A stretch of 41,188 bases of DNA from a virus. How positions within the stretch are numbered: position 1 is the first letter of the stretch; every line of letters starts with the position of its first letter. Positions 1 through 41,188 of the stretch are shown here, one piece after another. The notes below the pieces were generated by a model that saw only the letters and a list, made by a program, of their open reading frames with translations, was not told the origin of the DNA and made no database searches. Location of the stretch: IMG/VR virus record IMGVR_UViG_3300025828_000002, positions 1 through 41,188 of that record; one strand, given 5' to 3'. The position numbers were made by a program, and so were the translations under genes.

Positions 1-46
1 AATGTATCTTTTGCCTCACATAAATTGCTTGCTATCTACACCCAGT
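1..46. repeat. Terminal direct repeat, left copy
   Basis: Bases 1-46 are identical to 41143-41188. The simplest reading is an assembly overlap of a circular contig, or the edge of a terminally redundant phage genome. The unique length is then 41142 bp. The leftward gene order continues across the junction without interruption. Confidence 0.95.
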
Positions 47-107
47 AGCCTACAAGGTAAAAGGAAGGTGGATGAATAAGCCACCATAAGTACACCTTAT
101 AGGCTAC
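45..107 (-). terminator. Long stem-loop after the leftward gene 127-495
   Basis: Arms 45-58 and 94-107 form a 14-bp helix. It has one U-G wobble when read as minus-strand RNA and an A-C mismatch on the plus strand, so the leftward transcript is the likely folded molecule. A second stem, GGTGG/CCACC (67-71, 81-85), is nested inside. It lies directly 3' of the stop codon of the leftward gene. There is no clear U-run, so it may be a 3'-end or processing structure rather than a classical terminator. A further perfect 10-bp inverted repeat (41108-41117 with 24-33) spans the circular junction. Confidence 0.55.
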
Positions 108-126
108 AAGCTGTCAACCCTCGACA

Positions 127-495
127 CTAAAAGGGCGTTAGCTCATCGTCTTTGGTCTCTTTCTCCATGGCTAACCATTCGAGAACATCTTCTTTCTCTG
201 CTTTAGTTAGGTCACTCCACTGAACTACTTCGTGATTGTACTCACTGCCACCATCGCCTTCTATGCCACTGTGTCGCATATTAACTGGCATATTGTCTTG
301 GTAGATGAACTGTGGTTTGAAATGCTCTGCTTTGCATGCCACTGGGTTAGGCCAACGATACTCTACATTGATACCTAGCTTACCTTGTAGCTTGCTCCAC
401 TTTGCAATAGCGTCCTTTGCACTCTCGGCTGTCACCTTGAATGCGTCTTTGTAGCCACAGAATTGGTCTGTAGCTGTGATAATATATGCTTGCAT
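127..495 (-). CDS. Hypothetical protein, 122 aa
   Basis: The start is ATG with a strong Shine-Dalgarno (AAAGGAG, 4 nt before the start codon). I do not recognise the family. The N-terminus (MQAYIITATDQFCGYKDAFKV) is followed by a stretch resembling the small phage fold in which a beta strand precedes a helix carrying AESAKDAIAKW. The C-terminus is acidic. It is in the leftward block, after the SprT-like gene and before the junction. The gap to the upstream gene holds a hairpin with the TGTTTAAACA palindrome, and a long stem-loop follows its stop. Confidence 0.85.
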   Translation of the reverse strand: MQAYIITATDQFCGYKDAFKVTAESAKDAIAKWSKLQGKLGINVEYRWPNPVACKAEHFKPQFIYQDNMPVNMRHSGIEGDGGSEYNHEVVQWSDLTKAEKEDVLEWLAMEKETKDDELTPF

Positions 496-532
496 ATATC
501 TCCTTTCTGTTTGTGTCTTGATAAATATAATT

Positions 533-562
533 GATAGCTCGCTGTTTAAACAACAAGCTATC
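533..562 (-). terminator. Stem-loop with TGTTTAAACA in the loop
   Basis: Arms 533-541 and 554-562 pair over 9 bp as minus-strand RNA (GATAGCTTG with CGAGCTATC, one U-G wobble). The plus strand has a C-A mismatch at that position. The loop holds the palindrome at 543-552. It is located just after the stop of the leftward SprT-like gene (570). Confidence 0.7.
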
Positions 563-569
563 TATATAC

Positions 570-1289
570 TTACTTGTAATCTTTTCTAAGATTTTCCGGT
601 AACTCTACAACAGTACTGGAACCACAAGCCATACATCTGAAGTTGTCACCAACTTTTCTGTAGACTGCGATAGATACTCTTGCAATCAATCCCCAACCTT
701 GGGCAATTGATTTGTCTGATGAACCTGGGCAACTTTCTGCTCCTGTGCATCTGACTGCAACTGTAGTCGAACCTTTACCGATTTTATCTTCTAACATTTT
801 TGAATGTGGAAGATAACCTAAGCTCTCAATGAAGTCTTTGACTAACAATGTGAACCCTGGGCCTGCAACAGTAGCTGTTGGTTTACCTTCGGCACCTAGA
901 TAATTCTTGATTATTCTAGCGAACCTTGGGCCATGGCCTACTTTAGGAGGCAACACTGCATGTGTAACTTCGTGGGCTACAACTTGTGCTGTCTCGATAC
1001 ATTCGACTAGGTTACTGGCTCCGAGTGTAGGCTTGATAAAGATTTCTCTAAAGTTTCCTGTAGAGTGGCCTTCATAGTGGCATACACCGATAGCGTTACC
1101 CATCTTGTTACCTGTAGGCATGAACCCCATAGATAATTTAATATTTTCTCTAGGTACTACTGGAACATATTCCTCTTTTATTTTATTGTAAAAGAAGTCG
1201 GCTACATCGTTGAGCCATTCCTCGCGTGTGCCTTGATATACTTTTCTATGTGTTGGGTTTTCTGCCAACAATTGTTTTTGTGTATTCAT
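570..1289 (-). CDS. SprT-like zinc metallopeptidase, 239 aa
   Basis: The zinc-binding motif HEVTH lies at residues 106-110, with a likely third ligand in GHGPRF (H119), as in SprT/Spartan-like domains. A C-terminal Cys cluster (C181, C187, C219, C222) could form a zinc ribbon. SprT-family proteins are known as DNA-associated metallopeptidases, with Spartan acting on DNA-protein crosslinks. The role in this phage is inferred, possibly clearing proteins from DNA during recombination-based replication. The start is ATG behind AAAGGAG. The 117-nt upstream gap carries a palindrome-bearing hairpin and may hold a promoter. Confidence 0.85.
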   Translation of the reverse strand: MNTQKQLLAENPTHRKVYQGTREEWLNDVADFFYNKIKEEYVPVVPRENIKLSMGFMPTGNKMGNAIGVCHYEGHSTGNFREIFIKPTLGASNLVECIETAQVVAHEVTHAVLPPKVGHGPRFARIIKNYLGAEGKPTATVAGPGFTLLVKDFIESLGYLPHSKMLEDKIGKGSTTVAVRCTGAESCPGSSDKSIAQGWGLIARVSIAVYRKVGDNFRCMACGSSTVVELPENLRKDYK

Positions 1290-1374
1290 GTGTCTCCTTT
1301 ATTGTGTCTTACAATAATAGCGGGCATAGGATATATGCCAACTCCTATTGAATAGCTTGATATAGCTATCATAA

Positions 1375-1398
1375 AACGCACTGTTTAAACAATGCGTT
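1375..1398 (-). terminator. Stem-loop with TGTTTAAACA in the loop
   Basis: AACGCA/TGCGTT (1375-1380, 1393-1398) flank the palindrome at 1382-1391. Read leftward, the second arm runs into TTTT, giving a Rho-independent-like terminator after the gene that stops at 1407. Confidence 0.65.
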
Positions 1399-1406
1399 CT
1401 AGTTAG

Positions 1407-1688
1407 TTATAATATGCTATCTGTTCTACGAATTTGGTCTAACTCAATAACAGCATTTTGCAACATGGTGATTTGTTTCATTAAGTTAATTTGTATTTGT
1501 TCAACTTGTTTTTTATGTGTCAACTCACTCTCACCTTTGTAAAAAAGGTTTTTTTTGGTTTTTAATGTAACATTTTCATCAAAATCAACATTTACATTTA
1601 CAAATGCTGTATCTTCAACTATAAAGATTGTTGTGCAATCTCCTAGTAAATGAACATTTGGTTCGTTTAATTGTATATAGCTACTCAT
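1407..1688 (-). CDS. Hypothetical protein, 93 aa
   Basis: I chose the ATG at 1688 (MSSYIQLNE), which follows AAGGAGA, rather than the in-frame ATG at 1742. The longer version would translate the repeated leader and the palindrome hairpin (it would begin MFKQQGF). The N-terminal half looks beta-rich and the C-terminal 40 residues look like a coiled coil (KKQVEQIQINLMKQITMLQ). I recognise no family. It is a single small cistron with its own leader cassette. Confidence 0.8.
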   Translation of the reverse strand: MSSYIQLNEPNVHLLGDCTTIFIVEDTAFVNVNVDFDENVTLKTKKNLFYKGESELTHKKQVEQIQINLMKQITMLQNAVIELDQIRRTDSIL

Positions 1689-1692
1689 ATTT

Positions 1693-1722
1693 TCTCCTTT
1701 ATCTATTGGTATAAATACCATA
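1693..1722 (-). promoter_or_regulatory. 30-bp leader repeat, copy 1
   Basis: The sequence is identical to 2045-2074. Read leftward it goes from TATGGTATTTATACC through an AATAGAT segment to the ribosome-binding site AAAGGAGA. It contains GGTAT/ATACC arms. It forms the complete upstream leader of the gene starting at 1688. It could be a duplicated promoter/RBS unit, since TATGGTAT resembles the element at 3508-3521. Confidence 0.75.
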
Positions 1723-1723
1723 A

Positions 1724-1746
1724 AGCCTTGCTGTTTAAACAAGGCT
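1724..1746 (-). terminator. Stem-loop with TGTTTAAACA in the loop
   Basis: Perfect 7-bp arms AGCCTTG/CAAGGCT (1724-1730, 1740-1746) enclose most of the palindrome at 1732-1741. Leftward it is followed by TTTA and then by the 30-bp leader repeat. It lies just after the stop at 1763. Confidence 0.7.
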
Positions 1747-1762
1747 CTAGCTATTTATATAA

Positions 1763-2041
1763 TTAGTCTTGTAGATAGCTATGTTTTTCAATCAATTTGA
1801 TTAAGTCTTCATTGAATGAATGTGCGTTACTATCTTCCATCGCATAAACGAAGACTGTTGCAATTAAGCTTGGGCTCCATGCGAATAGTTTGGATAAAGT
1901 AACTCCTAATTTACTTTGTGCGGTGATTAAGTCATCATCGCTAATAGTGTCAAGATTTCTGAGCGTCCAAACAATCTCGTTAAATTCGTCTGTTCGCTCA
2001 ACGCATCTATCTATTATTTGTTTTTCTAACTTTATATTCAT
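1763..2041 (-). CDS. Hypothetical protein, 92 aa
   Basis: ATG start behind AAAGGAG in the second copy of the 30-bp leader repeat. The sequence is predicted mostly helical (LEKQIIDRCVERTDEFNEIV; DDDLITAQSKLGVTLSKLF). No recognisable motif. It belongs to the run of small leftward genes that are each separated by a hairpin and leader cassette, so it may be transcribed or regulated independently. Confidence 0.8.
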   Translation of the reverse strand: MNIKLEKQIIDRCVERTDEFNEIVWTLRNLDTISDDDLITAQSKLGVTLSKLFAWSPSLIATVFVYAMEDSNAHSFNEDLIKLIEKHSYLQD

Positions 2042-2044
2042 TAT

Positions 2045-2074
2045 TCTCCTTTATCTATTGGTATAAATACCATA
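2045..2074 (-). promoter_or_regulatory. 30-bp leader repeat, copy 2
   Basis: Exact copy of 1693-1722, placed identically relative to the downstream start codon (ATG at 2041). Confidence 0.75.
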
Positions 2075-2077
2075 GAA

Positions 2078-2096
2078 CCTTCGAGGGGGTCGAAGG
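2078..2096 (-). terminator. Stem-loop lacking the palindrome
   Basis: Perfect 7-bp arms CCTTCGA/TCGAAGG (2078-2084, 2090-2096) with a five-base homopolymer loop (GGGGG on plus, CCCCC on minus). It holds the same position in the gene-end cassette as the palindrome-loop hairpins, but its loop does not carry TGTTTAAACA. Confidence 0.65.
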
Positions 2097-2106
2097 CTCT
2101 AGCTAT

Positions 2107-2310
2107 CTACTCGATTTCTCCATAACGATGTTCTATAAGTAAAATTAGATTACTTACTATATCATCACTTGCTGAACATTTTCCTAATGTTGTCTCTACA
2201 ACATCGGTTATGTCATCTCTTAAAGAGTTATCGTCTTTTATATCTTCGTTAAAGAATTGTTTTGCTCTTTCTTGCATAATTCTTTGCTTTTCTTGTTCGG
2301 TCATACTCAT
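2107..2310 (-). CDS. Hypothetical acidic helical protein, 67 aa
   Basis: First gene of the leftward block. The start MSMTEQEKQR is preceded by AAAGGAG. An alternative start is the ATG six bases downstream. It is charged and helical with no recognised domain. As the first gene after the divergent control region it is a candidate early regulator or host-interaction protein, but that rests on position only. Confidence 0.8.
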   Translation of the reverse strand: MSMTEQEKQRIMQERAKQFFNEDIKDDNSLRDDITDVVETTLGKCSASDDIVSNLILLIEHRYGEIE

Positions 2311-2338
2311 GTATTCTCCTTTATATAGTGCTAATTAA

Positions 2339-2407
2339 TAGCTTGTAACACACAAGTGCAACATATGAACACTATGAAGTGTTAATAATCTTATGTGCTA
2401 CAAGCTA
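2339..2407 (-). promoter_or_regulatory. Leader with an 18-bp helix upstream of the leftward block
   Basis: The arms at 2339-2356 and 2390-2407 pair over 18 bp as minus-strand RNA, using two G-U wobbles that become mismatches on the plus strand. A smaller AACACT/AGTGTT hairpin lies inside (around 2367-2380). This places a strong structure in the 5' leader of the leftward transcript or close to its promoter. Confidence 0.6.
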
Positions 2408-2409
2408 CC

Positions 2410-2830
2410 AACTAAGGTAGCTAATAAAGGTTTTAGCTAAGAATGCGTACAGCTAATAAGGGTATATGGCCTGTAAATCTGCAGTCTGATTGGGTAACTA
2501 TCGTCTAACCTGTGGATGATACTTCGGGCTTAATCTAGGTATCGTTTTAGATATTGTCGAAACTTTCTCAATGGTAGATTTTTTCGCTTATGAGGTCGTG
2601 TTATGCCTTCGGGCCAATCTCGGTCGTCTGAGCCGGATAAAACTCCTTATCGTTAAGAGTGTCTAGGTGTCTCCGGTGGGCTTAGTGGGTAGGTATCTCG
2701 GGCCAGTATGGTTCTTTCCGAGTATTTAGTTGCATCCTCTAAGCTGTACTTGTCTCGCTCATTTCCTTAGCTATTTTTGGTGAAAGTTAAGGGCCTCTCT
2801 ACTGTGTTTGTTATTAATAACCTTAGGGGG
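2410..2830 (+). ncRNA. Candidate structured noncoding RNA
   Basis: There is no convincing ORF, and the base composition is visibly richer in G and C than the flanks. Nested helices seen by eye are TAGCTAA/TTAGCTA (2418-2424, 2433-2439), GATAC/GTATC (2518-2522, 2539-2543), GCC-UUCG-GGC (2605-2614), CTCGG-TCGT-CTGAG (2619-2632), CCGGA/TCCGG (2633-2637, 2672-2676) enclosing ACTC..TTA-TCGT-TAAGAGT (2642-2660), and GCTTAG/CTAAGC (2680-2685, 2739-2744) enclosing CTCGG/CCGAG (2697-2701, 2718-2722). The UUCG loop and the G-U pair in the CTCGG/CTGAG stem favour the plus strand. Ends and strand are not certain. No match to a known RNA class is claimed. Confidence 0.5.
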
Positions 2831-3715
2831 ATTTTCTTTACTTGTCAACAACCATTGAATAGACAAAGAAAAAATATAAAATATGTAGGGTGAAATAGCC
2901 TATAAACATTGGGGTTTTTGCTACATAAAAACACATGAAAAAAAACTTTAAAAAATCTAAAAAAACTTTGCTGATTTGCACCACAAAACACTCTAAGACT
3001 TTTCGCCGGCACCATCCATTGAGAGAGAAGGAGAGAGAGAAAGAAGTTAGTAGTCAAGCACCCTAGGGGCATTTGTTTAAATTTCTAAGGTACTCTTTTT
3101 CAAGCTGTATGAACAACTAGGTAAAACAGATACAAAGGTGGATAGAACCACAAAGAAAGAGAGAATAGAATTGGTAAAAACTACCAATAAATAAAGGGGA
3201 GAGGTTAAATGTGTGCCCTCTTGTTATTTATAGTGTGACCGCTAAAGATATGCTGTTAACTAATCCAGGACCCACTATATATAGCCCTGTTCCTTTACTA
3301 GCAAGTTATTACTTATTTAAGATGTTAAGTAGTTCTTACCCTGTGCTACTCCCAACCCAAACCGAATAACTCCATATAGTAGCTATATAACATATGTAGA
3401 ATAATAGGCTTTTACCCTAGTTACCATGGTCAGACTAATCCACTTACTTGATGTCTTATCTATTAGATTGTTCTAAAAGTCTGCAATCTAATGTGTTTGT
3501 GTAATTCAACTATACCATAAAAATAATATAGTAAACTGATGTAGGGTATTTTTTTTGTAGGCCTCCTTACTTAATTAAATACCCCACATAAATTACGACT
3601 ATGCTATTATTACTAATAGATAGGTAACTTAGGGACCTCAAAGGTTTTTCATAAGTTCCTCCTTTCTATTGTGTATGTTAAGTTTAGGTCCTACTGGCAA
3701 CAGCAGGGCCTTTAC
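2831..3715. other. AT-rich noncoding divergent region with many stem-loops
   Basis: I find no credible gene here. It contains a purine tract (about 3021-3046) and perfect or near-perfect inverted repeats: ATTGGTA/TACCAAT (3170-3176, 3182-3188), ATATAG/CTATAT (3374-3379, 3383-3388), a 9-bp pair ATTAGATTG/CAATCTAAT (3462-3470, 3484-3492), a 12-bp pair (3539-3550, 3578-3589, one G-U as minus RNA) and AGGTCC/GGGCCT (3686-3691, 3706-3711). A replication origin or a second structured RNA are possibilities. Neither can be decided by eye. Confidence 0.5.
3508..3521 (-). promoter_or_regulatory. Promoter-like 14-mer, leftward copy
   Basis: Read leftward the sequence is TTTATGGTATAGTT, identical to the rightward 14-mer at 3716-3729. 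TGGTATAGT resembles an extended -10 box (TGnTATAAT). No good -35 is seen. Confidence 0.45.
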
Positions 3716-3729
3716 TTTATGGTATAGTT
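3716..3729 (+). promoter_or_regulatory. Promoter-like 14-mer, rightward copy
   Basis: TTTATGGTATAGTT contains the extended -10-like TGGTATAGT and is followed by a T-run. It is the divergent twin of 3508-3521. It lies a few bases upstream of the small zinc-finger ORF at 3735. Confidence 0.45.
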
Positions 3730-3734
3730 TTTTT

Positions 3735-3845
3735 ATGAGTACATTTTTTTTATCAACAGATTGTGATGTCTGTCTGCATCCTTACTGGGAGGACCAGTTA
3801 ACTAATGGTATTTGTGAAGGATGCCAGGAGTATGAAGAGGAATAA
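3735..3845 (+). CDS. Cys-rich zinc-ribbon-like microprotein, 36 aa
   Basis: The ORF encodes a short protein with two CxxC knuckles (CDVC and CEGC) separated by about 16 residues, and an acidic tail ending EEYEEE-like. This spacing suits a small zinc ribbon. It lacks a clear Shine-Dalgarno, since the upstream sequence is a T-run, but the promoter-like element ends 5 nt before the ATG, so a near-leaderless mRNA is possible. It is the only plausible coding sequence in the 2311-4111 interval. A DNA- or protein-binding role is inferred from the zinc-ribbon look alone. Confidence 0.5.
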   Translation: MSTFFLSTDCDVCLHPYWEDQLTNGICEGCQEYEEE

Positions 3846-3893
3846 AAATTTTTTTTACCTCCCATAAAAACATAGATGCGGTAAATTAAATAT

Positions 3894-4081
3894 ACCTGGA
3901 AAGACCAGGTGTTGCATATGAGGATATGCTTCAATTTTATGAAAAGAAAGAAAACTTTTCATCTTTAAGTAATAAAAGTATGTGGTGTACTGGTGTAAAG
4001 AGATGTAATAGTTTTGTGGATTTCATATTTTTCATAACAGTTTGGACAACTGTACGAACAGAACCTCGCTTCGGCGGGGTT
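3894..4081 (+). ncRNA. Hairpin-array leader ending in a UUCG terminator
   Basis: Successive perfect stems are ACCTGG/CCAGGT (3894-3899, 3905-3910), GCATAT/ATATGC with a GAGG loop (3914-3929), ATGAAAAG/CTTTTCAT (3939-3946, 3955-3962), ACAGTT/AACTGT (4037-4042, 4048-4053) and then the terminator stem at 4062-4081. The 4112 frame is open back through this region, but the translation is not protein-like. It may be a small RNA or a cis-acting attenuation/antitermination leader for the rightward block. Confidence 0.5.
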
Positions 4082-4085
4082 TTGT
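4062..4085 (+). terminator. Rho-independent-like terminator with UUCG tetraloop
   Basis: An 8-bp stem, AACCTCGC/GCGGGGTT, closes a C(UUCG)G loop. It includes one U-G pair valid only on the plus strand and is followed by TTTTGTG. It sits between the divergent control region and the first late-type gene. Confidence 0.7.
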
Positions 4086-4111
4086 GTTATGCTTATCAAA
4101 AAGGAGTTAAT

Positions 4112-4183
4112 ATGCCAAAAGGTATCGGATACCCTAAGGGGATGAAAAAACCTAAGAAAAAAGGTAAAAAGAAAAAGAAGTAG
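4112..4183 (+). CDS. Lysine-rich microprotein, 23 aa
   Basis: ATG behind AAAGGAG (4100-4106). The product begins MPKGIGYPKGMKKPKK and is almost entirely Lys, Gly and Pro, a likely nucleic-acid-binding or disordered peptide. The start was chosen because of the Shine-Dalgarno and because an upstream in-frame ATG (3926) would translate the terminator hairpin. It is followed one base later by the next gene. In my recollection, short MPKG-type basic proteins occur next to the RYWSC-type protein in other marine phages; this was not checked. Confidence 0.7.
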   Translation: MPKGIGYPKGMKKPKKKGKKKKK

Positions 4184-4184
4184 T

Positions 4185-4442
4185 ATGGCTGAGTATCAAG
4201 GTAAATCTGTAACATTAAATAAACCTTCCAGGATTGGAAAAGGTGAACCAGGACATGGTCGTAAAAAGTTTAAGGTGTATGTTAAGGATGGCGACAAAGT
4301 TAAGAAAGTAATGTTTGGCGACCCTAACATGGAGATAAGAAAAGATAATCCGGAAGCTAGAAAATCATTTCGTGCTAGACACAAATGTGATACAGCATCG
4401 GATAAGACAAGTGCAAGATATTGGTCTTGCAAAATGTGGTAG
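4185..4442 (+). CDS. Conserved small basic marine-phage protein, 85 aa
   Basis: The C-terminal part SFRARHKCD...KTSARYWSCKMW resembles a short conserved segment I have seen in marine phage proteins of unassigned function. The two Cys and the His could bind metal. The N-terminal half is a Lys/Gly-rich beta-type sequence (KKFKVYVKDGDKVKKVMFGDP). It starts 1 nt after the preceding stop. It forms a head-proximal cluster of tiny basic or zinc proteins leading into terminase, so a packaging or head role is possible. Confidence 0.85.
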   Translation: MAEYQGKSVTLNKPSRIGKGEPGHGRKKFKVYVKDGDKVKKVMFGDPNMEIRKDNPEARKSFRARHKCDTASDKTSARYWSCKMW

Positions 4443-4449
4443 GAGAGAT

Positions 4450-4581
4450 ATGGCCGGTAAAAGAGTAACTTGGAAATGGGGCGACAAAACTTATAGTGGA
4501 ACTTTAATTAGGGAAACTAAAACACATAAGTATGCCAGGACCAAGAATGGTAAAACTAAGGTCATACGAAAAAAAGTTTAA
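4450..4581 (+). CDS. Small basic protein, 43 aa
   Basis: I chose the ATG at 4450 (MAGKRVTWKWG), preceded by AGGAGAG that overlaps the upstream stop. A longer in-frame ORF from 4372 would overlap the preceding gene by 71 nt. It has a short beta-rich SH3/chromo-like look (VTWKWGDKTYSGTLIRETKTHKY). It ends immediately before the next ORF. Confidence 0.75.
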   Translation: MAGKRVTWKWGDKTYSGTLIRETKTHKYARTKNGKTKVIRKKV

Positions 4582-4683
4582 TTGAAAGTAGCATGCCCTA
4601 AGTGTGGCCTATACTTAATATACGATATAGACAGGTCTAAAATGACTTGTTTAAACAAAGAGTGCGAGGGATACAATAAATGA
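4582..4683 (+). CDS. Zinc-ribbon microprotein, 33 aa
   Basis: A TTG start directly after the preceding stop gives CPKCG...CLNKEC, a four-Cys zinc ribbon. Its TGA overlaps the terminase ATG in ATGA (4680-4683), a usual arrangement for translational coupling. The codons TGT TTA AAC AAA for CLNK carry a copy of the TGTTTAAACA palindrome. The non-ATG start and lack of a clear Shine-Dalgarno lower confidence. Coupling from the upstream gene could compensate. Confidence 0.6.
   Translation: MKVACPKCGLYLIYDIDRSKMTCLNKECEGYNK
4648..4657. promoter_or_regulatory. TGTTTAAACA palindrome
   Basis: Exact copy with flanks T and A, so the palindrome extends to TTGTTTAAACAA. It is inside the 33-aa zinc-ribbon ORF, about 25 nt before the terminase start. 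Confidence 0.7.
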
Positions 4684-6596
4684 CAAATGTTAAATTATGC
4701 TTTGCACAATCTTGTCATAATGTATTAAAACCACCTAAAAGAAAATTTTGTTCTGCTACCTGTTCTAAGGCCTACCATAATAAAAAATTTTACGCCCAAC
4801 AACAAGGCGCAGTCTATGAACCCGAACATGATGGTAAACCTGTAGCACAACCTAATGTACAAAAACGAAGAGGTGTTGTGTATGATGCTCTTGTAGAAAA
4901 AGAGTTAGGACCATTAATACTTAAAGGTGATTTAAAAAAACAAGATGCCGCTGCACTCTTAGACTGTACAAAAGCTGCTTTATCCTATGCATACGCTGCA
5001 TGGATTGAAGATATGGAGACTAAAGAAAAAGCAGAGAACTGGACTTTACCTGCTAAGGCAGAGAAGTCATTAGCTGACTTTAAGTTATTTAGAGATAGGT
5101 ATTTTCAAACAGAGACTGGTGAACCCTACCAAACTCCGGAGTTTCACATTAGATGGATTAAATCTATTCTTGAAGCTATAGAACATGGAAATCAGCAGAT
5201 GATACTATCTCCTCCACGACATGGCAAGACTGACCTACTAATTCATTTTGCTGTATGGCTCATAATTAAGAACCCTAATGTTAGAATATTGTGGGTAGGT
5301 GGTAATGAAGAGATATCTAAGAATGCTGTCGCTTCAGTAATAGACCAGTTAGAAAACAATGAAAAACTTATCGAAGAACTCTGCCCACCTGGAAAAAGTT
5401 TTAAACCAACTAGCAGAGCAGGAAAAGCGTGGTCGCAAAGTGGGTTCACTGTTGGCACTCGTACTGTTACCGGTATTAAGTCTCCTACCATGGTTGGTAT
5501 CGGTCGGGGTGGAAAAATTCTTTCACGAGATTGTGATATTATCATAGGCGATGACTTAGAGGACCACTCTTCTACAATGCAACCTGCATCAAGAGAGAAC
5601 ACAAGAACCTGGTGGACAACAACTTTATCTTCTCGAAAAGAGGAACATACAGCTTTAATTGTTATTGGCTCCAGGCAACACTATGACGATTTATATTCTC
5701 ATCTACTAGACAATGAAAGTTGGAATACAATAGTAGAAGAGGCACACGATACAGGGTGTACTTTACCCGATTGGAATGATGAAGCTCACCAAGACTGTAT
5801 GTTGTGGGCAGACAAAAGAACTTACAAATGGTTAATGGGTAGAAAGTCTGCTGCAGAGACTACTGGTGGTAGAGCTATTTATGAGATGGTCTATTTGAAT
5901 GTTGCAATGCCTGATGGTATGGCATTATTTGACAGCGTTGAGATAGAAGCATGTCGTGACCAAAGTAGAGAAATAGGGCAGGTACCTGCAGGAGTTAGGT
6001 TAATTGCAGGACTTGACCCGGCATCAGTTGGATACCAGGCTGCATTCTTATGGGGATATGACCAGGCATCTAACAAATTGTATATGATTGATATGGAAAA
6101 CTCACTAGGTGGTGGTATTCCACAAGCATTAAAGATAATGAAAGAATGGTTTGTAAAATACAATCTAGCCCACTGGGTTATTGAAGAGAATGGTTTTCAG
6201 CGTGCAATTAGACAAGACCAATCTATTAGAGATTTCGCAGGTAAGCATGGTGTATTTTTAGAAGGTACGCAGACTTACTCTAACAAACATGACCCGATAT
6301 TTGGTGTTACAGCTATGAGGCCATTGTTTGAACAACAACTAATTTCTTTGCCATATCTTGGATTTGAAGCCCAAGAAAAGGTAAACTTATATAAAAGTCA
6401 GTTGGTGTATTTCAGTTCTGCTCAAAATAAAAGCAGAAGTGTTGGACAAAAGTCTGACTTAGTAATGGCTAGTTGGTTTCCAATGAAAACTATTCGTAGA
6501 CTTCAGAAGGAAAGACTTGCTACAATGGGACTTGAATATGAACCATCTTTTGGTGGATATGAAGGTAGTAACATAGATTTGGATAATTGGAGATAA
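4680..6596 (+). CDS. terL: Terminase large subunit with N-terminal zinc finger and HTH-like region
   Basis: This is the ATP-driven DNA packaging motor. The Walker A-type motif SPPRHGKT lies at residues 177-184, the Walker B-type IIIGDD at 287-292, and a nuclease-domain start GLDPAS (D446) follows. The 638 residues are longer than the usual TerL core. The extra N-terminus carries a Cys4 finger (C7, C12, C24, C28) and an HTH-like helix pair around residues 78-105. No separate small terminase gene is evident, so this extension may do DNA recognition (inference). The start is coupled to the upstream microprotein, and the stop overlaps the portal start (TAATG). Confidence 0.95.
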   Translation: MTNVKLCFAQSCHNVLKPPKRKFCSATCSKAYHNKKFYAQQQGAVYEPEHDGKPVAQPNVQKRRGVVYDALVEKELGPLILKGDLKKQDAAALLDCTKAALSYAYAAWIEDMETKEKAENWTLPAKAEKSLADFKLFRDRYFQTETGEPYQTPEFHIRWIKSILEAIEHGNQQMILSPPRHGKTDLLIHFAVWLIIKNPNVRILWVGGNEEISKNAVASVIDQLENNEKLIEELCPPGKSFKPTSRAGKAWSQSGFTVGTRTVTGIKSPTMVGIGRGGKILSRDCDIIIGDDLEDHSSTMQPASRENTRTWWTTTLSSRKEEHTALIVIGSRQHYDDLYSHLLDNESWNTIVEEAHDTGCTLPDWNDEAHQDCMLWADKRTYKWLMGRKSAAETTGGRAIYEMVYLNVAMPDGMALFDSVEIEACRDQSREIGQVPAGVRLIAGLDPASVGYQAAFLWGYDQASNKLYMIDMENSLGGGIPQALKIMKEWFVKYNLAHWVIEENGFQRAIRQDQSIRDFAGKHGVFLEGTQTYSNKHDPIFGVTAMRPLFEQQLISLPYLGFEAQEKVNLYKSQLVYFSSAQNKSRSVGQKSDLVMASWFPMKTIRRLQKERLATMGLEYEPSFGGYEGSNIDLDNWR

Positions 6597-8344
6597 TGAA
6601 GACAGCAGAAGAAATTTACAGCAGGATATACGAGTTAAGAAGTCAACACGCAGATGTTATCAGTGAGAAAGATAAAATTAGAGCCATTATGAATGGTGGT
6701 GCTGATGGTATTAAAGCGTTGCTCGGTAAACAAATGCGAGACATGGACTATAACCAAATACCTGCACCTAACTTACTGCACTCCGCTATGGAACGATTTG
6801 CACAAAAACTAGGTAGAGCGCCGGATTTAAAAGTAGATATCTTTAATGATAAAGATAGTGAGAGAGCTACCAAGCGTGCAGAAAAACTTGAACGCATTGT
6901 GCATTCTTATGATGAAGCACAGAAATTAGATTTACAATTACCACAAGTTGGTCGATGGTTACCAGGTTATGGATTTGCTGTATGGGTATTAAAAGAAAAG
7001 AAAGATGCTAATGGTGTTCCTTATCCTTATGCAGAAATCAAAGACCCTTACATTTGTTATCCAGGATATTTTGGAGAAGGACAACAACCTAAAGAGTTAG
7101 CTGTTATACAACGCGTACCTCATAAGGCCTTAGTTGAAATGTATCCTAAGCACAAGAATGTTATTTTAGATGAGATTGATGCTGAATATAACACTATGGC
7201 TTATATGTCAAGTTATGACAAAACATGGGCTAACCAAAGTGGTACAGGTAAAGTTGTGGCAGAGTACTATGATGATGAAGGTACTTATATTTTCTTACCC
7301 GAAAATCAAATTATTCTAGACTTTATTCCTAACCCACTTAAATCCGGACCAAGATTTGTTGTGGCAAAAAGATTTAGTTTTGACCAAATGCAAGGTCAAT
7401 TCCAACATGTTATAGGACTAATGGCTAATATGGCGAAGATAAATGTTCTATCTGTCATTGCAATGGAAGATGCTGTGTTTACAGAAACCAACATCATTGG
7501 CGAGATAGAAAGTGGACAGTATAAGAAAGGACGATTGTCAGTTAACTACTTGACACCTGGAAGCCAGGTATCTAAACCAACAAACAATCTACCCTATCAG
7601 CTGTTCCAACAGATAGATAGACTAGAAAGACATCTTCGTCTAGGTTCTGCATATCCAGTATCAGATGATGGACAAAGTCCTAATGCATTCGTTACTGGTA
7701 GAGGACTAGAAGAACTAGGCCAATCTGCATCATTACATGTACGAGAATATCAAGTTGTACTTAAAGATGCATTGGAGCAGATTGACACTAAGAGATTAGA
7801 GTGGGATGAGATTATGTATTCTAAAATGCGTAAGCCTCTTGCAGGATTTAGAAATGGAACTGCATTTAAAGAGACTTATGTACCAAGTTCTGATATTGCT
7901 GAAATGTATAAGACAAGAAGAATTTATGGTGTTATGGCCGGGTTCGATGAACCACAGAAAATTATTACAGGCCTACAGCTAAAACAACAGGGCATCATTG
8001 ATACACAGACATTACAAGAAAACATGGATGGATTAGATAACATATCTCAAATCAATTCAAGAATTAATGCAGAGAGAGCAGAGAATGTTTTGTTTGAAAG
8101 TCTTATGGCACAAGCTGCACAAGGTAATCCTAAAGCAACAATGGCTGCTATTGAGATTAAGAAAAATCCTCAAAACATAAATAAAATTCTAGAAAAGTTC
8201 TATACTCCTGAGGGTGACGAGATGTCACCTGAGGAAGCCCAAATAGCGCAAGCTGCAGGACCGCAAGGCCCGCAAGGACCTCCTCCAGGATTAGCACAAG
8301 TGCTTGCCCAAGCTGCAGCACAAGGAGGTGGACAAGGTGCCTAA
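6596..8344 (+). CDS. Portal protein, 582 aa
   Basis: Assigned from size, position directly after TerL, and sequence character typical of portal proteins: an N-terminal helical region with NLLHSAMERFAQKLGRAP, then the wing and stem parts. It would form the dodecameric DNA channel at the head vertex. The C-terminus is Ala/Gln-rich with a collagen-like GPQGPQGPPPG segment. The ATG at 6596 overlaps the terminase stop (TAATG). An in-frame TTG at 6587 is less likely. Confidence 0.85.
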   Translation: MKTAEEIYSRIYELRSQHADVISEKDKIRAIMNGGADGIKALLGKQMRDMDYNQIPAPNLLHSAMERFAQKLGRAPDLKVDIFNDKDSERATKRAEKLERIVHSYDEAQKLDLQLPQVGRWLPGYGFAVWVLKEKKDANGVPYPYAEIKDPYICYPGYFGEGQQPKELAVIQRVPHKALVEMYPKHKNVILDEIDAEYNTMAYMSSYDKTWANQSGTGKVVAEYYDDEGTYIFLPENQIILDFIPNPLKSGPRFVVAKRFSFDQMQGQFQHVIGLMANMAKINVLSVIAMEDAVFTETNIIGEIESGQYKKGRLSVNYLTPGSQVSKPTNNLPYQLFQQIDRLERHLRLGSAYPVSDDGQSPNAFVTGRGLEELGQSASLHVREYQVVLKDALEQIDTKRLEWDEIMYSKMRKPLAGFRNGTAFKETYVPSSDIAEMYKTRRIYGVMAGFDEPQKIITGLQLKQQGIIDTQTLQENMDGLDNISQINSRINAERAENVLFESLMAQAAQGNPKATMAAIEIKKNPQNINKILEKFYTPEGDEMSPEEAQIAQAAGPQGPQGPPPGLAQVLAQAAAQGGGQGA

Positions 8345-8633
8345 AGAATTTGACCCAATGGAAGAGACTGATAATCTTTTTTACAATATCATTAATGAAG
8401 AAGACTGGGATATAGAATTAGACTTTGATGATACAGACCCTAATTTAGAAGAACTTATTATTGATTTAGAAGGTACTCCGGCATTTTTTGAATACTTAGT
8501 TCCTGGACCTATGGATGGTGTTCTTATTAAAATAATGATGAGAAGATTAAATGAAACACAACAAAACAATTTTATGGAATTCTTTCAAAACATTGGAAAC
8601 TTTTTAGAAGACGAGGATAAAAAATATGGTTAG
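8337..8633 (+). CDS. Acidic hypothetical protein, 98 aa
   Basis: I chose GTG at 8337 because an ideal AAGGAGG lies 8 nt upstream. The ATG at 8304 would overlap portal by 41 nt and has no such site. The protein is strongly acidic (EETDNLFYNIINEEDWDIEL) with a helical C-terminal half ending in FLEDEDKKYG. The position just after portal suggests a small head or assembly factor. Confidence 0.75.
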   Translation: MPKEFDPMEETDNLFYNIINEEDWDIELDFDDTDPNLEELIIDLEGTPAFFEYLVPGPMDGVLIKIMMRRLNETQQNNFMEFFQNIGNFLEDEDKKYG

Positions 8634-9081
8634 ATTAAGCGCATCAGAACAAGCTGCTAAAAAAAATACAGATTTAAAAGCTGACCCAGGATATGCAGAC
8701 TTATATATTCCTAGAAAAGAAGGAGACGCAACAGGTTCATCCGGTATGGTAAATGATTTAGCTACTGGTCTAACTGCTGAAACTTCGGGAGAAGTAGCAT
8801 CTGTACAGGGAGCTACACAAATGCAACCAAGTAGGCCTATGAAATTAGGAGAGCCAACTAAATTTCCAGGTGTATCTAATGTTAATGGATTACAAACTGG
8901 TACAGGTGGCGTACCTAAACCACAATTAGATTTTAATGGTTATATGGCCGGTCTCTTTGATAAATTTCAAGACCCAATAATTTTAGAATACTTCCAACAA
9001 AATGATGCAGCACCACAAGTTGTTGATACTAAACAAAATAACAGGTATGCCAACAAATTAAAGGAAAGCGATGCGGTCTAA
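8626..9081 (+). CDS. Hypothetical protein, 151 aa
   Basis: The start overlaps the previous gene by 8 nt, with AGGA upstream. The sequence is low in hydrophobics and probably largely disordered, with Gly/Thr/Pro stretches (GLQTGTGGVPKPQLDF). A more ordered motif near the end reads MAGLFDKFQDPIILEYFQQ. No family recognised. It probably belongs to the virion or head assembly given its neighbours. Confidence 0.8.
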   Translation: MVRLSASEQAAKKNTDLKADPGYADLYIPRKEGDATGSSGMVNDLATGLTAETSGEVASVQGATQMQPSRPMKLGEPTKFPGVSNVNGLQTGTGGVPKPQLDFNGYMAGLFDKFQDPIILEYFQQNDAAPQVVDTKQNNRYANKLKESDAV

Positions 9082-12000
9082 TGGTATATCATTCTCTGCA
9101 ATGGACCTCGCTATTGCACATGCAGAAGATACGCTCAATAGGGTAAACTCTTACAAGCAGGGAACGCAAGAAACCAACTTAGAATTACAACAACGAATAG
9201 CTAACATGGGTAACGCCTACCCTACCCTACCGCCACAGATGGTAGTATATTCAGCATTAACAGGCTTAAATCCGGAAGATGACATGGCTTTGCAATTAGC
9301 TCAAAGAAATCAAGAGATACTTGCAAAGAAGTATGCACAGAAAATTGTTACTAAAGTAAATCCTTTTAAACGAGGTGTACAGTTAGGTATGCTTGCATTA
9401 GATGCTGCATTCCAACCTGTATCAAGAGGTTTCAAATCTGCAGTAGTTGCTGCACAAGAAACTGGACAATCAGTTCCACTTACAGTAGCAGGTGCTACAT
9501 TAGGTGGTTTAGCTGAAACTTTTGTAAATCAATCTCCAGGACAAGAAGGTAGAACAACAGCTAATTTTCTAAGCAAAGTATTTAATCCTAGTGTTGGTGA
9601 AGCATTTATAAATGCAAGAGAAAAGTATGGACCAACAGAACTTAATTTAGCTTTGCAACAAATAAAGAAAAAGAAACCTCTTAACCTAGGTACTGGTTAT
9701 TTACCATCTTCAATAGATTTAAGACAGACACAAACTTATCTTGATGAAATAAGAAAAGGTTCTGACGAAAGAACTGCAATGACAAGAGCTGCAGATATTT
9801 ATGGTGCGCCAATTACAGAAGTGTTTGATAAAAGAGAAGACCAATTTAAATATCAAACAAAAACTGGAAAAGAGATAGACATATCTCCTGGACGAGTTGT
9901 TGCTGCACAAATGTTAGAGCCAGGTTCTACAGGATACAGTGTTGTCTCCGGTATTATTGATGGTGTCTTTAGAGTTGCAGCAGACCCAGTAAACCTAGGC
10001 CTTGCTTATGGTGCAGGTGTTAAAAATGCAATGAGAACAATGGTAAGTGCTAATACTAAATCATTAAAAGCTACTGATGATGTCACAAAATTTTCTAAAC
10101 AATTATTTAAAACATTTTTGCCGGGAAAAACAGGTAAACAAAATAGAGCTATTTTTTATGGTAGAACACTAGATGATGTTAGAGCTACAGGATGGGGACA
10201 AAACTTTGGAGAAGCAATAGCAAAACTTAATGGCGATGAAGGTATGTCTTTCTTAAATGATATTCCGGAATTTAGAAATATTCCTATGTCAGTAAAGAAA
10301 GTACTTTTAGAAGTAGATGACCCTATACATGTATGGGATGTACTTGATGTTGTTGCTAAAGGTGGTAATTTAACTAATACACAATTAGACAATATGTTTA
10401 CAATGATTAAATCTTATGTACCTAAGAAAACACAAATAGAACTTGATAGAGCTATACAACAAAGCAAGAATAATAAAAACTTTGGTCTAGGAGCATTGCC
10501 TGCTAAGCCTACAGTTACTGGTGAATTCTTTAACTTTGTTGGTAAATTAATTACTGGTCAAAGTACAGATGTTGCACCTATGAGAAAATTTGCAGGGATG
10601 TTTCAATCATCACAACCTGCTAAAGGATTGCTTGGTGTTGGCGCACAAATGCGTATGTCATTACCAAAACACATGCAAAGAGCTATGTCACTAAGACCAC
10701 AAACTACAGCAATCATTAGTCAACTAGATGAAACAGCCTGGAACATAGATACAAACTTAAAGAATGCATTTGTTGATAGTAAGACTAGAGGTAAATATGC
10801 GCAGGAAACATTAGCTGCAAAATCACAATCAGAGCTAGATGATATTGTAAACAGAGTTAATCAGACGATTGCTAAATCAGTTGGTGAGCAAAACCCTAAC
10901 TTGTTAGTGGATGTTGAAAGTCTAATTAAACAACAAGAAAACTTTGGCGCAGAAATGGAAGAACTAAGAAGTTATTTTAAAGGCACTACTGGTGGTTCAT
11001 TATCTTTTAATGGTGTAATGGTAAAAAAGAAATACAAAAGAATTATTAACGACTTAGAAGGACATTTTAAAAGTTTAGGTATTAAGTATGATATTGACCA
11101 AGTAGAAGAGTTTGTATTTGAAGCAGTACCTAGTATGCACATGCTGTCACAAGCAGGTTCAACATTCGCAACAATTATAGACCCACAAGATGTAGTGCGA
11201 GCAACTAAAGCTCATCAAACATTAATTGGACCTACTGATACTTATTTAAGAGCATGGCTAGATAAGCCTAAAAATTTAGCAGAAGATTTTAACTGGACTG
11301 ACTTTCTAAAAGTTCCTAGAAAAGCATTGTTAGATAATGTATCCGCGAACAAACTTACTTTGAAACCAAAAGGTCCTAAAGAAACTCTGTTAGATTATGT
11401 ACAAAACAACATATTGAAACCTTTTTGGATGATACGACTTGCTCTCATGTTGAGAATAGCTCCCGAAGAAGCTATGCGTGCTGCATTCGGTGGCAAAGTA
11501 AACTTTATTACACATCCATTTCAAAGAATGGCCTTAAACTCAAATAAACAATTTGGTTTATTTGGAGATGAAGTTAGAGCAAATGAAGTAGCACAGTTGT
11601 ACAACAACTTAGGTGAAATAGTTATGACTACAAGAATGGGTCCGGATGATATTGAGTTCTTAAAGAATATGATTGATGTAGATGACATAAAACAATTTCA
11701 AGCTATAGATTACAATAGGTCCCAAAAGTTAATAAAAACAAATCTACTAGAAACAAATCCACAAGGTGTTGTATCAGATTACATTGTTGATGCTGCAGTT
11801 AATAACTTTGATTTAAGAGATTTAAGATTTGCAGAGTTAACTGAAAAAGCATTTAAAACAAAAACTAAAAAAATAAAAGCTAATGCTAAAGGAAATATAG
11901 AGGGATTTGATGGAGTAACTTATAACTCTATGGGTGAAGCATTTATAAAATCCGGTGGGTTTACAACTGACCTAGATGAAAGAAAATTTATTGACTTACA

Positions 12001-15000
12001 AACAAGAAAACTTGCAGAAGGAGATGCATTCGTATCACCTTATAAAGATAAAGAGTTTAGCTTAGGTCAACTTGGAGACATAGAAACAAAAGCAAAAGAA
12101 CTTAATATAAGCCCTGCAGAATATATAGACCAACAAATAGACAATGTGTTTTTAGATGATGACACTATTGGCCTGTTGTCTAAACAAAGTCATGTTATAG
12201 GAACTTATCAAGATGATGCAGGAAACTTTATGATTGATGTATCTGTTGCATTACAAGGTGAAAATGCTATTGCTAATGCTGTGTACATTGGAGCTAACTC
12301 ATTTCAAGAAAGTGTATACATCGCTAATAGAGAGCTTGCCGAAAAAACAGGATTTGGTAAACCATTAATGGATGATAATTTAATTTATCTATACAGCAAA
12401 GTTAAAGGAGATGGTTATAAAACTGCAGGAGATATAAATATAGATACAGTTCTTAATAAGCCAACTATGGAAGCAATGTTTAAATCTAACTTTGATGCAT
12501 TAGGACTAACAGTAGAAGAAGTTCAAGGTGCTGCTAAGGGTATGCCTGGAGGAAGTTTATTTAGTACAGATGAAAGTTACATGGCATCTATGGGTGAAGC
12601 TGCTATTACTAGAGGATTACTTGATGGAAGAAAAGATTTAGGAGAGAACTTAATGATTAGTGTTGATAAGTATTTACCTACTGGAAACATTAACCCTAGA
12701 TACTGGGAAGCATTGTGGGAAGAATTGTACTTACTTGCATCAGACCCAATAGTTGTACCACTTGTTAATAAAGGTATAGATGACACAATGATATATCTCA
12801 GAGGTGAAGGAAAAGAAACCTTAGAAGAATTAGTTGCTAGAAGTTTTAATCCGGAAGATAAATTATATTTACAAAGTGACAAAGCATTAAGAGAATATTT
12901 AGAAAGCCTCCAATACAGAGTTGCACAAACTGTAGGAAATCCTACTGCTAAAATAATAGACCCAAGAACAGGTAACGAATTATCAGCAGAACTTGCTACA
13001 AGAGTTTGGTATCAGAATGGACAAAAACAATATCCTAAGTATATTGCTGATATGTCTGTAGGTTCTAATACAAAGATATTTCAGTTTATTAAAAATGGTG
13101 GTGTTATGGATAATAAAGATTGGTTACGATACAAGACACATATCCAAACATTTAAATTAAAAGAACGAGGAACAAACAATCAAGAATTTTTCAAACAATT
13201 TATCAAGCTGTTTAAACAGGAAGTAGATGCACAAGATTTAGGGCCTAAAGTATTGCCAAGAAGATTTGACCTACAAAATAGAATATCTGAAAGTGGAACA
13301 ATGATTGTTGGTGAAGAGATACAAGCAGCAGGATACTTAGCTGATGTTAGATATGGTAATGATGCTTTCAACAGTTTATTGGAAACTGGATACAATGCAT
13401 TGATATCTAAACCATCTAACTACTTAAACAGAGACCCATTATTTAGATATGCATTCTATGAAAATGCTATAGAGGTTATACAGTATATGGACGATGCAAC
13501 TAAAGCAAAGTTTTTAAAAGGTGCAGAACCTTGGATTGATGGTAACAAACTATGGGATGAATTAATTGAAGCTGCTAAACAACCATCATTAGAGAATACT
13601 GTTACTAGCTTGCCACAAGCAGAAGAGTTATTAAAGACTGCAGCTATGAATGAAGTTAAAACATTATTCTATTCTGTATCACAACGACATGTTGCTTCAG
13701 ACTTATTTTCTAAATACATTCCTTTCCCGGAGATATGGGCAGAGGTATTCCAATCATGGGGTAAATTAATTACAGAAAACCCACAAAAATTTAATAGAGC
13801 AAGAATAACAGTAGACAATGGTACTGAAGCTAAACCTTGGGACAGTGAGAATGGTTTCTTAGAGAAAGACCCATCAACAGGAAAACTTATGTTTAACTAT
13901 GTTGATGTATTTAACATACTCACATTAGGTTCATTCAAAGCATTGGGTAGTGTTATTCGTGCATCGGGAGTTAAAGAAAACTTACCGGATGCTATTACTT
14001 CTCCATATCAAACAGCAGTATTTGGAGAAAGTCTAGAAGATGAAGGTGTACGAGCTACAGCTCCTGGTTACGCATCGGGACTTAACTTGATTGCACAGAA
14101 TGGTTTTGCTCCTGGATTTGGACCAGTAGTAACATTCCCAATGAGAATATTCTTAAATGCTATAGGTGCGCCACAATCTGCTCGTAAGTTTTTCTTAGGA
14201 GAGTATGAAAGTTCCGGCCAGTTATCAGACCAAGGACCTGCATGGTTAAAAAAGTTTTTAACCTGGGAAAATTCACCAGATACAGATTTACAAAATGCAT
14301 TTGCTACAACAACAATGGACTTATACAGTTCTTATGTACTTGCAGGATTAGTTGACCAAAGTGACCCAATAGAAGTTAACAAATTTATAGATAGAGCATT
14401 AAAACAAGCAGGAAATATTTATATTATACGAGGTGCGGCACAGTTCTCATTACCTACTGCAGTCCAACCAAGAATAGAAGTAGAAGATAAAAATGGAACA
14501 TGGTGGGGAACACAAGTATTAGTAAATAAATATCAAGAAATGTTAATTAAAAATGGTTATGACAACTTTGCTGCACAAGAAGAGTTTATAGAAAAGTTTG
14601 GTATTAACCCTATACCATTGAAACAGCCTAGCTCTTACAAAACTGGTAAACAACCTGTGAAAGAAAATGCATTCTTTTGGTGGCAACAAGATGATAGAAA
14701 AAGATTATTAGAAGCTGATGCGTTACCTAACACTGCTTATTATATTCATCCGGATAAAGTAGAAGACGAATTGTTTTGGCCTGCATATTATCAAACAAGA
14801 AGCCAAGGACTGCAACCGGAGGAGTTTGGTAACTTTATGAGACACAGTCAAGCTATTTTTGAGTATGAAAAAGGTAAAAGAGATATAAAAGAAAATGTTC
14901 CGGATAGTTTACAAAGAGAAAAAATATCAGACCTTAAAGCAGAAATAGAAGAAGATTATGGATTTGATTTATTTAACTTTCAAGGTAAACCTAAATCTGC

Positions 15001-15358
15001 ATCAACAAGAGAGTTATATGCAGAACTTGCTAGATGGGGTGACTATGAAGAGACAAGACAAAGCCCGGAGTATCCAATATTAACTGAGTACTTAGATTAC
15101 AGAAATCAAATTATTGATGTATTATTAGATGGAGGAAGTTTTACTTATAAGGGTGAGACTATGTATGTCTTTAGCCCAACTAAGAAGTCAAGAACATTAA
15201 ATGGTGTAGGCGAAGCACCAGTAAGAGCTAGAGAGATTATGACAATAATTTGGCAAGATTTGGTAACTAAAGGTAAAGATACTAACTTCCCACAGCTAGC
15301 TAATGAGGTGCTATTCTATGAGATAAGCCCTAATAATAGTGCAAATACAGGAGATTAA
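9071..15358 (+). CDS. Giant virion-associated protein, 2095 aa
   Basis: This is the largest gene in the window at 15% of the genome. The sequence is mostly helical with Gln/Asn/Lys-rich stretches. A segment reading NILKPFWMIRLALMLRIAP followed by EEAMRAAFGG (around residue 780) looks amphipathic or membrane-active. I see no polymerase, protease or lysozyme motif; in particular no HDS or TxxGR pattern supports a virion RNA polymerase. Giant internal ejection proteins of podoviruses have comparable size and a role inside the capsid, so that is the best inference. It contains one TGTTTAAACA site. Confidence 0.85.
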   Translation: MRSNGISFSAMDLAIAHAEDTLNRVNSYKQGTQETNLELQQRIANMGNAYPTLPPQMVVYSALTGLNPEDDMALQLAQRNQEILAKKYAQKIVTKVNPFKRGVQLGMLALDAAFQPVSRGFKSAVVAAQETGQSVPLTVAGATLGGLAETFVNQSPGQEGRTTANFLSKVFNPSVGEAFINAREKYGPTELNLALQQIKKKKPLNLGTGYLPSSIDLRQTQTYLDEIRKGSDERTAMTRAADIYGAPITEVFDKREDQFKYQTKTGKEIDISPGRVVAAQMLEPGSTGYSVVSGIIDGVFRVAADPVNLGLAYGAGVKNAMRTMVSANTKSLKATDDVTKFSKQLFKTFLPGKTGKQNRAIFYGRTLDDVRATGWGQNFGEAIAKLNGDEGMSFLNDIPEFRNIPMSVKKVLLEVDDPIHVWDVLDVVAKGGNLTNTQLDNMFTMIKSYVPKKTQIELDRAIQQSKNNKNFGLGALPAKPTVTGEFFNFVGKLITGQSTDVAPMRKFAGMFQSSQPAKGLLGVGAQMRMSLPKHMQRAMSLRPQTTAIISQLDETAWNIDTNLKNAFVDSKTRGKYAQETLAAKSQSELDDIVNRVNQTIAKSVGEQNPNLLVDVESLIKQQENFGAEMEELRSYFKGTTGGSLSFNGVMVKKKYKRIINDLEGHFKSLGIKYDIDQVEEFVFEAVPSMHMLSQAGSTFATIIDPQDVVRATKAHQTLIGPTDTYLRAWLDKPKNLAEDFNWTDFLKVPRKALLDNVSANKLTLKPKGPKETLLDYVQNNILKPFWMIRLALMLRIAPEEAMRAAFGGKVNFITHPFQRMALNSNKQFGLFGDEVRANEVAQLYNNLGEIVMTTRMGPDDIEFLKNMIDVDDIKQFQAIDYNRSQKLIKTNLLETNPQGVVSDYIVDAAVNNFDLRDLRFAELTEKAFKTKTKKIKANAKGNIEGFDGVTYNSMGEAFIKSGGFTTDLDERKFIDLQTRKLAEGDAFVSPYKDKEFSLGQLGDIETKAKELNISPAEYIDQQIDNVFLDDDTIGLLSKQSHVIGTYQDDAGNFMIDVSVALQGENAIANAVYIGANSFQESVYIANRELAEKTGFGKPLMDDNLIYLYSKVKGDGYKTAGDINIDTVLNKPTMEAMFKSNFDALGLTVEEVQGAAKGMPGGSLFSTDESYMASMGEAAITRGLLDGRKDLGENLMISVDKYLPTGNINPRYWEALWEELYLLASDPIVVPLVNKGIDDTMIYLRGEGKETLEELVARSFNPEDKLYLQSDKALREYLESLQYRVAQTVGNPTAKIIDPRTGNELSAELATRVWYQNGQKQYPKYIADMSVGSNTKIFQFIKNGGVMDNKDWLRYKTHIQTFKLKERGTNNQEFFKQFIKLFKQEVDAQDLGPKVLPRRFDLQNRISESGTMIVGEEIQAAGYLADVRYGNDAFNSLLETGYNALISKPSNYLNRDPLFRYAFYENAIEVIQYMDDATKAKFLKGAEPWIDGNKLWDELIEAAKQPSLENTVTSLPQAEELLKTAAMNEVKTLFYSVSQRHVASDLFSKYIPFPEIWAEVFQSWGKLITENPQKFNRARITVDNGTEAKPWDSENGFLEKDPSTGKLMFNYVDVFNILTLGSFKALGSVIRASGVKENLPDAITSPYQTAVFGESLEDEGVRATAPGYASGLNLIAQNGFAPGFGPVVTFPMRIFLNAIGAPQSARKFFLGEYESSGQLSDQGPAWLKKFLTWENSPDTDLQNAFATTTMDLYSSYVLAGLVDQSDPIEVNKFIDRALKQAGNIYIIRGAAQFSLPTAVQPRIEVEDKNGTWWGTQVLVNKYQEMLIKNGYDNFAAQEEFIEKFGINPIPLKQPSSYKTGKQPVKENAFFWWQQDDRKRLLEADALPNTAYYIHPDKVEDELFWPAYYQTRSQGLQPEEFGNFMRHSQAIFEYEKGKRDIKENVPDSLQREKISDLKAEIEEDYGFDLFNFQGKPKSASTRELYAELARWGDYEETRQSPEYPILTEYLDYRNQIIDVLLDGGSFTYKGETMYVFSPTKKSRTLNGVGEAPVRAREIMTIIWQDLVTKGKDTNFPQLANEVLFYEISPNNSANTGD
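13209..13218. promoter_or_regulatory. TGTTTAAACA palindrome
   Basis: Exact intragenic copy (CTGTTTAAACAG, a 12-bp palindrome), inside the giant gene where it encodes part of KLFKQ. No surrounding hairpin is obvious. Confidence 0.65.
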
Positions 15359-15361
15359 TAA

Positions 15362-16783
15362 ATGGAAGATGATTTAATAGACGAGTTGTTACCTGAAGAA
15401 GAAGGTACAACAGAAGAACCACAGAAAAAATATGCATCTATAGCTGAACTAATAAGCCAGTCATTTGCACAACCACTGTATTTCTTTACTGTTGAAACTC
15501 CTGGACCTACAAAAAAAGCTAGAGGAACAATAGAAAAGTTATGGTCTATAACAGAAGTTATGGAGAACACAGACTTTTCTGCGTTTATATCTGATGACAC
15601 AAGAGCTAAGTATGCAGACATTGTTGCTAATCCTAATGTAGATGCACAAGCTAAAGTAGTAGAACTTATAACAGATGTATATGATGACATATCAACTGGT
15701 AAAAAACAATATGTAGTAGAAGCTGAAGGAACATTTACCCAACCAGGAAAAAATACAATAATTACTTTTAATGAAAATAAAACAACTGGTGCGACATTAT
15801 CATATAAAGATTTTGCAGAAGGTGTAGAAAGCACAAGCACTGAAGAAATAGTTTTAGCAGAAGAAGTTGAAGAAGCGTCAAAAACTGCACAAGATATACA
15901 AGCAGCACAAGGTGCTATTAGAACAAGTCATCCAACTTGGGGTTATAAAACTACAAAAGATGGTTTGATACAAAACTCTACAGGTGAATTTGTACCTGCT
16001 CCTTTTTGGAAAGGTAATGAGTACAGTATGTTCAGTGACATGGACCCATCAGAGATATTTTCATTACAACAAAAGATGGTTCGTGCAGGAATGAAAGCTC
16101 CTACTGTAGAACAGTATGGACAATGGAGTGATACAGAAGCCAACTTTATGTCTGCAGTATTTATTAAAGCTGCTGATGATACAGACTTTAGTTGGGAAAA
16201 AGATATGGCAGCAGGACTACCTGCTTACACAACTGCATTACAAGAACTGATGGATGAGGTAGGCCAAACCGAAGACTTTATAAAACTACTTAATGAAGCT
16301 AACTATTTACAATCAGAACCTAATGTTTCACCTGCTCAAATACAACAATTATTAGACCAGGCTGCAGCAGGATTAGGTATAACATTGACAGCACAAAACT
16401 TAGTTGACTATGGAAACTTAGCAGTGCAGGCCTATGGTCAAGCAGCAGCATTAGAAAAAGATTTTCAAGGTTCTTTAATTACAGATAGAGATGTAATACT
16501 AGGAACTACATACAAAGACATAAGAGCTGTAGAAGAAGGTGAGTTCCCAAGATATCTAAAAGGTTCTGCAGTACCTTTAGTCTTACCATCATACGAATAC
16601 TTGATGGGCCAAAAAGGACCACAACCGGAAGTTAAATCTGCATTAGAAATTGTTACAGAAGCCTTAGAAGCAAGGCCGGAGATACAACAGCAACAAGCTG
16701 CTAATGAAGACTTACAAGATATTAAATACTCAACTAATTTATTTGAAGCATCTATGGGTGCTATAGAACTAGGAGATGGATAA
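15362..16783 (+). CDS. Hypothetical virion protein, 473 aa
   Basis: ATG behind GGAGATT, 3 nt after the giant gene. The sequence is acidic and helix-rich with no recognised motif. The N-terminus is charged (MEDDLIDELLPEEEG) and an Ala/Gln-rich helical stretch lies at about 330-370. It sits in the 8-22.7 kb block between portal and scaffold and is therefore presumed to be an internal or ejection protein. Its stop overlaps the next start (TAATG). Confidence 0.8.
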   Translation: MEDDLIDELLPEEEGTTEEPQKKYASIAELISQSFAQPLYFFTVETPGPTKKARGTIEKLWSITEVMENTDFSAFISDDTRAKYADIVANPNVDAQAKVVELITDVYDDISTGKKQYVVEAEGTFTQPGKNTIITFNENKTTGATLSYKDFAEGVESTSTEEIVLAEEVEEASKTAQDIQAAQGAIRTSHPTWGYKTTKDGLIQNSTGEFVPAPFWKGNEYSMFSDMDPSEIFSLQQKMVRAGMKAPTVEQYGQWSDTEANFMSAVFIKAADDTDFSWEKDMAAGLPAYTTALQELMDEVGQTEDFIKLLNEANYLQSEPNVSPAQIQQLLDQAAAGLGITLTAQNLVDYGNLAVQAYGQAAALEKDFQGSLITDRDVILGTTYKDIRAVEEGEFPRYLKGSAVPLVLPSYEYLMGQKGPQPEVKSALEIVTEALEARPEIQQQQAANEDLQDIKYSTNLFEASMGAIELGDG

Positions 16784-17883
16784 TGGAAGAAGATAATAAC
16801 AATCAAGATATATTCGGAGAACTAGATTGGTATAGAGGTAAGACTATAGAAGAAATGCGTAGTGACTTAATTTTATTAGCACAAGGTAAGTATTTTGATA
16901 ATGACCAAGACTATGCAGCTTTTACTGATAATCCATATAACAAAGGACCTAAATTAGATGGTAATAAAAATGTATCTATTATTAGTGGTTTTGATTTAAA
17001 CGACCAAGCACCCGAAGGACCTGGACCTGAAGAGTATGCAACTATGGATGATGAACAAATAGTATCTTCATACATAACTAGCATTAAAAAGTTTCCACCA
17101 ATAGTTGAAATTAAAGACCAGGAAGCATTTGCTGAAGCAGTTTTACCTGCATTAGATAACATGAACAATGTTGCAGAATATTTTACAACAGGTGAAGGAA
17201 CCAAAGATAGCCCAATGGGAAGCAAAATTAATTATGGCAATGGGATGCTTATAGCTACAGAGATGCAGACAGGTGCAATATTAGACTATGTTGATGAAGG
17301 TTTTAAAAATACAGGAGAGTTTTATGCTTGGTATTTGAATGACCTTGCAAATCTACAAGTAGTATTGCAACCAGGCCAAACACAAGCAGAAGACTTTAGT
17401 GTTGTAGATGAAGGTTTTTATGATGATAAAGTAGATGCTCCTAACAGTAAGTTCTCACAAAGGCCACAAACACAGGCTGATGACAGCGTGTTTAAACAAG
17501 GTGATAAAAGCCTTGTAGATAAAGGCAATGAGTTTTTTGCTAATCAACCAGTAGGACCAGTAACACAAAGGATTAGAGATGGTTTACCTGGATTTGAAAA
17601 AGCATTCTACAACAGTACAGTCGCACCTGCTAAAAGATATTATCAATTGTTAAAGATGATTACACAAGTTGGTAAGAGTACTGTACAAAATATAGGTGGA
17701 GGTTTAGCTGAAACTGGTAAGTTAATTGCTGATACTCCAGGAGCAGTTGCAGATAAAGTAAAAGAAGGTGTTGAGAACATACAGGAAACTGCAGAGAAAA
17801 CACCATCCTTACTAGAAGTAATGCAAATGCTTAGAGATAAACCTAGCATAAAAGAAAGTTTGCCGGAAAATAAAAATGAGTAA
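16783..17883 (+). CDS. Hypothetical virion protein, 366 aa
   Basis: Translationally coupled to the previous gene (TAATG). The N-terminal two thirds are acidic. The C-terminal third contains a long amphipathic helical segment (NIGGGLAETGKLIADTPG, then DKVKEGVENIQETAEK) of the kind seen in membrane-active ejection proteins. It carries one TGTTTAAACA site. No family recognised. Confidence 0.8.
   Translation: MEEDNNNQDIFGELDWYRGKTIEEMRSDLILLAQGKYFDNDQDYAAFTDNPYNKGPKLDGNKNVSIISGFDLNDQAPEGPGPEEYATMDDEQIVSSYITSIKKFPPIVEIKDQEAFAEAVLPALDNMNNVAEYFTTGEGTKDSPMGSKINYGNGMLIATEMQTGAILDYVDEGFKNTGEFYAWYLNDLANLQVVLQPGQTQAEDFSVVDEGFYDDKVDAPNSKFSQRPQTQADDSVFKQGDKSLVDKGNEFFANQPVGPVTQRIRDGLPGFEKAFYNSTVAPAKRYYQLLKMITQVGKSTVQNIGGGLAETGKLIADTPGAVADKVKEGVENIQETAEKTPSLLEVMQMLRDKPSIKESLPENKNE
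17489..17498. promoter_or_regulatory. TGTTTAAACA palindrome
   Basis: Exact intragenic copy inside the 366-aa gene (encoding VFKQG). Its 5' flank is G instead of the usual pyrimidine. Confidence 0.65.
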
Positions 17884-17962
17884 GACAAAATTAGAGTTGC
17901 TTAAAGAAGAAGCATCTAAAGCAATACAGGAACAAAGAGCTAAGAGACAGAAAGCAAACTAA
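17876..17962 (+). CDS. Lys/Gln-rich microprotein, 28 aa
   Basis: The ATG overlaps the end of the preceding gene by 8 nt in another frame. The product, starting MSKTKLELLKEEASKAIQEQ, is a single amphipathic, strongly basic helix. It ends 3 nt before the next ATG. The tight fit between two genes supports translation, though the Shine-Dalgarno is weak. Confidence 0.6.
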   Translation: MSKTKLELLKEEASKAIQEQRAKRQKAN

Positions 17963-17965
17963 TCT

Positions 17966-20296
17966 ATGGCGGAATATGGCAATAGAGAAATTGGAATTAT
18001 CCAGGATGCTTTAAAAGAAATTTATGACGAACTAATTAATGGTGGTGCAAGTGAATTTCGTCAACAAATACTAAATACTTTACTTCAAGGTAGACCCGAC
18101 AATTATTACACAACACATATCAATACTCTTGAAGAAGCCTTTGAACCTTTAGAAAATACTTTTGGACAATTAAATTTAAGCACAATGATGAATTATGCAT
18201 TTGCAAACTTAGAAGTCTTAGTTGAAATGGAGGCTTTAGATGATTTGACAGAACCTGCACAAATGTGGACAGGATACGATGAAACATCGGAAGCAGTATT
18301 AGATATAGCAAATGAACTTAATGAAAATTTTGATTTTGAAATAGATACAAACCAAGATATATACGATGTAACAAGAGAGATGACTGAACAACTACAAGGT
18401 AGCAATATAAAAGTACAAGACATTCCTCTTGCTTTAGATATGCAAATAAGAACTCTTGACGAAATGAAATATTTTGAGATTGGTTCTATGTACTCTGCAT
18501 GGTCTTCAACAGAAGTAATGAGACCTTTTACTGTGCAGCTTGTAGAAGTTTATAACCAAATAGAAAACTTACCGGAAGAACTTATAAACGAATTGTATGT
18601 TGATATAGCAGATAGTTTAAGTCTGAAAGAAGGCCCTAGTGATTATTTAAGAGCGTATGATAATCCTAATAACAGTCAAGCTAAAGCTGTAAAGAATGTC
18701 ATTAAGTACTATCTAGAACAATTAGGAAGACAACAAACAGGATATGTTAATTTTAGTTCTGTTGACAATACATTTTACGATGGTGGAATAATGATGGATT
18801 TCTATGAAGCAACAGACCAAGTAGCTACTGATGTAGGAATTGCTATAAAATCTAATATAAATCTTTTTTTACAAAATGCTGTAGAACCTACTCAACTTTT
18901 AAATAGTGTAAAGTCTTTTCAAGGAGTAACTGCAGATGACTTTCCATATCAAATTGATAAAGGTTATATGCAAGCCTACAACGAGATTATAGGTACACAG
19001 ATAATAAACAATAGAGGTATTAAAGATGTCAACGCTACAGTAGATTATGTTGATAGGTATGATTTATCAATAGAAGACTTTGCAGAAGAACTTGATATAA
19101 AAATAAAAAGCACACCTACAAATGTTGTAGATGAAATAAAATCAACTATGATTGGCTACGAAAATCAAGTAAAAGCATTTAAAAATTTAGACAAAAATGT
19201 AATTGGTGAATTACCAGTAGAAAAAAATTCTCAATTATTTAGTCAAAATATTCGAGAAAGACCCGATAGTATTTCTTATGATGAATTTATCAAAAACTAT
19301 CCTGTTGAAGAACTTGGTCCAATACCTTTTTATGAAGGAACAGGTAACACATTAACTCCTGATGATTGGTTAAGAGAACAAAATGGCACAGGTTATCAGT
19401 TAAAAGAAGGAGTAACTCCTGAAGAATTTAGAAAAAGTTTAGATAATTTTATAGAACAAATAGATAATCCACATATAAAAGAAGGTTTGTTATCAAGATA
19501 CAGAAAATACGATAAATTATCTGAAGGCATAATAGACCAAACAGTTAAGTCCAGAATACTAGGTGCTGTTAATCAAGATGTTTTTTATGATGTAATAGCA
19601 TTTAATGATGATTTATATACGACAAAAAAAACAGAGGACATGGCTATTGTTTTTGATGGTTGGACAGAACCTACTCCTTTTGAAGATATGGCTTTAGCAG
19701 AAATGGAAGATTGGGATTGGGTATTAGATGAACAAGGAAATAAAGTTGAACCTATTGACCCAAGAAAAAACATACAAGGCATGGATGAGTATGACAAAAC
19801 ATTAAACCAATACTACAAATATTACACTGAAGAAATTACAGACACACCTACAAATGTAGTAGATTTAGATGAAGTAATATCTCAGTCAGATGGTGTAGAT
19901 AATCTAAACAAATCTAAAGAGATTATGCAAAAGAACCCTGGCTTTTTTAGAAAAGTATTCAATGTACTAGAGAAGTTAGACATAGGTGACCAGGTAATAA
20001 CTAAAGCAATAGCTAAAGGTCTACCTGCATTAGGCCTAGCTTCAGCGGCACCAGGAGCAGCAATAGCTTATGGAGCTTATGAGATTTCAATATTACTTAC
20101 AGATGCAGCACAAGCATACAATAAGATGCAGACAACTGACGAAGGTTTTTGGGATAACTTTGGTGAGCTGTCTGATAAGTATTCAATAGCTTACAAAATA
20201 AGTAAACCTGTGTATGATATAATACTAGATAGCTTAAATGACGATTTGACTACAGAAGGACAGGATGAAGAAATATTATTTTCTTTCAATAGGTAA
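17966..20296 (+). CDS. Hypothetical virion protein, 776 aa
   Basis: A large acidic, helical protein with no recognised domain. A short motif TPTNVVD occurs twice, encoded by near-identical DNA (CACACCTACAAATGT at 19111-19125 and 19843-19857). Toward the C-terminus a hydrophobic Ala/Gly segment (LPALGLASAAPGAAIAYGAY) could insert into a membrane. Together with its neighbours this suggests a role in genome ejection. The stop overlaps the next start (TAATG). Confidence 0.8.
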   Translation: MAEYGNREIGIIQDALKEIYDELINGGASEFRQQILNTLLQGRPDNYYTTHINTLEEAFEPLENTFGQLNLSTMMNYAFANLEVLVEMEALDDLTEPAQMWTGYDETSEAVLDIANELNENFDFEIDTNQDIYDVTREMTEQLQGSNIKVQDIPLALDMQIRTLDEMKYFEIGSMYSAWSSTEVMRPFTVQLVEVYNQIENLPEELINELYVDIADSLSLKEGPSDYLRAYDNPNNSQAKAVKNVIKYYLEQLGRQQTGYVNFSSVDNTFYDGGIMMDFYEATDQVATDVGIAIKSNINLFLQNAVEPTQLLNSVKSFQGVTADDFPYQIDKGYMQAYNEIIGTQIINNRGIKDVNATVDYVDRYDLSIEDFAEELDIKIKSTPTNVVDEIKSTMIGYENQVKAFKNLDKNVIGELPVEKNSQLFSQNIRERPDSISYDEFIKNYPVEELGPIPFYEGTGNTLTPDDWLREQNGTGYQLKEGVTPEEFRKSLDNFIEQIDNPHIKEGLLSRYRKYDKLSEGIIDQTVKSRILGAVNQDVFYDVIAFNDDLYTTKKTEDMAIVFDGWTEPTPFEDMALAEMEDWDWVLDEQGNKVEPIDPRKNIQGMDEYDKTLNQYYKYYTEEITDTPTNVVDLDEVISQSDGVDNLNKSKEIMQKNPGFFRKVFNVLEKLDIGDQVITKAIAKGLPALGLASAAPGAAIAYGAYEISILLTDAAQAYNKMQTTDEGFWDNFGELSDKYSIAYKISKPVYDIILDSLNDDLTTEGQDEEILFSFNR

Positions 20297-21468
20297 TGCT
20301 TACTAATCAATTCATATTTCAACCCGAAAGGCTCATCGAAATAGATGGGACTATATACGCTGTCTTCTTTGACACAGATGAAGAACTAGGTGATTTTCCA
20401 ATACTAGCTAAAGTGGATAGCAAATCATTTATCCAAACAGGTGCAAACATTGAACAGATGGATGACCAAAAATTTGTACAAACATTTGGTTATGTATTTA
20501 GAGGACACGAAGATTTACTGGTATCAGAGATACAAACTGGTGCAGAACAAAAAGATTACAGAAGCATTATGGATGTACAAGAAAACTTATTAGAACAAAG
20601 AGCTACAGAAAATGGCATGCAATGGTTACTAGATGGTGATGTACAAGCTGCATTTTTAGCTGCAACTCTTACTGGTGTACCAATATCAACAGATGATTTA
20701 GCAGATACAGAGTGGTATCAAAGTACTACAGAAGAACAAAGGGACTACATGGTTAGATATTATGCAGACCCTAATGCTATAGAAGAAGAGATAGCACAGA
20801 ACATAATAAACATTCGAGAGACTTTACTATCTAAAGATATGAAAGGGCCTGTTAACGAACTAGCTAAAGCATTAGCTTATGGCCTAACAACAAAAACATT
20901 TAAGACTATTGAAGAAGTAGATATGTACATTGACTTCATTGATGACAGTACATACTTAGATTTACTAGGTGGCCCGGACTTGTTACCGGATAACTTACAA
21001 AAATTTGTAGGAAAGTTTACCGGTGTCAATGCAGGACAAGCTACAACAGCTAATCTTATTACAAGCAAACTTGGTGCGTCTGCACTAGAAAGTTACAAAC
21101 AAAGTGGAGAGTTTGTAAAGATGGCTGCACAAGTTAAAGCAGGAAATGAAGCAGGTATAAGAGCAGAGTTGCAACAGATACATGATACATTGTATCCATC
21201 ATTTGCAGGTTCTTCCTGGTCTACTTGGAACCCACAGTATTCAAATAGAGCATCAAAACTTATTAATGGTACATCCGGTAATCAGATTGTGTCATTAACT
21301 AATGAACAACAAGAAGAGGTTAATCAGTTAATTATAGATGCAGGTGGTAACTTCCAGGAGTTTGATAAGTTAGTAAGAGCTAAATATATAAATAGCCCTG
21401 GTGTTAAGAATGCATTCTTAAATGATATTGCAAGAAAGATACCACAATCATATTCGGGAGTATTCTAA
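20296..21468 (+). CDS. Hypothetical virion protein, 390 aa
   Basis: Coupled to the previous gene. The N-terminal about 70 residues look beta-rich (LIEIDGTIYAVFFDTDEELG), and the rest is helical with Gln/Glu-rich stretches. No catalytic motif seen. Position suggests another internal or head-to-tail component. Confidence 0.8.
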   Translation: MLTNQFIFQPERLIEIDGTIYAVFFDTDEELGDFPILAKVDSKSFIQTGANIEQMDDQKFVQTFGYVFRGHEDLLVSEIQTGAEQKDYRSIMDVQENLLEQRATENGMQWLLDGDVQAAFLAATLTGVPISTDDLADTEWYQSTTEEQRDYMVRYYADPNAIEEEIAQNIINIRETLLSKDMKGPVNELAKALAYGLTTKTFKTIEEVDMYIDFIDDSTYLDLLGGPDLLPDNLQKFVGKFTGVNAGQATTANLITSKLGASALESYKQSGEFVKMAAQVKAGNEAGIRAELQQIHDTLYPSFAGSSWSTWNPQYSNRASKLINGTSGNQIVSLTNEQQEEVNQLIIDAGGNFQEFDKLVRAKYINSPGVKNAFLNDIARKIPQSYSGVF

Positions 21469-21469
21469 G

Positions 21470-22672
21470 ATGACAAAACAAGAGATTATTGCATTACAAA
21501 ATGAACTAGGTGTAACACCCGATGGTATCATTGGACCACAAACTAGAGCTGCAGCAGCTGCAAAGATACAAGGTTCTGTATCTATTGCTGAAGCACAAGC
21601 ACAATCAGAAAAGTTTGGTGATATAGCAGGAACAACTGGACTGGTATATGGTTCAGATGCTCAACCTGCAACTAACAATGCACCTGTAGAGAGTAATGAT
21701 AATGAAACATCTGATGCTTTAAGTGCAGCAGAACAAGCATTAAAAGAGGCTGAAGCAGCAGCAGCAAAAAGAATTCAAGAATTATTAGACGCTTTAAATA
21801 ACCAATCAAATCAATATCCACCTCCAGGAGGAGCTAGTGGACCTTCTTTCGAAACAGAAACACAGTTTTACACTCCTACACTTAGTGATGCACAAGCATT
21901 ATTCCCATACTTTCCAGGTAACATTTTAAATATTATCTTAGATAGTTGGGTGGATAGTGGAAGTATTGACTTGGCTATCGCACAAGGTAGAGCATCAGAA
22001 GACTACGCTAAAACATTCCCTGGTATTAAAAGAGAAGATGGTTCATTAAGGATGACAGAGATACAGTATCTAGAACTTAAAGATGCTATGAAAGATAGTT
22101 TAAGAAACTACAATTTAAATCCGGACATATTCCAAAATGAAATTATTGATGCGATACAAGGAGATGTAGATATAAAAGAGTTTCAAGGTAGATTGCAATT
22201 CGGTTATGAACAATTAATAAACAATAGAGATATTGTACTTGAAGTATATAGAGCAGAGTATGGTATGGACTTAACAGAAGAAGCTCTATTCGCTATGTTT
22301 ATTTCACCGGAGATTGCAACATCAGTTTTAGAAAATCAAATATTAGTATCACAAATACTAGCTGAAGCAGAAGTTGCCGACATAACCTTAGGTAAATCTA
22401 CAGTACAAGACTTTATATCTGCAGGAATTAGTCAAGAACAAGCAAGAGGTTTATTTAGAGAGACAGAACAACTAAGTGGATTGACTGGTGTAGCTGCACA
22501 AATGGGCCAAGACTTATCAGAAGAAGACATTGCTAGTGGTTTAGCAGGCCTTAGTCCGGAACAATTAGGTTTAATAAAGAGTGCAGAAGCTAGGTCAGCT
22601 TCACAATCTTCTGTTCAAGCAGGTGCTGCAACAACACAAGCAGGACAAGTCACCGGATTAATTGAAGAATAG
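21470..22672 (+). CDS. Virion protein with N-terminal peptidoglycan-binding domain, 400 aa
   Basis: I chose ATG at 21470, 1 nt after the preceding stop with GGGAG upstream. The in-frame ATG at 21422 lies inside the previous gene. Residues 5-33 read as a PG_binding_1-like repeat (ALQNELGVTPDGIIGPQT), a fold known to bind cell wall. The rest is helical, with an Ala-rich coiled-coil region near residue 90-110 and a Gly/Pro linker. A cell-wall-contacting virion component used during entry is the likely role. No hydrolase motif was found. Confidence 0.85.
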   Translation: MTKQEIIALQNELGVTPDGIIGPQTRAAAAAKIQGSVSIAEAQAQSEKFGDIAGTTGLVYGSDAQPATNNAPVESNDNETSDALSAAEQALKEAEAAAAKRIQELLDALNNQSNQYPPPGGASGPSFETETQFYTPTLSDAQALFPYFPGNILNIILDSWVDSGSIDLAIAQGRASEDYAKTFPGIKREDGSLRMTEIQYLELKDAMKDSLRNYNLNPDIFQNEIIDAIQGDVDIKEFQGRLQFGYEQLINNRDIVLEVYRAEYGMDLTEEALFAMFISPEIATSVLENQILVSQILAEAEVADITLGKSTVQDFISAGISQEQARGLFRETEQLSGLTGVAAQMGQDLSEEDIASGLAGLSPEQLGLIKSAEARSASQSSVQAGAATTQAGQVTGLIEE

Positions 22673-22677
22673 ATACT

Positions 22678-22687
22678 TGTTTAAACA
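22678..22687. promoter_or_regulatory. TGTTTAAACA palindrome upstream of the scaffold promoter
   Basis: Exact copy placed 5 nt after the preceding stop and just upstream of a -35-like TTGCAT. Its centre is about 40 bp upstream of the predicted start of transcription, the position at which activators often bind. Confidence 0.7.
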
Positions 22688-22689
22688 GC

Positions 22690-22716
22690 TTGCATTTTTA
22701 AATTACATGATATAAT
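22690..22716 (+). promoter_or_regulatory. Promoter for scaffold and capsid genes
   Basis: The extended -10 box TGATATAAT (22708-22716) matches TGnTATAAT, with a weak -35-like TTGCAT (22690-22695) at 15-bp spacing. It lies in one of the few real gaps within the rightward block. The same 9-mer occurs at 31802-31810. Confidence 0.65.
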
Positions 22717-22883
22717 AACTATTGACGCTCTACTAAGGCCGGGCGGTTAAACTAGACCTAGGATACGAGAACTGTCTTGATGCCTACATACAAGACACGC
22801 AAAATAAATAACATGTAGCAGAAATCAGTGCATTACATAGATGGCACTTGCTTAAATATTATTTATAGAAAAGGAGACAATAC
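22717..22883 (+). other. Structured 5' leader of the scaffold mRNA
   Basis: About 160 nt without a gene, between promoter and scaffold start. It contains TGTCTTG/CAAGACA (22773-22779, 22791-22797) and a shorter AGTGC/GCACT pair further on, plus a GC-rich patch near 22737-22750. It ends in the Shine-Dalgarno AAAGGAG. Confidence 0.45.
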
Positions 22884-23336
22884 ATGTCTGAAGAAATAAC
22901 TAACGAAACCGATGTTCAATCTACCTCGGAAGATAAGAACTGGAAAGCAATTCGAGAAGAGAACAAAGCTCTGAAAGAAGAACTAGCACAGTTTCAAATC
23001 AAAGAGAGAGATACACTATTCCAAGAGATTGGATTAGACAGGACTAAAGGTATCGGTAAAGCAGCAGACCAAATGTACGAAGGCGATTTAGCTGCAGATG
23101 CATTAAAAGCATTTGTGACTGAAGAGTTCGGAGAAGAAGTATTTGGACAGCAAGACAGTTTTCGTAATACAGTCAATGCAGGCCAAGAGAGATTAGATAA
23201 TCTAGCTAGCCAAGCACAAGCTGTAAATGCTAACATAAGCGTACAAGAACAGATAGCTGAAGCTCAGAAATCCGGCAGAGTTAGAGATAGTATTGCTTCA
23301 AAAATGAAAGCTCTAGACGAGCTAAAAGAAAAGTAG
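22884..23336 (+). CDS. Capsid scaffolding protein, 150 aa
   Basis: Position immediately before the capsid gene, a Glu/Lys-rich helical make-up with a predicted coiled coil near residues 20-45 (WKAIREENKALKEELAQFQ), and a basic helical C-terminus (DSIASKMKALDELKEK) fit a scaffold that guides procapsid assembly and binds capsid subunits through its C-terminus. The length is at the short end for the type. Start with strong Shine-Dalgarno (AAAGGAGACAA). Confidence 0.8.
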   Translation: MSEEITNETDVQSTSEDKNWKAIREENKALKEELAQFQIKERDTLFQEIGLDRTKGIGKAADQMYEGDLAADALKAFVTEEFGEEVFGQQDSFRNTVNAGQERLDNLASQAQAVNANISVQEQIAEAQKSGRVRDSIASKMKALDELKEK

Positions 23337-23370
23337 TTTAGGAGAAAATCTCCTAAACAGAATTAGGAGA
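23336..23370 (+). promoter_or_regulatory. Hairpin that may control capsid translation
   Basis: GTTTAGGAGA/TCTCCTAAAC (23336-23345, 23349-23358) form a perfect 10-bp stem with an AAA loop. The copy TTAGGAGA at 23363-23370 is the capsid gene ribosome-binding site. The central TCTCCTAA could pair with either TTAGGAGA, so two mutually exclusive folds exist, one of which hides the ribosome-binding site. No U-run follows, so it is not a simple terminator. Confidence 0.55.
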
Positions 23371-23375
23371 AAAAA

Positions 23376-24386
23376 ATGGCAGCTATAGGCTCACCAGACC
23401 CGATTTCAGTATCTGAAATCAACAACTTTACAGGTGAACTTTTCAAAGTTGGTGCGAGAAGAACCCCTTTACTATCCATGGTGGGTGGTTTAAGTGGTGG
23501 TAAACTTCTTAACTCTCCTGTTTTCCAAACCCAAAAAGTAGATACACCTACAGTCAACTCTTATACAGCAGTTGCTGAAGGTGGAACACCTGCTTACTTT
23601 GGTAGAAGCAGAAGTTCTGCAATAGACTGTGTGCAAATTTGGAACCAAGGTATTAAACTTACCTATTCCGCAATGGCATCTACAGGCTATTTGAACTCAC
23701 AAGCTATGGAAACTGGAACCAAAGCCTTTGAAGGTACTAACCCAATTAATGACGAAATGGCATTTCAATTAGAAGAACTACTTAGCAAAATCGCAAGAGA
23801 AGTTGAGTACGAATTCTTTAATGCTACTTTCAATGATGGAACAGATGGTAACCCAAGAGAGATGCGTGGCATCGCTGAATGGGTAGCTAGCGGAAATGGT
23901 TCATCAGCCTACGCACACGATACAGATGGAGATGGAGGAGGTACAGCACAAGGTCTTGACTTTGATGCTATCGCCGAAACATTGAAATTAATGTATGATG
24001 CAGGCGCACCAATGGCAAACCCTGTACTCTTCGCAAGACCAGGTTCAATCTTAGACTTGAACCAAAACCTTGTTAAGAGTGGTTCTAATCAAATGGCAAT
24101 CTTGCCAAGAGATAGAAATGTTGCAGGCGTAAACATTGACACAATCATAACTCCATTCGGAAATATTGGACTTGCAGTGAACGAATATGTTCCTGCTGAC
24201 CAAGCATTCGTATTGGATATGTCTTACCTAGATGTTTGTTTCTTAAACATCCCAGGAAAAGGCGGAGTATTCGTAGAGGATACAGACAATGATGATGCAG
24301 CCGCAGTATCAAAGCGTGTCTACATGGAAATTGGTCTTGATAAAGGACCTGCCGAGTATCACGCAGTTATCAATGGCGTAAGCTAA
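23376..24386 (+). CDS. Major capsid protein, HK97-fold type, 336 aa
   Basis: It is the gene directly after the scaffold and has the look of the SU10/DUF5309-like capsid proteins: an N-terminal arm, then TQKVDTPTVNSYTAVAEGG, AMASTGYLNSQ and LEELLSKIAREVEYEFFNA (spine-helix-like), and a C-terminal beta part ending EYHAVINGVS. Many copies would build the head. No N-terminal delta domain or protease gene is seen; the separate scaffold fits this. The start is preceded by AGGAG in a possible regulatory hairpin. A terminator-like hairpin follows. Confidence 0.9.
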   Translation: MAAIGSPDPISVSEINNFTGELFKVGARRTPLLSMVGGLSGGKLLNSPVFQTQKVDTPTVNSYTAVAEGGTPAYFGRSRSSAIDCVQIWNQGIKLTYSAMASTGYLNSQAMETGTKAFEGTNPINDEMAFQLEELLSKIAREVEYEFFNATFNDGTDGNPREMRGIAEWVASGNGSSAYAHDTDGDGGGTAQGLDFDAIAETLKLMYDAGAPMANPVLFARPGSILDLNQNLVKSGSNQMAILPRDRNVAGVNIDTIITPFGNIGLAVNEYVPADQAFVLDMSYLDVCFLNIPGKGGVFVEDTDNDDAAAVSKRVYMEIGLDKGPAEYHAVINGVS

Positions 24387-24405
24387 AGATAAATATTTGA
24401 AGATT

Positions 24406-24434
24406 GGGGTGGAATTCCACCTCCACCCTTTTCT
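24406..24434 (+). terminator. Terminator after the capsid gene
   Basis: GGGTGG/CCACCC (24407-24412, 24423-24428) is followed by TTTTCTTC. A perfect 14-bp palindrome (GGTGGAATTCCACC, 24408-24421) overlaps it, allowing an alternative fold. It may reduce read-through so that capsid mRNA is the most abundant. Confidence 0.7.
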
Positions 24435-24470
24435 TCTGTTAGAATAATAAAAAAAGATTTAGGAGATTAA

Positions 24471-24824
24471 ATGCCAGTTGCAGGTAAAAGTTTATATAAA
24501 ACAAAAGGTGTATTAATAGATATATCTGAAAATGCTACAACATCGACTGCTGTAGATACAGATGGATTATTGTTATCGGGAATTATATTCCCTGCCGCTA
24601 TGACAGGAACTGCTCTTACTTTTCAAGTAGCTTCAACAAACACCGGAGGTAATTTTAAAGCATTAAAAGAAACCGATGGAACAGATGTAACTTATACAGT
24701 TACTGCTGATGCTCATGTTAGGATTGACCCTAGCGGATGGGCCGGAGTAGGAGCTATCAAAGTAATATCAGATGCTACAGAAACAGCAGACAGAAAATTA
24801 AATTTAGTATTCCACTCAGCATAA
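24471..24824 (+). CDS. Small beta-rich virion protein, 117 aa
   Basis: The Thr/Ala-rich beta sandwich-like sequence (SGIIFPAAMTGTALTFQVA) and its place just after the capsid gene suggest a head decoration or head-to-tail component. It has similarity in style to the 106-aa protein at 28549 (both short, beta-rich, with a Thr-rich core). Strong Shine-Dalgarno (TTAGGAG). Confidence 0.8.
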   Translation: MPVAGKSLYKTKGVLIDISENATTSTAVDTDGLLLSGIIFPAAMTGTALTFQVASTNTGGNFKALKETDGTDVTYTVTADAHVRIDPSGWAGVGAIKVISDATETADRKLNLVFHSA

Positions 24825-24833
24825 AGGAGTAAG

Positions 24834-25775
24834 ATGAGTACAACTATAGAAAACCTCATAGATAGGACTTTTAGAGAGTACCTTGAACCTATGGAAGACA
24901 TGGTTAGCTATACAGTTTTAAGTGGAGCTTTGTCAGCTAGCGATACCTCAGTTGGTTTTAATGGAGATTTGCTTTCTATAGAAGAAGAAGATGCCTTAGA
25001 TGCAGGAACAATAATTGAAATAGGCCAAGAGCTTATGATTTGTACAGAACTAAATGCTGTTACAAACAGTATTACTGTAACTAGAGCAGCAAGGGGAACT
25101 ACTGCAACAACACATGATGCAGGAGATGTAATAAAAATTACTCCACAATTTCCTAGAGTAAATGTTTTTAACGCTGTTAAAGACCAAATAGAAAATTTAT
25201 ATCCAACACTATATGCAGTAGAGACACAAACAATATCTAGTGCAGTTGGTTATGTAGCCTTAGAAGGTGCAGATGATAATAGAATTGTTGCACCACTTAA
25301 AGCAGTATCACAATACCAAGAGCTAGACGCAGGTAATCAAACCACAGTACAGTTTAGAGGAGTTGCTATGGAGCTTATAGATGTACCAACTTCTGTAACT
25401 GCATCCGGTAAAGTTGTACAGTTTAGTGGCGTAAGTACTGGTGTAAATGTTCACTGTACTTTTAAAAAGAAATTTGGAGAAGTCTCTTTAGAGACAACAA
25501 CACTTGCTGATATAGGATTAGAGACAGAGTATGAACCTATTATTATGGCAGGAGTTGCTGCACAGATGATAGCAGGTAAAGATATACCTACTTATACATC
25601 AGACTACATTACAGAACAAATGGCTGTAACTAATTACCCAGTTAACTCATCTAGTAATATAAGAAATTCTTTATTGCAATATCAACAAGTACTCATTAAT
25701 CAAGCAAGAAAAGATTTAAGAGCTAGATATCCGGAGCCTGTCAGTTTAAACAGCGTGGTATATCCTAGTGCCTAG
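24834..25775 (+). CDS. Head-to-tail adaptor-like protein, 313 aa
   Basis: The N-terminal region (IENLIDRTFREYLEP) is followed by a beta part with TVTRAARGTTATTHDAGDVI, a motif common in phage adaptor/neck and baseplate beta-modules. A helical part follows (VNVFNAVKDQIENLYPTLYA). Size and position after the capsid genes resemble tail tubular protein A-like adaptors of podoviruses. Shine-Dalgarno AAGGAG. The DNA holds an 8-bp GTTTAAAC core (25744-25751) with an A flank. Confidence 0.75.
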   Translation: MSTTIENLIDRTFREYLEPMEDMVSYTVLSGALSASDTSVGFNGDLLSIEEEDALDAGTIIEIGQELMICTELNAVTNSITVTRAARGTTATTHDAGDVIKITPQFPRVNVFNAVKDQIENLYPTLYAVETQTISSAVGYVALEGADDNRIVAPLKAVSQYQELDAGNQTTVQFRGVAMELIDVPTSVTASGKVVQFSGVSTGVNVHCTFKKKFGEVSLETTTLADIGLETEYEPIIMAGVAAQMIAGKDIPTYTSDYITEQMAVTNYPVNSSSNIRNSLLQYQQVLINQARKDLRARYPEPVSLNSVVYPSA

Positions 25776-27738
25776 AGTAGCTACAACCCTTAGTGTAAAT
25801 AATCCTAAGAGATTAGGATATGATATTCGCCTGGACTTAAACTTATACAGAACAGCAGTAGGACCTGGTAGAGAAATGACCATACAATCTTCTAATGTTG
25901 AAGAGGGGAATATAAATGTTAAACAAAATGCAGAAGACTTTACTTCTAACTTAGGTCGTATATATTCTAGAAATAATTTTAGTGGTGGCCAGGGACTAGA
26001 TACAGCACATAGGGCTAATGGTACTCCTAAAGATACAACAAGGTTTTGGGATAGTAAAGGTGTAGATGTATTTCATGGAGATGATGAAAATTCTTACAAT
26101 GTACATTTGCTACACACAACAGCATCAGAAAGCATTAGTTTCAGTGGTACAAATAACTACTTAGCACAAACTACTAATGGTGATATGTATGTAACAGACC
26201 AAGCAGTAATATATAAATCTACTGATAATGGTGATACCTGGGCTGCAGTTACTACAGGACTTACAATAGATTATAACTTTACAGGAGCAGCAGCAGTCGG
26301 TGACCAAGTATATTTTACTACTGCTAATGGAACTACTAACTCTGAACTTATACAATATGATGGAACTACATGGACTGAAAATCCAACAGACCAATCTTCT
26401 AATGCAGGACTTACAGGAATTTGGTTCGCTAAAGGACAGGTATTTATATCCGGAGACGATGGAACTGTAGAATATTTATGGGCAGTTAGCCCTTTTAATA
26501 AGAGTTGGACTTCATCAGACTTAGCAGAAGCTGATGCAATACTTACATTTGAAGATAGCCATCATGTGTCACAAGTTGTAGATGCAGGAGCAGTTGTTTT
26601 AGCTGCCTCTACAAATGGTGATATATATTCTATTAAAGATGTTGCAGGAACTATGACACTTAAAGGACAAACAAATATACCTTTTGAAGAAGTACATTGT
26701 ATAGCTGCTTCTGAAGGCATAGTATTTTTTGGTACTAAAGAAAAGTCAAGAGGTGTAGGTAGATTTTACAGAGCAGACTTAACAGTTGCAGATGACTTAT
26801 ATGTATTAGCTAACAGACAGTTGGTAAAAGAATGGGTTATTACAGGAGTAGATACAACACCTAAACACATGTTTGTATCCAGGGATAGTGTTTACTGTGG
26901 CATAAAAGAAAGTGCTAGTGAAAGTTATCTATGGAGATATTACTTGCCTACTGCAGGATTTGCTAGAGATTTAGAAATAGGAGCATCGGGTTTTATAACA
27001 GGAATTACACAAGCTGATGGTAAATTTGTTATCTCTGTTGCAGGTGAAGATATATATAGAGAGACATCTGTATATGAGAGTGAAGGATATATTATGATGT
27101 CGGCAGCAGATTTCTTTACTGCAGAGAGTAAGCAGTTTGTTGGTGCAGAGATATCTACATTCGATATGACTAACGCTGTAACTGCAGAATTATTTTACTC
27201 AACAAAATTTGAAGCATTAGACAATGCTAATGATGCTTCTTTCGTAAGAGCTTTAACACAGTCATCCGGTATAGGAGATGAAGAAAAACAAATAGCTGAA
27301 GTGTCTAGATACATTATAGGTAAGTTAGTTTTAAAATCAGATGATGGTGTAGACACACCAAAAATTAAATCAGTACAGTTTCGTGCATTAGCAAGACCGG
27401 AACTTGTAGTTGCACAAATACCTATAAACATATCTGATAGAGTAGAAAGGCCTAATAGAAAACCTCTAAAGGTAAAAGGTCTAGGAGATACTATGTATGC
27501 TTCACTTAGAAATCTAGAAGGTACATCAGTTACATTAGAAATATTTAATCCTGGAGAAATTATAAAGGGTGTAGTAGAGAGAATTAGTTATCCAATACAA
27601 GCAGATACAGAAGTGGGAAGTGTCATGCAGTATGCTATAATTACTGTTCGAGGTACTAGACAACCAGTTATTTCTGATATAACATCAGTTATGACACCAG
27701 GTATATCAGCGTTTGGTATAATGAGGTATGGAGCATAA
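25768..27738 (+). CDS. Beta-propeller tail protein with Asp-box repeat, 656 aa
   Basis: A GTG start overlaps the previous gene by 8 nt and has no good Shine-Dalgarno, so the exact start is uncertain. Residues 151-158 read STDNGDTW, a classic Asp-box (BNR) repeat, and neighbouring strands (DMYVTDQAVIYK, DQVYFTTANG, KGQVFISGDDGT) are what a propeller gives. Position after the adaptor is that of the tail tubular/nozzle protein of podoviruses. Enzymatic activity is not implied by the repeat alone. Confidence 0.8.
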   Translation: MPRVATTLSVNNPKRLGYDIRLDLNLYRTAVGPGREMTIQSSNVEEGNINVKQNAEDFTSNLGRIYSRNNFSGGQGLDTAHRANGTPKDTTRFWDSKGVDVFHGDDENSYNVHLLHTTASESISFSGTNNYLAQTTNGDMYVTDQAVIYKSTDNGDTWAAVTTGLTIDYNFTGAAAVGDQVYFTTANGTTNSELIQYDGTTWTENPTDQSSNAGLTGIWFAKGQVFISGDDGTVEYLWAVSPFNKSWTSSDLAEADAILTFEDSHHVSQVVDAGAVVLAASTNGDIYSIKDVAGTMTLKGQTNIPFEEVHCIAASEGIVFFGTKEKSRGVGRFYRADLTVADDLYVLANRQLVKEWVITGVDTTPKHMFVSRDSVYCGIKESASESYLWRYYLPTAGFARDLEIGASGFITGITQADGKFVISVAGEDIYRETSVYESEGYIMMSAADFFTAESKQFVGAEISTFDMTNAVTAELFYSTKFEALDNANDASFVRALTQSSGIGDEEKQIAEVSRYIIGKLVLKSDDGVDTPKIKSVQFRALARPELVVAQIPINISDRVERPNRKPLKVKGLGDTMYASLRNLEGTSVTLEIFNPGEIIKGVVERISYPIQADTEVGSVMQYAIITVRGTRQPVISDITSVMTPGISAFGIMRYGA

Positions 27739-28316
27739 TGGCCGATAGAGCAACACAAATTGTAAACTTTTACGAGAGTACACTTGCATCCAGTTTAATT
27801 GGAGCTAGTGGTACTGGAACAACACTTGCACAGGCACCCACTACAGATGGTTCTTCTTCTATTAGTGCAACACTAGGTAATGAAGATACCTGGTACTACT
27901 TAGTTGTAGCACCGGATACTGCGGGTAGTCGTGAAGTTATTGTTGTTAAAGCAAGTTCGGGAACTACTATCACAAATGTTGGTAGAGATATAGAAGGCAG
28001 ATACGCTGCTACTTCTTTACCGGAACATACATCGGGAACGATTGTCAGAATGGCAGTTGTTGCAAGTCACATAGATGACCAAAACGATAGAGTTGCAGGT
28101 ATATTAACAGAAGGTCAAGCAGCTATAGATGCTATTACAGCATCAGCAGCTACAGCTATGATGGAAGGTGCTACAGATGGAACATCCATAACACCGGACA
28201 ATGTAAATGATTATATTTTACTTTATGACAATGACACTACTACAGCAAAACAAGTTAAATTAAGTCAACTTAATTTAGGTGCTAGTGTTGGTTTAGTTTT
28301 AGCTTTAGGAGGATAA
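27738..28316 (+). CDS. Tail-fibre-associated protein, 192 aa
   Basis: Starts at the previous stop (TAATG). The N-terminal beta-rich part (YYLVVAPDTAGSREVIVVKA, then SGTTITNVGRDIEGRYAAT) is typical of short phage tail/baseplate modules that contact fibres. A helical middle (TEGQAAIDAITASAATAMM) could trimerise. Role inferred from composition and place. Confidence 0.75.
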   Translation: MADRATQIVNFYESTLASSLIGASGTGTTLAQAPTTDGSSSISATLGNEDTWYYLVVAPDTAGSREVIVVKASSGTTITNVGRDIEGRYAATSLPEHTSGTIVRMAVVASHIDDQNDRVAGILTEGQAAIDAITASAATAMMEGATDGTSITPDNVNDYILLYDNDTTTAKQVKLSQLNLGASVGLVLALGG

Positions 28317-28317
28317 C

Positions 28318-28524
28318 ATGGGTATTCTTCTTATGCTTAAAGAAGGTGGAAGTCTAGGAATAGACACGATTGGTAATTTACCTATAGATGAAGACATAGA
28401 TTTATTACCTGAAGTAGGTGGTGGTGGAACTCTTAGTTATGCACTAAGAATAAGTTATGAAGGTCTTTCAGTAACAAGCGTGACACAGACAAGTACTCGT
28501 GCTATAGTAATGGGAGATAGTTAA
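28318..28524 (+). CDS. Hypothetical small tail-region protein, 68 aa
   Basis: Strong Shine-Dalgarno (AGGAGG). The start is 1 nt after the previous stop. A Gly-rich hinge (EVGGGGTLSY) precedes a short beta region. No family recognised. Probably a minor tail component. Confidence 0.7.
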   Translation: MGILLMLKEGGSLGIDTIGNLPIDEDIDLLPEVGGGGTLSYALRISYEGLSVTSVTQTSTRAIVMGDS

Positions 28525-28548
28525 TTATAATTATATTGGAGATATAAA

Positions 28549-28869
28549 ATGGCAGAAACATTTCAAGCAGTCAATGTAGCGTTAGGTGATACTGCAGACG
28601 CAGTAGTTTATACAGCAACAGGAGTAACAGCAATCGTAATACATTGTCAAGTTGCTAATGTGGATGGTACAAACGCAGCAGATTTAAACATTGACCATAA
28701 TGATGGTTCAGTAGTTGCAGCTTTAGTTTCAACTTTATCAGTACCTGCAGATAGTGCAGTTAACCCTATTGGGGGAAAACTTGTATTAGAAGATGGTGAT
28801 GAGTTAAGAGCTTGGGCAGGAGCAGCATCTGATTTAGAAATGACCCTCAGTATATTAGAGATTACATAG
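28549..28869 (+). CDS. Beta-rich tail-region protein, 106 aa
   Basis: Alternating hydrophobic strands (VVYTATGVTAIVIHCQVANV; LVLEDGDELRAWAGAASDLE) suggest a compact beta sandwich such as a fibre or decoration domain. Good Shine-Dalgarno (GGAGA). I recall similar short proteins in marine phages near tail fibre genes; not verified. Confidence 0.75.
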   Translation: MAETFQAVNVALGDTADAVVYTATGVTAIVIHCQVANVDGTNAADLNIDHNDGSVVAALVSTLSVPADSAVNPIGGKLVLEDGDELRAWAGAASDLEMTLSILEIT

Positions 28870-28882
28870 GAGTTTTAAAAAA

Positions 28883-29869
28883 ATGAGTTTTGGTTACATA
28901 GGTCCAGAACCTACTAACAACAACACAGAAAATAATGGTGTTTTTAGCATTGATGAACTTAATGATTTAAAAGATAATGCAAAACTTTCTAGTGAAGCAT
29001 TTGATGTTGATTTCGTTATTGTTGGTGGCGGTGCTGCAGCAGGAACACAAGGTGGCGGTGGTGCAGGTGGTGTTTGTACATCAGTAGCTAATCAAGGTGG
29101 TGGAGGTACTCTAGATGACGCACTTCGTTTATCAGTTGGTGTTGATTATCAAGTTGTTATTGGTGCAGGTGGTGGTATAAATGATAGACAAGGAAATCCT
29201 ACAGTTTTTCATACTATATCAGCTATGCCAGGAGGTCGTGGTTATGTCTCTGACGCTTCTTCAGATGGTGCTTCAGCAGGTGGTGGTGGTATAGCATTTG
29301 ACTACGCAAACAGAGGATTTGCTATTAATAAATATATGTCAGAGACAGATAGGTTTAAAGTTTATGGTTCTAAATCTGCACAAGGATATGATGGAAACCA
29401 ACCAAGTTATGAAAGTTATAACACAGCCGGAGGTGGCGGTGGTGCAGGTGTACAAGGCGCAGGTAGCAAAATTAATGGTAGTAATGGAGTTATAAACAAT
29501 ATTCAATCTGTTACAAATGCAGCTTTATCAGGTGCAGGAGAAGTATCAGGTAGTAATGTATATTTTGCGGGTGGTGGTGGTGCTGCACAAACTGGTGGTG
29601 GAACTAATGGAGGTCTAGGTGGTGCAGGTAATGGTTTTGCAAACTCCTCAAATGCAGGCGACCCTAACACAGGTGGTGGTGGTGGTGGTAATTGGAATGG
29701 TACATCATCAGCAGGTGGTTCAGGAGTTGTTGTTTTAAGTTATCCGGATACCTACACAATAACAGCAGGTGCAGGAGTTACTGTTTCAGCTGAATATGAT
29801 GAAGGTGGTGGAATTACATCTGTAGCTATTACAGCAGGTAGTGGCAATGTAAGTTGGAGTAAAGCATAA
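28883..29869 (+). CDS. Glycine-rich tail adhesin, 328 aa
   Basis: The body carries many Gly-rich runs (GGGAAAGTQGGGGAGG, then several GGGG islands to about residue 280) between short strands. This matches the glycine-rich domain of phage receptor-binding adhesins, in which loops between polyglycine helices recognise the host surface. The C-terminus is a short beta segment (TAGAGVTVSAEYDEGGG). It probably sets host range. The stop overlaps the next start. Confidence 0.85.
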   Translation: MSFGYIGPEPTNNNTENNGVFSIDELNDLKDNAKLSSEAFDVDFVIVGGGAAAGTQGGGGAGGVCTSVANQGGGGTLDDALRLSVGVDYQVVIGAGGGINDRQGNPTVFHTISAMPGGRGYVSDASSDGASAGGGGIAFDYANRGFAINKYMSETDRFKVYGSKSAQGYDGNQPSYESYNTAGGGGGAGVQGAGSKINGSNGVINNIQSVTNAALSGAGEVSGSNVYFAGGGGAAQTGGGTNGGLGGAGNGFANSSNAGDPNTGGGGGGNWNGTSSAGGSGVVVLSYPDTYTITAGAGVTVSAEYDEGGGITSVAITAGSGNVSWSKA

Positions 29870-30297
29870 TGGCACATTACGCATTTATAGACGAGAATAA
29901 CATAGTAGTAAAAGTAATTACTGGTGTAGATGAAAATGATACTACTAATTTACCATCAGAATTTTCTAGTTGGGAAGAATTTTATTCTGACCAAGAAGGT
30001 TTAACTTGTAAAAGAACTTCATATAACACTATTAACAATACTCACTTATTAGATGGCACTCCTTTTCGTGGAAACTATGCTTCTAAAAGTGGACTATATG
30101 ATACAGTTAATGATGTATTTTTACCTGAAAAAATTTATGATAGTTGGGTTGTTGATGAAACAATTTGGGATTATGTAGCACCTGTAAATAAACCTGCAGT
30201 TAATCCTGAACAATACAAATGGAATGAACAAGCGTATCAAGATGATACAGCAAATCCAAAAACTGAAGGTTGGGTTTTAAAACCAGAACATAGGTAA
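29869..30297 (+). CDS. Conserved marine-phage tail-region protein, 142 aa
   Basis: The pattern MAHYAFIDENNIVVKVITG near the N-terminus, then KRTSYNT and a mid segment FRGNYAS..YD..NDVFLPEKIYDSW, recalls a family of small proteins widespread in marine phages near fibre genes. Function is not established; a fibre cap or chaperone has been suggested only by position. Start coupled to the adhesin stop. Confidence 0.8.
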   Translation: MAHYAFIDENNIVVKVITGVDENDTTNLPSEFSSWEEFYSDQEGLTCKRTSYNTINNTHLLDGTPFRGNYASKSGLYDTVNDVFLPEKIYDSWVVDETIWDYVAPVNKPAVNPEQYKWNEQAYQDDTANPKTEGWVLKPEHR

Positions 30298-30317
30298 TAT
30301 AGTAATAAAGGTGGAAT

Positions 30318-31043
30318 ATGAAAAATATAAAGTACATTGTTACTAATGACATATATTACGAAGCAAAAGATTTACTTCCTAAACCAATAAAAAATTATAT
30401 ACCTGAATGGTATAAAAAATTACCAATGAGTAAAACAAATGATAGTGTAATAAATAGTTGGTTGCGTAAATTAAAAAATGTAAAAAGTTGTCCAAGTTTT
30501 ATTGATATATACAAAGAAGGTTATGTATTGTTAGCACCAACTGATATAAGAATTTGGTACGAAAAAGAAAATAGCCGTTGGGTATGGAGAACACCTTATG
30601 ATTTGTTTCCTTTTGATGACGAAGTTGATAATATTGCTTTTCACGAAAATGACCAAATGGTTAATTACCTTCCTACAAATTCTAAAACAAGAAAAGTATT
30701 TAAAATACATTTTCCAATGGTTTTAAATGTACCTAATAATTACAGCATAAGAGTAATGCCAGTACCATTTCATTATAATAACGATTGGGTAGCAAGTCCT
30801 GGTGTTTACAATCCTAATAAAGTTTCACAAGTAAATTTACTAATAGAATATACAAGCAATAAAGATGAAATACTTATACAACAAGGAACACCATTAGCAG
30901 TACATATACCATACAAAAAAGAAAAATTTAATTATCAAGTTGAAAAATACAATGCAAAAAAACATAATAAGTATTTGTACAAAAACACATTATTAATTAA
31001 TGGTAAATTTCATTCATCATATTTAAGGAACTTAAATGATTAA
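30318..31043 (+). CDS. Paralogue 1 of a tandem pair, 241 aa
   Basis: It shares a motif order with the next gene: YIPEWYKK, a Cys-Pro pair, GYVLLAPTDI, then SIRVMPVPFHYNN and GTPLAVHIPYKK. The strand-rich layout with conserved aromatic and Pro residues suggests a jelly-roll or cupin-like fold (inference). Similar proteins occur in marine phages, in my recollection without assigned function. AT-rich codons, more so than the structural genes before it. Shine-Dalgarno AAAGGTGG. Confidence 0.75.
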   Translation: MKNIKYIVTNDIYYEAKDLLPKPIKNYIPEWYKKLPMSKTNDSVINSWLRKLKNVKSCPSFIDIYKEGYVLLAPTDIRIWYEKENSRWVWRTPYDLFPFDDEVDNIAFHENDQMVNYLPTNSKTRKVFKIHFPMVLNVPNNYSIRVMPVPFHYNNDWVASPGVYNPNKVSQVNLLIEYTSNKDEILIQQGTPLAVHIPYKKEKFNYQVEKYNAKKHNKYLYKNTLLINGKFHSSYLRNLND

Positions 31044-31797
31044 TATAGATGTGTATCCTAGACACAAAGATTTTGACGATTTATTAGAATTGTATCCTTT
31101 GCAACCTGCTAACAGATATTTACCTGATTGGTATAAACAAACAAAGATAACAAAACATATTGATGATAAAGGATTTGAACCAAAACCTGCACACGCTAAA
31201 AGATGTCCTGCTATACAAAATGAAATATTAGATGGTTATGTATTGCCTAGTTGGACAGATATACATTTTGAAATAAAGTATTCAGAAGTAAATATAGTTG
31301 CAACAATAGGAAGTATTGATAATTTAGGACCTAATAATTGGGAGTGGATACAAAGTCATTCAAAAGGACAAATAGAACAAATGAACCTTAATGCACCTAC
31401 TCATTTTGGTATTTTTAAATTAGTATCTCCTTATTATTTTGTAACACCTAAAGGTTATGGTTTATCTTTTAGACCTTTGCCATATCATTTAAACCAAAAT
31501 ATAAGAATACTACCTGGAATGGTTGAAACAGATATATGGCACGAAACTAATTTTCCATTTGAGTTTGTACAAAATTTATCCCCTATGAAACAAACAAAGT
31601 TTGTTGTTAAAGCAGGAGAACCTTTAGGTATACTTACACCTTATAAAAAAAATACAGAACATAATTTAATTAACAATAAATACAATTATGAAATCCACCA
31701 ACAACAATCTAAAAATACTAAAGAACTCTTTACTTTTTCTAATGATTGGAAAAAGTATTCACGAATACATAATTATAAATCTACTGAAGAAGAATAA
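31036..31797 (+). CDS. Paralogue 2 of a tandem pair, 253 aa
   Basis: It overlaps the previous gene by 8 nt. Equivalent motifs are YLPDWYKQ, CPAIQ, GYVLPSWTDIHFEI, LSFRPLPYHLNQN and GEPLGILTPYKK. Despite the shared layout the two proteins are strongly divergent, so the duplication is old or both were acquired. A role in modifying the host surface or in the tail is speculation. No catalytic residues can be assigned. Confidence 0.75.
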   Translation: MINIDVYPRHKDFDDLLELYPLQPANRYLPDWYKQTKITKHIDDKGFEPKPAHAKRCPAIQNEILDGYVLPSWTDIHFEIKYSEVNIVATIGSIDNLGPNNWEWIQSHSKGQIEQMNLNAPTHFGIFKLVSPYYFVTPKGYGLSFRPLPYHLNQNIRILPGMVETDIWHETNFPFEFVQNLSPMKQTKFVVKAGEPLGILTPYKKNTEHNLINNKYNYEIHQQQSKNTKELFTFSNDWKKYSRIHNYKSTEEE

Positions 31798-31801
31798 TTT
31801 G

Positions 31802-31810
31802 TGATATAAT
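31802..31810 (+). promoter_or_regulatory. Extended -10 promoter element
   Basis: TGATATAAT is identical to the element at 22708-22716 and ends 6 nt before an ATG. If used, the mRNA would start within or at the next ORF (nearly leaderless) or serve the downstream genes. No -35 was recognised. Confidence 0.45.
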
Positions 31811-31816
31811 CCGAGA

Positions 31817-31954
31817 ATGGATTTTATAATTGGATTTCTAATAGGGTATTTTTTAAAAGAAATTAGTTCTTATCTTAAAAGATTAAGTAACTATGACCTA
31901 GATAGTAATGTAAATAAAGAATGGGACTGGCTGTCTCATGATGACCTACCATAA
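31817..31954 (+). CDS. Small membrane protein, 45 aa
   Basis: MDFIIGFLIGYFLKEISSYL is one short hydrophobic segment followed by a charged tail ending in SHDDLP. One transmembrane helix with the acidic part on one side is likely. The stop overlaps the next start (TAATG). It begins the membrane/lysis cluster. Confidence 0.65.
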   Translation: MDFIIGFLIGYFLKEISSYLKRLSNYDLDSNVNKEWDWLSHDDLP

Positions 31955-32121
31955 TGTCTCCTTCAAACAACTACACACAGAAAGAAATCATTGAAATGAT
32001 ATTTAAAAAACTCGATGACATCGAGAAAAAACTTGACACTAAATTAGACAAGTCAGAATTCTATAAAGTATTAACATTAGCAGTTGCTATAGGTGGAGTA
32101 GTCGCAGCAATCATAATGTAA
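31954..32121 (+). CDS. XhlA-like membrane protein, 55 aa
   Basis: A coiled-coil front (EIIEMIFKKLDDIEKKLDTK) and a C-terminal transmembrane helix (VLTLAVAIGGVVAAIIM) match the layout of haemolysin XhlA-type holin-associated proteins. Coupled to both neighbours by TAATG overlaps. Likely acts at the inner membrane in lysis; family membership is inferred from layout. Confidence 0.7.
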   Translation: MSPSNNYTQKEIIEMIFKKLDDIEKKLDTKLDKSEFYKVLTLAVAIGGVVAAIIM

Positions 32122-33827
32122 TGTTGTTTAAACAAGCAGCAGTAACCCTTATACTATCGTTACTTATTCCAGGAGTAGTACTTGCAGACCATGTACCTAC
32201 GCAAACACCATACGATATATCTATAGCTTGTGATGCTGATGGTGATACAACTAAAGGTGACATCACTGTTACATGGCAAGAGAGTGATGGTTTTGAAAGT
32301 AGCCCACCCGAAAGATATGCAATAGCATTTAGCAATGATAACTTTGTAGAAAGTAATTATGCAGTAGCTAACAGTACTGGTTGGGAAACTGCTTTGTCTT
32401 ATAAGAGTTATGTCTTTACTGCTAGTTATAGAGAGAATGTATTTGGTACAACAGCAGATACATTTTATGCAAAAGTAAGAGCAGACAATGACACAGATGC
32501 TAGTTATTCTGAATGGACAGGCATTGTAAGTATTGATTGTGACTATGGTTCCACTCCTACTACAACAACATCTACTACAACTACTACAACATCTACTACT
32601 ACTACGACTACTACAACTGTACCTCCGAAACCTGAACCTAAACCTGAACCGGAACCGGAGCCTTATATACCACCACCTCCACCACCACCTACACCTGAAG
32701 AAATTATTGTTGATGTAAAAGTAGAAGGTGTTGATAAGACCTATACACAAGCTGATGTTAATGATGGGACTATAGAGCGTGACCAAGAGCGTATAGATAA
32801 TGAAAAAGAATATGGTTGTTTTATGACTAACGCACAGATAGAGCGTGGTGATTGTGATATCCCGGAACCTATTGAAGAAGATATTAAAGATGATATTATA
32901 AAAGAGGAGGTAATCGTTGAAGAAATTAAAGAAGATGTGGAAGTCATCATTCCTAAGGATGATGTTGATGTACTCGACCCACCACAAGAGGAGATACTTG
33001 AAGATGAAGTGGTGGAGTTTGAAGAACTCCCTATTGAGTTCGAGATTATTGAATTTGATTTGGAAGATATTGCACCCGAAATCGTGGTGGAGATACCAGT
33101 ACAGGATGAAATAAAAGAAGAGATTGTAGATGAAAAAGTTGAAGAGGATGTACAAGAAGTTTTGGATGAGCCAATACAGGAAATTATTGAAGAGGATATC
33201 GACAGAGAGATACTTGAAGCACCGATTAAAGAACCTGTAGAACTTACTGAGGAAGAAGTTGCTGTAGAAGTAGCTGAAGTACAAGAGATTGTAGAAGATA
33301 TTGTAGTTGAAGAAGCTACTGTCGAAGAAGTCGTTGAGGTACTAGAACAAGTTAATGACATTGGTGTACAGAATTTAGACCAAGCTACTGAAGAAGTACA
33401 AGAGGTAGTTCAAGCTGTTGTTGAGGAAGCTATTGCAGATGTTGAAGAGCTTACTGAAGAACAGGTAGAAGTTGTCGCTGAAGTGCTACAAGTAGAGACA
33501 GAGGATGTACAAATCATAGCTGATGCTGTTAAAGATGATGAGGTTATAGCTGAAGCTGTAGAAGAATATGTAGCTAGAGCTGTAGAGAATACAGATGTAG
33601 AGAACTACACACTTGCTGATGTTGTTACAGAGGTACAGTTCGAGAACTTTATAGAAAATCCTATACAAACTTTTATAGATATAGATATACAAGATATAAC
33701 TATTGCAAACATAGGAGATGATATGACAAGTGACCAAAAGGAAAAAGCACAAGAAGTTGTAGTGCCAGTTATTTTGACTAGAATAGCTACTATGGCAGCT
33801 TTTGTATTTAGGAGAGGCAATGTTTAA
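32121..33827 (+). CDS. Secreted Thr/Pro/Glu-rich surface protein, 568 aa
   Basis: A signal peptide (hydrophobic LILSLLIPGVVLADH with an Ala-Asp cleavage site) precedes a fibronectin-III/Ig-like domain of about 120 residues, a poly-Thr then PKPEPEP linker, and over 300 residues of acidic, Val/Glu-rich heptad-like sequence that should form long helical rods. The C-terminus has a hydrophobic segment and then RRGNV, like a membrane anchor with positive stop. Long Thr runs ending in VPP are common in marine actinobacterial surface proteins, as I recall. Role could be surface decoration, exclusion or lysis. Confidence 0.8.
   Translation: MLFKQAAVTLILSLLIPGVVLADHVPTQTPYDISIACDADGDTTKGDITVTWQESDGFESSPPERYAIAFSNDNFVESNYAVANSTGWETALSYKSYVFTASYRENVFGTTADTFYAKVRADNDTDASYSEWTGIVSIDCDYGSTPTTTTSTTTTTTSTTTTTTTTVPPKPEPKPEPEPEPYIPPPPPPPTPEEIIVDVKVEGVDKTYTQADVNDGTIERDQERIDNEKEYGCFMTNAQIERGDCDIPEPIEEDIKDDIIKEEVIVEEIKEDVEVIIPKDDVDVLDPPQEEILEDEVVEFEELPIEFEIIEFDLEDIAPEIVVEIPVQDEIKEEIVDEKVEEDVQEVLDEPIQEIIEEDIDREILEAPIKEPVELTEEEVAVEVAEVQEIVEDIVVEEATVEEVVEVLEQVNDIGVQNLDQATEEVQEVVQAVVEEAIADVEELTEEQVEVVAEVLQVETEDVQIIADAVKDDEVIAEAVEEYVARAVENTDVENYTLADVVTEVQFENFIENPIQTFIDIDIQDITIANIGDDMTSDQKEKAQEVVVPVILTRIATMAAFVFRRGNV
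32125..32134. promoter_or_regulatory. TGTTTAAACA palindrome
   Basis: Located 4 nt into the surface-protein gene, so start codon and site are adjacent (ATG TTG TTT AAA CAA, MLFKQ). Position suggests blocking of translation or transcription at the start. Confidence 0.7.
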
Positions 33828-34008
33828 ACAAGTAGGCAACTGGATAATTAAAGTCATTAAGGAAACACTTAACCTTAGTTGGACTTTAGTTGGTTTAGTT
33901 ATTGCAACATTAACTCTTACTGGTTCTGCACAACAAGTGACAGGACTTGCTACAATAATTACACTAGCTGTATGGTTATTAACAATCAGTTTTAGACAAG
34001 GAGATTGA
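33820..34008 (+). CDS. Small membrane protein, possible holin, 62 aa
   Basis: I chose ATG at 33820 (MFKQVGNW) with GGAGAGG just upstream, not the in-frame ATG at 33802. Two hydrophobic segments (LSWTLVGLVIATLTL; LATIITLAVWLLTI) indicate two transmembrane helices, fitting a class II-like holin or a pinholin-like protein. The palindrome covers bases 2-11 of the gene. Confidence 0.75.
   Translation: MFKQVGNWIIKVIKETLNLSWTLVGLVIATLTLTGSAQQVTGLATIITLAVWLLTISFRQGD
33821..33830. promoter_or_regulatory. TGTTTAAACA palindrome
   Basis: Overlaps the start codon of the 62-aa membrane protein gene. The 5' flank is A, making this one of two sites without a pyrimidine there. Confidence 0.7.
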
Positions 34009-34009
34009 C

Positions 34010-34048
34010 ATGGAATGTTGTGGTGGCGGCTGTTGTGGCGGCAAATAA
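34010..34048 (+). CDS. Cys/Gly microprotein, 12 aa
   Basis: MECCGGGCCGGK has two vicinal Cys pairs. A strong Shine-Dalgarno (AAGGAGA) ends 5 nt before the ATG, unusually good for so short an ORF. The reading frame may instead shift (+1 at AAA TAA) into the overlapping ORF that ends at 34142. Metal binding is plausible from the Cys pairs only. Confidence 0.45.
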   Translation: MECCGGGCCGGK

Positions 34049-34142
34049 AGAAGAGTTCTGTACTCCCAAGCAGAATGAACGAGGTACTTGGGTAACAATA
34101 TGTAACTGCAAAGAAGGTAGTTATTCACATGAGGAGGCGTAA
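34023..34142 (+). CDS. Small Cys-containing protein, 39 aa or more
   Basis: The open frame from GTG 34023 (or GTG 34020, or TTG 34005 with a hydrophobic N-terminus) ends at the stop overlapping the next ATG. The part from KEEFCTPKQNERG to CNCKEGSYSHEEA looks like a genuine protein with three Cys. The start is unresolved because the only strong Shine-Dalgarno belongs to the overlapping 12-aa ORF, so it may be made by coupling or by frameshifting. Confidence 0.5.
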   Translation: MAAVVAANKEEFCTPKQNERGTWVTICNCKEGSYSHEEA

Positions 34143-34732
34143 TGAAATTACAAGTAGTAAGAACACAGTTTGGTAAAGATGCAACGAATGGTTTGCTCTT
34201 TATAGATGGTAAGTTTGAGTGCTATACACTCGAAGACCAGTATCAAGCAGTCAAAGTAATGCACGAAACTTGCATACCCGAAGGCGAATACGATATACAG
34301 TTTAGAAAAACAGGTGGTTTTCACACAAGGTACTCTGCTAAATATGGCAATTCACACTATGGAATGTTGCACATACAAGATGTACCAGGATTTACTTACA
34401 TACTCATACACTCCGGGAACACCGATGAGCATACCAGTGGGTGTCTTATCGTAGGGGAAACTCAACAAGACTTAGACCTAGGTAAAGATGGGTTCGTTGG
34501 CCAAAGTGTAAAGGCCTATAAAGCTATGTATAGAAAAGTTGCTAACGAATTACTACAAGGTAAGAAGGTAAGCATTGAGTATACAACTATACAACAACTC
34601 TTAAAGAAGGACTTAAATGACGCTAGTTTAACAGATGTTATCGTAGCTAAAGATGTTATGGAGAAATTAAATGAGATTAATGGTGGTGTCATAGCATTAA
34701 ACGCTAAGATTAAAGGTAGAGTAATAAGCTAA
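34142..34732 (+). CDS. DUF5675-family protein, 196 aa
   Basis: The sequence matches DUF5675: MKLQVVRTQF...FECYTLED, then CIPEGEYDIQFRKTGGFH, MLHIQDVPGFTYILIHSGN and SGCLIVG. This family is frequently encoded beside holins and is thought to act in lysis or cell-wall binding; its reaction is not established. Conserved His/Cys in IHSGN and SGCL resemble L,D-transpeptidase-like sites, an open question. The C-terminal 60 residues are a separate helical extension. Shine-Dalgarno GAGGAGG. Confidence 0.85.
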   Translation: MKLQVVRTQFGKDATNGLLFIDGKFECYTLEDQYQAVKVMHETCIPEGEYDIQFRKTGGFHTRYSAKYGNSHYGMLHIQDVPGFTYILIHSGNTDEHTSGCLIVGETQQDLDLGKDGFVGQSVKAYKAMYRKVANELLQGKKVSIEYTTIQQLLKKDLNDASLTDVIVAKDVMEKLNEINGGVIALNAKIKGRVIS

Positions 34733-35034
34733 TGTTTGAAAAATTTAAAAGAAAAAGAAAATCCGATGGGACATTCAAGAAGGATGTAGCGTGGACCCCT
34801 TGGAATGAAGCATGGAGTTACAAAATGAGCCAAGAATATAAAGATGTTCTTAGTAAAACTGTTTGGACTTTTGTTGAAGCATTCATATCTGCATTAACTG
34901 TTGCACCATTAGTTGGTGTTGACGCTGATGCAGTACAACTCGCTGCCCTATCCGGTGGAGCTGCTGCACTTGTTGTAGTAAAAGAGTTTGCTAAAAAACA
35001 AATAGCACCAAAACCTAAAAAAGCATCCAAGTAA
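34732..35034 (+). CDS. Holin-like membrane protein, 100 aa
   Basis: A basic N-terminus (EKFKRKRKSDGTFKK) is followed by two hydrophobic segments (TVWTFVEAFISALTVAPLVG; VQLAALSGGAAALVVVKEFA) and a Lys/Pro-rich tail, resembling r1t-type phage holins. It should oligomerise in the membrane to trigger lysis. Start coupled to the DUF5675 stop (TAATG). Confidence 0.8.
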   Translation: MFEKFKRKRKSDGTFKKDVAWTPWNEAWSYKMSQEYKDVLSKTVWTFVEAFISALTVAPLVGVDADAVQLAALSGGAAALVVVKEFAKKQIAPKPKKASK

Positions 35035-35059
35035 ATACATAGGTTATTCAATATCTGTT

Positions 35060-35079
35060 ATATACTAAATGTAGTATAT
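35060..35079 (+). promoter_or_regulatory. 8-bp inverted repeat upstream of the phosphoesterase
   Basis: ATATACTA/TAGTATAT (35060-35067, 35072-35079) is perfect, with an AATG loop. It lies 13 nt before the ATG at 35093, in a 58-nt gap, and could be an operator or hairpin controlling that gene. Confidence 0.45.
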
Positions 35080-35092
35080 GAAAGGTGGAAAC

Positions 35093-36289
35093 ATGCCTAA
35101 GAAAAAATCATCTAAGAAAACAGCTATACCTGCAGAGAATGGTAATAACTTTTACAAAGCAGGATGGCAACCTTCTATTGATATAGACCCTAACACAGGT
35201 AAGGGTGAAGTTGTACATGTAGGAACAGACCCTAACTATGAGAATGACTTTGATAACATCCTAAAGAACTGGGGATTTGACCCAAGCATATACGAAATAG
35301 ATGGCATCTTAAAGGTATCTTCCTGGAATGCACAGCTTAAAGGTGGTATCGTTGAAACTTTTCACGCATTCAAAGGAACTATACGCAGGAAATCAGCAAC
35401 ACATGACAAGCATTATGACGCATTGTTTAAACAAGCAGTAAAGAAGCCGGCACTCACTAAACGAAATCTATTCGGTGGTGATACAGCAATGTTATTTATG
35501 ATGAGTGACTGGCAGTTGGGCAAGGATGACTATGGAGTTGAAGCTACTATTGCTAGATATGATGTAGCATTGCAGGATGCAGTCAAGCTACTAAAGAACT
35601 ATCGTAAGATGGGGATGAAGATTGATGAAGTATTTCTAGTAGGAATGGGTGACTTGACAGAAGGATGTTCTAAATTTTTCTACGAAAGTCAACCTTTCAA
35701 TGTTTCCTTAAATCTTTTAGAGCAATACTCACTAGCTAGAGCTATGATATACAAAACAGTAGAGACTTTCTTGCCACATGTAGATAAGATTACATTGACT
35801 GGTGTACCAGGGAACCATGGTGAAATGACTAGGAGTGGTAAAGGGCAAGTACTAACTAACAGATTAGACAACTCGGATACTATGCATCTACAGATAATGG
35901 ATGAAATATTTTCGGCCAATAAAGAACGATACAAAAAAGTAAAGGTCATCATACCGGAAGGTTATCATTTAAATATAGAGGTCAAAGGTAAGAAGACTGC
36001 ATTCACACATGGTCACATGACAAATGGTGGAGGTAATGCAGAGGCTAAGATAGAGGCCTGGTGGAAGGGTCAGATGTTTGGTTTCCTACCAACAGGTGAA
36101 GCAGAGATACTTATAACAGCTCACTACCATCACTTTCGTGCTAAGAACCAAGGAGATAGACACTGGTTTCAATGTCCATCCCTTGATAAGTCTATTGATT
36201 TTACACAGAGAAGTGGATTGTGGTCACACCCTGGAGTGCTTACCCTCTTAGTAAACGACAGAGGTCCTAGCTTTCCGGTCATTGTTTAA
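35093..36289 (+). CDS. Calcineurin-like metallophosphoesterase, 398 aa
   Basis: I chose ATG at 35093 (MPKKKSSKK) behind AAAGGTGG, 5 codons inside a longer ORF. Phosphoesterase motifs appear in order: SDWQLG (Gln where DxH has His), GMGDLTEG, GVPGNHGE, THGHM and AHYHHF. Such enzymes (Mre11/SbcD, phosphatases) use two metals. I recall very similar layouts, ending in WxQxPSLD..., in actinobacteriophages; not checked. It is the last rightward gene and converges with the leftward block. It carries one palindrome inside and another at its stop. Confidence 0.85.
   Translation: MPKKKSSKKTAIPAENGNNFYKAGWQPSIDIDPNTGKGEVVHVGTDPNYENDFDNILKNWGFDPSIYEIDGILKVSSWNAQLKGGIVETFHAFKGTIRRKSATHDKHYDALFKQAVKKPALTKRNLFGGDTAMLFMMSDWQLGKDDYGVEATIARYDVALQDAVKLLKNYRKMGMKIDEVFLVGMGDLTEGCSKFFYESQPFNVSLNLLEQYSLARAMIYKTVETFLPHVDKITLTGVPGNHGEMTRSGKGQVLTNRLDNSDTMHLQIMDEIFSANKERYKKVKVIIPEGYHLNIEVKGKKTAFTHGHMTNGGGNAEAKIEAWWKGQMFGFLPTGEAEILITAHYHHFRAKNQGDRHWFQCPSLDKSIDFTQRSGLWSHPGVLTLLVNDRGPSFPVIV
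35424..35433. promoter_or_regulatory. TGTTTAAACA palindrome
   Basis: Intragenic copy (12-bp TTGTTTAAACAA) in the phosphoesterase gene (LFKQA). Confidence 0.65.
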
Positions 36290-36298
36290 ACAACCGGA
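36274..36298. terminator. Palindrome hairpin at the convergent junction
   Basis: TCCGGT/ACCGGA (36274-36279, 36293-36298) enclose TGTTTAAACA (36283-36292). The phosphoesterase stop codon TAA is part of the palindrome. It lies exactly between the two converging transcripts, so it may act bidirectionally; no U-run is present. Confidence 0.65.
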
Positions 36299-36304
36299 TA
36301 TAAG

Positions 36305-36730
36305 CTAACGATTAAAAGGATATAAAGCTATCTCTTCTATGGGTACTAGTACTCCTTTACTTCTGTTACCATCACCACCATCAACATCTCTATCGGTGTT
36401 AATATATTTTCTACCTATTTCTCTTAGTGCAGATACTGGTATGGTGTAACACATGATGGGTTTATCATTGTCGTCTATTAAAAACAATGCCCACCACTCA
36501 GCTTTAGTAGCAGATATTCCACTAGGTTCGTACTTTAATTGATTAACAGGCCTGTACAGATATTCTACAAAATGGTTTTTAGTCTTTTCCCAAATGTGTC
36601 TCTCTGATTTAACTTCTATATTGTCATTACCCATGAACTTCTTGTATAGGTTCTCCATTTCCTCACCTTGTTTAAGTTGTTCATAGAATTTTTCTCCTTC
36701 TATATCCCAGTCTTTATTTGCTTTTGTCAT
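36305..36730 (-). CDS. PD-(D/E)XK-like nuclease, 141 aa
   Basis: I chose ATG at 36730 (MTKANKDWD) with GGAGG upstream; a longer in-frame start at 36775 lies in the preceding gene. The run IEVKSERH followed by HFVEYLYR and then SGISATKAEWWALF is the familiar layout of small phage PD-(D/E)XK nuclease-like proteins, in which EVK supplies catalytic residues. It probably works with the Rad52-type protein upstream as recombination exonuclease or resolvase. It overlaps the end of the lysozyme-like gene by 17 nt. Confidence 0.8.
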   Translation of the reverse strand: MTKANKDWDIEGEKFYEQLKQGEEMENLYKKFMGNDNIEVKSERHIWEKTKNHFVEYLYRPVNQLKYEPSGISATKAEWWALFLIDDNDKPIMCYTIPVSALREIGRKYINTDRDVDGGDGNRSKGVLVPIEEIALYPFNR

Positions 36731-37142
36731 ATGTCCTCCAACATTTATTGCTACTGTTCCAATGGTGACTACCATCGTTGTAATATAACCAACTTGCTAC
36801 CTTTGTACTAAGTACAGGGTCAGTTCTTGGTCCAGTTATATTTAACTTAGGTGTCAACCAAATCCAAGTGAAGTCATTAAATTGCCACAACCCAATGTCT
36901 CTTGTGTTATTGGTGTTGCCATTCACTGCTTCACTTCGTCCACTGCTTTCACAGAATATAATCAACAAGGCCTCTGCTACATCTTCTTCTTTGAAGTGTT
37001 CTGTAACTAGAGGCTCCCATTGAATTACATGTTCTATCTTTGTTTCATTGTTTAAACAATGTATGTATTGTCCTATGCCTTCTTGTGTTTCTTGGATGGG
37101 GAATAGGCATAAAGGTAGAATGCTAGCGAAGAGGCTGAACAT
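36714..37142 (-). CDS. Secreted lysozyme/lytic-transglycosylase-like protein, 142 aa
   Basis: A hydrophobic N-terminus (MFSLFASILPLCLFP) looks like a signal sequence. Residues 55-92 hold the catalytic-type motif ESSGRSEAVNG...DIGLWQFND (E65 the likely acid), as in SLT/goose-type lysozyme folds. It is encoded among recombination genes in the leftward block, away from the holin-like genes. A 16-bp palindrome extends the TGTTTAAACA site at 37046-37061 inside it. A strong Shine-Dalgarno (GAGGAGA) precedes the start. Confidence 0.8.
   Translation of the reverse strand: MFSLFASILPLCLFPIQETQEGIGQYIHCLNNETKIEHVIQWEPLVTEHFKEEDVAEALLIIFCESSGRSEAVNGNTNNTRDIGLWQFNDFTWIWLTPKLNITGPRTDPVLSTKVASWLYYNDGSHHWNSSNKCWRTYDKSK
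37046..37061. promoter_or_regulatory. 16-bp perfect palindrome with TGTTTAAACA core
   Basis: CATTGTTTAAACAATG is the longest symmetric version of the site. It lies inside the lysozyme-like gene (encoding HCLNN). Confidence 0.7.
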
Positions 37143-37428
37143 TTCTTATTCTCCTCTGCTCTGCTTTCTTCATTGATAAATCAACAAGGTAAGCTCCGCA
37201 TTCTTTGTCTGATTTCTCCATGGTCCTTTCATCCATCATCTTAATGATGGCACCACAGAAATAGTTTCCACTATTGTCATAGTAAATAGCCCTGTTTCCA
37301 GGGCATCTACCATTAACTTTGCATTTAGTATCGGGCATAGAAGGAACATCAAAATTATGATTAGGATATTTCTTCTTTAGCTTTGCCTTTAACTTATCTA
37401 GTGGGAACTTTGGCTGTTCTAGAGCCAT
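37123..37428 (-). CDS. Hypothetical Cys-containing protein, 101 aa
   Basis: The start overlaps the Rad52-type gene by 10 nt, and the end overlaps the lysozyme-like gene by 20 nt. Four Cys (KCKVNGRC, YFCG, KECG) might bind a metal or cluster; the N-terminal part is Lys-rich. I do not recognise the family. Coupling to the recombination gene suggests a shared job. Confidence 0.75.
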   Translation of the reverse strand: MALEQPKFPLDKLKAKLKKKYPNHNFDVPSMPDTKCKVNGRCPGNRAIYYDNSGNYFCGAIIKMMDERTMEKSDKECGAYLVDLSMKKAEQRRIRNVQPLR

Positions 37429-38357
37429 GTACTAGGTACTTCCTTATCACCTTTGCCACCGATATATCCACCCCATCCGCAACCATTAGCTGCCGGTCTA
37501 TATTTCGGGTCGTTCTTTTCACACATAAAGTCCGGTAAGTTTTTGATACCACTACCTTCGGGTGCCTCTGCTTTCTTTTTACGCATGTCTTCTATGTCGT
37601 CTGTCTTGTTGCACTTAGGGCATGCTTTAACGCTACCACTTTTGTCAACTACTTCACCAAACACTTCCTCGACTTCATCGATTAATGCTTTAGGTGTAGC
37701 TGATTGATACTGTACAAACAAATCAAGGAACGCATCGAAGTCTTGCTCTGTCCACTTGCTTACATCTTTTTCTTTATTAGCTTTGGTCCAGTCATCCCAT
37801 GCTTGCTGTTTAACTGCTAGCCTTGTCTCTTTGTTAGGCTCATGGAACGCTACAGCTTCACGAAGTCTATTAACCATGTCACTTGGGTCCTCGTCTAAGA
37901 ACTTAGTAGGTGCAGGTCCAATGTCTTCTGTCGCTGATTGTTGTGGGAACTTCTCTACGCTTTTGTTAGCGTAGTGTTCTTCCTCTGTAACCTCACCAGT
38001 CCATAGGTGAAGGCCAATACCATGTCGCATAGCTCCACGCTTTAGTGCATCCGACATACATAGTTTTAGTAACTCACCTTCGGTATTGTTATTCTTTACA
38101 TCAACACTATCGACATCACCGACTTCGTCATGTGATACACCGAAGAGTGTGAATGTAGTAACAGCACCTCGCACCTTACCTTCACTATCTCTTACAATTT
38201 CTTTTAACTGATGGCTCCACTCACCATAAGCAACATCGTTAAGTCTCTTAGTGACTAGGTGATGCGGTACATAAGAACCGAACTTACCCTTGGGTGGTGC
38301 CTTTACTTCGTCTTTACTGAATGGCTTTGTTAAGGCCTTCTTAATTTTATCGTCCAT
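37419..38357 (-). CDS. Rad52-type single-strand annealing protein with zinc ribbon, 312 aa
   Basis: The N-terminal about 125 residues carry Rad52/Sak-type hallmarks: GKFGSYVPHHLVTKRLND, then TTFTLFG, and NNNTEGELLKLCMSDALKRGAMRHGIGLHLW. Such proteins coat and anneal single strands. A C-terminal zinc ribbon-like part has CPKC and later Cys pairs. With the PD-(D/E)XK-like nuclease it would make a two-component recombination system that could support replication by strand annealing. The start overlaps the HTH gene by 11 nt. Confidence 0.85.
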   Translation of the reverse strand: MDDKIKKALTKPFSKDEVKAPPKGKFGSYVPHHLVTKRLNDVAYGEWSHQLKEIVRDSEGKVRGAVTTFTLFGVSHDEVGDVDSVDVKNNNTEGELLKLCMSDALKRGAMRHGIGLHLWTGEVTEEEHYANKSVEKFPQQSATEDIGPAPTKFLDEDPSDMVNRLREAVAFHEPNKETRLAVKQQAWDDWTKANKEKDVSKWTEQDFDAFLDLFVQYQSATPKALIDEVEEVFGEVVDKSGSVKACPKCNKTDDIEDMRKKKAEAPEGSGIKNLPDFMCEKNDPKYRPAANGCGWGGYIGGKGDKEVPSTWL

Positions 38358-38562
38358 TTATTTCCTCCATTATTTTGTATACTCTTGCCAAACTGATATC
38401 TAAGATACCTGCTATTTGTTTGACTGTAATGTCGTTGTTTAAACAATCAACGATGAACTGCTTGCGTGTCTTGTGCTTTTCTTCTAACATCAACTGCGCT
38501 CTGTTTATCTCTGATTGTATTCCTCTTAGTTTGTTAAGAACTATAGTACTTTGGTCTGTCAT
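38347..38562 (-). CDS. Small helix-turn-helix protein, 71 aa
   Basis: After a helical N-terminus (LRGIQSEINRAQLMLEEK) the C-terminal half reads DITVKQIAGILDISLARVYKI, a resolvase/Hin-type HTH. It is the only clear small DNA-binding protein in the window. A palindrome in its own gene (38432-38453) encodes CLNN within it, making it a candidate, unproven, to recognise that palindrome. Start overlaps the preceding gene by 4 nt (ATGA). Confidence 0.8.
   Translation of the reverse strand: MTDQSTIVLNKLRGIQSEINRAQLMLEEKHKTRKQFIVDCLNNDITVKQIAGILDISLARVYKIMEEINGR
38432..38453 (-). promoter_or_regulatory. Hairpin with TGTTTAAACA inside the HTH gene
   Basis: TCGTTG/CAACGA (38432-38437, 38448-38453) bracket the palindrome at 38436-38445, partly overlapping it. 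Confidence 0.65.
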
Positions 38563-38738
38563 AAATCTATCACCTCTGCTTTCTCTACTTTTGTATAGTG
38601 AACTTCACAACCTGGTATGTTATCAATATAACCAATAAAAAAGTTTTCTCTTTCTTTGGCTGTCGATATAGAAGTCTCGTCAATTATTACTTTGATTGTA
38701 AGAATTTCTACTGGTTTATTCTTCTTCATCTCCGACAT
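38559..38738 (-). CDS. Hypothetical protein, 59 aa
   Basis: ATG in MSEMKKNKPVEILT with GGAGG just upstream (plus-strand cctcc). The sequence is a plausible ferredoxin-like or small alpha/beta fold (VEILTIKVIIDETS; GYIDNIPGCEVHYTKV). Its TGA overlaps the HTH gene start, and its 5' end overlaps the preceding gene by 23 nt, a tight operon fit that supports it. Confidence 0.75.
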   Translation of the reverse strand: MSEMKKNKPVEILTIKVIIDETSISTAKERENFFIGYIDNIPGCEVHYTKVEKAEVIDL

Positions 38739-38928
38739 CGTTTCCTCCTCTTGCTAATTGTGTATCGTATGCTAATGCGAACTCATCTAATAGAGCGTTT
38801 GCTTTCATTGCATTAGGTGCTTTTACTTTGCCAAATAAAATTTGACTGCCACCACATGCGTTAGCTAGCTCTATACTCCATTGTTTTATGCTTTCAATCG
38901 ATGCGAAATCAAGCCTTGGCCTTGGCAT
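38716..38928 (-). CDS. Hypothetical protein, 70 aa
   Basis: ATG behind AAGGAGG. The basic N-terminus (MPRPRLDF) precedes a helical Ala-rich body (NAMKANALLDEFALAYD) and an acidic tail. No family recognised. Confidence 0.75.
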   Translation of the reverse strand: MPRPRLDFASIESIKQWSIELANACGGSQILFGKVKAPNAMKANALLDEFALAYDTQLARGGNDVGDEEE

Positions 38929-38951
38929 CTTGCCTCCTTAATTGTTTTGTG

Positions 38952-39113
38952 TTATATACTTGCTGATACTTTGCTGTATAGTTTTATCATAAAGTGATTT
39001 GAACCTACATCTTTAAGCTCTCTCACTTTAGCCTGTGCCTCGAATAGGTTTTCGAACTCCCACTCATAGACACTGCTGTCAAATATGCTCACACTTTTTA
39101 CAATGTATTTCAT
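38952..39113 (-). CDS. Hypothetical protein, 53 aa
   Basis: The sequence MKYIVKSVSIFDSSVYEWEF with LFEAQAKVRELKDVG resembles the small phage fold of a strand-helix-strand with an Ala/Glu-rich helix, similar in style to the 122-aa and 92-aa proteins at 127 and 40425. Shine-Dalgarno weak, so confidence is moderate. Confidence 0.65.
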   Translation of the reverse strand: MKYIVKSVSIFDSSVYEWEFENLFEAQAKVRELKDVGSNHFMIKLYSKVSASI

Positions 39114-39147
39114 ACTTATAGACTAACAGCTATTGAATATTAAACAA

Positions 39148-39159
39148 CTATTTAAATAG
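39148..39159. promoter_or_regulatory. 12-bp palindrome CTATTTAAATAG
   Basis: Perfect inverted repeat at the end of the leftward gene 39152-39373, a position like that of several TGTTTAAACA sites. It shares TTTAAA but not the flanks, so it may be a degenerate relative or unrelated. Confidence 0.4.
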
Positions 39160-39373
39160 CGTTATGTTCTTTTAGTATCCTTTGTATCTCTATGTTGCAT
39201 CGTTCTATTTGTATCTCTAAGGATACAAGTTTTTTATTTGTCGCTAACTTTTCCCTGGTATGTATTAATGTTCTTACATTATCATTGTTACCTGGTGCGA
39301 TTAGTTGATTGATTACATCAATTTCTTTTTGCAACCTAGCTTTCTCACTTTCTAATTGTTTTATGTTACTCAT
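39152..39373 (-). CDS. Coiled-coil protein, 73 aa
   Basis: Almost entirely helical with heptad-like spacing (QLESEKARLQKEIDVINQL; LATNKKLVSLEIQIERCNIE). Good Shine-Dalgarno (GGAGAG). Role unknown. Confidence 0.75.
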   Translation of the reverse strand: MSNIKQLESEKARLQKEIDVINQLIAPGNNDNVRTLIHTREKLATNKKLVSLEIQIERCNIEIQRILKEHNAI

Positions 39374-39557
39374 CTTCTATCTCTCCATTCATGGTGTAAT
39401 CGTATGGGCTATAATTAAACAGTTTCCAAAAACATCTATCGTATATTTTTCGTGCATACCTGTAACCTATTCTTTTTGTAACTGTATCTTTGTTTTCTGT
39501 TAGCTCCATTGCGTCTAAAGAAAAGTAAAACAGTTTGTAATATAATTTTTCACTCAT
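39366..39557 (-). CDS. Tyr/Phe-rich hypothetical protein, 63 aa
   Basis: Rich in Tyr and Phe (LYYKLFYFSLDAMEL; RYARKIYDRCFWKLFNY), probably helical. Strong Shine-Dalgarno (AAGGAGG). Overlaps the next gene by 8 nt. Not recognised. Confidence 0.75.
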   Translation of the reverse strand: MSEKLYYKLFYFSLDAMELTENKDTVTKRIGYRYARKIYDRCFWKLFNYSPYDYTMNGEIEDE

Positions 39558-39792
39558 TTGATACCTCCTTATACTTTATCTCTATACCTTCGTCAAGCTC
39601 TAGTACGAACCCTTGGTCGTTAGTACCTACAACTTTAAAGTGTTGTAAAACTGTTGGCTCTGATAGCTCTTCTTCGGTCTGCTTTTTAATTGCTTCGTCT
39701 CTACTGTCATACATTATCCATTTGACATCACCATTTTTAAAACTGACTAGGTCAAACTTAGAACATATAGATATTTCCTTTGGCTCTCTCAT
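39550..39792 (-). CDS. Hypothetical protein, 80 aa
   Basis: I chose the ATG at 39792 (MREPKEIS) with AAGGAGGAAAGA upstream; the longer in-frame start at 39948 would overlap the upstream gene by 128 nt. Beta-rich with a DEGIEIKYKE end. The TGTTTAAACA site lies just before its ribosome-binding site. Confidence 0.75.
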   Translation of the reverse strand: MREPKEISICSKFDLVSFKNGDVKWIMYDSRDEAIKKQTEEELSEPTVLQHFKVVGTNDQGFVLELDEGIEIKYKEVSNE

Positions 39793-39803
39793 TCTTTCCT
39801 CCT

Positions 39804-39813
39804 TGTTTAAACA
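39804..39813. promoter_or_regulatory. TGTTTAAACA palindrome
   Basis: In the 28-nt gap between two leftward genes, adjoining the AAGGAGG ribosome-binding site of the 80-aa gene. Confidence 0.7.
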
Positions 39814-39820
39814 GTCGGTA

Positions 39821-40072
39821 CTATATGTACCAACTGTTATCACCATCACTATCGTCTGCATCGAGAACTGATATGGATTGTATCTCCTCACCAGTCTGCG
39901 TTGCGTCATTCTCATTTGCCCACATTGACATAAATCGAGAAGGCTCATTCATTGCATCTTGTCTGCAATCATATAGCTCATTCTCTGTCATTGGGTAGTC
40001 ATACTTATAGGTAACAACCTTGGTTACCTTAAAGAAGACTGTGTCCTGTGGCGTATCTACTTGTTCTCCCAT
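39821..40072 (-). CDS. Hypothetical protein, 83 aa
   Basis: Acidic C-terminus (VLDADDSDGDNSWYI). ATG behind AAAGGAG. Shares the layout of the short strand-helix proteins of the block. No family recognised. Confidence 0.7.
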   Translation of the reverse strand: MGEQVDTPQDTVFFKVTKVVTYKYDYPMTENELYDCRQDAMNEPSRFMSMWANENDATQTGEEIQSISVLDADDSDGDNSWYI

Positions 40073-40337
40073 ACTTTGCTCCTTTTATTTCTCCACTCTT
40101 AACTACAGCGTCCCACTTCTTGGTAGCTGTATCGCCATCGACTGAACCAATCTCTCTTGCTTTTTCAATAGCTTTGATAAGACTATCAAATGCAATAGGA
40201 TGTATCATCACTGATGTATTCCTTTCGTTTGTTGGGTTTGTCTCTATCTCTAACCAAACACTGAACTCATTCAATGTATAGGTACTGTCTTTGCCTATCT
40301 CGATTAGGCCATTGTTAGTCGGGTATTGCTTTGGCAT
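40029..40337 (-). CDS. Hypothetical protein, 102 aa
   Basis: Beta-rich N-terminus (YTLNEFSVWLEIETNP), then a helix (DSLIKAIEKAREIGSV), and a basic tail. Good Shine-Dalgarno. It overlaps the next leftward gene by 44 nt, more than usual, so either this stop or that start could be wrong. Confidence 0.7.
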   Translation of the reverse strand: MPKQYPTNNGLIEIGKDSTYTLNEFSVWLEIETNPTNERNTSVMIHPIAFDSLIKAIEKAREIGSVDGDTATKKWDAVVKSGEIKGAKYGRTSRYATGHSLL

Positions 40338-40361
40338 TATGCCTCCTTCTTTTTTCTTACT

Positions 40362-40371
40362 TGTTTAAACA
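40362..40371. promoter_or_regulatory. TGTTTAAACA palindrome next to a hairpin
   Basis: Exact copy. Read leftward, it directly follows a stem-loop and precedes the ribosome-binding site of the 102-aa gene. Confidence 0.7.
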
Positions 40372-40411
40372 GCCATGTGGGTAGGCTGAACAACCATACC
40401 TACCCTATGGC
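40372..40411 (-). terminator. Strong stem-loop between leftward genes
   Basis: GGGTAGG/CCTACCC (40379-40385, 40399-40405) is extended by GCCAT/ATGGC (40372-40376, 40407-40411). Leftward transcripts run through it just after the stop of the 92-aa gene; the U-rich part is only TGTTT. Confidence 0.7.
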
Positions 40412-40424
40412 TTTCCCTGTTGGG

Positions 40425-40703
40425 TTAATTATAGAACAGGAAGTCTTGGTCCTGTTGCTGAAATGTAGTACCATACTCGTTAATATGCGTGTCGAATTGT
40501 GCGTTAGGATGGTCTGCTTTAATCTCATTAAGCTCACCTTCTTCACCTTCAACGCTCCAACCACATTCGTTTAGTCGAATGTTGTGCATATTCTCTCCAC
40601 CACCACCGGTGTAGTCTGATATCTTTTGTATTGCTTCTTCTTCGCTGTCTGCTGAGACATATGCCTCGCTTTCTTGCGTATACTTTAAGTAATATAGTTT
40701 CAT
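40425..40703 (-). CDS. Hypothetical protein, 92 aa
   Basis: MKLYYLKYTQESEAYVSADSEEEA is a strand followed by a helix whose Ala/Glu-rich motif recalls a common phage/bacterial small domain. Later part acidic. GGAGGG upstream. Not recognised otherwise. Confidence 0.8.
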   Translation of the reverse strand: MKLYYLKYTQESEAYVSADSEEEAIQKISDYTGGGGENMHNIRLNECGWSVEGEEGELNEIKADHPNAQFDTHINEYGTTFQQQDQDFLFYN

Positions 40704-40888
40704 TACTTTCCCTCCAATTCTCTAACTAATCTGTGCAATGTATTTGTGTAATCTGAAGTCCTAAAACGAACAAACTCATCAATCGTTTTGTCTTTGAACT
40801 CTTTAGCTTTTTCACTGTCGCTACTCCATTCATTACAAATGTTAATTGCTTTTAACAATTCTCTTAGCTCTGCTTTTATGTCTTCCAT
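40703..40888 (-). CDS. Small helical protein, 61 aa
   Basis: I chose the ATG at 40888 (MEDIKAEL) with GGAGGAAT directly upstream; the ATG at 40918 lies in the previous gene. Helical (ELRELLKAINICNEW). The ATG overlaps the preceding gene stop. Confidence 0.7.
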   Translation of the reverse strand: MEDIKAELRELLKAINICNEWSSDSEKAKEFKDKTIDEFVRFRTSDYTNTLHRLVRELEGK

Positions 40889-41067
40889 TATTCCTCCTCC
40901 TGTACTTCTGCTCCACATTCGTTACAAGTAAACTCACTTTGATAATCTGCTTTGCTAGAGTAAGTTATCTTGTTGCAACTTGAACAAAATGTTTTTTGTC
41001 TTTCTTCTTTATCTATTGGTGACACATACTTCTCCCACCAATACATATCTCTTTCTATTTCCGGCAT
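40888..41067 (-). CDS. Zinc-ribbon protein, 59 aa
   Basis: I chose the ATG at 41067 (MPEIERDM) with AAGGA upstream; the longer in-frame ORF from 41112 would translate the palindrome hairpin. Residues hold CSSCNK...CNECG, a four-Cys zinc ribbon. The DNA for its SPIDKEE stretch matches 14 bases of the 30-bp leader repeat (CTTTATCTATTGGT on plus). Confidence 0.7.
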   Translation of the reverse strand: MPEIERDMYWWEKYVSPIDKEERQKTFCSSCNKITYSSKADYQSEFTCNECGAEVQEEE

Positions 41068-41091
41068 TGTGTCCTTCTTTCTTTGTGTCTC

Positions 41092-41111
41092 TGCTGTCTG
41101 TTTAAACAGCA
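41092..41111 (-). promoter_or_regulatory. Hairpin with TGTTTAAACA upstream of the zinc-ribbon gene
   Basis: TGCTGT/ACAGCA (41092-41097, 41106-41111) bracket the palindrome at 41099-41108. It lies about 30 nt before the ATG at 41067, in a leader position. Confidence 0.65.
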
Positions 41112-41142
41112 AGCAATCTACATAAGACTTTTTATACAGGGC

Positions 41143-41188
41143 AATGTATCTTTTGCCTCACATAAATTGCTTGCTATCTACACCCAGT
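41143..41188. repeat. Terminal direct repeat, right copy
   Basis: Exact copy of bases 1-46. It falls between the leftward genes ending at 127 and starting at 41067, so the cut does not break a gene. Confidence 0.95.

Follow-up and report, generated by a model that had tools for sequence, protein, structure and literature searches.

Comparative evidence for a structured noncoding RNA upstream of the terminase operon in a clade of marine phages

The locus and its surroundings

The stretch of DNA analysed here (the window) is an IMG/VR virus record of 41,188 bases from a marine phage clade with genomes of about 40 kb. It encodes a terminase (4680-6596), an SU10-type major capsid protein (23376-24386), an exonuclease and a single-strand annealing protein. 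No GenBank phage record matched the window at the DNA level, and the closest GenBank phage terminases are less than 60% identical to that of the window. A host assignment by way of the terminase in GTDB genomes matched three unlike MAGs and was unusable.

Between leftward small genes on one side and the rightward terminase operon on the other lies a noncoding stretch running from 2311 to about 3735. A preliminary description, made from the sequence of the window, had placed a candidate large structured RNA within it at 2410-2830, and no ORF of at least 40 amino acids was found in 2411-2837 on either strand. The proposed limits proved close, but those supported by comparison of the 22 homologues that cover the full core are about 2443-2798 on the plus strand (approximately 360 nt), and these are comparative limits rather than mapped transcript ends. 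The segment was also rightly said to be richer in G+C than its surroundings, the values being 0.39-0.475 within the RNA segment and about 0.31-0.37 in the flanks. The first ORF downstream of the RNA is about 900 nt away, and the intervening DNA is noncoding and conserved. A promoter scan of the region gave nothing above chance.

Several other elements lie near the RNA. Just downstream of it, at 2843-2861, is the dyad TGTCAACAACCATTGAATA (TGTCAA-N6-TTGAATA), which is probably an operator-like DNA element and not part of an RNA; homologues of group E (see below) have TGNCAACTTATGTTGNCA in its place, and in the homologue L028 a second copy of the dyad is found upstream of a leftward gene. The noncoding segment 3335-3520, which is conserved even in a sister clade of phages, could be a late promoter, an origin or a packaging site. 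A clear intrinsic terminator (CCTCGC-TTCG-GCGGGG and a T run, 4058-4085) precedes a small lysine-rich ORF at 4112, and the gaps between the leftward small genes hold strong hairpins (533-562, 1721-1749 and 2073-2101) that are terminator-like on the minus strand.

Secondary structure derived from homologues

Homologues were collected from IMG/VR by scans with the terminase, a SprT-like protein and DNA patterns, which gave 22 distinct sequences spanning the whole core and several more that were partial. They fall into five groups: A (the window, L016, L084, L086, L088, L127 and L010), B (L025 and L028), C (L021, L094, L019 and L095), D (L097, L099 and L100) and E (L034, L036, L040, L041, L101 and L105). 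Wherever the flanks were covered, the homologue occupied the same position upstream of the terminase. Further candidates from the DNA patterns (L122, L125, L126, L128, L129, L131, L132, L135, L143-L168 and L170-L172) were mostly chance coding matches and were discarded.

Eleven core helices common to the 22 sequences were derived by hand from the alignment of the homologues, and a segment alignment was written by hand and checked letter by letter against the source sequences. Standard pairs occupy 999 of the 1048 core-helix cells (95%), and a single position may show as many as four pair types. The architecture shown by this comparison consists of a variable 5' hairpin subdomain, a junction closed by P4 that carries P5, P6, P7/P8 and P9/P10, and then an H-type pseudoknot formed by P11 and P12 (all coordinates of the RNA are on the plus strand).

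The 5' part begins with one strand of P1 (GCG, 2445-2447), whose putative pairing with CGC (2585-2587) is invariant and thus has no support from covariation. It is followed by the P2 hairpin (UACAG..CUGUA, 2448-2475), which reads GAUAG/CUAUC or GGG/CCC in relatives and in the long forms is substituted by a GGC/GCC, GCC/GGC or ACC/GGU hairpin. Next comes an exchangeable subdomain (2476-2580), closed by P3 (AAUCU, 2476-2480, with AGAUU, 2576-2580) and containing the P3b hairpin (GAUAC/GUAUC, 2518-2543; GAAAG/CUUUC and GCUAG/CUAGC in relatives). The hairpins P2, P3, P3a and P3b of this domain covary, by a less rigorous test than that used for the core. A UUUUUU tract after P3 was considered as a universal intrinsic terminator and dropped, because only some members of group A have a strong P3. 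A possible pairing between the U6 tract and a conserved A6 tract near 2868 is invariant, so that it permits no covariation test.

P4 is a long-range helix (2589-2594 with 2758-2763) joining bases about 165 nt apart, and takes the forms AUGAG/CUCAU, AUCGG/CCGAU, AGUGUU/AACACU and AGUGGU/ACCACU. The junction holds the P5 hairpin (GCC-UUCG-GGC, 2605-2614; GUG/CAC, GUC/GAC, GCU/AGC, AAG/CUU, AGG/CCU and AGA/UCU in relatives), the P6 hairpin (CUCG/UGAG in CUCGG-UCGU-CUGAG, 2619-2632; CUUC/GAAG, GCC/GGC, CCC/GGG and ACC/GGU in relatives) and P7 (CCGGA/UCCGG, 2633-2676), which is paired in 117 of 117 cells, with CG, GC, UA and AU at single positions, and encloses the P8 hairpin (ACUC/GAGU, with UUA-UCGU-UAAGAGU, 2642-2660). 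The remaining stem is made of P9a (GGCUUAG/CUAAGCU) and P9b (GGGU/AUCC), together spanning 2679-2745, and bears P10 (CUCGG/CCGAG with an inner GCC/GGU, 2697-2722), which is missing as a unit in some relatives and swapped as a unit in others. The preliminary description had counted seven helices, without coordinates for all of them; the three whose loops it described could be matched one to one, its C(UUCG)G-like loop being that of P5 and its two UCGU loops those of P6 and P8.

P11 (CCUUAG/UUAAGG, 2765-2792) is replaced in relatives by CCUGGG/CCCAGG, CCCAGG/CCUGGG, CCCGAG/CUCGGG or CUUAGG/UCUAAG. The pseudoknot helix P12 pairs 2783-2786 with 2795-2798 and covaries both within group E (GAUG/CAUC, GUUG/CAAC, GAAG/CUUC) and between groups E and B (AGAG/CUCU in B); in the window it has three of four pairs and one A-C mismatch, and it is imperfect also in groups C and D. 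A possible P13 (CUCUCUA/UAGGGGG, 2795-2830), with a T-rich run after it, overlaps P12 and was dropped as a core helix, being lost in 6 of the 22 sequences. Conserved tracts are also found outside the helices: UUUUUUCGCU (2579-2588, single-stranded), UAUUUAGUUG and GUACUUG are unpaired and located at junctions, and UAUUUAGUUGC (2723-2733) forms an internal-loop strand.

Covariation, fold energy and strand

Covariation on the homologue alignment, a check suggested in the preliminary description, was assessed over all column pairs by an R-scape-like test, which used a tree from FastTree, a null in which the Fitch substitutions of each branch were reassigned to random columns, and an APC-corrected G-test. 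In the curated alignment, which was shaped by hand around the structure and gives the strongest statistics, 11 of 36,315 column pairs were significant at E < 0.05, every one of them within a proposed helix (P4, P5, P7, P8, P9b or P11); a test confined to the structure gave 24 significant pairs of 55, and P10a by itself was not significant. Unguided MAFFT alignments gave at most one significant pair, located in P4, with 4 of the 10 top-ranked pairs, out of about 30,000, in proposed helices and only 6 of about 40 structure columns staying significant. When plain MAFFT was applied to group B (L028) with group E, 93.8% of cells were paired and 17 pairs were doubly changed (7.8 when shuffled, at most 3 when slid), and for groups C and D together the values were 95.0% and 19 (8.8 when shuffled); the observed covariation score was matched by 0 of 500 shuffles in both of these alignments. 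The signal was weaker in a mixed alignment of groups A, B and E (80% paired) because of misalignment, and a MAFFT alignment of the P9-P12 module from all groups was set aside because it put P9 of group E in the wrong place. RNAalifold, run unaided, recovered P4, P6, P7, P8, P10 and P11 from groups C and D, and P5, P6, P7, P8 and P12 from groups B and E, for which it proposed other partners for the P4 strands.

A covariance model trained on L028 and group E, with groups A, C and D held out, located the window copy precisely, at 2582-2801, with 75.6 bits (E = 5.5e-19, a rough E-value) and also detected all of groups C and D. The same model stripped of its pairs scored the window at 42.6 bits, 33 fewer, and L021 at 19.8 instead of 50.3, and it lost L094 and L095. 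Significant covariation beyond phylogeny, the mark of structured noncoding RNAs in general, and the held-out model thus bear out the original proposal of a large structured RNA, and it is almost certain on these comparative grounds that the window encodes a real RNA with a conserved structure.

A fold energy no better than that of shuffled sequence had been named in advance as an outcome that would speak against the RNA, and this is what was obtained: the minimum free energy of the RNA segment is -111.8 and the shuffled mean is -111.8 (z = 0.0), and the mean z over the 22 homologues is about -0.8. We regard fold energy as uninformative here, for or against, since the test performs poorly on G/U-rich RNAs with several junctions and pseudoknots, and covariation outweighs it; it is because of covariation, not energy, that the RNA stands above chance. 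The z values would suit a G/U-rich intergenic DNA that folds by chance with no functional RNA, but this explanation is refuted in practice by covariation under a phylogeny-aware null and by the held-out model. Had the single-sequence energy test been used alone, a real RNA would have been thrown out.

The helix cells contain 63 G-U and 23 A-C combinations, 13 of the latter in P12, and because G-U cells outnumber A-C cells the plus strand is favoured, as the preliminary description had argued from wobble pairs. The minus strand has a fold-energy z of -1.75, but the counts nonetheless favour plus.

Distribution, known RNAs and probable role

Among IMG/VR records the RNA family was found in one clade only. 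The terminase of the sister clade is 70-76% identical to that of the window, and the ORFs downstream are shared, as is some of the noncoding DNA there, but inspection by eye and the covariance model found no copy of the RNA anywhere in the sister-clade records, two of which are 40.5 and 37.8 kb long. All RNA-bearing contigs with enough flank hold relatives of 8626-9081 and of the 2095-residue protein encoded at 9071-15358, and no sister-clade contig holds either; in the portal and capsid proteins the sister clade is closer to the window than group E is. The co-occurrence of the RNA with the 2095-residue protein, which had no match in Pfam, PHROG or PDB, may be the result of one evolutionary event and is taken only as a lead. 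The protein lies in a block (8626-21468) whose first genes track the presence of the RNA among covered contigs.

Within the RNA-bearing clade, long and short forms of the 5' subdomain occur inside groups A, B and E, even among otherwise near-identical relatives. In L088 and L086 the whole P9/P10 unit departs from that of the window while the flanks are near identical, and P10 is present in L025 and not in L028. In such swaps of stem-loop cassettes between close relatives, both strands of a helix change together. The upstream neighbour gene also varies among carriers of the RNA.

The RNA was said at the outset to fit no known tRNA, tmRNA or riboswitch, and this was upheld: ARAGORN found no tRNA or tmRNA gene in the whole 41 kb, and Rfam 15 gave no match at the gathering score in the window, none to E = 10 in 2300-4200 and none to E = 1 for three divergent homologues. 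A match to a known family, the other outcome named as speaking against the candidate, therefore did not occur. Sub-threshold Rfam matches (istR, E 0.004, 4004-4085, and others) lay outside the RNA or were due to chance. A search of published open-access papers found no description of this RNA. GOLLD and ROOL are among the few known large structured phage RNAs of obscure function, and both form RNA cages. GOLLD is a large, elaborate noncoding RNA borne by phages and prophages; it contains a pseudoknot, its 5' part is less conserved, and its members are often longer than 800 nt and located near tRNA islands (PMC12286853); the solved example of ROOL has 659 nt, and this class too is often near tRNA islands (PMC12286853). 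The RNA described here resembles GOLLD in being large, elaborate, phage-borne, pseudoknotted and less conserved in its 5' part, and ROOL in being phage-borne and ornate, with many helices and pseudoknots and no known protein partner. It is unlike both in its size of about 360 nt, roughly half theirs or smaller, in having no tRNA genes nearby or elsewhere in the window, and in matching neither the GOLLD covariance model nor the ROOL Rfam model. OLE RNA, of about 600 nt, is likewise a large structured noncoding RNA, one that forms a ribonucleoprotein (PMC12054373), but it is cellular, occurs mostly in extremophiles of the Bacillota and has no similarity to the phage RNA. The latter should be classed as a family of its own, similar in kind to GOLLD and ROOL but belonging to neither.

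We infer, with a probability of roughly 0.6, that it is a standalone phage noncoding RNA acting in trans. In this reading the divergent intergenic region would give rise to a separate plus-strand transcript spanning about 2443 to 2800. Such an RNA would most likely scaffold a protein of the phage or the host, or else assemble with itself; contacts would be made through the conserved single-stranded tracts, and the swappable stems would form the periphery. Action in trans is suggested by the approximately 900 nt to the next gene, by the changing upstream neighbour and the cassette swapping, and by the fact that the downstream operon does without the RNA in sister phages.

The main rival, possible though distinctly less probable, is that the RNA is a cis-acting leader or attenuator forming the 5' part of the late (terminase) transcript, in which competition between P12 and the terminator-like P13 would allow binding of a ligand or protein to set read-through. 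The P12 strand 2795-2798 lies inside the P13 5' strand (2795-2801), so that the two helices are mutually exclusive, P13 is retained in 16 of the 22 homologues, the RNA is oriented toward the terminase operon and the operator-like dyad is just downstream. However, the six homologues without P13 retain P11/P12, conserved noncoding DNA separates the RNA from the first ORF, no known riboswitch family matches, and the same operon functions in sister phages that lack the RNA.

It is doubtful, if conceivable, that the RNA represents a new class of trans-acting phage RNA working with the co-inherited block of the 2095-residue protein (8626-17883), for instance by being packed in the virion or by guiding assembly of that protein, with stems exchanged as cassettes among co-infecting phages. 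A role in DNA packaging or replication, as for phi29 pRNA or an origin transcript, would suit the place of the RNA between early leftward genes and the adjoining terminase genes, but appears improbable. The phi29 pRNA, of about 170 nt and also encoded near packaging genes, has another fold; unlike in that case, the terminase of the sister clade, 70-76% identical, works without the RNA, and no Rfam family is similar. Slightly less probable still is a counter-defence or decoy RNA with peripheral stems diversifying by recombination under host pressure. Swapping of stem cassettes between otherwise near-identical relatives would fit this, but may only reflect tolerance at the periphery, and there is no tie to any defence system; the idea also overlaps with the trans-acting reading.

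For this RNA family, the size of about 360 nt, the comparative structure and the natural stem-exchange variants make structure and function work (transcription, probing, imaging) practical, and the RNA-free sister clade is a natural control.

A separate genome-wide feature was also observed. The palindrome TGTTTAAACA has 16 copies in the window, where 0.14 are expected, in and between genes (e.g. at 544, 1383, 1733, 22679, 36284 and 41100). Each of five related phage genomes, some carrying the RNA and some not, has 17-22 copies, and two distant relatives have none; the palindrome has the look of a site for protein binding or modification throughout the genome.
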